DNA from: a virus
Strand: one strand, 5' to 3'
Length of the DNA: 46,320 bases
IMG/VR virus record: IMGVR_UViG_3300028707_000001
Coordinates: 1 to 46,320 of that record
Under the pieces are notes generated by a model, which searched no databases, had not been told where the DNA came from, and saw only the letters and a program-made list of their open reading frames with translations. The position numbers and the translations under genes were made by a program. This document shows, piece after piece, positions 1-46,320 of the stretch. The stretch's first letter is position 1. Each line of letters starts with the position of its first letter.

Positions 1-191
1 GGTTTGAGGCCGACCCGCAAGAGTCTCTGCTCCGCGAGGCCGGCCTGCTGACCGCCGCCCAGGTCCACGCCACGCTGGCGCTGGCCGCCGCGACCGCGCT
101 CAGCGAGCCTCTCGTGGAGTGGTCCGAGGTCGCGGGCACCGAGGGCATGCGCCTGTGGGCGCATCACCAGCAGCCCGGTGCGACCCCGTGA
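1..191 (+). CDS. C-terminal part of small hypothetical protein (partial, runs off left edge)
   Basis: Reading from base 3, an open frame of 62 codons ends at TGA 189-191. The sequence is Ala/Leu-rich and contains QVHATLALAAATAL, a stretch I know from small actinophage proteins that begin MTGPEHY. Exactly such a start lies at the right edge of the window (46289), so the two pieces are probably one gene of about 74 residues split by linearisation. The stop overlaps the GTG of the helicase gene. Function unknown. Confidence 0.7.
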   Translation, partial: FEADPQESLLREAGLLTAAQVHATLALAAATALSEPLVEWSEVAGTEGMRLWAHHQQPGATP

Positions 192-1579
192 GCTACAGCG
201 AGTTCCTGGCCAGGAAAGCGCAGGCCAACGACGCGGCCGGGTTCGAGCCGCTGTGGCTGCCCGACTTCCTGTTCCCCTTCCAGCGCGACCTGACCGAGTG
301 GGCCGTCCGCATGGGCCGCGGTGCGCTGTTCGCCGACTGCGGGTTGGGCAAGACCCCGATGGCCCTGGTCTGGGCCGCCAACGTCCACCGGCACACCGGG
401 CGCCGGGTCGTCATCATGGCGCCGCTCGGCGTGACCCGGCAGCTCGAGCGCGAGGCGGCCAAGTTCGGCCTCGACGCCGGCGTGTCCCGGGACGGTCGGC
501 CGGCCAGCGCACCGATCACGATCACCAACTACGAGCGGCTGGAGCGCTTCGAGGCGGCCGACTTCGCCGGCGCCGTGTGCGACGAGTCGTCCGCGATCAA
601 GGCGTTCGACGGCAAGCGCCGCGCCATCGTGACCGAGTTCCTGCGGACCCTGCGGTATCGGCTGTTGGCCACCGCGACCGCGGCGCCCAACGACTACACC
701 GAGCTCGGCACGTCCAGCGAGGCGCTGGGATGGCTCGGCCACATGGACATGCTGAACCGCTTCTTCGTCAACGACCAGCGGACCAGCGACACGCAGGGCC
801 GATGGCGGGGACACGGCGCACCGCGGGTGTGGGAGGGCCAGCAGTGGCGGTTCAAGGGGCACGCCGAGACGCCGTTCTGGCGCTGGGTGGCCTCCTGGGC
901 GCGGGCCCTGCGCCGGCCGAGCGACCTCGGGTACGACGACGCAGCGTTCGTGCTGCCGCCGCTGAGCCTGCGGGAGACCGTGGTCAAGGCCGACACCCCG
1001 CGCGGCGACACCCTGTTCGACGTGCCCGCGGTCGGGCTCCGCGAGGAGCGGGCCGAACTGCGACACACCCTCATCCAGCGGTGCGAGGCCGCGGCCAAGC
1101 GCCTCGCGGACGCCCCCGTGGCGGTCTCCTGGTGCCACCTGAACGACGAGTCGAAGCTGCTGGCCGACCTCATCGACGGGGCGGTCGAGCTGACCGGCAG
1201 TGAGTCGGTGGAAGCCAAGGAGGAGAAGCTGGCCGCGTTCGCGGACGGGCAGATCCGGGTCCTGGTCACGAAGCCCTCGATCGCCGGCTGGGGCCTGAAC
1301 TGGCAGCACTGCAACCGGCTGACCTACTTCCCCGACCACTCCTACGAGCAGTACTACCAGGCCATCCGCCGGTTCCACCGGTTCGGCCAGGACCAGCCCG
1401 TGACCGTGGACCTGATCACCACCGAGGGCGGCGCCCGAACGCTGGCCAACCTGCAGCGCAAGGCCACCTCCGCCGACCGGATGTTCGACGCGCTCGTGGC
1501 GCACATGAGAGACGCCCAGCAGGCCGCGCCCCGTGCCGGCCACGACCGAGAGTTGATGGTGCCGACATGGCTGCGGTGA
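188..1579 (+). CDS. SNF2/DEAD-type superfamily II DNA helicase
   Basis: 463-residue ATP-dependent helicase or translocase of the kind phages place beside replication genes. Seen in sequence: Walker A CGLGKT at residues 51-56, a DES motif II at 132-134 (VCDESSAIK), the ATATAAPN motif III region, and a C-terminal motif VI QAIRRFHRFGQ near 391-401. An upstream ATG at 119 is possible, but GTG 188 is chosen because it overlaps the previous stop (GTGA) and removes an Arg/Gly-rich non-homologous N-terminus. The 3' end overlaps the methyltransferase start by 13 bases, so the two are probably translated together. Likely roles are replication or recombination; a restriction-like role with the methylase is possible but unproven. 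Confidence 0.85.
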   Translation: MSYSEFLARKAQANDAAGFEPLWLPDFLFPFQRDLTEWAVRMGRGALFADCGLGKTPMALVWAANVHRHTGRRVVIMAPLGVTRQLEREAAKFGLDAGVSRDGRPASAPITITNYERLERFEAADFAGAVCDESSAIKAFDGKRRAIVTEFLRTLRYRLLATATAAPNDYTELGTSSEALGWLGHMDMLNRFFVNDQRTSDTQGRWRGHGAPRVWEGQQWRFKGHAETPFWRWVASWARALRRPSDLGYDDAAFVLPPLSLRETVVKADTPRGDTLFDVPAVGLREERAELRHTLIQRCEAAAKRLADAPVAVSWCHLNDESKLLADLIDGAVELTGSESVEAKEEKLAAFADGQIRVLVTKPSIAGWGLNWQHCNRLTYFPDHSYEQYYQAIRRFHRFGQDQPVTVDLITTEGGARTLANLQRKATSADRMFDALVAHMRDAQQAAPRAGHDRELMVPTWLR

Positions 1580-2559
1580 TCGACCAGACCGTTACCGAGC
1601 AGTGGGCGATGTACAACGGCGACTGCCTCGCCGTGCTGCCCGGACTGCCGGCCGGCTCGGTGGCGCTGTCCGTCTACTCGCCGCCATTCGCCGGGCTGTA
1701 CCACTACAGCAGCGACGACCGGGACCTCTCCAACGCCCGGAGCTACGAGGAGTTCACCGAGCACTACGGCTACGTCGTGGAGGAGTTGCGGCGGGTCACC
1801 CTGCCGGGTCGGATCACGGCCGTGCACGCGGCCGACGTGCCGAACTCCAACACCGGCAAGAACGACAGCCTCCTCGACTTCCCGGGCGACGTGATCCGAC
1901 TCCACGAAAAGCTCGGCTGGAAATACGTCAGCCGCCGAGCGATCTGGAAAGAACCCCTCGCCGTCCGCAACCGGACAATGACCAAGGGATTGGCGCACAA
2001 GACGATCGTTGAAGACTCAACCCAGTCCACGGCGGCGGGTTGCGATTACCTCCTGGCATTCCGCGCGCCCGGCGTGAACACCATTCCGGTAGCCCACCCG
2101 AACGGCCTGACCGAATACGCCGGGGCGCGCAAGCCGCCCTCCGACGTGCTGCGGTATCGAGGCTGGACCGGCAAGCAGACCGAAAACCGGTTCAGCCATT
2201 GGGTGTGGAGACAGTACGCCTCCGCGGTGTGGGATGACATCCGCGGGAACATGGGCGACCGGGCGCTCGACGAGGGCGCCGTGCTGCCGTTCCGGGACAG
2301 CCGCGACCCCGACGACGAGAAACACGTCCACCCGCTCCAGCTCGACGTGATCACCCGGGCCGTGGTGCTGTGGTCCAACCCGGGCGAGCTGGTCGCGTCC
2401 CCCTTCGGCGGGGTCGGCAGCGAGCCCTACGCGGCGGTGCGGGCCGGCCGGCGCGGGCTCGGCGTCGAACTCAAGCCGAGCTACTACCAGCAGGCGCTGG
2501 CCAACCTCGCCGCCGCCGGCCGGCCCGAGGTCGAACAGGGGACTCTCGATGCCGAGTGA
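1567..2559 (+). CDS. DNA methyltransferase (beta-class N4-cytosine/N6-adenine type)
   Basis: 330 residues. The catalytic motif IV, SPPF at residues 38-41, precedes the AdoMet-binding FGGVGS motif at 280-285; that order defines beta-class amino-methyltransferases of the N6_N4_Mtase family. SPPF rather than DPPY leans toward N4-cytosine methylation, but this is only suggestive. The start overlaps the helicase end and the stop overlaps the next start, so it sits in one operon. No cognate endonuclease is adjacent, so it probably modifies phage DNA to evade host restriction, or marks it for replication. Full length for the family and no broken motif seen. Confidence 0.88.
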   Translation: MAAVIDQTVTEQWAMYNGDCLAVLPGLPAGSVALSVYSPPFAGLYHYSSDDRDLSNARSYEEFTEHYGYVVEELRRVTLPGRITAVHAADVPNSNTGKNDSLLDFPGDVIRLHEKLGWKYVSRRAIWKEPLAVRNRTMTKGLAHKTIVEDSTQSTAAGCDYLLAFRAPGVNTIPVAHPNGLTEYAGARKPPSDVLRYRGWTGKQTENRFSHWVWRQYASAVWDDIRGNMGDRALDEGAVLPFRDSRDPDDEKHVHPLQLDVITRAVVLWSNPGELVASPFGGVGSEPYAAVRAGRRGLGVELKPSYYQQALANLAAAGRPEVEQGTLDAE

Positions 2560-2731
2560 CCTGGCCGCGGCCATCCGGCGGGCCCTGCTGGCGGCGGCTG
2601 CCAAACTGGCCGACTTCGCAGGCGGAAGCCCCTGCTACTCCTGCTGCGGGGCCGGTCTGGTGGCCTGCCCGCGATGCTCCGGATCGGGCGCGGAGAGCCT
2701 GCCCGAGGGGGCACCGGCGGGGGTAGGCTGA
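2549..2731 (+). CDS. small DnaJ-like zinc-finger protein
   Basis: 60 residues with a CYSCCGAGLVACPRCSGSG segment, i.e. the CxxCxGxG-type repeat of DnaJ zinc fingers. It overlaps the methyltransferase by 11 bases. Such tiny CxxC proteins recur through this genome. Probably binds zinc; partner unknown. Confidence 0.6.
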   Translation: MPSDLAAAIRRALLAAAAKLADFAGGSPCYSCCGAGLVACPRCSGSGAESLPEGAPAGVG

Positions 2732-2745
2732 GCCTCTCGCTCGAG

Positions 2746-2798
2746 CCCCTGGCGACAGGGGAAAGGCCGGCCCGGGGTCCGCAAACCCCTGACCGGCC
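2746..2798 (+). terminator. two successive hairpins between operon segments (attenuator/terminator-like)
   Basis: CCCCTG (2746-2751) pairs with CAGGGG (2756-2761) around a GCGA tetraloop. Immediately after it, GGCCGG (2765-2770) pairs with CCGGCC (2793-2798) enclosing GGGGT (2774-2778) and ACCCC (2785-2789). There is no U-tract. The region fills most of the gap before the initiator gene, so it may attenuate transcription or protect a processed mRNA end. Confidence 0.45.
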
Positions 2799-2887
2799 GA
2801 GCAGCCACAGATCCCATGCGAAGGGTGGCCACCGATGGCACATCGTTCCACAGCGACAACGGAATCCGCTACCGCGGCGCGCTGCTG

Positions 2888-3886
2888 ATGGCTCGCAGCT
2901 ACGCCAACGTCGCCACCGCCATCTGGCGCGACCCGGACTTCCTGCGACTGCCCGGCGGCGCCCAGCGGACCTACTTCCTGCTGATCACCCAGGAGGACAT
3001 CAGCGCGGCCGGGACGCTGCCGCTGACCGTCCGCCGGTGGTCCCGGATGTGCACCGACGGGGATGCGGGGGACGTCCGGGCCGATCTGGCAACGCTGGCC
3101 GCGGCGCGGTTCGTGGTCTACGACGAGGACACCGAGGAGTTGCTGGTCCGCTCGTTCGTCCGATGGGACGGCGGCCACTCCAACCCCAAGCGCCGGCCGG
3201 TGATCCTCCGGGACGCCGCCGCGGTCATCTCACCGGCCGTCCGGGGTGCCCTGCTGGCCGAGCTGGAGCGCCTCGGGCTGCCGGTCGAGGGCATACCCGG
3301 TATTCACCTGGATAGGGTATCCGATGGCCTATCCGACCCCGGACCGCCCGGCCCTGTGGATAACCCTGTGGATAACCTGTTTCCGCAGGTGGATAGCCTA
3401 TCCGATAGCCAACCCGATACGGATGCCTCTTCCAACGGGGTTGTGGTTGTTACGGAACTACCTGTAGTGGACCCACAACCCACAACCCGCAACCCGCAAC
3501 CCGCAACCCATCCGGGCGCTCCGCGCCGCGATGCGGATCAAGCCCGCGACGACGTGGATCGGCTGTGCGAACACCTTGCCGACCGGATCGAGGCCAACGG
3601 CTGCAAGCGACCCGTGGTCACGAAGGGCTGGCGCGACGCCGCCCGGCTGATGCTCGACCGGGACGGGCGCACCGAGGAGAAGATCACCGGGGCGATCGAC
3701 TGGGCCACCGCGGACGAGTTCTGGCGGGCGAACATCCTCTCGATGCCCAAGCTCCGCGAGCAGTACGACCGACTACGACTGGCCGCGACCCGGGCGCGGG
3801 CACCGACGAACGGATCCCGCAACGGCATCGACTGGAACGCCGCCATGCAACGCGCCCAAGCCGCCGAGACCCGGGAGATCCCGTGA
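2888..3886 (+). CDS. phage replication initiator-like DNA-binding protein (lambda O-like role)
   Basis: 332 residues from ATG 2888. An in-frame ATG at 2816 would add 24 residues, but the protein I recall from actinophages starts MARSYA. The N-terminal ~120 residues (IWRDPDF, QRTYFLLITQEDIS, LPLTVRRW) resemble the winged-helix front of phage replication proteins. A low-complexity middle (about 135-215) is encoded by repeated DNA that looks like an origin. The C-terminal part (DRLCEHLADRIEANG, MLDRDGRTEEKITGAIDWATADEFW) resembles the conserved tail of phage initiators. It is followed at once by a loader-like gene, giving an O/P-like pair. No polymerase or replicative helicase is encoded, so host machinery would be recruited. 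Confidence 0.7.
   Translation: MARSYANVATAIWRDPDFLRLPGGAQRTYFLLITQEDISAAGTLPLTVRRWSRMCTDGDAGDVRADLATLAAARFVVYDEDTEELLVRSFVRWDGGHSNPKRRPVILRDAAAVISPAVRGALLAELERLGLPVEGIPGIHLDRVSDGLSDPGPPGPVDNPVDNLFPQVDSLSDSQPDTDASSNGVVVVTELPVVDPQPTTRNPQPATHPGAPRRDADQARDDVDRLCEHLADRIEANGCKRPVVTKGWRDAARLMLDRDGRTEEKITGAIDWATADEFWRANILSMPKLREQYDRLRLAATRARAPTNGSRNGIDWNAAMQRAQAAETREIP
3311..3505 (+). other. candidate replication origin inside the initiator gene
   Basis: Two perfect DnaA-box sequences TGTGGATAA lie at 3355-3363 and 3367-3375 inside a 12-bp tandem repeat, with a degenerate third copy near 3388-3396. TATCCGA occurs three times (3318-3324, 3330-3336, 3399-3405). Five head-to-tail heptamers ACCC[AG]CA run from 3471 to 3505. 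A locally AT-richer stretch (about 3436-3470) sits between them. Heptamers cannot be explained by codon periodicity. The arrangement resembles origins embedded in lambdoid O genes. Inference only; needs functional evidence. Confidence 0.55.
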
Positions 3887-4362
3887 CGCCGACCGAAACG
3901 CTCACCCTGGTGCGCCTGACCTGCGCGCTGTGGCCGGCGATGCGCCTGGACGAACACACCCCTGACGCTTGGCACGACGTGCTCGGCGACCTGCCGGCCG
4001 ACCTCGCGCTGGCCGCGGTGCGCCGGCTGGCCAAGGTCAGCCGCGGCTACATCGGGCCGGCCGACATCCGGCGGGAGGTCTACCGCGCCGCCGGGCTGCT
4101 CGCCCCGGACCCGGCCCTGACGTTCGCCGAGGTCGTCCGGGTCGCGTCCAACTGGGGCGACGGCCGCGCCGGGCTGCACCCGCTGGCCGCGGCGGCCTAC
4201 GACGCGATGGGCGGGGCGCGGACGATCGCGGGGATGCCCAGCTGGGCGGCGCGACGCGACTTCGACCAGACCTGGGAGCGGCTGGCCGGGCAGGCCGAGA
4301 ACGACCTGCTCGCGGGCGACTTCGAGCGGGCCACCGAGACGCGACCGCGGGCCCTGCCGTGA
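3883..4362 (+). CDS. putative helicase loader (G39P-like)
   Basis: 159 residues from GTG 3883, which overlaps the initiator stop. The first ~65 residues (TLTLVRLTCALWP, TPDAWHDVLGDLPADLALAAVRRL, GYIGPADIR) match the helical pattern I associate with the G39P/loader family: an aromatic-rich helix, then DAWxxxLxDLPxDLAxxAV, then a PADIR end. Members load the host replicative helicase at a phage origin. Position directly after the initiator supports a P-like role. The C-terminal half is less recognisable. An alternative is a conserved protein of unknown function. Confidence 0.5.
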   Translation: MTPTETLTLVRLTCALWPAMRLDEHTPDAWHDVLGDLPADLALAAVRRLAKVSRGYIGPADIRREVYRAAGLLAPDPALTFAEVVRVASNWGDGRAGLHPLAAAAYDAMGGARTIAGMPSWAARRDFDQTWERLAGQAENDLLAGDFERATETRPRALP

Positions 4363-4655
4363 CCGCGCCGAAGCCTCCCGAGTGGGAGCCGTGGGAGGGC
4401 GATCCGGCGCACCGCGCGCTCGGCCAGTGGCTCCGGGCGTTCCGGGATGCGCTCCCCGACCGGCGGGCCCCGGCCCTGCGGTTCGCCGGACACCTCGGCC
4501 GGCACGCGGTGGAGCTCATGAGCGCCGGGATGGGCCGGGTCGAGCTGGAGCGGCTGTTCTGGCAGATCGGCGAGGTCGGGGAGTGCCCGTGCGGCATCGG
4601 CTGGGACCAGCCCGTGCCGGAGCCTGAGCCCGAGCCGCTCGAAGTCGTGCCGTGA
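4359..4655 (+). CDS. hypothetical protein, replication operon
   Basis: 98 residues from GTG 4359, overlapping the loader stop by 4 bases. Trp- and Arg-rich (PEWEPWEGDPAHRALGQWLRAFRDALPDRR), with a lone CPCG motif and a PEPEPEPLE tail. No family recognised. Tight coupling on both sides supports that it is real. Confidence 0.6.
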   Translation: MTAPKPPEWEPWEGDPAHRALGQWLRAFRDALPDRRAPALRFAGHLGRHAVELMSAGMGRVELERLFWQIGEVGECPCGIGWDQPVPEPEPEPLEVVP

Positions 4656-4876
4656 CCGGCCCGGTGGTCCGCGGGCTCTGCGGGCAGTGGGAGGGCGTGC
4701 GCAGGGCGCACTGCGACTTCGCGGTGACCCGGAAGTTCCTGAACGGCTGGCGCTGCGCCCTACACGCGCCAGGAGCGACCGAGAACGCCTGCCCGCATGG
4801 AATCACCTGGACCGAGCCGTGCGGAGCGTGTGAGGCCCTCTGGGACGGGCTGGACCCAGCGGCCGGCCCGGTGTAA
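4652..4876 (+). CDS. small Cys/His-rich hypothetical protein
   Basis: 74 residues from GTG 4652. Six Cys and several His (RAHCDF, RCALHAP, ACPHGITW, CGACEALW) suggest a small zinc-binding fold. It is the last gene before an internal promoter; its TAA stop forms part of that promoter's -10 hexamer. Function unknown. Confidence 0.6.
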   Translation: MTGPVVRGLCGQWEGVRRAHCDFAVTRKFLNGWRCALHAPGATENACPHGITWTEPCGACEALWDGLDPAAGPV

Positions 4877-4903
4877 GGTCAGCAGACCACCCGACGTAAG
4901 GAG
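4851..4903 (+). promoter_or_regulatory. early-type promoter with ACCACCCGACG 5' leader (copy 1)
   Basis: -35 TGGACC (4851-4856), 17-base spacer, -10 TAAGGT (4874-4879). Six bases later comes ACCACCCGACG (4886-4896), then TAAGGAG as ribosome site (4897-4903) before the TTG start at 4909. The same layout is found at 40046, 43063, 46229 and, on the minus strand, at 39047. The motif would be the exact 5' end of the mRNA. Confidence 0.7.
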
Positions 4904-4908
4904 CTACT

Positions 4909-5388
4909 TTGACGACCACCTACGCCATCCTCGGACTGGTCGCGCTGGCGATCGGCGCCGGCTGGCACGTCGGCCTGCGGGCCGTTGCCAGCCGGCCCGG
5001 CAGGGCCGCCCCGGACGAATCCCTCGTCGAGTCCGCGGCCACGGGGCACGTGTTGGCCGAGGTCGTGGACCGGCTGACGGCCGGCGACGCGGCGCGGACC
5101 GCGATCCTGCTGCTCAACGTGGTCCGGGCCAAGCAGCCGAGCGATGAACTCGGCGCGTCCGTCCCGCTGCTGAACGCGCTGGACCTGGCCGCCGCGTACG
5201 TGCGGGAGGCGCTGGCCCCCGTGCCCCCGGACCTGCCCGACGGCGGCGTCAGGACCGACGACGGAGGGATCACGTCGTGGCTGGCGACCGGCCGGCCCGA
5301 GCCCGTCGAGGCCGAGGACGGGCACCACGACGCGGACCTGTTGGACCTGTTCGGCGAGCGCGAGCCCGTGGTCGGTGGTGAGCAGTGA
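4909..5388 (+). CDS. membrane-anchored hypothetical protein
   Basis: 159 residues from TTG 4909, chosen because AAGGAG lies 5 bases upstream. One N-terminal transmembrane helix (about residues 3-22, YAILGLVALAIGAGWHVGL) is followed by a soluble helical region and an acidic C-terminus (DADLLDLFGE). First gene after an early-type promoter. No family recognised. Confidence 0.65.
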   Translation: MTTTYAILGLVALAIGAGWHVGLRAVASRPGRAAPDESLVESAATGHVLAEVVDRLTAGDAARTAILLLNVVRAKQPSDELGASVPLLNALDLAAAYVREALAPVPPDLPDGGVRTDDGGITSWLATGRPEPVEAEDGHHDADLLDLFGEREPVVGGEQ

Positions 5389-5876
5389 GCTACTTTGCCG
5401 ACGTCGTGGAATGGCACAAGGCCGCCGGAATCCCACTGGCCGATAAGCCGACCCGACTCACGTCCTCCCGGTGGCTGCTGCGGCTGGACCTGATGGACGA
5501 GGAATGGCGGGAGTTCCGCGACGAGGCATTCGTGGTCAACCCGAGCAACATGGCCGGCGTTGCCAAAGAGGCCGCCGACCTCATCGTCACCGTGCTGGGC
5601 ACGATGGCCGAGATGGGCATCCCGTTCGACACGGTGTGGGAAGCGGTGCACCGCTCGAACATGACGAAGATCGGTCCGAATGGCTCCGTGGTCATGCGGG
5701 AGGACGGGAAGATCCTCAAGCCGGAGGGATGGTGCCCGCCGGATATCGCAGGGATTCTGATCTCGAGCCCGCCCGCCGAGGTCGAGTGGACCGGTGCCGA
5801 CGAGGGCGAATGGCGCCGCCGGATGGACGGATACGGAATCGACACGTCGGAGAACACGTTCGGGAGCGTGCTGTGA
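5385..5876 (+). CDS. MazG-like / PRA-PH-type nucleotide pyrophosphohydrolase
   Basis: 163 residues from GTG 5385, overlapping the previous stop. It shows the acidic pattern of all-alpha NTP pyrophosphohydrolases: LMDEEWREFRDEA (EExxE) followed by KEAADLIVTVLGT (ExxD), then the phage-typical VHRSNMTKIG and GKILKPEGWCPPDI tail. Such enzymes hydrolyse (d)NTPs to the monophosphate and pyrophosphate, perhaps adjusting nucleotide or alarmone pools during infection. It is just upstream of the clamp gene. The family assignment is firm; the substrate is not known. Confidence 0.8.
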   Translation: MSYFADVVEWHKAAGIPLADKPTRLTSSRWLLRLDLMDEEWREFRDEAFVVNPSNMAGVAKEAADLIVTVLGTMAEMGIPFDTVWEAVHRSNMTKIGPNGSVVMREDGKILKPEGWCPPDIAGILISSPPAEVEWTGADEGEWRRRMDGYGIDTSENTFGSVL

Positions 5877-6979
5877 AGTTCACCATCGACGCGGCGTCCC
5901 TCCGTGCGGCGGCCGAGTGGGCGGGCCGGCACACCGGGACCGCTATCCCGATCCTGTCCGCCGTGGTGATCGAGGCGGGCGCCGACGCGGTGACGCTGTC
6001 CGCCAGCGACTACGACACGTGGGCGTGGCAGTCAGCCGAGGCGCACGTCGCGACCGCCGGCCGGACCGCGGTGTCCGGCCGGCTGCTGCGCAACATCGTC
6101 GGTGCGCTGCCCGAGGGCCGGGTTGACGCGGTGGCCGAGGGTTCGCACCTGCACCTGTCCGCCGGCCGGAACTTCAAGGCCCGACTGCCCGTGATGCCCG
6201 CCGAGGACCACCCGGCGTGCCCGCCCGTGCCCGACCCGGACCTGGCCCTGCCGGACGGCGCGGGCCGGCTGCTGGCCCACGCGGCGCCGCTGGCCGAGTC
6301 GCTGGCCGAGAAGACCCAGCACCAGTGCGGCTGCCGCCTGGAGATCGACTCGTCCGGGGTGCTGCTCGTGGCCCGGGACGACTACCGGCTGTTCGAGGCG
6401 CGGCTGCCGTGGCCGAGCAAGGCGGCCGGCGCGGACGCCACGCTGCACCTGCCGGCCCGGACGACCGCCGCGCTGGCCGAGCTGGCCACGCTGGGCCCGC
6501 TCGTACTCGGTCTGCCGACCGAGGGTACCCTCCTCGCGGCCACGTCCGGCCGGGCGAGCCTTGCCTGCCGGACGATGGGCGCCGCCATGAATCCGTGGGC
6601 GCCGCTGTTGGCGCAGAAGACGGCTCGGTCGCTGGTCGTGGACACCGCCGAGTTGATCGTCGCGGTCAAGGTCATGGTGCCGACCTTCGACGACCCCGAG
6701 CAGGCCAAGACCAAGATTCTGCGGCTGGCGGTCGGTGGCGGCGGGCTGACCGTTGCCACCGACGCGGCCACCTCCGAGCCGGTGGAGGTCGCACACGGCC
6801 CGGAGTGGGATGAGCACCCGTGGGAGCTGGCGGTCAAGGCTCCGTACCTGCTGAGCATGTTGGAGGCGGCCGACTGCGAGTCGGTGCGGATCGATTTCTC
6901 CACCGGCAACCGTCCATGGAAGATCACCCGGCCGGGCTCGGACAACTTCACCGCCGTCGTCATGCCGATCCGAGTGTGA
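5873..6979 (+). CDS. dnaN: DNA polymerase III beta subunit-like sliding clamp
   Basis: 368 residues from GTG 5873 (GTGA overlap with the previous stop), which removes an out-of-place Arg-rich extension. The start KFTIDAASLRAAAEWAGRHT, a PILSAVVIEA strand, a central RDDYRLFEARLPW and the C-terminus DNFTAVVMPIRV match bacterial beta clamps (normal C-terminus MPMRL), and the length is normal (~370). A phage-encoded clamp would tether host or phage-recruited polymerase to phage DNA. Sequence is divergent from chromosomal DnaN, as usual for phage versions. Confidence 0.85.
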   Translation: MKFTIDAASLRAAAEWAGRHTGTAIPILSAVVIEAGADAVTLSASDYDTWAWQSAEAHVATAGRTAVSGRLLRNIVGALPEGRVDAVAEGSHLHLSAGRNFKARLPVMPAEDHPACPPVPDPDLALPDGAGRLLAHAAPLAESLAEKTQHQCGCRLEIDSSGVLLVARDDYRLFEARLPWPSKAAGADATLHLPARTTAALAELATLGPLVLGLPTEGTLLAATSGRASLACRTMGAAMNPWAPLLAQKTARSLVVDTAELIVAVKVMVPTFDDPEQAKTKILRLAVGGGGLTVATDAATSEPVEVAHGPEWDEHPWELAVKAPYLLSMLEAADCESVRIDFSTGNRPWKITRPGSDNFTAVVMPIRV

Positions 6980-6989
6980 GGAGGGGCCG

Positions 6990-7133
6990 ATGACCGAGGC
7001 CGAGCGCGTGGAGTGGGAGGCGGTCGCCGTGCTGGTCCACGAGGGGCACGACCAGTTCCAGGCCCGGCACTGCGACGTCGAGTCGTGCCGCCGGATCGCG
7101 GTGCTGCTGGGGACGAGGGGGTACGGGTCATGA
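6990..7133 (+). CDS. small hypothetical protein
   Basis: 47 residues from ATG 6990 behind a GAGGAGGGG ribosome site. Sequence MTEAERVEWEAVAVLVHEGH continues with a CDVESC pair. Coupled to the next gene through an ATGA overlap. Function unknown. Confidence 0.55.
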   Translation: MTEAERVEWEAVAVLVHEGHDQFQARHCDVESCRRIAVLLGTRGYGS

Positions 7134-7306
7134 TCCAGACGTTCCCGCCCGGGGTCAGGGTGCTGTGGACCGAGCCGTTCGGTGACCGGAAGGTGGTCGG
7201 CGTGGTCATCGGCCCGGCCGAGTACCCGCACGCTCCGCTGGTCGCCATCCGGATCCACGGCCGGACCACGGTCTGCGCCCGCCGCGACCGGCTGGTCCGG
7301 CGGTAG
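7130..7306 (+). CDS. small hypothetical protein, last gene of replication operon
   Basis: 58 residues from ATG 7130 (ATGA overlap). A short beta-rich, basic protein (VLWTEPFGDRKVVGVVIGP, TTVCARRDRLVRR). Followed by a strong hairpin, so it closes the operon. Function unknown. Confidence 0.6.
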   Translation: MIQTFPPGVRVLWTEPFGDRKVVGVVIGPAEYPHAPLVAIRIHGRTTVCARRDRLVRR

Positions 7307-7320
7307 CCCACAAACTCGGC

Positions 7321-7355
7321 GGGCGGGTCGCGCTTGGGAGGGCCGCGACCCGCCC
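7321..7355 (+). terminator. 12-bp hairpin ending the replication operon
   Basis: GGGCGGGTCGCG (7321-7332) pairs perfectly with CGCGACCCGCCC (7344-7355) around an 11-base loop. It lies 14 bases after the last early gene and 20 bases before the late promoter. No U-tract, as is common in actinobacterial terminators. Confidence 0.75.
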
Positions 7356-7374
7356 ATCACCTGCGTGGCGGGAC

Positions 7375-7412
7375 TTATCGGGCGTTATCCGGGGTGCTAC
7401 GCTCGCCCCGTG
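7375..7412 (+). promoter_or_regulatory. late promoter, predicted leaderless
   Basis: -35 TTATCG (7375-7380), 17-base spacer, -10 TACGCT (7398-7403), then 6 bases to the GTG at 7410. The predicted transcript start coincides with the start codon and no ribosome site is visible, so the lysin would be read from a leaderless mRNA. It heads the lysis-packaging-head operon. Confidence 0.55.
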
Positions 7413-8282
7413 ATCAGCTCCGGCGGTGAGGTCTTCGCGGACGTCTCCCACTACCAGTCCGCCGTGGACCTGGCCGCCTACGCCGACGCCGGCTACACCC
7501 GGATCGCGCTGAAGGCCACCGAGGGCACCGGCTACACCGATCCGACGTTCGCCGCCCGGTGGCGGGAGGCCGGCGGGCTCGGCCTGCACCGGGTCGCGTA
7601 CCACTTCCTGCGGACCCTGACCAGCGGCGGCGCCCAGTTCGACCGGCTGCTGGCCACGGTCAACGCCGCCGGCGGGCTCGCTCCCGGCGACGTGCTGTGC
7701 GCCGACGCCGAGGATGTCGGGTACGGCGGCAACGACGAGAGCAGGGCCGCCCGGATCGCCCGCGCCGCGGCGTGCACCATCGAGTTCACCGGCCGGGCGC
7801 TGGTCACCGGCCACCCCACCGGCTGGATCTACACCGGCCGGTGGTACGCCAACCCGGCGCGGATCACCGCGGCGCAGCACCCGGCCGGGTGGCGGCACCT
7901 GTGGATCAGCGACACCACCCCGGCCGAGGTCGAGTTGCCGGCCGGGTGGGTCCACGAGCAGGTCGTCGCGGTGCAGTACACCGACCATGCCAACCTGACG
8001 GGGATCCCCGGCACGGACGCGAGCTTCTATCTGGGGGACGAGGTCGAGGACGACATGACGCCGTCGGAACACGCGATGCTGGCGCAGAGCCACCATTTGC
8101 TGGAGAACGTCCTGGTGCCGGGCCAGGCGAAGCAGGCCGGCCAGATCGCCGGGCTCCAGGAGGCCGTGGCGCACCTGTCCGGTGGCACGGTGGACATGGC
8201 CGCGATCGAGGCCGCCGCCGAACGGGGCTCGGCCGACGCGCTCTCCCACATCCACGTCGTGACCGACCCGGTGACCTCGTGA
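7410..8282 (+). CDS. endolysin, GH25 muramidase
   Basis: 290 residues. Glycoside hydrolase family 25 lysozyme that cuts the MurNAc-GlcNAc bond of peptidoglycan. Seen: ADVSHYQ (Asp11), LKATEG (35-39), AYHFLR, and the catalytic pair D99/E101 in ADAEDVG, then a VAVQYTD strand. The ~200-residue catalytic domain is followed by an Ala-rich helical C-terminal region (about 215-290) without a recognised wall-binding repeat. No signal peptide, so release depends on the holin encoded 137 bases downstream. GTG 7410 is chosen from the promoter position and because the longer reading frame begins with Arg-rich non-coding sequence. Confidence 0.9.
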   Translation: MISSGGEVFADVSHYQSAVDLAAYADAGYTRIALKATEGTGYTDPTFAARWREAGGLGLHRVAYHFLRTLTSGGAQFDRLLATVNAAGGLAPGDVLCADAEDVGYGGNDESRAARIARAAACTIEFTGRALVTGHPTGWIYTGRWYANPARITAAQHPAGWRHLWISDTTPAEVELPAGWVHEQVVAVQYTDHANLTGIPGTDASFYLGDEVEDDMTPSEHAMLAQSHHLLENVLVPGQAKQAGQIAGLQEAVAHLSGGTVDMAAIEAAAERGSADALSHIHVVTDPVTS

Positions 8283-8422
8283 ACACGACCCGGTTCCGGG
8301 TCCGGCACCCCGGCCGGCTGGACCCCGCCGAGGCGCTGGCCGAGCTGGACATGCTCGAGGCCATCGGTGTGCTCACCGAGCCCGAAGACACCGACGAGGC
8401 AAGCCACGAGGTGGCCGAATGA
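8279..8422 (+). CDS. small hypothetical protein between lysin and holin
   Basis: 47 residues from GTG 8279, overlapping the lysin stop. Acidic and helical (HPGRLDPAEALAELDMLEAI); no membrane segment. Its place in the lysis cassette may hint at holin regulation, but that is a guess. Confidence 0.55.
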   Translation: MNTTRFRVRHPGRLDPAEALAELDMLEAIGVLTEPEDTDEASHEVAE

Positions 8423-8664
8423 CGCTGACCGAGACCGCGACCTATGTCCGGGACCTGTTCGAGCGGGCCGCCGCCACCTTTGTGCAGGCGTTCCTGGCCG
8501 CGCTGGTCGCGGCGAACTGGTTCGACCTGTCCCACATCCGGGATCTCTCGGTACTCCAGACCGCAGGCGTGGCGGGACTGGCCGCCGTGCTGTCGCTGGT
8601 CAAGGGCGCGATAGCCAAGCTGATCGGTAACCGGGACTCGGCGAGCCTGGCCCCCGGTGTCTGA
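8419..8664 (+). CDS. holin, r1t type
   Basis: 81 residues with two hydrophobic helices (about 19-36 and 47-63) and the pattern RAAATFVQAFLAAL ... LAAVLSLVKGAIAKLIGNRDSASL that I associate with phage r1t-like holins of actinophages. It would make membrane holes that let the cytoplasmic GH25 lysin reach the wall. ATGA overlap with the previous gene; directly after the lysin, as expected for a lysis cassette. Confidence 0.85.
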   Translation: MTLTETATYVRDLFERAAATFVQAFLAALVAANWFDLSHIRDLSVLQTAGVAGLAAVLSLVKGAIAKLIGNRDSASLAPGV

Positions 8665-9142
8665 CCTGCACTCCGTCCCGGCCCCGGCCGAGAGCCGACC
8701 CCGGGGCAACGGCAAGCTGGAGCGCGGCGGCATCCGGATCGCGCTGATCCAGCAGCTCGCAATCGGCACGTCGAATCAGCGGGAGCTGGCTGACCTGTTC
8801 GACGTCTCGCAGCCGGCTATCCACTACTTCGCCGAGCGGCACCGGGCTGAGATCGAGGCGCTGCGCGAGACCACGATGGAGCGCACCTTGGCGATGGGCC
8901 TGTGGATCGCGGACAAGTTCGCCCGGGTCGGGGAGTACCAGTCGGACGCGGAGGCGGTCAACGGCTGGCACGAGACGGTCACCGAGGACGGCCCGGTTCC
9001 GTTGGACGCGGCGCTGCTGCGGGCCAAGCATGCGGCGATGCGCGCCGTGGCCGAGGAGTTGGGCCAGCTCCGGACCGTTGTGGACGAGACCGTGACCGTC
9101 CGCTACGAGCTGGTCGGCGTGGACCCAGAGGCGCTGCGGTGA
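8657..9142 (+). CDS. terminase small subunit-like protein
   Basis: 161 residues from GTG 8657. An N-terminal helix-turn-helix region (GGIRIALIQQLAIGTSNQRELADLFDVSQPAIHYFAERH, about 25-60) is followed by helical segments (RAKHAAMRAVAEELGQL) and a short C-terminal strand. This is the usual architecture of small terminase subunits, which bind the packaging site and recruit the large subunit. The large subunit lies 1 kb downstream with three small genes between, an arrangement seen in other actinophages. Assigned by HTH plus position. Confidence 0.65.
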   Translation: MSDLHSVPAPAESRPRGNGKLERGGIRIALIQQLAIGTSNQRELADLFDVSQPAIHYFAERHRAEIEALRETTMERTLAMGLWIADKFARVGEYQSDAEAVNGWHETVTEDGPVPLDAALLRAKHAAMRAVAEELGQLRTVVDETVTVRYELVGVDPEALR

Positions 9143-9249
9143 TGGATCCCGTGATGGCGAGCATCATTCGCAGAACCCTGCTCGCGGCTGCGCTCGGCGC
9201 TTTGGTGTGGGCTGTCGTCATTGGCGTCGCCGTCTATGGAGTGAAGTGA
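9142..9249 (+). CDS. single-pass small membrane protein
   Basis: 35 residues from ATG 9142 (TGATG overlap). IIRRTLLAAALGALVWAVVIGVAVYGVK is essentially one transmembrane helix behind Arg residues. Too short for most gene callers. Function unknown; a small lysis or membrane helper is possible. Confidence 0.5.
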   Translation: MDPVMASIIRRTLLAAALGALVWAVVIGVAVYGVK

Positions 9250-9250
9250 C

Positions 9251-9595
9251 ATGCCCCGCCAGGTTGTCGTCGCGATCGACCCGGCCGACCTGCCGATCCG
9301 CCGGGGCCCGTTCATGTCGGCCGACCCGGCGCTGGCCAACCTGGCGGCCGACGAGCAGGTCATGCCCGAGACGGACGCGTTGGCCAGCGGCCACACCTAC
9401 CCGACCGCGCTGGAGCTGCACCGGCAGACGCTGCGGGACCGGGCCGTCCTCGCGCTGGACGTCAACGCCGCGTACCTCGCGCTGAACCCGCCGACGGCCG
9501 GCCAGGTGGCGACCCAGGTGGGCCGGCTGACCCGGGAGTGTTCGGGCCTGATCCGGCTGGCGCTGGACCTGCTCGACTCCACGGACGGGACGTGA
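9251..9595 (+). CDS. hypothetical protein, packaging region
   Basis: 114 residues, mainly helical (TALELHRQTLRDRAVLALDVNAAYLALNPP; CSGLIRLALDLLDST). Resembles short conserved proteins placed before terminase genes in actinophages. Function unknown. Confidence 0.6.
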   Translation: MPRQVVVAIDPADLPIRRGPFMSADPALANLAADEQVMPETDALASGHTYPTALELHRQTLRDRAVLALDVNAAYLALNPPTAGQVATQVGRLTRECSGLIRLALDLLDSTDGT

Positions 9596-10158
9596 AGCCC
9601 CCCGCGCACTTGGCGCATCTTCGCCGGGACGGATCGGGGCGCCCGGTCCCGTACATCAACGTCATGGGCGCTCATGACGTTGTGGATCGGTGGCGAATCG
9701 CCTACGACCGCAACCTAGGCGAGATCGCCGCCTTCTACGATGACGACCCGTCCGGAGAGCCCAACTTCCTGCGGCAGTCCATTCAGCGACAACGCGAGTG
9801 CGCCCGCCTCGGACTGTGCCAAGTCTGCGCCCGGCCTGTGGACTGGCCTGATCGGCGGATCGTCATCTCCTCGGTGTCGGTTGAGGTCGTCACACTTCGG
9901 GGTCGGCACGCTGCCGTGGTTACCGAGCCGTGGCTGTGCCCAGACTGCGCCGACTTCGCCACCCGCGTGTGCCCGGCGCTTATCCGCCGCGGTCGCGACG
10001 ATGACCTGACCGTGGTGCCGGTGGCTCGCCCGGAGCGCTGCCAACTGGTGATATCTCGGGGCTGGATCGACGGTCGATACGAGGCGGCAACCAAGGCGAG
10101 CCCGGTTGCCATGTGGGTCAAGATCTACCTGTCCGCCAGCGCGACGCAAGTAGCGTGA
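9592..10158 (+). CDS. zinc-ribbon-like hypothetical protein
   Basis: 188 residues from GTG 9592, overlapping the previous stop. Two knuckles, CQVC and CPDC, plus a further Cys (RVCPAL) suggest a zinc ribbon around residues 80-130. It overlaps the terminase start by 4 bases, so it is co-translated with packaging genes. Family not recognised. Confidence 0.65.
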   Translation: MKPPAHLAHLRRDGSGRPVPYINVMGAHDVVDRWRIAYDRNLGEIAAFYDDDPSGEPNFLRQSIQRQRECARLGLCQVCARPVDWPDRRIVISSVSVEVVTLRGRHAAVVTEPWLCPDCADFATRVCPALIRRGRDDDLTVVPVARPERCQLVISRGWIDGRYEAATKASPVAMWVKIYLSASATQVA

Positions 10159-11501
10159 CGGCGCTCGCGCACCGGTACTTCCCCCGCGGCGGTTGCCGCA
10201 CCCTGTTCGCGCTCCGGGACGCTGAGGTCCTGTCCAGCGGGCCGGCCGGCACCGGCAAGAGCCGCGCCTGTCTGGAGAAGCTGCACGCCTGCATGCTGGC
10301 CAACCCGGGCGCCCGCGCGCTGATCGTCCGCAAGACTGCCGAGTCGCTGACCACGACGGCCCTAGTCACCTGGCGGCAGCACGTCGTGCCCGAGGCGCTG
10401 ACGGCCGGGCTGGTCACCTTCTACGGCGGCAGCGCCGAGGAGCCGGCGCAGTACCGGTACGGCACCGGCTCGCGGGTGATGATCGGCGGGATGAACAAGC
10501 CGAGCCGGATCATGTCCACCGAGTACGACATGATCTATGTACAGGAGGCCGTCGAGCTCACCCCGGACGACTGGGAGGCGCTGACCACGCGGCTCCGCAA
10601 CGGGGTGATGAGCTTCCAGCAGTTGATCGCGGATACGAACCCGGACCGGCCGACGCACTGGCTGGCCGAGCGCTGCTCGTCCGGCGCCACGGTCCAGGTC
10701 GAGTCCCGGCACACCGACAACCCGCGGATCTACGACGACGTGACCGACCTGCCGCCGGCACCCGGGGACGTCGAGTCGCACGAGCGGCGGTACCGGCTGA
10801 GCGAGTTCGGCGCCGCCTACATGGCCCGGCTGGACAGCCTCACGGGCGTGCGCCGGCTGCGACTGCGGGACGGCAAGTGGGTCGCGGCCGAGGGGATCAT
10901 CTACGAGGAGTACGACCCGGCCGTCCACCTGATCCCGCCGTTCCCGATCCCGGCGGACTGGGCTCGGTACTGGTCGGTGGACTTCGGTTACCGGCACCCG
11001 TTCGTCCTGCAGATGTGGGCCGAGGGCCCGGACGGGGACCTGTACCGCTACCGGGAGCTGTTCGGCACTCAGCGCACGGTGGACGAGTGGGCGACCGCGG
11101 CGCTGGAGCAGGTCGCCGAGCGGGCTGGGCCGGGCTGGCGCTGGACGGAGCCGAGGCCGGCCGCGATCATCTGCGACCACGACGCGGAGAACCGGGCCAC
11201 CTTCGAAAGGTGCGTCGGGCAGTCCACCCGGGCGGCGGACAAGCGGGTCAACGCGGGCATCGACGCGGTAAAAGTTAGGCTCCGTGATCGGCGTCTCTAC
11301 CTGTTCCGGGGCGCGAGGGTGCATGCTGACCCTGACCTACTCGAGGCGCACCGCCCGTCGTGCACCGAGGAGGAGATCTCCGGCTACGTCTGGGATGCCC
11401 GCCGGGAGTCTCCTGTGAAGGAGATGGACGACGGGTGCGACGCGCTGCGGTACATGGTGACGTACCGGGATCTGGGCGGTCGCAGCTCGATCCGGTTCTA
11501 G
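10155..11501 (+). CDS. terL: terminase large subunit
   Basis: 448 residues from GTG 10155. ATPase and nuclease motor that packages DNA into the prohead. Walker A GPAGTGKS at 29-36, a Walker B-like segment YDMIYVQEAVE near 122-132, and C-terminal RNase H-like nuclease acidic residues in WSVDFGY (D276), ICDHDAEN (D341) and MDDGCDALRYM near 425. Length and domain order are those of phage large terminases. Partner: the HTH protein at 8657. Confidence 0.93.
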   Translation: MTALAHRYFPRGGCRTLFALRDAEVLSSGPAGTGKSRACLEKLHACMLANPGARALIVRKTAESLTTTALVTWRQHVVPEALTAGLVTFYGGSAEEPAQYRYGTGSRVMIGGMNKPSRIMSTEYDMIYVQEAVELTPDDWEALTTRLRNGVMSFQQLIADTNPDRPTHWLAERCSSGATVQVESRHTDNPRIYDDVTDLPPAPGDVESHERRYRLSEFGAAYMARLDSLTGVRRLRLRDGKWVAAEGIIYEEYDPAVHLIPPFPIPADWARYWSVDFGYRHPFVLQMWAEGPDGDLYRYRELFGTQRTVDEWATAALEQVAERAGPGWRWTEPRPAAIICDHDAENRATFERCVGQSTRAADKRVNAGIDAVKVRLRDRRLYLFRGARVHADPDLLEAHRPSCTEEEISGYVWDARRESPVKEMDDGCDALRYMVTYRDLGGRSSIRF

Positions 11502-11569
11502 GTCTGGCCGCCGCTCCGCTGCCCCGCCGCCGTTCCCTGCTCGGCTTGGCCCTGGCCCGAGTCAAGGCG

Positions 11570-11737
11570 GTGCCATGGTCGGTGGCGGCCCGCGCCCGGC
11601 CGTACGTCATGCCGGGTGCCGGGCTGGCCAGCTTCACCGTCGGCGCGTTCACCTGGTCCACGGTGGCCGGCTGGATGGCGCTCGGCGCGGCCCTGTTCGC
11701 GCTGGACTGGTACGGCGACCGGGCCGGATCCTCGTGA
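11570..11737 (+). CDS. small membrane protein between terminase and portal
   Basis: 55 residues from GTG 11570; a TTG at 11543 would add 9 residues (LALARVKAV). Two hydrophobic segments (PGAGLASFTVGAFTW; VAGWMALGAALFALDW). It overlaps the portal start. Small membrane proteins at this position occur in other actinophages. Start uncertain. Confidence 0.5.
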   Translation: MPWSVAARARPYVMPGAGLASFTVGAFTWSTVAGWMALGAALFALDWYGDRAGSS

Positions 11738-13047
11738 GCTTCGTCGGGGCGGTCGCGGCCAGCGTGCGCAACGCCGCGCCCGTCCCGTACTCCCAGCCGG
11801 CGCCGCTGGGCATCTGGTCCTCGATGCTGGCCCGGACCTCGATGACCGCGCAACTGGCCGCGATGGGCAACGTCAGCACCCTGTTCGCCGTGGTGTCCGC
11901 CATCGCCGAGTCCACCGCGGCGCAAGAGTGGTACCTGGAGCGGGTGGTCCCGGACGGCCGGCGCACCTTCGGCCCGATGGAGCCGGCCCGGACGCAGATC
12001 GTCAAGCACCCGGCGCTGGACCTGTGGCAGACCCCGAATCCGTTCTACTCCCGGTATGACCTCGTCGAGACCTCCACCCAGCATCTGAAGCTGACCGGCG
12101 AGGCATGGTGGGTGCTGGCCACCGACCCGCGGGCGCCGGCCCTGCCGCTGGAGATCTGGCCGGTGCGCCCGGACCGGATGGCCCCGGTGCCGCACCCGAC
12201 GGAGTTCATCTCCGGGTACGTCTACACCGCCCCGGACGGCGAGCGGGTGCCGCTGGAGTTGTCCCAGGTGATCCAGGTCAAGACGCCGAACCCCTTGGAT
12301 CCGTACCGCGGCATGGGCCCGGTGCAGGCCCTGCTGGCAGACCTGGACAGCGTGCGCTACAGCGCCGAGTGGAACCGCCGGTTCTTCCTCAATGACGCCA
12401 CCCCCGGCGGCATCATCGAGATGGACGACAGCCTCCCGGACTCCGAGTTCGAGAAGATGAAGGCCCGCTGGTATGAGAACCACCGGGGCGTCGGCAACGC
12501 ACACCGGGTGGCGTTCCTGGAGCGGGCGCACTGGAAAGACCGCCAGTTCACCATGCGGGACATGCAGTTCACCGAGCTGCGCAGCCTGAGCCGGGACATC
12601 ATCCGCGAGGCGTTCCGGGTGCACAAGTCCACCCTCGGCCAGAGCGACGACGTGAACCGGGCCAACGCCGAGGCGGCCGACTACCAGCTGGCGAAGTGGA
12701 ACGTGGAGCCGACGCTGGAGCGGTTCCGGGGCGCGCTGAACAGCCGGCTGCTGCCCCGTTACGCCGCGAACTCCCCGGTGCTGTTCGGGTTCGAGTCCCC
12801 GGTGCCGGAGGACGAGGCGGCCGAGAACGCGGAGCTGACCGCGAAGACGGGCGCCTACAAGACGCTGATCGACGCCGGGGTGGACCCGATGGACGCGGCC
12901 ATGACCTGTGGCCTGCCGCCGATGAAGTCCGCGCCGAAGCCGAAGCCCGCCCCCGTACCGCCGGCCCTGCCGGTGCCGGACCCGGAGCAGGCGGACGCCC
13001 GGCTCAACGGCCATCACAAGCCGACTGGAGAGGTGGTGCGGGCATGA
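11734..13047 (+). CDS. portal protein, HK97 family
   Basis: 437 residues from GTG 11734. Forms the dodecameric ring at the DNA-entry vertex. Recognised from the phage_portal pattern: VSAIAESTAAQEWYL, HPALDLWQTPNPF, LTGEAWWVL, VIQVKTPNPLDPYRGMGPVQALLADLD, SAEWNRRFFLNDATPGGII, and the clip/crown part RVAFLERAHWKDRQFTMRDMQF. A Pro/Lys-rich tail (KPKPAPVPPALPVP) ends the protein. Position between terminase and protease fits. Confidence 0.9.
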   Translation: MSFVGAVAASVRNAAPVPYSQPAPLGIWSSMLARTSMTAQLAAMGNVSTLFAVVSAIAESTAAQEWYLERVVPDGRRTFGPMEPARTQIVKHPALDLWQTPNPFYSRYDLVETSTQHLKLTGEAWWVLATDPRAPALPLEIWPVRPDRMAPVPHPTEFISGYVYTAPDGERVPLELSQVIQVKTPNPLDPYRGMGPVQALLADLDSVRYSAEWNRRFFLNDATPGGIIEMDDSLPDSEFEKMKARWYENHRGVGNAHRVAFLERAHWKDRQFTMRDMQFTELRSLSRDIIREAFRVHKSTLGQSDDVNRANAEAADYQLAKWNVEPTLERFRGALNSRLLPRYAANSPVLFGFESPVPEDEAAENAELTAKTGAYKTLIDAGVDPMDAAMTCGLPPMKSAPKPKPAPVPPALPVPDPEQADARLNGHHKPTGEVVRA

Positions 13048-13820
13048 ACGGAATCACCGTGCCGGGCCTGGAGGACTACCTGGCCCGCCGCGACGCAGCC
13101 CGGCCGCGGGCGGTCGCTCGGACCGAGTCCTGGTACCGGATCGAGAATGCCGACGGCGGGGACACCGCCACGATCACGATCTACGACGAGATCGGGTGGT
13201 TCGGCACCACAGCCCGGGAGTTCATCGACGAGCTGGCGGCCATCGATGCGGCCAGCCTGGACGTCCACCTCAATACCCCCGGTGGCGAGGTGTGGGACGG
13301 CGTGGCGATCTACAACGCGTTGATGCAGCACCCGGCCACGGTGACGACCACGGTGGACAGCCTGGCCGCGAGCATCGGCAGCCTCATCGCTCAGGCCGGC
13401 GACAACCGGGTGATGGCCAAGGCGTCCCAGATGATGGTCCACGACCCGAAGGCGGGCGCGTTCGGTGGTGCCGCCGAACTGCGCAAGGGCGCCGAGATGC
13501 TGGATCAGGTGACGAAGATGATCGCGACCGTCTATGCCGACCGGGGGGGCGGCACGGTGGCGTTCTGGCGGGCCGCGATGACCGCTGAGTCCTGGTATTC
13601 GGCCGAGGAGGCCAAGCGCGCCGGGCTGGCCGACGCGGTCTACGGCGACGCGCCGGCCGAGGCTGTGGCCGCGTCCTGGGACCTGTCCACGTTCCGGCAC
13701 ACCGACCGCCGCAAGGCGTCCGCCCCGCCGATGCCCGCGGCCCGCGCCGTCGCCCGCGCGGGCGACTTCCGCTGGGATCCCGAAGTCTTCCGCACGGCCC
13801 TGAAGGAGGCATTCAAGTGA
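13044..13820 (+). CDS. prohead maturation protease, ClpP-like (S14)
   Basis: 258 residues from ATG 13044 (ATGA overlap). Serine protease that trims the capsid precursor. Seen: DVHLNTPGGEVWDGVAIYNAL (ClpP oxyanion region), the nucleophile S110 in DSLAASIGS, and H133 in MMVHDPKAG. The C-terminal ~45 residues are Ala/Arg-rich. Placed between portal and capsid genes as in HK97-like modules; the substrate is presumably the capsid delta domain of the next gene. Confidence 0.88.
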   Translation: MNGITVPGLEDYLARRDAARPRAVARTESWYRIENADGGDTATITIYDEIGWFGTTAREFIDELAAIDAASLDVHLNTPGGEVWDGVAIYNALMQHPATVTTTVDSLAASIGSLIAQAGDNRVMAKASQMMVHDPKAGAFGGAAELRKGAEMLDQVTKMIATVYADRGGGTVAFWRAAMTAESWYSAEEAKRAGLADAVYGDAPAEAVAASWDLSTFRHTDRRKASAPPMPAARAVARAGDFRWDPEVFRTALKEAFK

Positions 13821-15160
13821 CGCAGACCATCCCGACGTCTCCGGCCGAGCTGGAGGAAATGCTCACCGAGCCGGATCGGATGAAGGACGTCTTCAACGAC
13901 CCGAAGGCGCTGACCGACTTCATCCGTTCCTACGCCAAGAACGTCTACGACCGGGACGCCGAACTGGTGGCGCAGGTCAAGGAGCAGACCGAGGCGACGC
14001 TGGCGCAGTGGCTCCGGGACAACCCGAACGCCGAGGTCGGCCGGCTGAACCTGAACCCGCTGACCGGGCCGAACAACCGCTACTCGCCGCTGCACAACAA
14101 GCGCGCGATCGGCGCCCCGCTGGACGGCAAGTTCGACGACCTGCAGGACTTCCTGTCGGTGATCTGGGACAAGGCCAACCTGACCAGTGAGCAGCTGGCC
14201 AAGAAGCAGATGATCCTCAACTACCAGGAGAAGGTCCCGTCCGAGGGCGGCTTCCTGGTCCCGGAGGAGTTCCGGGCCGAGATCCTGCGGCTGTCGCTGG
14301 AGACCTCGATCGTCCGGCCGCGGGCGCGGGTGATCCCGATGGGGTCGCAGACGCTGCGGTTCCCGGCGATCGACGACACCACCCACGCGTCCAGCGTGTA
14401 CGGCGGGATCATCGTCTACCGCACCGAGGAGGGTGGCGAGCTGACCGAGTCGGCCGCCAGCTTCGGCTCGATCAAGCTAGACGCGAGCAAGCAGACCGCG
14501 CTGGCGCACATCACGAACGAGCTGCTGCGGGACTCGGCCGGCGGGGCGGGGATCTTCTTCACCGAGATCGTGCCCGAGGCGTTCGCGTGGTTCGAGGACG
14601 TGGACTTCCTGACCGGCAACGGCGCCGGCGTGCCGCTCGGCGCGCTGTCGGTGGCCGGCAACACCGCGCTGGTCGCGGTGTCCGGTGAGACCGGCCAGAC
14701 GGCGACCACGATCGTGTGGGAGAACGTGCTCCGGATGTACGCCCGGATGCTGCCCTCCAGCCTGGATCGGGCGGTCTGGATCGCGAGCCCGGACACCTTC
14801 TTCGAGCTGGCCACGATGGCGCTGAGCGTGGGCACCAGCGGCTCGGCGGTGTGGCTCGTGGACGGCACCGGCTCGCCCCGGCTGATGCTGCTGGGCCGGC
14901 CGGTCATCATGAGCGAGAAGGCCCCGGCCGTGATGGGCACCCAGGGTGACCTCTCGTTCGTGGACTTCGGGATGTACCTGATCGGCGACCGTCAGAACAT
15001 GACGATCGAGTCGAGCCCGCACGTGAAGTTCACCTCGGACAAGACGACGTTCCGGTGCATCGCCCGCAACGACGGCCGCCCGTGGCTGCAGTCCCCGATC
15101 ACCCCGCACAACGGCTCCGCAACCCTGTCGCCGTTCGTCCAGCTCGCGACCAGGAGCTGA
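13817..15160 (+). CDS. major capsid protein, HK97 fold
   Basis: 447 residues from GTG 13817, with AAGGAGG 10-16 bases upstream of the start. The first ~130 residues are charged and helical (TSPAELEEMLTEPDRMKDVF, AKNVYDRDAELVAQVKEQTE), as for a delta/scaffold domain. EGGFLVPEEFRAEILRLSLE opens the mature HK97 fold, followed by VIPMGSQTLRFPAIDD, EGGELTESAASFGSIKL and FVDFGMYLIGDR. The capsid_family HK97 pattern is clear. No separate scaffold gene is seen, consistent with a fused delta domain cleaved by the upstream protease. Confidence 0.92.
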   Translation: MTQTIPTSPAELEEMLTEPDRMKDVFNDPKALTDFIRSYAKNVYDRDAELVAQVKEQTEATLAQWLRDNPNAEVGRLNLNPLTGPNNRYSPLHNKRAIGAPLDGKFDDLQDFLSVIWDKANLTSEQLAKKQMILNYQEKVPSEGGFLVPEEFRAEILRLSLETSIVRPRARVIPMGSQTLRFPAIDDTTHASSVYGGIIVYRTEEGGELTESAASFGSIKLDASKQTALAHITNELLRDSAGGAGIFFTEIVPEAFAWFEDVDFLTGNGAGVPLGALSVAGNTALVAVSGETGQTATTIVWENVLRMYARMLPSSLDRAVWIASPDTFFELATMALSVGTSGSAVWLVDGTGSPRLMLLGRPVIMSEKAPAVMGTQGDLSFVDFGMYLIGDRQNMTIESSPHVKFTSDKTTFRCIARNDGRPWLQSPITPHNGSATLSPFVQLATRS

Positions 15161-15162
15161 TC

Positions 15163-15396
15163 GTGGCCACCGTGACAGCGAAGGTCGTCTGCCGACAGAA
15201 GGTGGAGACCAACCTAGGCGAGCATCAGCGGCAGGCCCTGGTGGAGTTCGCGCCGGACTACGGCGATGGACGAAACGCCGAATGGGCTGCCGCCACGCCG
15301 CATCTGACGCTGTCGATGACGGTGAACGGCGCGGCGGCCACCGAGTTCGAGCCGGACGCCCGCTACACCCTGACTTTCACCCGGGAGGACTCATGA
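15163..15396 (+). CDS. small hypothetical head-region protein
   Basis: 77 residues from GTG 15163 with AGGAG just upstream. Beta-rich (VTAKVVCRQKVETN, HLTLSMTVNGAAATEFEPDARYTLTFT). Small proteins of this pattern follow the capsid gene in several actinophages. Possibly structural; function unknown. Confidence 0.6.
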   Translation: MATVTAKVVCRQKVETNLGEHQRQALVEFAPDYGDGRNAEWAAATPHLTLSMTVNGAAATEFEPDARYTLTFTREDS

Positions 15397-15704
15397 CCCG
15401 CCCGGACGGCCCGACCTGCGCCCGGTGTGCCTCGGGGGTGTGCTGTGCGTGCGGCTCGAGGATCTGTCTGCGGATGTCAGCCGCGGCGCAGGCCCGCCAC
15501 GACGCGGATCAGGTGCGGGCCGTCCGGCACTTCGCCAACCCGGCCACGTTCGGCCGCTCGGCCCCGGGTGGCCGGGCACCGGACCTGGCCGGCCGATGCG
15601 GCACGCTCCGCACCGCACGACCGCACTCTCGCCCGAGCGGCGGCCAGCAGGGTCGCGGCGGTAGGGCCAACCGCGCCGGCAGTCACGCCCCGGCGGGAGA
15701 GTAG
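15393..15704 (+). CDS. small Cys-rich hypothetical protein
   Basis: 103 residues from ATG 15393 (ATGA overlap). N-terminal CARCASGVCCACGSRIC suggests a metal-binding knuckle; the rest is Arg/Ala/Gly-rich and low in obvious structure. The start overlap and the ribosome site of the next gene just after it support reality, but the C-terminal half could be non-functional. Confidence 0.45.
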   Translation: MTRPDGPTCARCASGVCCACGSRICLRMSAAAQARHDADQVRAVRHFANPATFGRSAPGGRAPDLAGRCGTLRTARPHSRPSGGQQGRGGRANRAGSHAPAGE

Positions 15705-15710
15705 ATACCC

Positions 15711-16265
15711 ATGTTCATGCAGGGACTCGGACGAATCTTCGACCTGTCCACCGCCGTCGTGCCGGTGGACCTCAACACCGCCGACGCGGCCACCGGCAAG
15801 CGCATCTCGATGGCTAACGCGTCCGGCCTGACGATCATCCTGCACACCCTGGCCGGCGGCGCCGACGACCTCGTCATCGACGTCCAGCAGCACACTGCCT
15901 ACGTCAACGGCACCAGTGCCGACCTGGACTCGACCGCGGTCGCGTCCTCCACCGGGATCACCCAGTTCCACATCAAGGCTGAGACCGCGCTGGACGGCGA
16001 CGAGGCTTGGGTCAAGGTGAGCCAGGCCGAGGCGTCGGAGTGCACGGTCGTGGGAGCGACGTACGGCGCGATGCAGAAGCTGGTCGCGGTCTACGTTTCG
16101 GCGGCCCAGCTCGGTGACGGGTACTCCCACCTGTCCGCCAACCTGGCGTGCACCACGTCCACCTCGCAACTGGTGACGGTGCTCTACCTGCTGCACGACC
16201 TCGCGGTGCAGCGCAACCCGGTCAACATGGCCAACGCGCTGCGCCCCGGCGCGGCGAACGTCTGA
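15711..16265 (+). CDS. putative virion structural protein
   Basis: 184 residues from ATG 15711. No helix-rich enzymatic motifs; mostly beta/Ala-Thr composition (ASGLTIILHTLAGGADDLVIDVQQH, GITQFHIKAETALDGDEAWVKVSQ). It lies directly after the capsid cluster and has the look of head decoration or minor capsid proteins of actinophages. Exact role unknown. Confidence 0.6.
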   Translation: MFMQGLGRIFDLSTAVVPVDLNTADAATGKRISMANASGLTIILHTLAGGADDLVIDVQQHTAYVNGTSADLDSTAVASSTGITQFHIKAETALDGDEAWVKVSQAEASECTVVGATYGAMQKLVAVYVSAAQLGDGYSHLSANLACTTSTSQLVTVLYLLHDLAVQRNPVNMANALRPGAANV

Positions 16266-16274
16266 GGAGGCGAG

Positions 16275-16736
16275 ATGTCTGTCCTGCTGGATGCGAACGC
16301 CTTCCGGAAGGCCACGCTCGGGCTCGGCCCGGTCAGCAAGTCCACCGGCACCCTGGCCGCGACCACGATCGCGTTGTTCACCGTGGCCGTGGGCCAGGTC
16401 ATGGTCACCGCGATGTGGGGTGTGGTCACAACCTCGATCACGGTGGCGAACTCCTACAAGCTCCAGCTCAACCCGACCACCGGCGACACGCAGGATCTGT
16501 GCGCGGCCACCGACATCGGGACCTCCGACACCCTGGCCGGGGACATCCTGCAGTTCGGGCTGGCCACGACCACGGCCCCGCCGAAGCTGATCAGCGTCGG
16601 CTACGGCACGGCCATGCTGAACAGCGTGCTGACCATCGGCCAGATCGAGTCCGTCTCGGCCGGCACCGACGGCGTGATCACGTGGTACGCATGCTGGGTG
16701 CCGCTGGTTGACGGCGCGACGCTGGTCGCGGCCTGA
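16275..16736 (+). CDS. putative head decoration/structural protein
   Basis: 153 residues from ATG 16275 with GAGGAGG upstream. Beta-rich: FTVAVGQVMVTAMWGVVTT, SYKLQLNPTTGDTQDLCAAT, ITWYACWVPLVDGATLVAA. The composition resembles the proteins at 33798 and 37487, suggesting a shared jelly-roll-like fold. Probably on the virion surface; inference. Confidence 0.55.
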   Translation: MSVLLDANAFRKATLGLGPVSKSTGTLAATTIALFTVAVGQVMVTAMWGVVTTSITVANSYKLQLNPTTGDTQDLCAATDIGTSDTLAGDILQFGLATTTAPPKLISVGYGTAMLNSVLTIGQIESVSAGTDGVITWYACWVPLVDGATLVAA

Positions 16737-16748
16737 GAGGAGATCATC

Positions 16749-16919
16749 ATGGGTGACTTCGTGTGCACGGATGAGAGCCTGACCGACGAGGAGCGCTTCG
16801 AGCTCAAGTGGGGCGAGCGGCTGGCGGCCGGGCGCAGGGCGAAGGCCGGGCCGACCAAGGCGACCGCGGTGGCCAAGGTCGAGGACAAGCCGGTGCCGGC
16901 TAAGGCGTCGGGTCGCTGA
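16749..16919 (+). CDS. small charged hypothetical protein
   Basis: 56 residues from ATG 16749 behind AGGAGATC. An acidic start (TDESLTDEERFELKWGERL) turns into a Lys/Ala-rich tail (RRAKAGPTKATAVAKVEDKP). TGATG overlap with the next gene. Function unknown. Confidence 0.55.
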   Translation: MGDFVCTDESLTDEERFELKWGERLAAGRRAKAGPTKATAVAKVEDKPVPAKASGR

Positions 16920-17101
16920 TGCCCTGGGAGCAGCTGCTGGAGGTCTACGAGCTGGACGAGTTCGAGCGGGCCAACCCGCCGCAGCAGTCCTGCCCGAACG
17001 ACGGCGAGCCGTACAAGGTCGGCCCGGACGGCATGCTGTTCTGCCCCAACGACGGCTACCGTCCGGACGCCTGGACGCAGCCGCCCGGCGTGCTGCCGTG
17101 A
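16919..17101 (+). CDS. small zinc-ribbon protein
   Basis: 60 residues. Two CPNDG motifs (SCPNDGEPYK and FCPNDGYRPD) about 20 residues apart are seen; each gives only one Cys, so metal binding is uncertain. Sits between head and cell-wall-enzyme-like genes. Function unknown. Confidence 0.6.
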   Translation: MPWEQLLEVYELDEFERANPPQQSCPNDGEPYKVGPDGMLFCPNDGYRPDAWTQPPGVLP

Positions 17102-17589
17102 CCGTCCGGGCGGGCGAGTTCGGGCTGCAGCGGGGCACCGGGTGGGCGATGTGGTGCGTCCGGCTCGGCACCCGTTCCCGGTACGGTCACGCCTGCCTCG
17201 CGGTCACCGACGCCGTGAGCGTGGACGGCGTGGAGTACCTGCAGATCGTGGAGGCCATGCCCGAGGGCGTCCGCACCCGCCGGTCCCGGGTGGATGAGTG
17301 GGCGTGGTCGCACCTGGACCTGACCGACGAGCAGCGGTGGGCGGTCGCGGCCGGCGCGCTGACCGACGTCGGCAAGCCCTACGACTGGCCGAGCGTCGCG
17401 GGCTTCATCATCCGCCGGTTCTGGGCGCGGTTCACCGGCCAGTCCAAGGACCACCCGGACGACCACCTGATGTGCTCGGAGGAAGTGGTCTGGCGGCATC
17501 TGGTCAGCTCCGGCCTGGACATGTTCCCCGGCCGGGCACCGAACACGGTCAGCCCCGGCGACCTCGCCCAGTACGACGTCGAGCACTGA
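17098..17589 (+). CDS. permuted papain-fold (NlpC/P60, YiiX-like) cysteine hydrolase
   Basis: 163 residues from GTG 17098. Histidine H31 in SRYGHACLAV precedes the cysteine C126 in HLMCSEEVVW, i.e. the His-then-Cys order of circularly permuted NlpC/P60 proteins such as YiiX. GKPYDWPSVAGF between them is typical of this fold. Members cleave amide bonds, often in peptidoglycan or lipids. In the head module it might be a virion-borne wall hydrolase or a capsid-associated enzyme. Fold assignment is moderate; substrate unknown. Confidence 0.65.
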   Translation: MTVRAGEFGLQRGTGWAMWCVRLGTRSRYGHACLAVTDAVSVDGVEYLQIVEAMPEGVRTRRSRVDEWAWSHLDLTDEQRWAVAAGALTDVGKPYDWPSVAGFIIRRFWARFTGQSKDHPDDHLMCSEEVVWRHLVSSGLDMFPGRAPNTVSPGDLAQYDVEH

Positions 17590-17593
17590 GCCG

Positions 17594-17761
17594 GTGTCCG
17601 GTCGAGGGGGGCTGGACTACCCGCCGTGCCCCGAGCGGGCGGGGCTGGAGCAGGACGATCCGCGCGGACCGCGCCAGCGGATGTGCTGCCGCTGCGGTCG
17701 GGTAACCGGCCGGATGGACCATGCCCGGCTGCCGTGGTGCGGCGGAGAATGGGCACCATGA
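17594..17761 (+). CDS. small Cys-rich hypothetical protein
   Basis: 55 residues from GTG 17594. MCCRCGRVTGRMDHARLPWCGGEW offers four Cys and one His as metal ligands. Overlaps the next ATG (ATGA), which supports translation. Function unknown. Confidence 0.5.
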   Translation: MSGRGGLDYPPCPERAGLEQDDPRGPRQRMCCRCGRVTGRMDHARLPWCGGEWAP

Positions 17762-18192
17762 CGATCCTCGCGGAAGCGGCCACGGCACCGTCGTGGGCGG
17801 GGATCATCACCGCGGTCACGTCGCTGGTCATCGCGGTCGGCGGTGCCATCACCGCCGTCAGCATGGCGCTGACACGCCGCCGCGCATCCCGGCGGCTGGA
17901 CGCCTACCAGCAGGACACCACCTCGCGGCTGCGGGTGATCCACGGTCTAGTCAACTCCACGCTGACCGCGTCCATGCAGTCCGACCTCGACGCCAGCCGG
18001 CGGGAACTGCTGATCACCCGGGAGGTGGCGCAGTTGCGGTCCGACGCCGGGCAGCCGGTGCCGGCCGGGTTCACCGCCGCGGTGGACGCGCTGGAGCGGA
18101 AGATCGCCGCGCTGACCCTGGCCATGCAGGACCGGCTGGACCAGGCCGCCGCGATGGACCGGCAGATGCTCGCGGACAGCCCCGCGGGCTGA
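17758..18192 (+). CDS. membrane protein with coiled-coil tail
   Basis: 144 residues from ATG 17758. A hydrophobic helix (about 14-38, GIITAVTSLVIAVGGAITAVSMAL) is followed by RRR and long amphipathic helices (RRELLITREVAQLRSD; ALERKIAALTLAMQDRLDQAA). The topology looks like small phage membrane proteins sometimes called holin-like or spanin-like. Function unknown. Confidence 0.6.
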   Translation: MTILAEAATAPSWAGIITAVTSLVIAVGGAITAVSMALTRRRASRRLDAYQQDTTSRLRVIHGLVNSTLTASMQSDLDASRRELLITREVAQLRSDAGQPVPAGFTAAVDALERKIAALTLAMQDRLDQAAAMDRQMLADSPAG

Positions 18193-18213
18193 CCGGGCGG
18201 TAGGCTCCGGGGT

Positions 18214-18513
18214 GTGAAGATCGAAATACCGATCGACGCTCCGGAGCTGCCAGCGATGCAGGCCCAGCTCTCACTCATGCAGGCGCAACTGGCCGACCTG
18301 CGCACCCAGATGGAGAGGTTGATCAGCATGGCTCAGCTCACTCAGGCGCAGATCGACGCACTGGCCACCGCGATCAGTACCGCCGTGGCGAACATCCGCG
18401 CCGACATCGAGGCGCTCAAGGCGCAGATCCCGCCGGACGTGGACACCTCCGCGCTGGACGCCAGCGTGCAGGCGCTGGCCGACCTGGACGTGGAGAACCC
18501 GCCGACCCCGTGA
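18214..18513 (+). CDS. coiled-coil hypothetical protein, last gene before the inverted insert
   Basis: 99 residues from GTG 18214. MQAQLSLMQAQLADLRTQME and later helices form a predicted coiled coil with Gln/Leu heptads. A TAGGCT 7 bases before the GTG could act as a -10 element for a leaderless transcript. Followed by a bidirectional hairpin. Function unknown. Confidence 0.6.
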   Translation: MKIEIPIDAPELPAMQAQLSLMQAQLADLRTQMERLISMAQLTQAQIDALATAISTAVANIRADIEALKAQIPPDVDTSALDASVQALADLDVENPPTP

Positions 18514-18528
18514 GCTAGGATCCTCCGG

Positions 18529-18562
18529 CCGGCGTGCGGATTCCGGGATCCCCGCACGCCGG
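18529..18562. terminator. bidirectional hairpin between convergent operons
   Basis: CCGGCGTGCGG (18529-18539) pairs perfectly with CCGCACGCCGG (18552-18562), 12-base loop. It lies 16 bases after the + strand head operon and 5 bases before the end of the - strand operon, so it can end both. Confidence 0.75.
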
Positions 18563-18566
18563 ACCA

Positions 18567-18878
18567 CTACACCCCGGGCCAGCGAAGCGCAGCGACCGCC
18601 CTTGACTGGTCCAGAGGTTGCCCGGCCGGTGACCAGGATCTGCCCAGGAAACGGCCAGAACCCGCCCCGCGCCAGGTCCGCAAGTTCCGCCAGTAGACCC
18701 AGCCGTAGGCCAGCGCCGAGACGCCGAACGCCCACTGCCGGGTCTGCACCGCGTAGATGATCCACAGCGCCTCGTCCACGAGCCCGAGCGCCCAGCCGCG
18801 CCAGTCCTTCCGGCCGGCCAGCCACAGCCCGACGAGGCCGAACCCGGCCAGCACTGCGGACCACAGGCCGGTCGTCAC
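18567..18878 (-). CDS. multi-pass small membrane protein of the transfer-like operon
   Basis: 103 residues from GTG 18878 (overlapping the upstream stop). Three to four hydrophobic helices (LWSAVLAGFGLVGLWLAG; LGLVDEALWIIYAV; FGVSALAYGWVYW) and the ending NLRTWRG seen in small membrane proteins of actinobacterial mobile elements. Last gene of the minus operon. It may help DNA spread between hyphae or cells like Spd proteins; inference. Confidence 0.6.
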   Translation of the reverse strand: MTTGLWSAVLAGFGLVGLWLAGRKDWRGWALGLVDEALWIIYAVQTRQWAFGVSALAYGWVYWRNLRTWRGAGSGRFLGRSWSPAGQPLDQSRAVAALRWPGV

Positions 18879-19657
18879 GGGGTCGCGGCGCGGGCCGCCG
18901 CCCGGTGCCGGGTTCTCGTCGCACGGCTGACCGTGCCGCCGCAACCGCAGTCGCAGGGCAACGCCGGGGTGCTCACCTTGCGTCGGCGTGAGCCACCCGC
19001 GGCGGGGCTCACGCGGCGGGGCACGGGGGTGCTCACCGGGGGCTCACCGGGTGACTCGGCATGGTGCTCACGAGCTGGCTCACCTGGGGTGCTCACGAGT
19101 GCCAGTCCGGGGGGCTCATCGGGGGTGCTCACGGTGGCTCGCTCGGGGTGCTCAACGGTCGGGCTGAGTCGATGGTTGCGGGACTCGCGGACGAGCCACA
19201 GCAGGTGCAGCCCGAGGGCGGTCGCGATGGCCGGCCAGTACCCGACCCCGAACCTCAGCCGCCAGTCGGGAGCCCCGAGCCCGGCCAGATTGACCGCCTG
19301 TGCCAGCCCGGACAGTCCGGCCGCCAGCACGACCACGGTCCAGGCGTAACGCCGCGCCGTGCCGGCCAGTAGCGGCGTGGACAGATAGGCGACCATGGCC
19401 AGCCCGTCCGTGATCGGCACGTAGACCCCCGCCATCCGGGGCCGGACGCCGCACGCGGTGGCCACGGAGTACAGCCCGTGGGCGGTCGCCACAGCCCCGC
19501 ATCCGGCCACGACCAGGGCCGCCCACCAGACCAGGGGCCGGTGAGAGTTCTCATGAGAGTTCTCACCCCCGGGGGTGGGGTTCCCGCTGGTCGCAGGCTT
19601 GCCGGGGTGAGTAGGTGGGTGAGAGTTCTCATTGAGAGTTCTCACGGGCGATGCCAT
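18875..19657 (-). CDS. DUF2637-like membrane protein (SpdB-type)
   Basis: 260 residues from ATG 19657 with AGGAAGG upstream. The middle (about 41-155) holds four transmembrane helices: VWWAALVVAGCGAVATAHGLYSVA, VPITDGLAMVAYLST, YAWTVVVLAAGLSGLAQAVN, YWPAIATALGLHLLWLV. This matches DUF2637 proteins commonly encoded beside TraB-like genes in actinobacterial plasmids and AICEs. The N-terminus is full of ENSH and the C-terminus of VSTP, both dictated by DNA repeats in the gene. The C-terminus ends with CDCGCGGTVSRATRTRHRAAARAA, a Cys knuckle plus basic tail. Confidence 0.7.
   Translation of the reverse strand: MASPVRTLNENSHPPTHPGKPATSGNPTPGGENSHENSHRPLVWWAALVVAGCGAVATAHGLYSVATACGVRPRMAGVYVPITDGLAMVAYLSTPLLAGTARRYAWTVVVLAAGLSGLAQAVNLAGLGAPDWRLRFGVGYWPAIATALGLHLLWLVRESRNHRLSPTVEHPERATVSTPDEPPGLALVSTPGEPAREHHAESPGEPPVSTPVPRRVSPAAGGSRRRKVSTPALPCDCGCGGTVSRATRTRHRAAARAATP
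18968..19155. repeat. cluster of GGTGCTCAC nonamers (candidate clt/TRS-like transfer site)
   Basis: Exact copies of GGTGCTCAC at 18968-18976, 19028-19036, 19063-19071, 19088-19096 and 19124-19132, a one-mismatch copy (GGTGCTCAA) at 19147-19155, and shorter GGCTCAC relatives at 19041 and 19077. Spacings of 60, 35, 25 and 36 bases are irregular. The copy at 19063 is in a different reading frame (REHH instead of VST), so the repeat is kept at DNA level. TraB-type translocases recognise clustered 8-bp direct repeats near their gene; this cluster lies next to such a gene. Confidence 0.6.
19542..19644. repeat. two tandem pairs of the palindrome-like repeat TGAGAGTTCTCA
   Basis: Copies at 19542-19553 and 19554-19565 (abutting) and at 19620-19631 and 19633-19644 (1 base apart). 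Each has 5-bp arms TGAGA/TCTCA around GT. They lie in the first codons of the DUF2637 gene and create its ENSHENSH sequence. Likely a protein-binding site: operator or transfer-related element. Confidence 0.55.
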
Positions 19658-19689
19658 GGCGGGCGCCTTCCTGGGGGTGCTGTCGGGGG

Positions 19690-21678
19690 TCAGCCTGTCC
19701 GGTACTTGGGATGGACCCAGGCGCCGTATCCACCGTCGCGGGCGGCGGCCTTGAGCCAGCGGTACAGGGTCGCCTCGGGCACCTGATGCCCGGCGGTGGC
19801 CAGAGCCTCGCCGACCTTCGGGCCGCTTAGCCCGGCAGGTCCAGCGGCGTCAAGGATGGCCATCATCCGGTCCCGGGGTGCGGTGGCCTTCTCGGCGGCC
19901 AGCTCGCGCAGCACGTCCGCCTCGTCCCGGTCGCCCATCGAGCCGACCAACTGCTCGAACTGCGCGCCGACGACCTCGGGCGTGAGCATCCGGTCCGCGG
20001 CGGCCCGCACGTCCCGTGAGAAGCCCGCGAGGTCCATCCCCGAGACGGACGGTGAGGCAGCGGGTGAGGTACCCGGTGGGACCGTGGGCGGGACGCGGCG
20101 GGCAGTCTCGCCGGGCCTCACTGAGACGGGCTCACCGGTCATGTCCGGGAGCACCCGGTCCCACCGGGCGGCGTAGTGCTGGCCGAGTGGGACCGCCGCT
20201 GAGACGGCATCGAGGGTGGGACGGCGGGACGCGCACTCGATCGCGATCCGGTCGATCACCTGGGGCGGGGAGGTGTGCAGCGACCGGAAAACCTCGATCG
20301 GCGCGGCCAGGCTCGGCCTGATCCAGCCGCACCCGGGGTGCGCCGCCGAGGTCGGGTCGAGCCGCACCCGCCAGCCGAGCGCGTACCCGACCTCGGCCTC
20401 GTCCGCCACCCCGAACAGGACCCGGGAGCCGATCTGCGCCTGCGCGTCGGTGGGCATGTTCCCGCCGGTGAACCGCAGGGTGGACATCACCGCGCGGACC
20501 CCGGTGGTCCGGCCGAGCTGCAGGATGCGGACGAGGTTGCTCCGCAGGGTCGGGTTGGCCGCGTCGCCGGCCGCCTCGGCGGACTCGTCCAGCACGATCA
20601 CGATTTCGGGCACGTCGGCGGACATCGGCACGACGTCGGTGTTCTGGGCCCGCATCAGCGGGTGGTAGGCACGACGCCGGTCGGTGATGATCTGGAGCGC
20701 CATCTCGGTCATCAGCAGCGCCTCCTCGACCGTGGTCGCCGGCCAGTCGATCGCGGGCTCGCCAGCATGGCCCTCCAGCCACGGGGCCAGCCACGGCAGG
20801 GCCAGCCCGCCGCCGGCGAGGTCGATGTGCCAGACCAGCGCGTCGGGGCAGCGGACCAGTCCGGCGGTGACGGTGTGCAGCAGGTTGGTCTTGCCGCCGT
20901 CGGTCTTGGCCGTGACGTTCATGCACTCCCGGCGCAGGCTCACCGTCACCGGCCGCCCGTCGCGGAACCAGCCGATCGGCAGCGGGCCGTTCACCGACAG
21001 CGGGGCCGTCTCGGTGTTGAGCCGTGCCGTGGCCAGGGTGTCCACGGTGGCGACCCGGATCCGCCACGTGCCGCGGACCGGGCCGGGCTGGACCTCCGCG
21101 CCGCACCCGTTGGGTAGGTGCAGGCTGTTCGCGATCTTCTCCTCGACCCGCTTCAGGTCGGTCCAGCCGGCGCCGCTGTTGCCGCCCGCGACCCCGTCCA
21201 CGTCGTAGCCGGTGCCGGTCGGCCAGTCGGCCACCGCGGTCACGGATAGCCCCTTGATGTCGGACAGGCGCCCGAGTCGGTCCTGCCATTCCTCGTTGCC
21301 GCCACCGTGGCCGGGCTGGTCGCCCTCCTGCCCGGCCACGGTGGAGTCCTTGCGGCCCGGCAGGGCCGGGATGCCCAGCAGGGCCAGTCCCGCGCCGCCG
21401 GCCAGCGCCACCCACAACCCGGGGATCCACGGGCCGGTGACGTAGCTGACCGCGACCCAACTGCCGGCCGCGACCCAGCAGGCCGCGCGGAAGATGGCGA
21501 CCGCCCGGCCGTCGTGCCACGAGGCCAGCAGCGCGACCAATCCGGCCGCTGGCCCGAGCCCGGCCGGCCACCAGGGCGAGAGGTGGGCGATGGTGGGCGC
21601 ACCGAGGAACGCGCACGCACCCGCGATGCAGGCGCACGCCACCGTGGTCGCCACGGTCTCCCAGCGGTCCTCGGTCAT
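19690..21678 (-). CDS. FtsK/SpoIIIE-family DNA translocase (TraB-like)
   Basis: 662 residues from ATG 21678 with GGAGG upstream; a longer frame to 21741 lacks support. The N-terminal ~125 residues carry about four transmembrane helices. The motor has a degenerate Walker A (AKTDGGKT, K263; the first Gly is Ala) and Walker B IVIVLDESAE (D364/E365), plus FtsK-like LVRILQLGRTTGVRAVMSTLR. The C-terminal ~50 residues (MMAILDAAGPAGLSGPKVGEAL ... ATLYRWLKAAA) look like a winged helix, as in TraB proteins that bind short clustered repeats. In actinobacterial conjugation such proteins pump double-stranded DNA between cells. Here it sits in a phage genome; a packaging or segregation role cannot be excluded. 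Confidence 0.82.
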   Translation of the reverse strand: MTEDRWETVATTVACACIAGACAFLGAPTIAHLSPWWPAGLGPAAGLVALLASWHDGRAVAIFRAACWVAAGSWVAVSYVTGPWIPGLWVALAGGAGLALLGIPALPGRKDSTVAGQEGDQPGHGGGNEEWQDRLGRLSDIKGLSVTAVADWPTGTGYDVDGVAGGNSGAGWTDLKRVEEKIANSLHLPNGCGAEVQPGPVRGTWRIRVATVDTLATARLNTETAPLSVNGPLPIGWFRDGRPVTVSLRRECMNVTAKTDGGKTNLLHTVTAGLVRCPDALVWHIDLAGGGLALPWLAPWLEGHAGEPAIDWPATTVEEALLMTEMALQIITDRRRAYHPLMRAQNTDVVPMSADVPEIVIVLDESAEAAGDAANPTLRSNLVRILQLGRTTGVRAVMSTLRFTGGNMPTDAQAQIGSRVLFGVADEAEVGYALGWRVRLDPTSAAHPGCGWIRPSLAAPIEVFRSLHTSPPQVIDRIAIECASRRPTLDAVSAAVPLGQHYAARWDRVLPDMTGEPVSVRPGETARRVPPTVPPGTSPAASPSVSGMDLAGFSRDVRAAADRMLTPEVVGAQFEQLVGSMGDRDEADVLRELAAEKATAPRDRMMAILDAAGPAGLSGPKVGEALATAGHQVPEATLYRWLKAAARDGGYGAWVHPKYRTG

Positions 21679-21688
21679 CGGTCCTCCG

Positions 21689-21859
21689 TCAGTGACCCAG
21701 CCAGGCCAGCACGGCCTGAGCGTCGTACTCGTCGTGCTCACCCATGTCGTCGAGGAACTCCTCCCAGACCTCCTCGCCCATCTCGTGGTTGACGACGATC
21801 TCGTGGTAGGCCCTGGCCTGGTCGATGGTCACGCCCTCGGCCGAGTCGTAGTAGCTCAC
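21689..21859 (-). CDS. small acidic hypothetical protein
   Basis: 56 residues from GTG 21859 (GTGA overlap). Very acidic and helical (GVTIDQARAYHEIVVNHEMG, WEEFLDDMGEHDEYD). Ends 11 bases before the translocase start, so its translation may be coupled to it. Function unknown. Confidence 0.55.
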   Translation of the reverse strand: MSYYDSAEGVTIDQARAYHEIVVNHEMGEEVWEEFLDDMGEHDEYDAQAVLAWLGH

Positions 21860-22236
21860 TGCCGCGCTCCCGGCCCGTCGCCCAGCGACCACCAGCCTGT
21901 GACGATCGTGGGCATGAAGTACTCGTCCTCCATCCAGATATCCCTGCCCGCCTGCAACTGCGCGGCGTGTGAATGGCACAGGATCGCGGCCTGAGTCGTT
22001 TCGTACGCCGTGAACTCCACCCAGACCGCGGCCGGCTTGACGCATCCGGGCACCCCCGTGGGGCCCTGCCCGCACTCGGTCGCAGGCCCGTCCACGGCGC
22101 ACGGGCAGCCGATCCAGGACTGGCACTCGTGCGGCTCGGTCACCACAGCGCCAAGCTGACGAACAGGCTCATCGGCGGGACCGCCCACCAGCACCAGTCC
22201 GCCGCCGCCAGCACCGCCCGTACTGTCGATCGCCAT
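21856..22236 (-). CDS. hypothetical Cys-rich protein of the transfer-like operon
   Basis: 126 residues from ATG 22236. Gly-rich start, six Cys with CQSWIGCPCAV, an AAILCHSHAAQLQ helix, and FMPTIVTGWW. Resembles small CHSH-containing proteins of Streptomyces-type mobile elements, but no named family recognised. Confidence 0.5.
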   Translation of the reverse strand: MAIDSTGGAGGGGLVLVGGPADEPVRQLGAVVTEPHECQSWIGCPCAVDGPATECGQGPTGVPGCVKPAAVWVEFTAYETTQAAILCHSHAAQLQAGRDIWMEDEYFMPTIVTGWWSLGDGPGARQ

Positions 22237-22243
22237 AGCCAGC

Positions 22244-23908
22244 TCACCGCATCCATGCCTGCGGGTCCGGCCGACCGCTGACCTCTTCAGCCGCCTGCCG
22301 GGGTGTGGCGTCGGCGGACCGGCTCAGTGCGTCCGCCCGGTTGATCGCCTCGTGCAGCTTGTGGGCCTCGCCGGCCAGCGCGCGGTACATGTCCGCGACC
22401 GCGCGGTGCGAGGGAGACTGCTCCACCGCGGCGGCGCTCGCCCGGAGTCGCGCGACGACGTCATCGACGGCGCTGTGGTTGGCCGCGTTCATCTTCGGCC
22501 AGTCCTCGCGCATGCTGTGCAGTTCGGCCGGCATACCTCCTCCTGTCCCGGGCGAGAAGTCCACGTACCCGCCCGTGTCGTGAATCGAGTCGTGCAACGC
22601 TGCCCGGCGGGAGCGGGGTGGGCGCACCGGGGAGGCCGGGGGGCGGTCCCCCCCGGTGCGCCGGGACGGACCATCCGCGACCGGGGTTGCCGGGACGTCC
22701 GTGGTTGGTGGGACATGGTCGATGGTGGTGCGGGACGCGCGCCGCAGTCGGCCGTTGACCCGCTCCCACCCATCGTCGCCGGGCTTGCCGGTGGCGGCCC
22801 GGGCGCGGGCCCTGGCCGTCTCGGCGTCGTGCGCCTTCAGCCGCTCGGCGGCCCGCTTGCGCGCGTCCCTGGCGCCGGGCACGCCGCCCGAGGGTTTGCG
22901 CACCGTGGGCCGGTGCTCGGGCTGGTCGGTGCCGGGTTTGCGCCGGAGCCGGGGCAGATGCGGGCGCCAGCCGCGCCGGGTCCGCTCGGTGCCGGCCTGC
23001 CCCGTGCCGGGCCGGTGGGTCGAGGTCGCCGGAGGCTTGCTCTGTCCGCGGTCGGGCCGGTTGCGCCGCAGTCGCGGAAGGTGGGCCCGCCAGCGGGAGC
23101 GCGACCCCCGGGGGGAGGAGGTCCGACCTGCGCCGCCCGCTGGCGGGTTATTCCCACCCCGGGGCCGACTGGAGCCAGGGCGGGAAGATCCGGGACGGCG
23201 CATCCGGGACCGGAACCGCTGCCAGCGGGAGCCTGAGGGGCGATGACGGTTTGGCCCGGCGGACGGGGGGGCCGACCGTGCCGCCGGGCCGCGCCCGGTC
23301 CGGTCGCCACGGCGCCCGCCGATGCGGCGCCCGACCCGTGCGGCCAGTCTGCCACCCGCACGGCCCATCCGTGACCCGGACCCGCCAGAACGATCACGGC
23401 GGCGCAGCCAGGACCCCGGCGAGCGGAGCCGGCGAGGACCGCCCGCCGAGGGTCCTGACCCCGGGCGGCGGCCGGCGGCAGCGGAGGGGCGCCCCCGGCC
23501 GAACCTGCCCAGCATGCGGCGCCCCGGCCCCCTGCCGACCGGGACGCCCGCTCCCCCGGCAACTCCCGGCGACCTGCCGGGGGAGCGGGCCGCGGACGGC
23601 CGGGTGGGAGTCCGCCCGCCCGCGGCTGCCTTCCTGGCGGCAGCCTTGGCCGGCTGCCGCTTGGCCAACTTGCGCGCGGCCACGACGGCGCCCGCGCCTG
23701 ACGCCACCGTGGCCGCAGTCCAGCCGGCCCACGCCGGCCCAGCGCCGGCCCACACGCCGGTCACCAGGAGCGCAGTGCCCATCACCCCGGCCGCAGCCAG
23801 GTGCGCCCGGGGGAGCGGCCGGGGTGATGGAGTAGTGGTCCCCCGACCCGGGGCCGGAGCCGGGGGAGTCTGCGGCGCCGCGGTCTGCGGCGCGCTCGGG
23901 GCGGTCAC
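22244..23908 (-). CDS. large Arg/Pro/Gly-rich membrane protein of the transfer-like operon
   Basis: 554 residues from GTG 23908. Residues ~36-75 form two hydrophobic helices (LAAAGVMGTALLVTGVW; WTAATVASGAGAVVAA). The next ~300 residues are extremely basic and low-complexity (runs of RPGSSRPRG, RRLRSPGS, PRLRRNRPDRG), unlikely to be globular. The last ~110 residues (MPAELHSMREDWPKMNAAN, HRAVADMYRALAGEAHKLHEAINRAD) are helical and follow the pattern of the C-terminus of proteins encoded beside TraB in actinobacterial AICEs. The basic region may bind DNA. A second frame on the other strand is open but is a GC-rich shadow. Confidence 0.6.
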   Translation of the reverse strand: MTAPSAPQTAAPQTPPAPAPGRGTTTPSPRPLPRAHLAAAGVMGTALLVTGVWAGAGPAWAGWTAATVASGAGAVVAARKLAKRQPAKAAARKAAAGGRTPTRPSAARSPGRSPGVAGGAGVPVGRGPGRRMLGRFGRGRPSAAAGRRPGSGPSAGGPRRLRSPGSWLRRRDRSGGSGSRMGRAGGRLAARVGRRIGGRRGDRTGRGPAARSAPPSAGPNRHRPSGSRWQRFRSRMRRPGSSRPGSSRPRGGNNPPAGGAGRTSSPRGSRSRWRAHLPRLRRNRPDRGQSKPPATSTHRPGTGQAGTERTRRGWRPHLPRLRRKPGTDQPEHRPTVRKPSGGVPGARDARKRAAERLKAHDAETARARARAATGKPGDDGWERVNGRLRRASRTTIDHVPPTTDVPATPVADGPSRRTGGDRPPASPVRPPRSRRAALHDSIHDTGGYVDFSPGTGGGMPAELHSMREDWPKMNAANHSAVDDVVARLRASAAAVEQSPSHRAVADMYRALAGEAHKLHEAINRADALSRSADATPRQAAEEVSGRPDPQAWMR

Positions 23909-24183
23909 GACGGGTCAACCTCCTCCGGGATGGCCGGCCCGAGGTCGGCCAGCACCATCCGGGCCAGCCCGCCCTGAACCGATCCCGGACCCTGCTCGAG
24001 CACGCCACGGCAGCGGCGCAGGGTGAACCGCACCCGGCGGGCCAGGTCGTCCAGCTCCGACTGCCGGAGGGTGTATGCGGCCATCAGTGCGTCGGCGTCG
24101 GCCAGCGTCGGGCGCTGCCCGTTGACCAGCGCCTGCCGCGCCCGGTCGATGCGGTCGGCGTCCGTCAGCGCGGTCCGGGTCAT
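23905..24183 (-). CDS. hypothetical helical protein of the transfer-like operon
   Basis: 92 residues from ATG 24183, overlapping neighbours by 1 and 4 bases. Helical (DADRIDRARQALVNGQRPTL; TLRQSELDDLARRVRFTLRR), acidic tail. No family recognised. Confidence 0.55.
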   Translation of the reverse strand: MTRTALTDADRIDRARQALVNGQRPTLADADALMAAYTLRQSELDDLARRVRFTLRRCRGVLEQGPGSVQGGLARMVLADLGPAIPEEVDPS

Positions 24184-24458
24184 CACCCACCGACCGAGTT
24201 CGCGGCAGTGGAGACCGCATGGGCGACCGCCGAGAAGATGCCGAGCACGGTGCCGCCCAGCGTCGGCATGGCCGCGCCGGCCGCGATGCCAACCAGCAGG
24301 GCCGGCAGCGTGGCGTTGCCCATCCGCCACATCACGAACGCGGCGGCCAGCAACAGCACCCCGAGCGAGGCGGTGACCGTGGTCGTGGCGCTGGCCTGCT
24401 GGACGTGGTGCACGGGCGTCTTCGCGGCGAGGGCGAACAGCTTGGTCGAGAGCATCAT
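24183..24458 (-). CDS. small two-to-three-pass membrane protein (SpdB2-like)
   Basis: 91 residues from ATG 24458 (ATG 24455 is also possible). A soluble start (STKLFALAAKTPVHHVQQAS) is followed by two or three transmembrane helices (TASLGVLLLAAAFVMW; ALLVGIAAGAAMPTLGGTVLGIFS). Such small hydrophobic proteins accompany translocases in actinobacterial transfer operons. Role in intermycelial spread is inference. Confidence 0.55.
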   Translation of the reverse strand: MMLSTKLFALAAKTPVHHVQQASATTTVTASLGVLLLAAAFVMWRMGNATLPALLVGIAAGAAMPTLGGTVLGIFSAVAHAVSTAANSVGG

Positions 24459-24583
24459 GGCGCGGTCCGTTCGGGGCGAGGTTTGGGTTCGTGGGCGGTG
24501 TGGGCCGGGTCGTGGTACGTCGGCAGCAGGCAGTACGCGCCGTCCGGCAGCGGCCAGCAGCAAGGGATCGGTTCGTCGCTCAT
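24455..24583 (-). CDS. very small Cys/His protein
   Basis: 42 residues from ATG 24583 behind GAGGAGG. PIPCCWPLPDGAYCLLPTYHDPAHTAH has three Cys and three His, in the pattern CxxP..YCxLPxxHxxxH seen in tiny zinc-binding proteins of actinobacteria. Overlaps genes on both sides. Function unknown. Confidence 0.55.
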   Translation of the reverse strand: MSDEPIPCCWPLPDGAYCLLPTYHDPAHTAHEPKPRPERTAP

Positions 24584-25368
24584 GCCGTCGCCTCCTCGGA
24601 CCGGGCCGGCAGGTACGTCAGCGGTTGCGTGTCGGCGGGCTCCGACTCGGCTGCCGCCATGTCGAGCAGGGTGGTCAGGATCAGCGGCTCGCCGGCCAGT
24701 ACCCGGCCGTAGTTCGGCCCGGCCACGAGGTAGATCCCGTTGGCCTGCGCGACCTTGACCGCGCCCGGGTGGAAGTTGGCCGCCGTGGTCACGAACGCCG
24801 CGACGTCGGCGTCATGGACGCTCCAGCAGGTCCCCGCGAACGCCTGGAGATCCTTGGAGCCAACGTAGGAGTCCGGGTCGTAGCACTTGCACTGGACGAC
24901 CCCGAACAGCGGCTCCGGTCCGCGCCGCCACCATCCCACGACGTCCGCACCGAGGTCGCCGGACCCGCCGGAGACCCGCACGTCCTCCCAGCCGTCGCGG
25001 GTCAGCAGCGCCGCGACCTGATGCTCGAAGGCGCTGCCGTCGTTGCCGGGTGAATAAGCCGTGATGACCAGAGCCTTGGCCTGGTCCTCGCTCTGCTCGG
25101 CGCGACGCCGACGCGAGCCCAGCCACAGCAGCAGCCCCGCCACGCCGAACGCGGCGGCCAGCAACAGCGGCAGCCCGACCGCGAGCCCAAGCCGGATGCC
25201 GGCGCTGTGCTCGTGCGCCCACATGTTCAGCCGGATCCAGCCGAACCAGCCGGCCACGGCCAACCAGAACAGCGCGGCGGGCCGGACGCGGAGCCGGGAC
25301 CGGTGGACCAGTCGGAAGGTATCGGACCGGCGGTGCCCGCTGACCTCGATCGTGTGCCGTCGCGCCAC
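24580..25368 (-). CDS. membrane-anchored Mrr-type restriction endonuclease-like protein
   Basis: 262 residues from GTG 25368. Two N-terminal transmembrane segments (about 31-48 and 63-84) precede an Mrr_cat-like domain: FEHQVAALLTRDGWEDVRVSGG, GDLGADVVGWW, then GVVQCKCYD, which supply the D...(E/Q)xK nuclease signature (GADVV, QCK), and DLQAFAGT with ADVAAFVTTAANF. Mrr-like domains cut DNA, often modified DNA. In a transfer-like operon it may process incoming DNA or exclude other elements. The membrane anchor is unusual. Activity not shown. Confidence 0.7.
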   Translation of the reverse strand: MARRHTIEVSGHRRSDTFRLVHRSRLRVRPAALFWLAVAGWFGWIRLNMWAHEHSAGIRLGLAVGLPLLLAAAFGVAGLLLWLGSRRRRAEQSEDQAKALVITAYSPGNDGSAFEHQVAALLTRDGWEDVRVSGGSGDLGADVVGWWRRGPEPLFGVVQCKCYDPDSYVGSKDLQAFAGTCWSVHDADVAAFVTTAANFHPGAVKVAQANGIYLVAGPNYGRVLAGEPLILTTLLDMAAAESEPADTQPLTYLPARSEEATA

Positions 25369-25371
25369 CGC

Positions 25372-25533
25372 TCAGCCCTCCGATCCGGAGCTGTCCGGCG
25401 CGTTGTCCGTCCTCACCGACAGGGCCGCGTAGTGGTCCAGCACCCAACGCAGGACCCGCTGGCGGGCTGCGTCGTCGGGCAGGTTCTCCAGAGCCCTGGC
25501 GATGGCGCGCATCGCGCTGATCTCCTCGTTCAC
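25372..25533 (-). CDS. small conserved hypothetical protein
   Basis: 53 residues from GTG 25533, overlapping the upstream stop. EEISAMRAIARALENLPDDAARQRVLRWVLDHYAAL is a helical pattern I recall as common in Streptomyces-type prophages and mobile elements. Function unknown. Confidence 0.6.
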   Translation of the reverse strand: MNEEISAMRAIARALENLPDDAARQRVLRWVLDHYAALSVRTDNAPDSSGSEG

Positions 25534-25739
25534 AACTGGTCACCCGCCTCGAGCACCAGGGCGAACCGGCCGGTCGTGCCGACGAAGCTGGCCGAGATGC
25601 GGGACAGCGAGTAGTGCCGCCCGGCCATCTCGATCAGCACGTCCTTGCTGGGGTCCATGTTCTGGCCCCACGCGCCACCGCCCTCGGTGGCCGTCTTGAT
25701 TGCGTGCGTAAGGTCCGCAACGCTCAGGATGTCGGACAT
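25530..25739 (-). CDS. small hypothetical protein, first gene of the transfer-like operon
   Basis: 69 residues from ATG 25739, with GAAGGGG about 10 bases upstream. Mixed alpha/beta (SVADLTHAIKTATEGGGAWG, SKDVLIEMAGRHYSLS, RFALVLEAGDQL). It follows the strong minus-strand promoter. Function unknown. Confidence 0.6.
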   Translation of the reverse strand: MSDILSVADLTHAIKTATEGGGAWGQNMDPSKDVLIEMAGRHYSLSRISASFVGTTGRFALVLEAGDQL

Positions 25740-25779
25740 TCCCGGTGCCCCTTCCCCGGTGCCCCGTGCTGTGTCTAAT

Positions 25780-25822
25780 ATCAGGTGGCCTGATGATTAC
25801 TCCCGGGAGGCCAGCTTGTCAA
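25780..25822 (-). promoter_or_regulatory. near-consensus promoter and palindromic operator for the transfer-like operon
   Basis: On the minus strand, -35 TTGACA (25822-25817), 17-base spacer, -10 TAATCA (25799-25794). The predicted start falls inside the perfect inverted repeat ATCAGG-TGG-CCTGAT (25780-25794). An operator at the start site fits repression by a bound regulator. The HTH gene at 25850 is divergent and close, so it is the first candidate. Confidence 0.7.
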
Positions 25823-25849
25823 CAGAGGGCACCCGGCCGGGTCGTCACC

Positions 25850-26140
25850 GTGACCGGCCGTAGCGAACAGGCGGCCCGGATGCGGGTCCTGTCCGCCTCG
25901 ACGAGGGCCCGACGCCTGGTCGGTAACGCAGTGGCGTCGCCCATGCCGGCAGCACTGGCCGCCGCGAAAGAACTCGCCGACGGCGCCGGGCGCGAGCTGC
26001 TGGCCGCCGTGGTCGAGGCTGCCCGGGAGTCCATGACCGACGCCGAGATCGGTGCCGCACTCGGCGTGTGCGGACACGCTGTCGGCCAGCGCTTCCCGCC
26101 GGCCCTGCCGCGACGCCGGGGGAGGCGGCCGGCCCGCTGA
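25850..26140 (+). CDS. small helix-turn-helix protein, candidate regulator of the transfer-like operon
   Basis: 96 residues from GTG 25850; ATG 25793 or 25880 are alternatives. A basic start (ARMRVLSASTRARRLVGNAV) precedes helices and a C-terminal HTH: MTDAEIGAALGVCGHAVGQRFP, matching the AEIGxxLGVSRQAVxQRF pattern of actinobacterial HTH proteins, with Cys-Gly in the turn. It is transcribed away from the minus operon and may act as a Kor-like repressor at the palindrome. Inference from position. Confidence 0.55.
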   Translation: MTGRSEQAARMRVLSASTRARRLVGNAVASPMPAALAAAKELADGAGRELLAAVVEAARESMTDAEIGAALGVCGHAVGQRFPPALPRRRGRRPAR

Positions 26141-26141
26141 G

Positions 26142-26177
26142 GTTTCCCGTTGCCCTCGCGGCCGGGAAACGGGAAAC
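26142..26177. terminator. 10-bp hairpin after the HTH gene
   Basis: GTTTCCCGTT (26142-26151) pairs with AACGGGAAAC (26168-26177), 16-base loop, starting 1 base after the stop. It separates the HTH gene from the tail operon. The remaining 61 bases to 26239 hold no clear promoter; GACACT at 26184 is a weak -10 candidate. Confidence 0.6.
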
Positions 26178-26238
26178 GGTGCGACACTGAGCGCAACGCC
26201 CGCCAGATCGCGACCCGCCGAAAGCACCGGGACACGAG

Positions 26239-27288
26239 ATGGCACTGAGCAGTCCTGTCTACTGCACGCGCGAGGACGTAGCGGCCGCCCTGGACGTCAA
26301 GGGCACGGCCCGCACCGCCGCGCAGATCGACGCCATCCTTGAAGCCGCCCGGGACTCCGTTGAGGCCACCCTCAACCGGACGTTCACCCCGCTGGACACC
26401 ACCCGGTACTTCGACTGGCCGAACCTGGCTCGGGCCCCGTCGTGGCGGCTGTGGCTGGACTCCTCCGAGGTCGCCTCCGTCTCCGCGTTGGTAGCCGGCG
26501 GCGTGACCATCGGCGCGGCGAACTACAACCTCGAGCCGAACGCGCTCGGCCCGCCGTACGACCGCATCGAGGTCAAGCTGTCCTCGACCTCGGCGTTCGC
26601 CTCGGCGTCCGGCACCCATCAGCGCTCGATCGCCGTCACCGGGACGTTCATCGGCTGCCCGCTGGTCACCGCGCCGGCCGGGGTGCTGGCCGAAGACCTG
26701 GACAGCAGCGAGACTGCGGTGGACGTCACCGACGGCAGCCTGATCGGGGTCGGGGACCTTCTGCTCTGCGGCACCGAGCGGATGTTGGTCACCGGCCGGA
26801 CGTGGCTGACCAGTGGACAAACCCTGGGCACATCGCTCACCGCGAGCGCGGCCGGCGTCACCGTGGCCGTGACGTCCGGGGCGGCGCTGCACACGGGCGA
26901 GGTCATCCTGCTCGACTCCGAGCGGATGCTGATCACCGACATCGCCGGCAACAACCTGACCGTGAAGCGCGCGTGGGACGGCTCCGTGCTGGCCACCCAC
27001 GCCGGCTCGACCGTCTATGCCAGCCGGACCCTGACCGTGGTCCGGGGCGCGGCCGGCACCACGGCGGCCACCCACTCCAGCGGAGCGGCGCTGACCCGGC
27101 ATGTCGTGCCCGGCCTGGTCAACCGACTCGCCGCGGCCGAGTCGCTGACCGTCCTGCTCGGCGAGGGCTCCGGCTACGCCCGACCGGCCGGGACCGGGGC
27201 CAGCCAACGGCCACAGCCCGGGTCGATCGAGGACATCCGCAAGCAGGCCGAGGGCCAGTTCCTGCGGATCCGGACGGGAGCGGCGTGA
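26239..27288 (+). CDS. head-to-tail connector/adaptor protein
   Basis: 349 residues. The N-terminal ~100 (CTREDVAAALDVKGTARTAAQIDAILEAARDSVEATLNRTF) is the helical pattern of gp6/gp15-like connector proteins that sit under the portal. The middle contains two repeats of a beta unit (GDLLLCGTERMLVTG; GEVILLDSERMLITD, each followed by LTVxRG/KRAWDG and ATH), an Ig-like or beta-helical insertion. The C-terminal SIEDIRKQAEGQFLRIR closes the protein. It is the first tail-operon gene after the inverted insert and would normally follow the capsid genes. Confidence 0.7.
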   Translation: MALSSPVYCTREDVAAALDVKGTARTAAQIDAILEAARDSVEATLNRTFTPLDTTRYFDWPNLARAPSWRLWLDSSEVASVSALVAGGVTIGAANYNLEPNALGPPYDRIEVKLSSTSAFASASGTHQRSIAVTGTFIGCPLVTAPAGVLAEDLDSSETAVDVTDGSLIGVGDLLLCGTERMLVTGRTWLTSGQTLGTSLTASAAGVTVAVTSGAALHTGEVILLDSERMLITDIAGNNLTVKRAWDGSVLATHAGSTVYASRTLTVVRGAAGTTAATHSSGAALTRHVVPGLVNRLAAAESLTVLLGEGSGYARPAGTGASQRPQPGSIEDIRKQAEGQFLRIRTGAA

Positions 27289-27674
27289 TGGAGGTCGAGG
27301 TCACGCTGCGCGGGCCGGCGCTGCTCATGAGCGAGGCGCAGATCACCCGGCGGCTGAACGGTGCGATGGACGAGGTACTCGAGGCCGTCGGCCGCGAGGT
27401 CCACCGGGACTGGCAGGGCAACATGCACCGCGACTTCCGGCATCCGACCGGCGCCTACTGGTCCCGGGTGGTCATCGTCCCCCGCCCCGGGATCGTGCGG
27501 GTCACGGACAACTTCGTGATCTACGGGGCATGGCTGGAAGGCACCTCCCGGCGCAACGCGCGGACCCGGTTCAAGGGCTACGCCGGGGCGCGGCGGGCCG
27601 CGCAGCAGGTCGAGCGCGAGGTCCCGAAGATCGCACGGCCGGTACTGGAACGCGCGCTCGGGGTGCTGCGGTGA
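27288..27674 (+). CDS. head-tail joining protein, HK97 gp10-like
   Basis: 128 residues from ATG 27288 (TGATG overlap). MDEVLEAVGREVHRDWQGNM, HPTGAYWSRVVIVPRPG, FVIYGAWLEGTSRRNARTRFKGY match the minor tail/completion proteins that lie between connector and tail terminator. Arg-rich C-terminal helix. Structural role inferred from pattern and position. Confidence 0.65.
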   Translation: MEVEVTLRGPALLMSEAQITRRLNGAMDEVLEAVGREVHRDWQGNMHRDFRHPTGAYWSRVVIVPRPGIVRVTDNFVIYGAWLEGTSRRNARTRFKGYAGARRAAQQVEREVPKIARPVLERALGVLR

Positions 27675-28897
27675 GCACCGGATGGGGCGGCGCGGACCCG
27701 ATCGAAGTCGTTGACGGCGCCGATTACGAACTCGGCTGCGAGTACCTGGCCAACGTGGACATCACCATCACCCACATCCGGGTGTGGACCGGCGCCGGCG
27801 AGGTGTCGGTCACCGACCGGCGCGGCCGGATCTGGTCCACCGCCGGTGGCCAGCTCGGCATCGCGGTCCTGCCGGACGACCTGCCGGACGGGTGGTCCTC
27901 GCACGCGCTGACCTCCCCGGTCGAGCGGTTGGCCGGAACCCGGTTCGTGGTGTCCTACTCCACCGGCGGCAACTACGGCGCGCTGACCAACGGGCTGTCT
28001 GGCGCGGTGGACTCCGGCGACACGGCGGTGACCGCCGTGGCGGCGGCCTCCGGCGGGCACGGCAACGGGTGCTTCAACACCAACCCGGGGAACTTCCCGA
28101 CCACGGCGAGCGGCAACTTCAGCTTCTACGGGACCGACTTCGTCTACTCGCTGGGGATCGGCGGCAACACCGCGCCGAGCATCACCGAGTTCACCGTGAC
28201 CGCGGTCTCCGCGCTGGCCACCGCGACGGTCGTCGCCACCGACGCGGAGACCCTGGTCGGCGCGACCTACGGCTACGACTGGGGCGACGGGGCCACCGCG
28301 ACCTCGGCCAGCGCGACCGCCCAGCATACGTACACCGCCAGCGGCCTGTACGCGGTTCTGGGCTCGGTCACCGACGCGGACGGCGCGGTCGGGTACGCCG
28401 CCGCCGCGGTCCAGGTCCACGTCCCCGACCCGACCATCCTCGGGCTCGACGTGGCGGGCCTGTACGACGCGATGGTCTCCCACGCGCTCGACCTCGGGAT
28501 CTTCGAGAGCGTCAACACCCACGAGCCGAAGTCGGCGCCGAGCCTGGCCGGCATCACGGCCTCGGTGATCCTCGGGCCGGTCACCCCGCGCCGGACGTCC
28601 GGGCTGAACGCGACCAGCTTCCGGCTGGAGTTCCTGCTGCGTATTCAGTCGAGCATGCTGACCGAGCCGCAGGACGACATCGACCCCGACCTGTTGCGGG
28701 CCACCTCGACCGTGCTGGCCGAGTACTCCTCGGACTTCACCCTCGGCGGGCTGGTCCGGGCCATCGACCTGCTCGGCTCGGCCGGCGCCGGCATGTCCGC
28801 GACGCCGGGCTATCTCAACCAGGACGGCAAGCTCTACCGCGTCGTGGACGTGAGCCTGCCGCTGCTGGCCGACGATGTCGTGGCGCAGCAGCCGTGA
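27671..28897 (+). CDS. tail terminator with N-terminal DUF4082 and PKD domains
   Basis: 408 residues from GTG 27671. Residues ~10-110 (YELGCEYLANVDITITHIRVWTGAG, GTRFVVSYSTGGNYGAL) match DUF4082, a beta-sandwich common on surface proteins. Residues ~165-250 (VVATDAETLVGATYGYDWGDG, HTYTASGLYAVLGSVTDADG) are a PKD domain. The last ~155 residues (LDVAGLYDAMVSHALDLGIFE, NTHEPKSAP, LTEPQDDIDPDLLRATSTVLAEYSSDFTLGG, KLYRVVDVSLPLLADD) are the tail terminator I recall from actinophages (~140 residues alone). The fusion puts two sugar- or protein-binding-type domains on the neck of the tail. Confidence 0.75.
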   Translation: MSTGWGGADPIEVVDGADYELGCEYLANVDITITHIRVWTGAGEVSVTDRRGRIWSTAGGQLGIAVLPDDLPDGWSSHALTSPVERLAGTRFVVSYSTGGNYGALTNGLSGAVDSGDTAVTAVAAASGGHGNGCFNTNPGNFPTTASGNFSFYGTDFVYSLGIGGNTAPSITEFTVTAVSALATATVVATDAETLVGATYGYDWGDGATATSASATAQHTYTASGLYAVLGSVTDADGAVGYAAAAVQVHVPDPTILGLDVAGLYDAMVSHALDLGIFESVNTHEPKSAPSLAGITASVILGPVTPRRTSGLNATSFRLEFLLRIQSSMLTEPQDDIDPDLLRATSTVLAEYSSDFTLGGLVRAIDLLGSAGAGMSATPGYLNQDGKLYRVVDVSLPLLADDVVAQQP

Positions 28898-28910
28898 ACG
28901 GGAGGGCGTG

Positions 28911-29660
28911 ATGGGCAAGTCCAGCGGGCTCGGTGACCAGCTCTACATCGGCGGCTACGACCTGTCCGGCGACGTCGGGTCGCTGTCCGGGATCCGGACC
29001 CCGATCGGGGTGCAGGACACCACCGGCATCGACAAGTACGGGCACGAGCGGATCGCGCTCCAGCGGGACGGCGGACTGGACTTCACCGCGTTCTACAACG
29101 ACACTGCCGCGCACACCCACCCGGTGCTGTCCACGCTGCCGACCACGGACCGGATCGTGTCCTACTTCCGGGGCATCGTCCCCGGCAAGAACGGCGCCGG
29201 GCTGGTATGCAAGCAGCTCAACTACGACCCCGACCGGGGCGACTCGGGGGAACTCACCATCAAGATCTCCATGACGGCCAACGGGTTCGGCCTGGAGTGG
29301 GGCACCCTGATGACCGCCGGATTGCGAACCGACACGGCCGGGACCAACGGCACGCCGGTGGACTTCGGGGCCAGCAGCGCGTTCGGCTTGCAGGCGTACC
29401 TCCAGGTCAACGCGATCGTCGGGACGAACCTCGTGGTCAAGCTCCAGGAGTCCTCTGACAATGCGGGCGACGCCTACGCCGATGTCGTGGGCGGTGCCTT
29501 CACCTCGGTCCTGCAGGCCGCCGCGCCGACCGCCGCCCGGATCGCGACCGCGTCGGGGCTGTCGGTGGAGCGGTGGCTGCGGGTGGTCACGTCCGGCACG
29601 TTCTCCTCGGCCACGTTCAGCGTGATCGTGGTACGCAACCCGATCTCCGTGGCGTTCTGA
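28911..29660 (+). CDS. major tail (tube) protein with C-terminal extension
   Basis: 249 residues from ATG 28911 with GGGAGGG upstream. GLGDQLYIGGYDLSGDVGSLSGI, QDTTGIDKYGHERIAL and DRGDSGELTIKISMTANGFGLEWG are typical of actinophage tail tube proteins. Residues ~165-249 form an extra beta domain (LQAYLQVNAIVGTNLVVKLQES, WLRVVTSGTFSSATFSVIVVR) probably displayed on the tube. A shorter paralogue lies at 30466. Confidence 0.75.
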   Translation: MGKSSGLGDQLYIGGYDLSGDVGSLSGIRTPIGVQDTTGIDKYGHERIALQRDGGLDFTAFYNDTAAHTHPVLSTLPTTDRIVSYFRGIVPGKNGAGLVCKQLNYDPDRGDSGELTIKISMTANGFGLEWGTLMTAGLRTDTAGTNGTPVDFGASSAFGLQAYLQVNAIVGTNLVVKLQESSDNAGDAYADVVGGAFTSVLQAAAPTAARIATASGLSVERWLRVVTSGTFSSATFSVIVVRNPISVAF

Positions 29661-29661
29661 G

Positions 29662-30114
29662 ATGCGGCCGATCAGCCGGGTCGAGCCGGCCGCGCCGGTC
29701 GGGATCTTCCAGACCTACTCCATCGCTGCGCCCCGGGAGACGCACTGGCGGCGGGCGACCTGCGAGGAGGCCGGTTGCGACGCACACCGGTACGGCTGGC
29801 GGACCGTGCTGGACGTGGCCACCGACCGGGGCCACAACACCGCCGAGTACATCCGGCGCATGTCCGGCCGGCGGTTCACCGAGGAGCGCACCGGTCCGAC
29901 CGCGGTCACCTTCACGTTCCCGCCGGGCCAGGATTGCTTCAAGGCGGCCGACCACCGGGTCCGGCTGGATCGGCAGGAGATCTACGTCGTGCGCGGCGGG
30001 GACTGGCGTGGCAACCCGACGGGCCAGCGGCGCACGCACGCCCGGCCCGAGCACTGGGTCGAGGACTTCGCCGAGAACCAGGACCACCTGATCACCCTGC
30101 GGGAGCGCGGATGA
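29662..30114 (+). CDS. conserved hypothetical tail-region protein
   Basis: 150 residues. FQTYSIAAPRETHWRRATCEEAGCDAHRYGW, ITLRERG and a RPEHWVEDFAENQDH segment match a protein that recurs near tail genes of actinophages; three Cys and several His may bind metal. Function unknown. Confidence 0.6.
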   Translation: MRPISRVEPAAPVGIFQTYSIAAPRETHWRRATCEEAGCDAHRYGWRTVLDVATDRGHNTAEYIRRMSGRRFTEERTGPTAVTFTFPPGQDCFKAADHRVRLDRQEIYVVRGGDWRGNPTGQRRTHARPEHWVEDFAENQDHLITLRERG

Positions 30115-30464
30115 CCAAGCTCTACGCCGTGCTGGTGCTGGCCTCGCTCGCAGCCGGATGCTCCGGCGCCCGGCCTGTCGAGGCGCCACCGGCCACGACC
30201 CGGCCGGCGGGGACCGCGTGCGGGGCGGTGTTCAGCCGGGACGCGACCGCGCCGCCGGCAGCCGCATCGGTGACCTGCCAGACCGCCAGCGGGCCGCTGG
30301 TCGTGCCGGCCATCCCGTGCAAGGACGGCGGGGTGCTCTGGCAGATCGGCGGGCCGGGCGCCGGCGCGGACGGCTGGGCGCGTGCCGGAGGCGAGTTCCA
30401 CCCAACTACCGACCTGCAGGACCCGGCCTGGCTGGCCGCCCTGCGCGAGTGCACAGGAGGCTGA
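30111..30464 (+). CDS. putative lipoprotein encoded inside the tail operon
   Basis: 117 residues from ATG 30111 (ATGA overlap). Lipoprotein signal: K3, hydrophobic core LYAVLVLASLAA, lipobox LAAG-C17. The mature part starts with a Pro/Thr-rich linker and has three more Cys. It would be exported and lipid-anchored on the outer face of the membrane. Lipoproteins next to tail genes in other phages can block superinfection by interfering with the tape measure; that is a hypothesis here. Too small to be an enzyme. Confidence 0.65.
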   Translation: MTKLYAVLVLASLAAGCSGARPVEAPPATTRPAGTACGAVFSRDATAPPAAASVTCQTASGPLVVPAIPCKDGGVLWQIGGPGAGADGWARAGGEFHPTTDLQDPAWLAALRECTGG

Positions 30465-30465
30465 C

Positions 30466-30879
30466 ATGGCCGGCAAGGAGTCAGGGCTCGGATGGACGAC
30501 GTTTTCTGTGGATAACGCCTCGTCTGCCCAAAAAGCCCTAGTTAACGACATCAACTCGGTCCAGTTCGCTACGCCGCGAGCCGTGATCGACACGACCGGG
30601 CTGGACAAGTTCGCGCACGAGCGCATCTTGGGGCTCGCCGACTTCTCGGCCACCATGAAGGGCACCTACAACGACGACAGCGACCGGGCGCACGACGTCT
30701 TCAAGACGATCGCGCTGTCCACCTCGCCGGCCCGGCTGATCACGATCACGGTCTCCGGGCAGACCCTCGCGGTGACCTGCCTGCTCACCGACTACGCGCT
30801 GGACCGCGGCGACTCCGGCGAGCTGTCCTGGACCGTGCCGGCGGCGCTGTCCTCGGGCACCGTCCCGACGTGGTCCTGA
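30466..30879 (+). CDS. second tail tube-like protein
   Basis: 137 residues from ATG 30466 with AGGAGG upstream. It shares with the 28911 protein the features ESGLG, IDTTGLDKFAHERILG, ATMKGTYNDDSDRAHDVFKT and LDRGDSGELSWTVP, so it is a compact paralogue without the C-terminal domain. It could be the real tube subunit, with the larger one as a decorated variant or vice versa. Confidence 0.7.
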   Translation: MAGKESGLGWTTFSVDNASSAQKALVNDINSVQFATPRAVIDTTGLDKFAHERILGLADFSATMKGTYNDDSDRAHDVFKTIALSTSPARLITITVSGQTLAVTCLLTDYALDRGDSGELSWTVPAALSSGTVPTWS

Positions 30880-31316
30880 TGGCCGGGTACCGCCGGGAGC
30901 CGACCACGGTCAAGCTCCGCTTCGAGGACCCGGAGATGGCCGGGCTGGTCGTGCGCATGCGGTCGCTGTCCATCGGCGCGTACCTGGAGCTCGCCGAGCT
31001 GGCCGGCGGGGTGGAGGGCACGCCGGCGCCGGTCGGCGAGCAGTTGCAGATGGTGCACAAGCTGTTCGCCGCGTTCGCCTCGTCGCTGCTCGAATGGAAC
31101 CTGGAGGAGGACGGGCCGACCGGGACCTACCCGGTGCCGCCGACGCTGGAGGGGGTCAAGAGCCAGGATCTGCCGTTCGTCCTGCTGATCCTGCAGGAGT
31201 GGATGGGGGCGATGGCCGGGCCGGACCGCCCTTTGCCCGCAGGCTCGCCCTCTGGCGGGCCGTCCCCGGAGCTGTCGATTCCGATGGAGCCGTTGTCGGC
31301 AAGCCGGCCGAGCTGA
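30879..31316 (+). CDS. tail assembly chaperone, short (G-like) product
   Basis: 145 residues from ATG 30879. VKLRFEDPEMAGLVVRMRSLSIGAYLELAELAGG is typical of lambda G-like chaperones that precede the tape measure. It ends with a Ser/Pro-rich tail that is read only without frameshifting. The slippery heptamer at 31229-31235 leads to the longer GT-like product. Confidence 0.8.
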   Translation: MAGYRREPTTVKLRFEDPEMAGLVVRMRSLSIGAYLELAELAGGVEGTPAPVGEQLQMVHKLFAAFASSLLEWNLEEDGPTGTYPVPPTLEGVKSQDLPFVLLILQEWMGAMAGPDRPLPAGSPSGGPSPELSIPMEPLSASRPS

Positions 31317-31471
31317 TCGAGGCCGAGGTCGTGCTCGGGCTGTGCCGGCAGTTCCACCAACTGCCGTCCGCGATCCGGGCCGAGAGCGTGGGGCTGCTGC
31401 GGATGCTGGCGGTCGAGGAGGCCGGCGGATCGCGGCCCGAACCCGAGGAGGTGAACGGTGGCTGGCAATGA
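30879..31471 (+). CDS. tail assembly chaperone, long (GT-like) product by -1 frameshift
   Basis: Predicted join of 30879-31235 with 31235-31471: 119 residues in frame 0, then 78 in the -1 frame (ARRLALWRAVPGAVDSDG ... AELIEAEVVLGLCRQFHQLP ... LRMLAVEEAGG). The downstream frame has no good start of its own, overlaps the tape-measure start and is exactly in -1. Such GT proteins coat the tape measure during tail assembly in most siphoviruses. Confidence 0.75.
31229..31261 (+). promoter_or_regulatory. -1 ribosomal frameshift signal
   Basis: Slippery heptamer C CCT TTG (31229-31235) fits X XXY YYZ in the reading frame. Six bases later GGCTCGCC (31242-31249) pairs with GGCGGGCC (31254-31261), one G-U pair, 4-base loop, as a pausing hairpin. 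Spacing and frame fit tail-chaperone frameshifting. Confidence 0.75.
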
Positions 31472-33539
31472 GATCGAGGTGGTCATCAAGTCCACCGAGC
31501 AGCCGGCCGGGTTCACCGCCACCGCCAAACGGGTCGCGGACCTCAAGACGAAGATGGCCGACCTCGCCCGGCAGAAGATCGAGCTGTCCGCCGACACCTC
31601 CAAGGTCAGCGAGGAGCTGCGCCAGCTCCGGATCAAGCTGAAGACCGCCACGGGCGACGACAAGATCCGGATTCAGGCCGACATCTCGGCCGCCACCGAG
31701 AAGCTGGCCGCCCTGCGGCAGCGCGCCGCCGCGATCGGCCGGGAGCGCGCCACCATCTCGCTGGACACGACAGCCGCTCAGGCGCAACTGAAGCAGCTGG
31801 GCGCGGCGGCGCAGACCGCCGAGCGCGGCGTCAGCCCGCTGCACGCCACGCTCAAGCGGGTCGGCGAGACCGCGGCGGGGTTCCTGGCCGCCAATGTCGT
31901 CAGCCGCGGCGTCACCGCGTTCACCGGGTTCGTCGGCGGCGCGACCACGGCCGCCTCCGACCTCGGCGAGAGCGTCAACGCCGTCTCGAAGATCTTCGGG
32001 TCGTCCGCCGCCGGCATCCTGAAGTGGGGCAAGGACAACGCCGCCAGCTTCGGCCTGTCACAGTCGGCGTTCAACTCCCTCGCCACCCCGCTCGGGGCGT
32101 TCCTGAAGAACACCGGCATGGGCATGGAGGACGTCGGCCAGCACACCATCGACCTGACCAAGCGGGCGGCCGACCTGGCGTCGGTGTTCAACACTTCCGT
32201 GTCGGATGCGATGGAGGCCATCCAGTCCGGGCTCAAGGGCGAGCAGGACCCGCTGGAAAAGTTCGGGGTCAGCCTGTCCGCCGCCGCGGTACAGGCCGAG
32301 GCGATGCGGCTCGGCCTGGTCAAGACCTCGGTCGATCAGGGCAAGCTGGCCATCGCGCAGACCCGCGCCCAGCTCGCCCAGCGCGCCTACACCAAGGCCG
32401 TCAAGGACCACGGGGCCGCCTCCGACCAGGCCAAGCGCGCACAGATCGGCGTGGCGACGGCTCAGGACGCACTGACCAAGGCCGCCGGCGGGTCCACGGT
32501 GGCGCTGACCAAGCAGCAGCAGACACAGGCCGCGCTGAGCCTGATCATGAACCAGACCAAGGATGTCGCCGGAGACTTCTCCAGCACGTCCGACCAGCTC
32601 GCGAACTCCCAGCGCATCGCCGCAGCCCAGTCGGAGAACCTGAAGGCGCAACTCGGGCAGAAGCTGCTGCCCGTCACCCTGATGGTCACCCGGGCCAAGC
32701 TCGCGCTCGTGGACGTCGTGGCGAACAAGATCCTGCCCGCGTTCCTGTCCTTCGGCGGTTGGGTCAGCCGGAACAGGGAACTGCTCGCCGCGCTCGCCAT
32801 CGGGATCGTCGCCGTGCTCGTGCCGGCCTTCATCTCCTGGGCTGTGGCTGCCGGGGCCGCGGCCATCGCCACCATCGCCGCCGCGGCGCCCATCATCGCC
32901 ATCGCGCTGCTGATCGCCGCGCTCGCGCTCGGGATCATGCAACTGGTCAAACACTGGACCGCCTTCAAGAACGCCGCGATCGGCGCAGCGAAGGCGGTGT
33001 GGGACTGGATCAAGCGGAATTGGCCGTACCTGCTCGGCATGCTGACCGGGCCGTTCGGGCTGGCCGCCGCGTGGATCTACCGGCACTGGGACGCCGTGGT
33101 GTCCTTCTTCAAGGGCATGCCCCGGAAGATGGCCAACCTCGGCGCCGGGATGTGGGACTGGATCAAGAATGCCTTCAAGTCGGCCATCAACGCGATCATC
33201 GGATGGTGGGACAACCTCGAGTTCACCGCACCCACCGTGCACATCCCCGGGACGAACCTCAACGTCGGCGGCTTCACCATCGGACTGCCGGACATCCCGT
33301 ACCTCGCCCGGGGCGGCATCGTCAAGGCCCGGCCCGGCGGCACGATGGTCATGGCCGGCGAGGGCGGCAGCGACGAGGCCGTGGTCCCACTCGACCGGCT
33401 CGGTGGCGAACAGCGGATCGTACTGGAGATCCACTCCGGCGGCGGCCAGTTCGACGCGCTGCTGGTCGAGGCCATCCGCAAGGCCGTCCGCATCCGCGGC
33501 GCCGGCAACGTCCAGCTAGCCCTCGGGAGTTCGCGATGA
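31458..33539 (+). CDS. tape measure protein
   Basis: 693 residues from GTG 31458. Sets tail length; by the usual 1.5 Angstrom per residue it suggests a tail near 100 nm. The start is coiled coil (about 15-130; DLKTKMADLARQKIELSAD, ELRQLRIKLKTA). A region of FGLSQSAFNSLATPLGAFLKNTG ... VFNTSVSDAMEAIQSGLKGEQDPLEKFGV is the classic tape-measure core. Hydrophobic helices follow at about 440-500 (LLAALAIGIVAVLVPAFISW; IIAIALLIAALALGIMQLV). The C-terminus has GGIVKARPGGTMVMAGEGGSDEAVVPLDRL. Longest gene of the assembly block, directly after the chaperones. Confidence 0.92.
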   Translation: MAGNEIEVVIKSTEQPAGFTATAKRVADLKTKMADLARQKIELSADTSKVSEELRQLRIKLKTATGDDKIRIQADISAATEKLAALRQRAAAIGRERATISLDTTAAQAQLKQLGAAAQTAERGVSPLHATLKRVGETAAGFLAANVVSRGVTAFTGFVGGATTAASDLGESVNAVSKIFGSSAAGILKWGKDNAASFGLSQSAFNSLATPLGAFLKNTGMGMEDVGQHTIDLTKRAADLASVFNTSVSDAMEAIQSGLKGEQDPLEKFGVSLSAAAVQAEAMRLGLVKTSVDQGKLAIAQTRAQLAQRAYTKAVKDHGAASDQAKRAQIGVATAQDALTKAAGGSTVALTKQQQTQAALSLIMNQTKDVAGDFSSTSDQLANSQRIAAAQSENLKAQLGQKLLPVTLMVTRAKLALVDVVANKILPAFLSFGGWVSRNRELLAALAIGIVAVLVPAFISWAVAAGAAAIATIAAAAPIIAIALLIAALALGIMQLVKHWTAFKNAAIGAAKAVWDWIKRNWPYLLGMLTGPFGLAAAWIYRHWDAVVSFFKGMPRKMANLGAGMWDWIKNAFKSAINAIIGWWDNLEFTAPTVHIPGTNLNVGGFTIGLPDIPYLARGGIVKARPGGTMVMAGEGGSDEAVVPLDRLGGEQRIVLEIHSGGGQFDALLVEAIRKAVRIRGAGNVQLALGSSR

Positions 33540-33796
33540 CACAACCCGGCCCGGCCGCTCCGGCCCAGCCGCAGATCCAGGTCGGCATCGGGATGACCGC
33601 CACCGGACAGTCGGTCGTGGTGCTGTCCATCCCGACGATGGGCGGCGCGCTGTCCTGGCAGGTCGATCCGGCCACCGCCGAATCGGTCGGCGCGGCCCTG
33701 GTCAACCTCGGCCGGCAGGCCCGGTCCGGGCTGATCGTGCCACCGGGCGCCAGCATGCCGCTGCCGCAGTCCGCCCCGAACGGCAAGGGGGGCTGA
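33536..33796 (+). CDS. small hypothetical tail protein
   Basis: 86 residues from ATG 33536 (ATGA overlap). Pro/Gln-rich start (QPGPAAPAQPQIQVGIGM), then a short beta/alpha part (GGALSWQVDPATAESVGAALVNLGRQA). Seen after tape-measure genes in related phages; function unknown. Confidence 0.6.
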   Translation: MTQPGPAAPAQPQIQVGIGMTATGQSVVVLSIPTMGGALSWQVDPATAESVGAALVNLGRQARSGLIVPPGASMPLPQSAPNGKGG

Positions 33797-33797
33797 C

Positions 33798-34313
33798 GTG
33801 CACGAGTACATGATCGGCAACTACGCGATGCAGACCACGGCGGCACCGGTCGCCGTGGCCACCGCCAACGGTGTCAAGACGATGCTCCAGGTCGCCACCC
33901 CGGCGACCCGGATGGCGTACATCGTCTCCTGGGGCTACAGCTTCGACGTGGCCTCGGCCGGGATCATGACGGTCGAGTTCATCCAGACCGATGTCGCCGC
34001 CACCGTGACCGCGCACGTCGCGTCCGGGGTGCAGCCGCTGGACGCCAACGCGCCGGCCAGCCTGCTCACACTCGGGACCGCCGCCACCGGGTTCACGGCC
34101 ACCGTGGAGGGCTCGACCACCGCGACCCGGAACCTGGCCGCGCCCCGGAAGATCCCGATCGCCTCGGCCGACTCCTCGGCGCTGTCCTACGCCTACCAGT
34201 TCATGCCGGACGAGCGGCCGATCCTGCCGATCAGCAAGTTCGCCCGGATCAGGGTGACCGCGACCACGACGACCCCGACGATGTTCTGCTGGGTGGTCGT
34301 CGGTGGCTGCTAA
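33798..34313 (+). CDS. putative tail structural protein (beta-sandwich)
   Basis: 171 residues from GTG 33798. Strongly beta: VATPATRMAYIVSWGYSFDVASAGIMTVEFIQTD, KFARIRVTATTTTPTMFCWVVVGGC. Resembles decoration/fibre-like proteins with TMFCWVVV endings. Probably a surface component of the tail tip. No enzymatic motif. Confidence 0.6.
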   Translation: MHEYMIGNYAMQTTAAPVAVATANGVKTMLQVATPATRMAYIVSWGYSFDVASAGIMTVEFIQTDVAATVTAHVASGVQPLDANAPASLLTLGTAATGFTATVEGSTTATRNLAAPRKIPIASADSSALSYAYQFMPDERPILPISKFARIRVTATTTTPTMFCWVVVGGC

Positions 34314-34515
34314 CCCGAAGCTCGACGCGCCGGACGAATGGGCCGCCTCGGTGGCCACCGGGGACGACCACGTGATGCTGTCCTACACCTGCCCGCGCTG
34401 CCGGACGCCCTGCCAGATCAACGTCCAGACCCCGACCAGGCGGGCGCCCACCGAGACCAAGGTGTGGTGCCACCGCTGCCAACTCGGGGCGCCCGCCACC
34501 GTGACGGCCGGCTGA
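34303..34515 (+). CDS. small zinc-ribbon protein
   Basis: 70 residues from GTG 34303. CPRCRTPC ... WCHRCQLG gives a four-Cys zinc ribbon. Inserted between two tail-tip genes with short overlaps. Function unknown. Confidence 0.6.
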   Translation: MAANPKLDAPDEWAASVATGDDHVMLSYTCPRCRTPCQINVQTPTRRAPTETKVWCHRCQLGAPATVTAG

Positions 34516-34518
34516 GCC

Positions 34519-37482
34519 GTGCCCACCGCGCCGCTGGTAGCCGGCTGGCGGGCCGCCCACGGTGGCGGCTGGCCGGCGGTCACCCGCGCGGTCGGGGCGG
34601 CACCGACGCTCACCCCGCCGACCCTGCCGGCGTCGTGGCCCGAGGCGGCCATCCTGGACACCTCGGTCGAGCTGCTGCTGGACGGCACCTGGACCGACGT
34701 GACCGAGTTCGTCTACAGCCGCGACGCGGTCGGCATCACCCGGGGCCGGACGGACGAGGCGGGACTGGCCGAGGCCAGTACGGCCGACCTCACCCTCAAC
34801 AACCGGGACGGCCGGTTCTCACCCCGCAACCCGCGCTCGCCGCTGTACGGGTTGATCGGCCGCAACACCCAGCTCCGGATCAGCGTCCGTCCGCACCTGA
34901 CCGCCGGGACCGCGCTGGACGTGACGGACACCTTCACCCGCACCGTGCCGGACACCAACTGGGGGATCTCCGAATCGGGGCCGAGCTGGGTGGCAGGCGG
35001 CACGCTGCCCGAGAACTTCCGGTACTCGGTGGACGGCTCGGCGGCCCACCTGACCCTGCCGGTGCCGACCTTCACCGCGGGCTGCTACCTGGACGACGGC
35101 GCCGGCGGGCCGGCGTGGGTGGACTTCGACATGGCGGTCACCTTCACCGCGCCGCTGGCCACCGGGGCGTCCCTGTCCCCCATCGGGATCTCCACCCACG
35201 TCGATCCGGTCACGCTGAACTCCGGGCCGTTCGTGCAGGTGCTGGTCACCACCGCGAACGAGGTCAAGGTCCGGGCGTTCAACTACGGCGGGATCCAGAT
35301 CGGCACCACCCTGACCGTGTCCGGGCTCACCCACGCCGGGGCCGGCACTCCGCTGCGGGTCAGGCTGCGCACTGCTGGGCGGCAGCTGAACATGCGGGTG
35401 TGGGATCCGGCCGGGGCCGAGCCTGCCGACTGGCACCTGACCGTAGAGGACACGACACGCAGCTTCGACCCCGGCTCGATCTTCCTGTTCGGCCAGCGAC
35501 TGACCAGCAACACCAACTCCGCCGCGGCCATCACCTACGACGACCTGAGCATCGAGGCGGTCGAGCCCCGGTTCTGCGGCGAGGTCTCAAGCTGGCCGCC
35601 GCGGTGGACCATCGGCGGGCAGGACGTGTGGACCCCGGTCCAGGCCGCCGGGATCCTGCGCCGGCTCGGGCAGGGATCCAGTCCGGTGCGCTCTCCCATG
35701 GTCCGGTTCGTGCTGGCCCGACTGGCCGAAGGCACCGGCGGTCAGCCGGTCGCCTACTGGCCGCTGGAGGACGGGCAACTGGCCACCGAGGGGGCGGCGC
35801 TGATCGGCGCCCACCCGATGACCGTGTTCGCCGGGTTCTCCCCGGACACGGTCGGCACCCACCTCGGCCAAGGCGCGCTCGCCCCGTGGCTGCCGAACGG
35901 GGTCACCTTCACCCCCAACGCTGGCGAGCTATTCGCCTACGTGGACACCCCAGCGGCGTGGCTGCCGGCCAACGGGTGGGCGCTGGACTGGATGCGCACC
36001 GGGTCGGAGTCGGCCAGCGAGTCCGCGATGATCGTCCGCACCGCGAGCATGCAGTGGGACGTGCGGTTCAACCCGAGCACCCTGCTGGCCAAGGTGACCA
36101 GCCCGGACTCGGTCTCCCACACCAACCCGATCGCCGCGTCGTTCTTCTCCCCCGCCGGGCCGCACCACGTCCGCTTCGAGGCCCGCCAGTCCGGGGCGAA
36201 CATCCAGTTCGACCTGTACGTCGATGGCGCGAGCTACATCAACACCACCTACGCCGCGCACACCCTGGAGTTCCCGCAGTACGTGGACTACCAGGATCTC
36301 CTGACCCACACCACCGACCTGGCGCTGGGGCACGTCGTGGTCTGGGACCACGCGCCGGAGCCGGCCGGCTCCAACCAGACCACGCCGCTGGTCGGCGACG
36401 CCTTCGACGCGGCCACCGGGCACGACGGCGAGACGGCGGCCACCCGCATCGCCCGGATCTGCGCGGAGGAGGGCATCGCGCTGCGGATCCCCGGGCCGTT
36501 CAACCTGGACCTCACCACGTCCTACCCGTGCGGAGTGCAGCGCACCACGACCGCGCTGGACCTGATCCGCAGCGCGGAGGCCACCGACGGCGGGGTGCTG
36601 TACGAGCCGCGCGACTTCGTCGGGCTGACCTACCGGATGCGGACGCAGATCTACGACCAGGCGCCGGCGCTCGACCTGGACTACACCGCCGACGGCAACC
36701 TGGCCCCGTCGCTGGAGCCCTCCGACGACGACCTGCGCACCCGCAACGACGTCACCATCAACCGCCGGTTCGGCCAGTCCGCGCAGGTCGAGCAGACCAC
36801 CGGGCCGCTCTCGACCAGCGCACCGCCGGACGGCGTCGGCCGCTACGACACGAGCGAGGACCTGGACCTGGCCACCGACGCCGCCGCGGCCGACCAGGCG
36901 GCATGGCGGGTGCATCTGGGCACCGTGGACGAGCCCCGGTTCCCGCGGATCAACCTGTCGCTGGCCAATACCGCCGCGCACGGCGAGGACGCGTTGCTCG
37001 GCGACATGGCCCGGCTGGACGTAGGCGACCGGCTGACCGTGGCCAACCCGCCGGACTGGCTGCCACCCCGGGCCATCAACCAGCTCGCACAGGGCTCGGC
37101 CGAGACGCTGGACCAATACACCTGGGACGTCGTGCTCAACTGCGGGCCGGCCTCGCCGTGGGCCATCGCCACCGTCGAGAGCGGGGACGAGTTCTGCTTC
37201 CGACTGGAGACCGACGGCTCGACCCTGAACGGCGACCACACCGACTCCGCGACCTCGCTGTCGGTGGCCAGCACGGGCATCGTCTGGACCACGAGCACGA
37301 CCTACCCCGCCGACTTCCCGTTCGACGTGGACATCGCCGGGGTGCGCATCACGGTCACCGCGATCACCGGCACGTCCAGCCCGCAGACCTTCACCGTGAT
37401 CCGGTCGGTGGACGGCTTCGACGTGGCGCTGGCCAGCGGCGCCGTAGTCCGGCTCTGGACTCCCGTCTACCTAGGACTGTGA
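34519..37482 (+). CDS. large minor tail protein (distal tail/receptor-binding candidate)
   Basis: 987 residues from GTG 34519. The start ILDTSVELLLDGTWTDVTEFVYSRDAVGITRGR ... ADLTLNNRDGRFSPRNPRSPLYG is the characteristic opening of actinophage minor tail proteins. Residues ~110-345 form a beta-rich insert. Residues ~410-615 (QPVAYWPLEDGQ, HHVRFEARQSGANIQFDLYVDG, TDLALGHVVVWDH) look like a LamG/concanavalin-type binding domain. Residues ~640-880 are an alpha/beta part (ARICAEEGIALRIP, DGGVLYEPRD) of tail hub type. It is the only large protein after the tape measure, so hub and adhesin functions may be combined. Confidence 0.75.
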   Translation: MPTAPLVAGWRAAHGGGWPAVTRAVGAAPTLTPPTLPASWPEAAILDTSVELLLDGTWTDVTEFVYSRDAVGITRGRTDEAGLAEASTADLTLNNRDGRFSPRNPRSPLYGLIGRNTQLRISVRPHLTAGTALDVTDTFTRTVPDTNWGISESGPSWVAGGTLPENFRYSVDGSAAHLTLPVPTFTAGCYLDDGAGGPAWVDFDMAVTFTAPLATGASLSPIGISTHVDPVTLNSGPFVQVLVTTANEVKVRAFNYGGIQIGTTLTVSGLTHAGAGTPLRVRLRTAGRQLNMRVWDPAGAEPADWHLTVEDTTRSFDPGSIFLFGQRLTSNTNSAAAITYDDLSIEAVEPRFCGEVSSWPPRWTIGGQDVWTPVQAAGILRRLGQGSSPVRSPMVRFVLARLAEGTGGQPVAYWPLEDGQLATEGAALIGAHPMTVFAGFSPDTVGTHLGQGALAPWLPNGVTFTPNAGELFAYVDTPAAWLPANGWALDWMRTGSESASESAMIVRTASMQWDVRFNPSTLLAKVTSPDSVSHTNPIAASFFSPAGPHHVRFEARQSGANIQFDLYVDGASYINTTYAAHTLEFPQYVDYQDLLTHTTDLALGHVVVWDHAPEPAGSNQTTPLVGDAFDAATGHDGETAATRIARICAEEGIALRIPGPFNLDLTTSYPCGVQRTTTALDLIRSAEATDGGVLYEPRDFVGLTYRMRTQIYDQAPALDLDYTADGNLAPSLEPSDDDLRTRNDVTINRRFGQSAQVEQTTGPLSTSAPPDGVGRYDTSEDLDLATDAAAADQAAWRVHLGTVDEPRFPRINLSLANTAAHGEDALLGDMARLDVGDRLTVANPPDWLPPRAINQLAQGSAETLDQYTWDVVLNCGPASPWAIATVESGDEFCFRLETDGSTLNGDHTDSATSLSVASTGIVWTTSTTYPADFPFDVDIAGVRITVTAITGTSSPQTFTVIRSVDGFDVALASGAVVRLWTPVYLGL

Positions 37483-37486
37483 TCCG

Positions 37487-37954
37487 ATGACGCTACCCGC
37501 CGGACATCAGGTGCTCGCCTCGGAACTGACCGCGCTGGCCAACCCGACCCGGGTCGGGTGTCGGCTGCGCCGGGTGGCCAACCAGTCCATCGCATCCGGC
37601 GGATCCGGTACCGCCATCTCCTGGGACAACGCGGATGAGAACACGCCGAGCTTCATTACCGTCACCGGCGCCACCATCACCGTGCCGGCGGCCAGCGGTG
37701 GTGGCTACGGGATCACGGTGCGGTGCGCCGGCGCCTGGACCACCCGCGTGTTCGCCACGATCAACGTGACCAGCGCCAACGTCGGATATCCGGCCAGCTT
37801 CCGGGAGGACGGCAACCCGACCGACGCCGAGGTCACCAATGGGATCAGCCTGCCGTTGCTGGCCGCCGACAGCTTCCAGGTGGTGCTGTTCCACTCCACC
37901 GGCAGCAACGTCAACGTGACCGCGTGGCTGTCCTGCTACCTGCTCAGCCCCTAG
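37487..37954 (+). CDS. C1q/TNF-like tail fibre tip protein
   Basis: 155 residues from ATG 37487. ANQSIASGGSGTAISWDNADENTPSFITVTGATITVPA, GYGITVRCAGAW and FQVVLFHSTGSNVNVTAWLSCYLLS follow the C1q-like jelly-roll pattern found on phage fibre tips. Such trimers bind host receptors. Last gene of the tail operon; its stop is 10 bases from the end of the convergent minus gene. Confidence 0.65.
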   Translation: MTLPAGHQVLASELTALANPTRVGCRLRRVANQSIASGGSGTAISWDNADENTPSFITVTGATITVPAASGGGYGITVRCAGAWTTRVFATINVTSANVGYPASFREDGNPTDAEVTNGISLPLLAADSFQVVLFHSTGSNVNVTAWLSCYLLSP

Positions 37955-37964
37955 CCACGGCGGG

Positions 37965-38444
37965 TCAGATATTCGCGGACCCGGAGGTCACGCCGAATCC
38001 GAAATAGGACGAGTCGAACGTGTCGATCTGGTCGGCGCGGAAGACGGCCTGATAGAGGTCCGTGTTGCTCCGGTTCGGATCGTTCAGGCTGAACCCGTTC
38101 GTCGGAGCGCCACACACCGGGAACGTCCCGCCGCACTGCATCGACGACTGCGGCAGCAGCGGCGACCCGTTTCGGTACAGCGAGATCACCCCGCCACGGA
38201 TCGACCGGCAGGGGTACTCTTGGTTCGCCGCGTTCAAGCAGTGCACGCTGACGTCAGCCCGTACCTTGCCGTTGACCAGCTCGACCTGCGCGCACAGCGT
38301 GAGCGTTCTGTTGTTGCCGTTGGTGTGAGGGGCACAGCGCAGCGTCCCGAAGGTGTCGGCGCTCGATGGAGCCGCCGGCAAGACCAGGGCGGCGGCGGCC
38401 ATCACGGACAGGGTCGCGATCCGGAACAGACTCGCTCTGGTCAT
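37965..38444 (-). CDS. secreted Cys-rich protein (moron candidate)
   Basis: 159 residues from ATG 38444 (overlapping the upstream stop; the longer frame to 38723 is Arg/Gly shadow). A Sec signal peptide is clear: basic TRASLFR, hydrophobic TLSVMAAAALVLPAA, and SSADT cleavage near residue 30. The mature ~130 residues contain six Cys, enough for three disulfides, and Asn/Ser-rich beta segments. Composition is less GC-biased than its neighbours, suggesting later acquisition. A phage gene for a secreted host protein points to lysogenic conversion or environmental fitness. Family unknown. Confidence 0.65.
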   Translation of the reverse strand: MTRASLFRIATLSVMAAAALVLPAAPSSADTFGTLRCAPHTNGNNRTLTLCAQVELVNGKVRADVSVHCLNAANQEYPCRSIRGGVISLYRNGSPLLPQSSMQCGGTFPVCGAPTNGFSLNDPNRSNTDLYQAVFRADQIDTFDSSYFGFGVTSGSANI

Positions 38445-38716
38445 GCGGTCTCCTTCGTCGGGTCGGGCAGGTCCGGGCACTGGTGCCAGGTCGCCAGGAT
38501 GTGCGCGCAGGTCCGGGCCTGGAACCGGTTGGCCGGGCAGGAGCAGCGCCACCCGGCGGACGGGATGTGCTGGACGGTGTAGGCCAGGTCGGAGGAGCCC
38601 CGGACCAGGGCCATGCACATCTCGTCGTCGGCGTAGTCCAGGGCCACCCGGCCCTCGGCCACGTACCGACCGGCCTTCTCGACCACGGCGGGAGAAGGAG
38701 CGTGCCGGGTAGTCAT
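38441..38716 (-). CDS. SWIM zinc-finger protein
   Basis: 91 residues from ATG 38716. WRCSCPANRFQARTCAHILATWHQ shows the SWIM signature CxC...CxH. The first half (EKAGRYVAEGRVALDYADDEMCMALVRGSS) resembles the strand-rich front of SWIM modules. SWIM domains bind DNA or proteins. Coupled to neighbours by 4-base overlaps in the minus cassette. Confidence 0.75.
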   Translation of the reverse strand: MTTRHAPSPAVVEKAGRYVAEGRVALDYADDEMCMALVRGSSDLAYTVQHIPSAGWRCSCPANRFQARTCAHILATWHQCPDLPDPTKETA

Positions 38717-38991
38717 TCCGCACCGCACGCGAGACAGCCGCCGGCGTGGTCGGCTAGGCAGTCGCCGCAGAAGACCAGGAGGCTGCCGCACTGCGCGTGC
38801 TCGGCCTCGTCGGCCGGCAGGGACCGGGAGCAGCCACCCTCGCACACGGTCCAGACCGACTCGTCGCCCTGCTCCCACTCGAACGGCTGGCCGGTCAGCG
38901 CGGCAGCCAGCACGCGGAACACGTCGTCGCTCAGCGCGGCGTCATTGGCGGCCTTGGCCAGCAGCCCGGCGGTTACGTTATCGGCGGTCAT
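38713..38991 (-). CDS. small Cys-rich protein, first gene of minus cassette
   Basis: 92 residues from ATG 38991 with GAGGAG upstream. A helical start (LAKAANDAALSDDVFRVLAAAL) is followed by eight Cys-bearing positions (CEGGC, HAQCGS, FCGDCLADHAGGCLACG), probably a two-zinc ribbon. Expressed from the minus-strand leader-motif promoter. Confidence 0.6.
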   Translation of the reverse strand: MTADNVTAGLLAKAANDAALSDDVFRVLAAALTGQPFEWEQGDESVWTVCEGGCSRSLPADEAEHAQCGSLLVFCGDCLADHAGGCLACGAE

Positions 38992-39003
38992 TTAGTGCTC
39001 CTC

Positions 39004-39047
39004 TCGGGTGGTAGTGCAAACATAGCACGGGATCCCTTGACTGTCTA
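39004..39047 (-). promoter_or_regulatory. minus-strand early-type promoter with ACCACCCGA leader (copy 5)
   Basis: -35 TAGACA (39047-39042), 17-base spacer, -10 TATGTT (39024-39019), six bases, then ACCACCCGA (39012-39004) and AGGAG (39002-38998) before ATG 38991. Same geometry as the four plus-strand copies. Its -35 overlaps the -35 of the divergent promoter by one base. Confidence 0.65.
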
Positions 39048-39077
39048 TACCTCAAGGCATAGACTCTAGGCATAGAC
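39037..39077 (+). promoter_or_regulatory. plus-strand promoter overlapped by AGG[CT]ATAGAC operator repeats
   Basis: -35 TTGACT (39037-39042), 17-base spacer, -10 TAGACT (39060-39065), ATG 39090. AGGCATAGAC occurs at 39055-39064 and 39068-39077 and, inverted, as GTCTATACCT at 39043-39052. The repeats cover spacer, -10 and start site, so a bound regulator would control this promoter and probably the divergent one. Confidence 0.65.
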
Positions 39078-39089
39078 AGAGGGGGCACC

Positions 39090-39335
39090 ATGGAGACCAC
39101 CGCGACCGACCTCACGGCCGGCACTGTCATCACCTTCACCGGGGACATCACCGGCGTAACCCCGTGCTGGGCCGAGCTGACCGTGGACACCCACCTGATC
39201 GTCACGGGCGCCACCTTGACCGGCAACCACGTCCGGGTGCTGAACACCCGGACCGGCCGCCACGACTACGTGCCGACCTACTCGGCATGGGTGTTCCGGC
39301 TCCTGCGGATCATCCACACACCGGACCCGGCATGA
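39090..39335 (+). CDS. small hypothetical protein
   Basis: 81 residues, beta-rich (AGTVITFTGDITGVTPCWAELTVDTHLIVTGATLTG), ending in VFRLLRIIHTPDPA. First gene of a four-gene + operon of tiny proteins. Function unknown. Confidence 0.6.
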   Translation: METTATDLTAGTVITFTGDITGVTPCWAELTVDTHLIVTGATLTGNHVRVLNTRTGRHDYVPTYSAWVFRLLRIIHTPDPA

Positions 39336-39607
39336 CCGGCCCCGGACTGGCGTGCGCGAGCTGCGCGGCGCCGGCCGGGGCCGAGGACGCGCCGGAGTGC
39401 TGCGACCACCGCGCCGTGAAGCACTTCCCCGGCACGCCGACCGGCTACTACGAGCTGCGGCCCTCGCTGGCCGTCTTCGACCGCACGCTGCGGCCGGTGC
39501 CGGTCGGCGTCCGGGCCGAGGACGCCGCCGCGTGGCGACACATGGCCGGCGAGTGCTGGACCGAGCGTTGCCGCTACTGCAAGCCATACCGACTCAGGAG
39601 GACATGA
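39332..39607 (+). CDS. small Cys-rich hypothetical protein
   Basis: 91 residues from ATG 39332 (ATGA overlap). CASCAAPAG, ECCDH and CWTERCRYCKPY provide several zinc ligands. The HFPGTPTGYYELRPS middle is unrecognised. Confidence 0.55.
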   Translation: MTGPGLACASCAAPAGAEDAPECCDHRAVKHFPGTPTGYYELRPSLAVFDRTLRPVPVGVRAEDAAAWRHMAGECWTERCRYCKPYRLRRT

Positions 39608-39750
39608 TGGGCGCGACCTTCATTGCGAGATACGACAGCGAGTGTGCGGACTGCGGAGGGACGATCTTCGAGGGCGATTCCGCTGGCTACGTGGACGACG
39701 ACGTGTGCTGCGAGGGCTGCTGCGACGCTGCCGCCGAGGAGGATAACTGA
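39607..39750 (+). CDS. small zinc-finger protein
   Basis: 47 residues from ATG 39607, which lies 5 bases after AGGAGG; ATG 39604 is too close. CADCGGTIFEGDSAGYVDDDVCCEGC shows paired CxxC knuckles around an acidic loop. Function unknown. Confidence 0.6.
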   Translation: MGATFIARYDSECADCGGTIFEGDSAGYVDDDVCCEGCCDAAAEEDN

Positions 39751-39920
39751 TGGCCACCGCGCAGGCCCGCTTCACCGCGTCGCTGCCGCCCGTAAAGTGC
39801 ACGCCCGAGATGGCCGAGGCGGTCAAGGCTGCGGCGGCCGAGAGCGGCCTGTCCATGGCCGACATCATCCGCGCCGCCATCGCCCGGCACGAGACGCTGG
39901 GATGGGGGGAGCGGGCATGA
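39750..39920 (+). CDS. ribbon-helix-helix (Arc/MetJ-like) regulator
   Basis: 56 residues from ATG 39750 (TGATG overlap). RFTASLPPVKCTPEMAEAVKAAAAESGLSMADIIRAAIARHE matches the strand-helix-helix pattern of RHH dimers. Such proteins bind short repeated operators; AGG[CT]ATAGAC at the head of this operon is a plausible target, giving autoregulation. Inference. Confidence 0.65.
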   Translation: MATAQARFTASLPPVKCTPEMAEAVKAAAAESGLSMADIIRAAIARHETLGWGERA

Positions 39921-39957
39921 GATCGCCCGGCCGTCACGGGGTAACGGCCGGGCGATC
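39921..39957 (+). terminator. perfect 14-bp hairpin directly after the RHH stop
   Basis: GATCGCCCGGCCGT (39921-39934) pairs perfectly with ACGGCCGGGCGATC (39944-39957), 9-base loop. It begins at the base after TGA. Very strong terminator-type structure without a U-tract. Confidence 0.8.
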
Positions 39958-39960
39958 AAG

Positions 39961-40015
39961 GTCCCGGGCTGGAGCCGGACCGCCTTGCGGCGGCACCACC
40001 CGACGCGCCCGGGAC
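39961..40015 (+). other. structured intergenic element displaying an orphan ACCACCCGACG
   Basis: GTCCCGGGC (39961-39969) pairs with GCCCGGGAC (40007-40015). Inside lies a small hairpin CCGCC-TTGC-GGCGG (39980-39993), and then ACCACCCGACG (39995-40005) single-stranded. No -10 element precedes this copy. The 183-base gap 39921-40102 therefore holds a terminator, this element and promoter copy 2. Possibly a small RNA or regulatory 3' end; not a tRNA. Confidence 0.4.
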
Positions 40016-40045
40016 TAGGCCGCGATCATAGCGGGTGCCGGCCGG

Positions 40046-40097
40046 TTGTGTCAGCCCTGCCCGCGCAGTAAGGTCAAGGTACCACCCGACGAGAGGA
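40046..40097 (+). promoter_or_regulatory. early-type promoter with ACCACCCGACG 5' leader (copy 2)
   Basis: -35 TTGTGT (40046-40051), 17-base spacer, -10 TAAGGT (40069-40074), six bases, ACCACCCGACG (40081-40091), then AGAGGAG (40092-40098) before GTG 40103. Heads the recombination operon. Confidence 0.7.
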
Positions 40098-40102
40098 GCA
40101 CT

Positions 40103-40948
40103 GTGACCAACATCGACACCGCCAAGCTCGAGGGAATCACCCTCGCCAAGGGCGGCCACGAGACCCCCGGCGACGGGCTGTGCCTGATGGAGGCCGTGGC
40201 GTACGTCCGCGGCATCCCCCACACCGACCACCCCGCATGCGTCTCGGAGTACCTCGGCGAGTTCGGCCGCACCCTGAACGACCGGCTCCCCGACGACGCC
40301 CGGCAGGGCCTCATCCGCCTCATTCCACTACTGCCCGGCACCGCGAGTGACGGCCTGGACGAGCGCCGTCGCTGGATCGCCGCTGACTATTCCACGCGCA
40401 CGCTGGCACCGAAGTGGCTGGACCGCGCCGGCCTCACCGAGCACGCCGAGACCCTGCGCTCATTGCCGCCGATCGTGGACCGGGACACCTACAACGGCGC
40501 GTACAGCGCCACGTCCGCCGCCCGGGACGCAGCATGGGACCTGCGCAGCCAGCGGCTCGACGCGATCCGGGCGCGGGTGCGCGAGGCGCTAGCCGAGCGG
40601 CCTGCCGCTGCCACTGTCGCTGACGCTGTCGCTGTCACTGCCGCTGTCGCTGTCGCTGACGCTGTCGCTGCCACTGCCGCTGCCGCTGTCGCTGTCGCTG
40701 ACGCTGTCGCTGACGCTGTCGCTGTCACTGCCGCTGTCGCTGACGCTGTCACTGCCACTGCCACTGTCGCTGACGCTGTCGCTGTCACTGCCGCTGTCGC
40801 TGTTGGCCACTACTGGACGGTCAGGAACGCCGTCTACGCCAAGGTCCGGGCGCTCTACGAAGAGCGGTACGCCGACCTGATCGCCGAATGCCGCGCCGAC
40901 GCGATCACCCTGTTCGAGCGGCTGATCCGCGCGGACGTGACCGCATGA
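40103..40948 (+). CDS. conserved actinophage protein with an expanded Ala/Val/Thr/Asp repeat tract
   Basis: 281 residues from GTG 40103. [52 protein letters not shown] and [17 protein letters not shown] are the conserved front of a family common in actinobacteria and their phages (function unknown). Residues ~168-233 are a dipeptide-periodic tract made of Ala/Thr plus Val/Asp/Ala, encoded by hexanucleotide repeats. A conserved helical end ([32 protein letters not shown]) follows. The tract may form a long helix or linker of variable length. Confidence 0.7.
40604..40803. repeat. hexanucleotide tandem repeat tract in coding sequence
   Basis: About 33 consecutive hexamers built from GCTGTC, GCTGAC, GCTGCC and ACTGCC, each encoding two residues. 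Length changes by whole units would keep the reading frame. Longer-range copies (GACGCTGTCGCTGTCACTGC recurs) point to expansion by slippage or unequal recombination. Confidence 0.85.
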
Positions 40949-41265
40949 CCGGGCCTATCACGGGAACCCCGTTCTGGGTGTCCTGGTATCACCGGCCGGA
41001 CTACGGCCCGTTCGAACTGCACGCACCCTGGTGGACCTCGGGCGGCCGGCTGGATGACGGAGCCGACACGATCTGCGCCGCCGTCATGGCCACCGACCGG
41101 ACCGCCGCCCGCGCGGTGATTCTGGACTCCTACGACACCCGCCCGGCCGAGATCGAGTGGCGGTTCACTACCCCGCAGGAGAGCGGGTGGTCGCCGTTCT
41201 GCGACCGGTTCGAGCGCGCGGACTGGATGACGTGGCCCACGGACGGCCGGAAGGTGCCCGCATGA
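40945..41265 (+). CDS. hypothetical protein
   Basis: 106 residues from ATG 40945 (ATGA overlap). Trp/Tyr-rich ([52 protein letters not shown]). Coupled to the RecT-like gene by an ATGA overlap. Family not recognised. Confidence 0.6.
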
Positions 41266-42695
41266 CCGAGCCCGAGCCGCCGCGCGCCGAGGCTGTGGAC
41301 CCCGAACTGGTGCGGGAACGGCAGCGCGCCCAATTGGAGGTATACCGCGCCAACTCCACCGCACTGGACGCGGTGGAGGCTACGACCATGCGGCAGAAGA
41401 TGGCCTTCGCTCGGGCGCTGGCCGTCTCCGACCTCGTGCCGGCCGGCTTCCGCGCCGGCGTGAAACCCGGCATGGCCATGACCGAACGGCAGATCGATGT
41501 CGCCGCTGCGTCGATCGTGCTGGCGCAGGGATGGGGCGAACATCTGGGCTTCCGCGGGCTGGCGTGGATGCACCATCTCCACGTGATCGAAGGTCGGGTC
41601 GCGCTGCGCGAGGCGTCCGCCCGGGGCATGATCTTCGCCGCCGGCTGCGACCTGGACGACGACGTGACCTACTCCGACGCCGGGTTCCCGGTGGCGCACA
41701 CGGTCACCATCACGCGGCCCGGGCTCAAGCCGAAATCGGCCAGCTTCACGCTGGTCATGGCGCTGCAGGCCGAGCTGATCAGCGAGATCCGCACCGACAC
41801 GGCCGGCACGGTGATCGGCGTAACCGCGCTGTCCGAGAAGCGCAACCCGCTGCCGTGGCAGAAGTACACCGGGGACATGCTGCGCCACCGGGCCACCGGG
41901 CGCATGGTCAATGCCTACGCCATGGACATCACGGGCGGAATGGACCTGGCGCCCGAACTGGCCGAACCGGTGGTGCCCGCCGCCCCGCCGGGCCCGCGGC
42001 CGTCCGTGGCCGCCACGATGGAGCGGGTGGCCGGAGAACAGCCCGCGGCGCCGGCCGAGGGCGAGGAGTACGACCCGACCGACGACCTCGCCCTGATCGA
42101 GCAGGCGACCGGGCAGGCCGACCCGCCGCCGTGGTGGGAGCACGCCGACGCCCCGGCCCGGCTCGGGATCAAGCGGCGGACGAAGGTTCAGCTCGCGGCC
42201 GACCGGATCTCGGCGTGGGTGCAGGAGCACCCTGGGGAGGCCGAGGGCATCAGCCCGCCGGGCCTGGTCCGGGCGGACGAGGGCGACGGGCTCTCGGTCT
42301 GGCGCTGGGATCCCGACCCGGACGGTGTGGTCGAGGCCGAGATCGTGGACGACCCGCCGGCCGACCTCATGGGAACCGAACCCACGCCGGTCACGCCGTT
42401 CCGGGACGAGCCCGTGGCCGAGCCGCTGGCCGGCGTCGAAGACGTGGCCCTGCCCGCATGGGAGCCCGAGCCCGTGGCGGGGCCGGCCGCGGAGCCGGCC
42501 CGGCCGAGCGAGGCCGACCTGCTAGCCGTGCTGACCGCGCTGGCCGAGAAGGACGGCAAGACGCTCGCGCAGTACCTCATCCGGGAGATCGCGCTGCACC
42601 GCAAGAACCCCGAGGACTGGACCTGGGACCAGTTGGCCGCCGTGGTCGAGAAGCGGTCCGGGGTCAGCCTCGCCGAGCTGATCGGCCAGCAGTGA
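41262..42695 (+). CDS. RecT-like single-strand annealing protein
   Basis: 477 residues from ATG 41262. The core (about 40-220: FARALAVSDLVPAGFRAG, ASIVLAQGWGEHLGFRGLAWMHHLHVIEGRVALR, SASFTLVMALQAELI, LPWQKYTGDMLRHRATGRMVNAY) follows the actinophage recombinase pattern in which LxHRA/TGDMLRHRA and a HVIEGR strand are conserved. The rest is Pro/Glu-rich linker plus a C-terminal helical domain (LLAVLTALAEKDGKTLAQYLI ... WDQLAAVVEKRSGVSLAEL). Together with the downstream nuclease it would form an exonuclease/annealing pair. Family call is from memory and moderate. Confidence 0.65.
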   Translation: MTEPEPPRAEAVDPELVRERQRAQLEVYRANSTALDAVEATTMRQKMAFARALAVSDLVPAGFRAGVKPGMAMTERQIDVAAASIVLAQGWGEHLGFRGLAWMHHLHVIEGRVALREASARGMIFAAGCDLDDDVTYSDAGFPVAHTVTITRPGLKPKSASFTLVMALQAELISEIRTDTAGTVIGVTALSEKRNPLPWQKYTGDMLRHRATGRMVNAYAMDITGGMDLAPELAEPVVPAAPPGPRPSVAATMERVAGEQPAAPAEGEEYDPTDDLALIEQATGQADPPPWWEHADAPARLGIKRRTKVQLAADRISAWVQEHPGEAEGISPPGLVRADEGDGLSVWRWDPDPDGVVEAEIVDDPPADLMGTEPTPVTPFRDEPVAEPLAGVEDVALPAWEPEPVAGPAAEPARPSEADLLAVLTALAEKDGKTLAQYLIREIALHRKNPEDWTWDQLAAVVEKRSGVSLAELIGQQ

Positions 42696-43066
42696 CCGAG
42701 GCGGCCCGGGAGTGGGTGGTGACCCTGCCCTACCCCGGGCCGCCGCTCACGGCCAACCAGCGGCACCACTGGCGGGCGCACCACCGGATCCGGGCGAAGC
42801 TGCTGGACGACGCGCGCTGGCTGATCCGGGCGCAGCGGATCCCGCCGCTCGGCCGGTGTCGGGTGGAGTTGCACTGGTCGCCTCCGGACCGACGCCGGCG
42901 TGACGCGGACAACCTCGTCCCCACCCTCAAGGTCTGCGCCGATGCGGCCATGCACGAGGGGATCGTGGGGGACGACACCCCGGACCTCATGGTCAAGCTC
43001 ATGCCCACGATCGAGGCGCCGTGCCGGCCGCCGCGGCTGTGGCTGGTCATCACCGCGCTTCCTTGA
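42692..43066 (+). CDS. rusA: RusA-like Holliday junction resolvase
   Basis: 124 residues from GTG 42692 (GTGA overlap). LPYPGPPLTANQRHHWR near the N-terminus, RRRDADNLVPTLKVCADAA (D71, D73) and GIVGDDTPDLM supply the conserved acidic residues of RusA dimers, which cut four-way junctions. Usual length ~120. Resolves recombination or replication intermediates before packaging. Confidence 0.88.
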   Translation: MTEAAREWVVTLPYPGPPLTANQRHHWRAHHRIRAKLLDDARWLIRAQRIPPLGRCRVELHWSPPDRRRRDADNLVPTLKVCADAAMHEGIVGDDTPDLMVKLMPTIEAPCRPPRLWLVITALP

Positions 43067-43115
43067 CCTGACCTGCCGTCGGGCGTAGCGTCAAGTTACC
43101 ACCCGACGATAGGAG
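43063..43115 (+). promoter_or_regulatory. early-type promoter with ACCACCCGACG 5' leader (copy 3, best -35)
   Basis: -35 TTGACC (43063-43068), 17-base spacer, -10 TAGCGT (43086-43091), six bases, ACCACCCGACG (43098-43108), AGGAG (43111-43115), ATG 43121. The -35 overlaps the rusA stop. Confidence 0.75.
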
Positions 43116-43120
43116 TCGAG

Positions 43121-43303
43121 ATGCTGGGAACGATCGCCGACCAGCTCGCCCGGACCGCAGCCGTGATCCTCGCCCACGCCACGACGGCCGACAGCCACGC
43201 CGCACTCTGCTCGGTGCGCACCGCCCACGACGGCCGCTGGTCGCACGCCGAAGTGCACCCCCGGGACCTGGCGTGGATCGAGCAGCGCGGCCGGACAGCA
43301 TGA
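43121..43303 (+). CDS. small hypothetical protein
   Basis: 60 residues. LGTIADQLARTAAVILAHATTADSHAALC then basic/aromatic tail with VHPRDLAWIEQRG. First gene of the second right-end operon and overlaps the XRE gene. Function unknown. Confidence 0.6.
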   Translation: MLGTIADQLARTAAVILAHATTADSHAALCSVRTAHDGRWSHAEVHPRDLAWIEQRGRTA

Positions 43304-43620
43304 GCACGAACCGCCGGCCGGCCGGCATGGTCGCCAGGCGCGTCCGCACGTCGGCCGGAACCTTCGCGCCGGGCTGGGTCGCGCCGCCGGCCAGCGACCA
43401 GCTCCGGGCGCTCGGCGACGCCATCTACCGGCGCCGAGCGCTCCGAGGGCTCACACAGGTCATGCTTGCCGACCGGGCGGGCATCGGCCGGCAGCAGGTC
43501 AACCGGCTGGAGCGCGGTCACTGGGCACCGCGGCTGGACACGCTCTGGCGGATCGCCGGGGCGCTGGAGACCTGCCCCTCGGCCCTGCTGGGCGACGCCG
43601 AGGACGCACTCGATGGCTGA
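43300..43620 (+). CDS. XRE-family transcriptional regulator
   Basis: 106 residues from ATG 43300. Basic N-terminus, then a canonical HTH_3 domain at about 38-95: ALGDAIYRRRALRGLTQVMLADRAGIGRQQVNRLERGHWAPRLDTLWRIAGALET. No oligomerisation or protease domain beyond it. Encoded inside an early operon rather than divergently, so it may control the ACCACCCGACG promoters or the 39-kb operators; target unknown. Confidence 0.85.
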   Translation: MSTNRRPAGMVARRVRTSAGTFAPGWVAPPASDQLRALGDAIYRRRALRGLTQVMLADRAGIGRQQVNRLERGHWAPRLDTLWRIAGALETCPSALLGDAEDALDG

Positions 43621-44617
43621 CCTGTGGGCGGACCTGCTGGCCACCGGCGCCGCGGCGGACGCCGACCGGGATCCTCGGATCGGGCCGTCCGACGCCGGGG
43701 TGCTGGTGCCCGGCAGGGGATGCCGGCGCCAGCTCGCCTACCGGGTCCAGCGGGTTGAGCCCACCGACCCCGTGCCCGAGCGGATGGCCCGGGCTGCCGA
43801 ACTCGGCAACGCCATCCACGAGCGGGTCGCGACCGCCCGCCGCGCCGCGCACCCCGAGTGGCTGGTCGAGGAGTACGTCCAGATCCCCGGGTTCGACCGG
43901 CCGGGCAAGGTAGACGCCTACGACCCGGCCGGCACGGTGGACGACCTGAAGACCGTCTCGGACAAGGTGGCCGACCGGGTGTTCGAGGACGGCACCGCGC
44001 GCGAGGCCGACCGCCGGCAGGTCGAGCTCTACGGGCTCGGGCTGGCCGCGGCCGGGCACCGGGTCGAGGTGCTGTCCATCACCTACATGAACCGCTCGAA
44101 CGGCGACCCGCTGACGGACTCCTGGTCCTACGACCAGGAGCGCGCGGAGCGGACCGCGCTGGAGATGTACGCCGTGATCGACCTGACCGCCGACACCCCG
44201 CCCGAGGAGATCCCCCGCGACGGCCGGCACCCCGACTGGTCCCCGTGCGAGGGCTGCCGCTGGCGGGCCCGGTGCTGGGGGATCGAGCCGGGAGCGCCGG
44301 CCCCGACCTTGGTGTCCGACCGGGCCGCGCCGGCCGAAGTGGCTGCCGCCGCCCGGCAGATGCGGGCGCTAAGCGCCGAGCGGACACGGATACAGGACGC
44401 CATCGACTACTGCCGGGAGGTACTGAGGATGCACGACGGGACGAGCTTCGAGGACGAGGAAGGGGTGCGGCGCCGGGTCCGGTGGACCGAGGGTCGGCCA
44501 CCGGGCGAGGGTGGGGCGCTGGACCAGGCCGCCGCCCGCGCGCTGCTGGAGCACTACGGGGAGCCCGCGCCCACCCTGGGCACCGCGCCCCGGATCAGCT
44601 TCCCGGCGGTGCGGTGA
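43613..44617 (+). CDS. RecB/Cas4-like PD-(D/E)XK exonuclease with Fe-S cysteines
   Basis: 334 residues from ATG 43613. GKVDAYDPAGTVDDLKT gives D101 and D111-x-K113 of the PD-(D/E)XK core; RQVELYGLGL is the following QxxxY-type motif. C37 plus C212, C215 and C221 (CEGCRWRARCW) match the four-cysteine iron-sulfur pattern of AddB/Cas4 nucleases. A C-terminal helical part (ARQMRALSAERTRIQDAIDYC) follows. Likely the 5' exonuclease partner of the RecT-like protein. No CRISPR array is present. Confidence 0.8.
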   Translation: MADLWADLLATGAAADADRDPRIGPSDAGVLVPGRGCRRQLAYRVQRVEPTDPVPERMARAAELGNAIHERVATARRAAHPEWLVEEYVQIPGFDRPGKVDAYDPAGTVDDLKTVSDKVADRVFEDGTAREADRRQVELYGLGLAAAGHRVEVLSITYMNRSNGDPLTDSWSYDQERAERTALEMYAVIDLTADTPPEEIPRDGRHPDWSPCEGCRWRARCWGIEPGAPAPTLVSDRAAPAEVAAAARQMRALSAERTRIQDAIDYCREVLRMHDGTSFEDEEGVRRRVRWTEGRPPGEGGALDQAAARALLEHYGEPAPTLGTAPRISFPAVR

Positions 44618-45084
44618 TGGCGCGGTACGCCGAGGGGACCTCGGTCAGCCCGGAGGCCAGCCAGCAGGAGATCTCCGGGCTGATGCGCCGGTACGGGGCG
44701 GATGGCTTCGTGGTCGGATGGGACGGCGATCGGGCTGCGATCCAGTTCCGTCGGGGCGAACGACTGTTCCGGGTGGACCTGCCGATACCCGCCCGCGCGG
44801 ACTACCAGGACCGGCGGGCCGGTAACGGTCGCGTGGTGTCCGGGCAGGCCGCCTACGACGCGGAGGTCCGGCGTCGCTGGCGCGCACTAGTCCTCACGGT
44901 CAAGGCGAAGCTCGAAGCCATCCAGAACGGTATCGCCACGTTCGAGGATGAGTTCCTCGCGTACCTGATGCTGCCCGATGGCACCACCGCCGGGCCGCGC
45001 GTGCTGGCCGAGGTGGACGCTGCTCGACATGCGGGCATCGCCCCGCCGCGACTGCTCGCCCTTCCGGTCGGAGGTCAGGGATGA
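44617..45084 (+). CDS. conserved hypothetical phage protein
   Basis: 155 residues from ATG 44617 (TGATG overlap). MARYAEGTSVSPEASQQEI, YGADGFVVGWDGDRAAIQFRRGERLFRVDLPIP and RRRWRALVLTVKAKLEAIQNGIATFEDEFLAYLMLPDGTT are a well-conserved pattern in many phages beside recombination genes. Function unknown. Confidence 0.75.
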   Translation: MARYAEGTSVSPEASQQEISGLMRRYGADGFVVGWDGDRAAIQFRRGERLFRVDLPIPARADYQDRRAGNGRVVSGQAAYDAEVRRRWRALVLTVKAKLEAIQNGIATFEDEFLAYLMLPDGTTAGPRVLAEVDAARHAGIAPPRLLALPVGGQG

Positions 45085-45356
45085 CGCGGCACCGGCTGAG
45101 CGCAGGCCAGGCCGAGGAGTTGCGGCGACTGCGGGACGAGTTGGCCGCCGCGCCGCGCGAGACGACGCCACGGCAGGAGGCCCGCGCCGCGCTGATCGCC
45201 TACGCCCGGAAGCTGCGTGAGCCGGAGCCGGGCGAGCGGGCGCCGTCGCTGGCCGAGATCGGTGAGGCCCTCGGCGTGACCAAGCAGAGCGTCCACGACC
45301 TGCTCCGGGAGGACCCGGTGCGGGGCGGCTGGCTGAACACGGGGCGGGGAGCGTGA
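45081..45356 (+). CDS. small helix-turn-helix protein
   Basis: 91 residues from ATG 45081. A helical, charged front (SAGQAEELRRLRDELAAAPRE) and a C-terminal HTH (SLAEIGEALGVTKQSVHDLLRED). Possible DNA-binding regulator; short wing-less form. Confidence 0.65.
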   Translation: MTRHRLSAGQAEELRRLRDELAAAPRETTPRQEARAALIAYARKLREPEPGERAPSLAEIGEALGVTKQSVHDLLREDPVRGGWLNTGRGA

Positions 45357-46243
45357 CCGATATGACTGAGCCGACGATCCGTGTGCTGTCGCTCGGGGCC
45401 GGGGTGCAGTCCACGACGCTCGCACTGCTGGCCATCGAGGGCGCGCTGCCGAAGCCCAACGCCGCGATCTTCGCTGACACCGGCTGGGAGCCACGCTCGG
45501 TATACGACCATCTCGACCGGCTCGCTGTCGCGCTGGCCGAGGCCGGAATGCCGCTGCACCGGGTCTCGTCCGGCAACCTCCGGGATGACGCGATCAATCC
45601 AGACCATCGGTACGCGTCCGTACCGTACTTCGTCCGCAACGCGGACGGATCCGAAGGCATGGGCCGCCGGCAGTGCACTAGCGAATACAAACTAGGGCCG
45701 ATCAACCGCAAGGTCCGCGAACTGCTAGGCGCGGCGGCACCTGACTTTCGACGAGTCCCGAAAGGCCAGAAGGCCGAGCAGTGGATCGGGTTCTCTACTG
45801 ACGAAGTGCAGCGGGTTCCCGGCACAAAGAACGCCGTATCCTACATCCGGCCGCGGTACCCGCTGATCGAGATGAGGATGTCCCGAACGGACTGCGACAG
45901 GTGGCTCGGCGTCCGCGGCTGGACCGTCGCCAAGTCAGCCTGCATCGGCTGCCCGTTCCACGGCAACCGGCAGTGGCGCGACCTCCGTGATAACCATCCC
46001 GACGAGTGGGCGGATGCGGTCGCGTTCGACGTGGCGATCCGCAAGGGTGGCGCCCGCGGGCTGCCTCTCAGCGGCGAGGCTTTCTTGCACCGTGCGCGCG
46101 TGCCGCTCGACCTCGTAGACCTCCGCACCGCCAGGGAGCGCGCCGAAGACGTAGGTCAGTTCTCGTTGTGGGATGAAGTAGAGGACGGCGACCCGGATGG
46201 GTGCTCGCCGTACGGATGCCGATCCGGGCTACCGGGTGCGTGA
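45353..46243 (+). CDS. PAPS reductase/DndC-like PP-loop protein
   Basis: 296 residues from GTG 45353. PP-loop VLSLGAGVQSTTLAL (13-22) and FADTGWEP place it in the adenine-nucleotide alpha-hydrolase superfamily with PAPS reductase-like phage proteins. RRQCTSEYKLGPINRKVRELL and KSACIGCPFHGNRQWRDLRDN are the conserved Cys-bearing segments. Phage members are linked to DNA or nucleotide modification, or sulfur metabolism, without firm proof. It ends just before the promoter of the helicase-methyltransferase operon. Confidence 0.8.
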   Translation: MTDMTEPTIRVLSLGAGVQSTTLALLAIEGALPKPNAAIFADTGWEPRSVYDHLDRLAVALAEAGMPLHRVSSGNLRDDAINPDHRYASVPYFVRNADGSEGMGRRQCTSEYKLGPINRKVRELLGAAAPDFRRVPKGQKAEQWIGFSTDEVQRVPGTKNAVSYIRPRYPLIEMRMSRTDCDRWLGVRGWTVAKSACIGCPFHGNRQWRDLRDNHPDEWADAVAFDVAIRKGGARGLPLSGEAFLHRARVPLDLVDLRTARERAEDVGQFSLWDEVEDGDPDGCSPYGCRSGLPGA

Positions 46244-46281
46244 CCGGGTGGTAAGGTCAGGACACCACCCGACACGAGGAG
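46229..46281 (+). promoter_or_regulatory. early-type promoter with ACCACCCGAC 5' leader (copy 4)
   Basis: -10 TAAGGT (46252-46257), six bases, ACCACCCGAC (46264-46273), AGGAG (46277-46281), ATG 46289. The -35 is poor (CTACCG at 46229-46234 with a 17-base spacer). If the genome is circular it drives the replication operon that continues at base 1. Confidence 0.6.
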
Positions 46282-46288
46282 CCACCGC

Positions 46289-46320
46289 ATGACCGGACCT
46301 GAGCACTACAAGCGCGCCGA
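46289..46320 (+). CDS. N-terminus of small hypothetical protein (partial, runs off right edge)
   Basis: ATG 46289 opens a frame reading MTGPEHYKRA before the window ends. MTGPEHY starts a small actinophage protein whose later part contains AAQVHATLALAAATAL, which is what the left edge encodes. The two edges therefore look like one gene, with a phase gap of about two bases. Confidence 0.6.
   Translation, partial: MTGPEHYKRA

Follow-up and report, generated by a model that had tools for sequence, protein, structure and literature searches.

The 46,320-base IMG/VR viral record analysed here (the window) is a metagenomic contig without end repeats and of unproven completeness, and looks like the genome of a phage of soil actinobacteria. 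Between its head and tail genes lies a minus-strand operon which we judge, at somewhat better than an even chance, to be a moron-like cassette encoding a TraB/clt-type dsDNA transfer module of actinomycete-plasmid descent. Such a module would most likely move phage DNA between cells or hyphal compartments. A preliminary description made from the sequence had read the operon as a transfer module; the motor family, the architecture of a partner protein and a clt-like repeat array sustain that reading, while the novelty claimed for it among siphoviruses falls away and its Spd and DUF2637 assignments are weak.

TraB/clt systems are marked by an N-terminal membrane anchor, a C-terminal winged-helix domain and Spd spread proteins. 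Hexameric TraB binds 8-bp clt repeats and moves dsDNA through membranes; the transferred dsDNA is then spread within the mycelium by Spd proteins (PMC12857230, PMC4170104).

The plus strand of the window encodes, among other products, a helicase, a methylase, a replication initiator, a DnaN-like clamp, a GH25 lysin, terminase, portal, a ClpP-type protease and capsid; after the insert it continues with the head-tail connector and tail genes, and then recombination genes. The features of the operon and its surroundings are as follows.

10155-11501, plus strand: terminase, complete
11734-13047, plus strand: portal (PF04860, 1.5e-54)
ending at 18513, plus strand: last head-gene ORF before the insert
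18529-18562: hairpin with an 11-bp perfect stem, separating the operon from the convergent head genes
18567-18878, minus strand: gene 12, membrane protein of about 103 aa, PnuC-like (phrog_2421)
18875-19657, minus strand: gene 11, membrane protein of about 260 aa, remotely DUF2637-like, with a Cys-rich C-terminus
18968-19160, minus strand: five to six GTGAGCACC repeats inside the 3' half of gene 11
19542-19644, minus strand: four identical direct copies of TGAGAACTCTCA in two pairs, candidate clt
19690-21678, minus strand: gene 10, TraB/FtsK-like dsDNA translocase, 662 aa, with N-terminal hydrophobic helices, an FtsK-type motor and a helical C-terminus
21689-21859, minus strand: gene 9, putative ORF for a 56-aa acidic protein
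21856-22236, minus strand: gene 8, 96-126 aa, Cys-containing, start codon uncertain
22244-23908, minus strand: gene 7, 554 aa, with a Pro-rich N-terminus, a TM segment, a long basic Arg/Gly/Ser linker (net charge +74) and a helical-looking C-terminus
23905-24183, minus strand: gene 6, 92 aa
24183-24458, minus strand: gene 5, 91 aa, two predicted TM segments, no family match
24455-24583, minus strand: gene 4, putative ORF, 42 aa
24580-25368, minus strand: gene 3, membrane-anchored Mrr-type nuclease, 262 aa (PF04471), catalytic residues conserved
25372-25533, minus strand: gene 2, 53 aa
25530-25739, minus strand: gene 1, 69 aa
25781-25793: unique palindrome TCAGGTGGCCTGA, overlapping the promoter and adjoining its -10 region
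25793-25822, minus strand: sigma-70-like promoter (TTGACA at 25822-25817, 18-bp spacer, AATCAT ending at 25793)
25880-26140, plus strand: divergent gene, 86 aa, with a helix-turn-helix-like stretch recognised by eye
26239-27288, plus strand: head-tail connector (phrog_442)

The twelve ORFs of the insert (18567-25739) are separated by -7 to +32 bp and most overlap by 1-7 bp, a tight layout that bears out the opposite-strand operon splitting head from tail genes that had been described; several ORF boundaries are provisional, as their start codons are uncertain. The head-tail stretch measures 9.1 kb in the window versus 47 bp to about 1.9 kb in eight phages that share its virion (L010, L013, L020, L030, L034, L050, Dagobah L056 and G038), none of which has a transfer-type operon at this site. 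Some of these phages hold small accessory genes there, so the stretch can be regarded as a moron site. The insert has the traits of a phage moron: a place between virion genes, absence from that place in the eight relatives, and a predicted promoter and hairpin of its own.

The predicted control signals agree with the promoter, operator and repeats attributed to the operon from the start. The promoter was found once, against 0.2 expected in shuffles, and TCAGGTGGCCTGA is probably the operator; the repeats are the four TGAGAACTCTCA copies and the GTGAGCACC-type array. The hairpin at 18529-18562, kept with one mismatch in a second contig (L009), is probably a bidirectional terminator. The 86-aa divergent gene has no Pfam match and stands where G038 has a GntR gene; it is possibly a local regulator.

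No RNA family, tRNA or tmRNA was found in the window. The clamp gene (5873-6979) encodes a phage-borne homologue of the DNA polymerase III beta clamp (Pfam, 1.5e-14). Repeats occur at two further places. One is a tandem CTGTCG array at 40602-40803 (33.7 units, with a 30-bp higher-order unit repeated 6.5 times) inside the ORF at 40103-40948. The other, at 3352-3510 inside the replication-initiator gene (2825-3886, phrog_3171), combines two copies of CCCTGTGGATAA with 5.7 of ACCCACA, possibly the DnaA boxes and iterons of a replication origin.

Gene 10 is the core of the operon. Its product matches phrog_31069 at 4.4e-75, which confirms the FtsK/TraB-like translocase first proposed, and over its whole length it is about 30% identical to translocases of pSQ10, pFQ12, Streptomyces and Kitasatospora plasmids, P1312 and Hiyaa. 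The Pfam model FtsK_SpoIIIE does not recognise it; used as a profile, it matches FtsK in the PDB (2iuu, 6e-13). The protein has three hydrophobic segments within residues 7-102 and an FtsK/SpoIIIE-type RecA motor, in which Walker A reads A-x4-GKT instead of G-x4-GKT and Walker B hhhDE; its Walker motifs are conserved in conjugative-type plasmid translocases. The NCBIfam TraB model matches residues 232-442 (6.3e-11), and the score of 41.5 bits lies below the curated equivalog cut-off of 800 (NF041214), so we do not file the protein as a TraB equivalog. We class it as a TraB homologue, which probably works as TraB does.

Structure prediction points the same way. The best PDB matches found by Foldseek for the AF2 model (pLDDT 79.7), in which the C-terminus is helical, are the FtsK motor and the conjugation ATPase/coupling protein TcpA, with terminases absent among the listed structural matches. 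Compared with predicted viral structures, the model comes closest to other phage FtsK-like proteins, and some virion packaging ATPases match much more weakly. We rejected a packaging ATPase as the identity of the motor, which groups with transfer motors rather than terminases. Sequence, the AF2/Foldseek match and the tree described below together support its placement with actinobacterial plasmid transfer motors. The preliminary description had named, as counting against it, a motor grouping with non-conjugative phage motors together with other genes unlike transfer operons; that combination is not what the analysis found.

A viral-contig scan with the single translocase sequence gave no match and an alignment query was needed; alignment-based scans collected 38 viral and 33 genomic loci. 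Hallmark phage genes (portal, terminase or tape measure) also occur in 22 of the 37 other IMG/VR translocase records (one of them Hiyaa), and the same family is found in P1312, in ZL12 and in a circular, 51.8-kb phage-like plasmid of Streptomyces NBC_01177, where the module lies just upstream of terminase. The idea that this gene set is foreign to normal siphoviruses is contradicted by these records: phages with such modules are a recurrent type. Judged from match coordinates, family records mostly place the module upstream of terminase or past the tail genes, and no other case between head and tail genes appears among them, several records not having all landmarks placed. The window is new in three respects: the site within a virion operon, the occurrence in a phage of a repeat array of plasmid type, and the addition of a membrane nuclease.

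On a FastTree tree of the family, phage and non-phage labels require 8 changes versus a shuffled mean of 20.6. The window pairs with G038 as its sister (0.95), and the pair is nested in a plasmid/genome group (0.82), apart from the main phage clade (0.999). From this nesting, the window lineage probably took its motor from plasmids independently. The survey as a whole suggests more than one entry of TraB-like modules into actinophages.

At 90.7 kb, the record of the sister phage G038 (IMGVR_UViG_3300021086_000004) is twice as long as the window. Its virion genes stand in the same order (terminase 49%, portal 52% and capsid 46% identical), and it carries a sister operon, the nearest relative of the one in the window, with homologues of the translocase (40%), gene 11 (49%) and gene 1 (34%, its first operon gene) and a TM-basic protein. 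Unlike that of the window, the G038 operon lies at about 77.6-84.9 kb, some 40 kb from terminase, the head-tail site having no insert; it is preceded by a divergent GntR/UTRA regulator, and an Mrr gene was not found. An operon type unique to the window phage was therefore rejected. With the same virion and a sister operon elsewhere in its genome, G038 shows that the module is common to at least two phages of this virion type, at different places.

A repeat array lies 46-145 bp past the translocase stop. The four same-direction copies of TGAGAACTCTCA are each 12 bp with 5-bp inverted arms, versus the published 8-bp TRS of TraB/clt plasmids, and occur nowhere else in the window. The protein sequence does not impose them: among 20,000 synonymous recodings of the stretch, none contained more than a single copy. 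Both the presence of short repeats and their position, at the 3' end of the motor gene or shortly beyond it, are as in clt; the array sits at a position matching the clt of pWTY27, which is made up of the 159 bp next to traA plus 16 bp of the gene itself (PMC3583192).

The same position was compared across 76 loci by scoring 8-mers that recur within the 250 bp behind the translocase stop against other stretches of the same locus. These settings were picked after the window's repeats and an exploratory scan of the same loci had been seen, so the p-values are optimistic: 29 loci fall in the top 5%, with 3.8 expected (p = 1.5e-18), and with one representative per 55%-identity cluster at least 9 of 25 do so (p at most 1.9e-6). 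Nine other offsets, at the same settings, place 0-9 loci in the top 5%. The array is present in 2 of 26 phage-borne members, the window being one of the two, versus 24 of 35 others (p = 1.3e-6, without correction for relatedness). Motifs vary by lineage, with CGTTAC in relatives of pSQ10 and GGTGTGCA, CGACAAGC and others elsewhere. In pSQ10 and related Nocardiopsis elements (L008, L117, L126 and L127) a dense CGTTAC-type array on both strands stands directly behind the translocase gene, a candidate clt of those plasmids.

A different array, of GTGAGCACC repeats, lies within gene 11 of the window, and at the corresponding place G038 has a GCGAGCCC array. At the exact post-translocase position G038 has no array (rank 0.56); one is present inside the next gene. 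DUF2637-type genes of Streptomyces elements (L114, L119, L125 and L133) likewise contain in-frame short DNA repeats of ACGCCCGTC type, coding TPV, a second repeat array analogous to the one in gene 11.

The large basic membrane protein reported from the sequence is indeed there: in 39 homologous loci the partner protein encoded immediately upstream of the translocase has the same layout as gene 7. Compared by hhalign with these architectural counterparts, gene 7 reached a probability of 46-48%, and we make no claim of homology. Repeat lists from the GC-rich gene 7 region were dismissed as low-complexity effects. The DUF2637 assignment of gene 11 survives in part, with a weak match (E = 4e-4) to an HMM of four DUF2637-type proteins and none to Pfam; the gathering score of PF10935 is reached neither by gene 11 nor by its 49%-identical G038 counterpart. 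The several Spd-like proteins cannot be upheld. The operon does contain small membrane proteins, and none matches a Spd family: gene 12 belongs to a family of small membrane proteins present in 194 actinophage records and annotated PnuC-like, and the 91-aa protein has no family. HMMs of neighbour families link genes 1-2, 4-6, 8 and 9 to no transfer gene, and relatives of the remaining small genes were found nowhere outside G038.

The membrane Mrr nuclease was correctly recognised. Gene 3 has an Mrr_cat domain (PF04471, 5.9e-18) with the catalytic D...(E/Q)xK pattern, in which E115, D138/D142 and Q159-K161 are conserved. Its relatives stand beside the translocase in five other viral loci, with invariant catalytic residues, at a different operon position and in a different tree clade from the window. 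A scan with the gene 3 protein itself returned zero viral relatives and zero phage records, and its plasmid matches are generic restriction nucleases with partial coverage only.

The module thus resembles pSVH1, pIJ101, pWTY27 and AICEs in its FtsK-type motor with predicted N-terminal membrane helices, the short repeats right downstream, the small membrane proteins in the operon and a regulatory region of its own. It differs from them in a motor below the TraB equivalog cut-off, in lacking recognisable Spd/KorA, integrase and partition genes, in its position within a phage virion operon and in its membrane Mrr nuclease. Identity as an AICE was rejected, as an AICE combines integrase, Rep and TraB and the window has no tyrosine or serine recombinase. 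Also related are the Hiyaa group, P1312, the NBC_01177 element and IMG/VR records such as G036, G003 and G008, which have the same translocase family and often DUF2637-like and TM-basic partners; in contrast to the window, their module lies in the non-structural region, usually upstream of terminase and co-oriented, and the downstream clt-like array is usually absent. Streptomyces plasmid-phages that conjugate have been reported (Chen et al. 2012, as cited in PMC4170104), and for pZL12 both conjugation and particle formation (Zhong et al. 2010, as cited in PMC3583192). Like the window, pZL12 is a phage genome with a same-family translocase (27% identity); as far as these citing accounts go, pZL12 and its relatives are plasmid-phages of about 90 kb with partition genes, whereas the window has 46 kb and none. 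A search of the open-access literature found no description of a conjugating phage with this virion type.

The operon could instead be a lysogenic-conversion or superinfection-exclusion cassette, in which the membrane-anchored Mrr nuclease, helped by the motor and the membrane proteins, destroys the DNA of competing phages or plasmids at the membrane. Accessory genes typically have such a moron position, on the opposite strand and with a promoter of their own; the catalytic residues of Mrr are intact and its pairing with the translocase recurs in the five viral loci, PADLOC gives weak generic matches to the Mrr protein, and the motor's structural matches include HerA from the SIR2-HerA defence complex. 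We nevertheless consider exclusion unlikely: PADLOC matches no known defence system beyond the generic Mrr similarity, the motor is of plasmid-transfer ancestry, and defence has no need of clt-like repeats and a partner protein.

More doubtful still is a segregation or maintenance device, whose translocase would carry phage or plasmid-prophage DNA across septa as they close, leaving a copy in every compartment. The FtsK/SpoIIIE fold suits such a role, phage annotators have labelled a homologue "DNA segregation ATPase", and ParA occurs in only 1 of the 29 translocase records searched; against it, the repeat array has the position of clt, and homologous plasmids carry both ParA and this translocase, which argues that the two have separate roles. 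An aid to phage DNA replication, packaging or ejection in the lytic cycle is quite improbable. The operon does lie inside the virion gene block, and a replication role was proposed for an FtsK-like gene by the authors of phage Geonosis (PMC11536984), but the window has a complete terminase, the eight same-virion phages do without the insert, the operon has its own promoter on the opposite strand, and the motor fold matches FtsK/TcpA rather than terminases.

An assembly chimera, a plasmid fragment misjoined into a phage contig, is very improbable: the record is a single metagenomic contig and no independent copy of the whole cassette was found, yet L009 (99% identical) is continuous across the left junction to its end 20 bp inside the operon (window 18587), weak but independent support for the left join, the last operon gene belongs to a family common in actinophages, G038 combines the same operon and virion types in one record, and G+C is broadly uniform across the window.

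A plasmid-derived transfer module, our preferred reading, might work as follows. The operon would be switched on from its own promoter once the operator is free. At hyphal tips or septa the translocase, FtsK-type in its modelled fold, would form a membrane-anchored hexamer, joined there by the TM-basic-linker protein and by small membrane proteins, and its C-terminal domain may recognise the four TGAGAACTCTCA repeats, placed as they are behind its gene. It would then pump phage dsDNA through the membrane into the adjoining hyphal compartment or a contacting cell, so that infection or a carrier state would spread with no need of lysis. The membrane Mrr nuclease might, more speculatively, act on DNA passing the membrane, either excluding competitors or processing the DNA. 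A bolder form of the proposal, a tailed phage whose self-contained plasmid-derived conjugation system, with motor, partner proteins and a clt of its own, is kept as a regulated moron in the virion operon and sends the double-stranded genome across hyphal septa or contacts between cells without particles, while the membrane nuclease polices the gate, we put forward tentatively, at rather less than an even chance. Neither an integrase (tyrosine and serine recombinases included) nor a ParA-type partition gene was found in the window, so the stable carrier state that classical conjugation needs is not evident, and spread through septa during infection would be at least as likely as conjugation from a lysogen.

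The survey further suggests that candidate transfer origins of many uncharacterised plasmids can in general be recognised by an array right behind the motor gene. If the proposed function is true, two routes of gene flow, particles and conjugation, would be joined in one compact actinophage, and the passage of a phage across the cross-walls of its filamentous host would have a simple answer.
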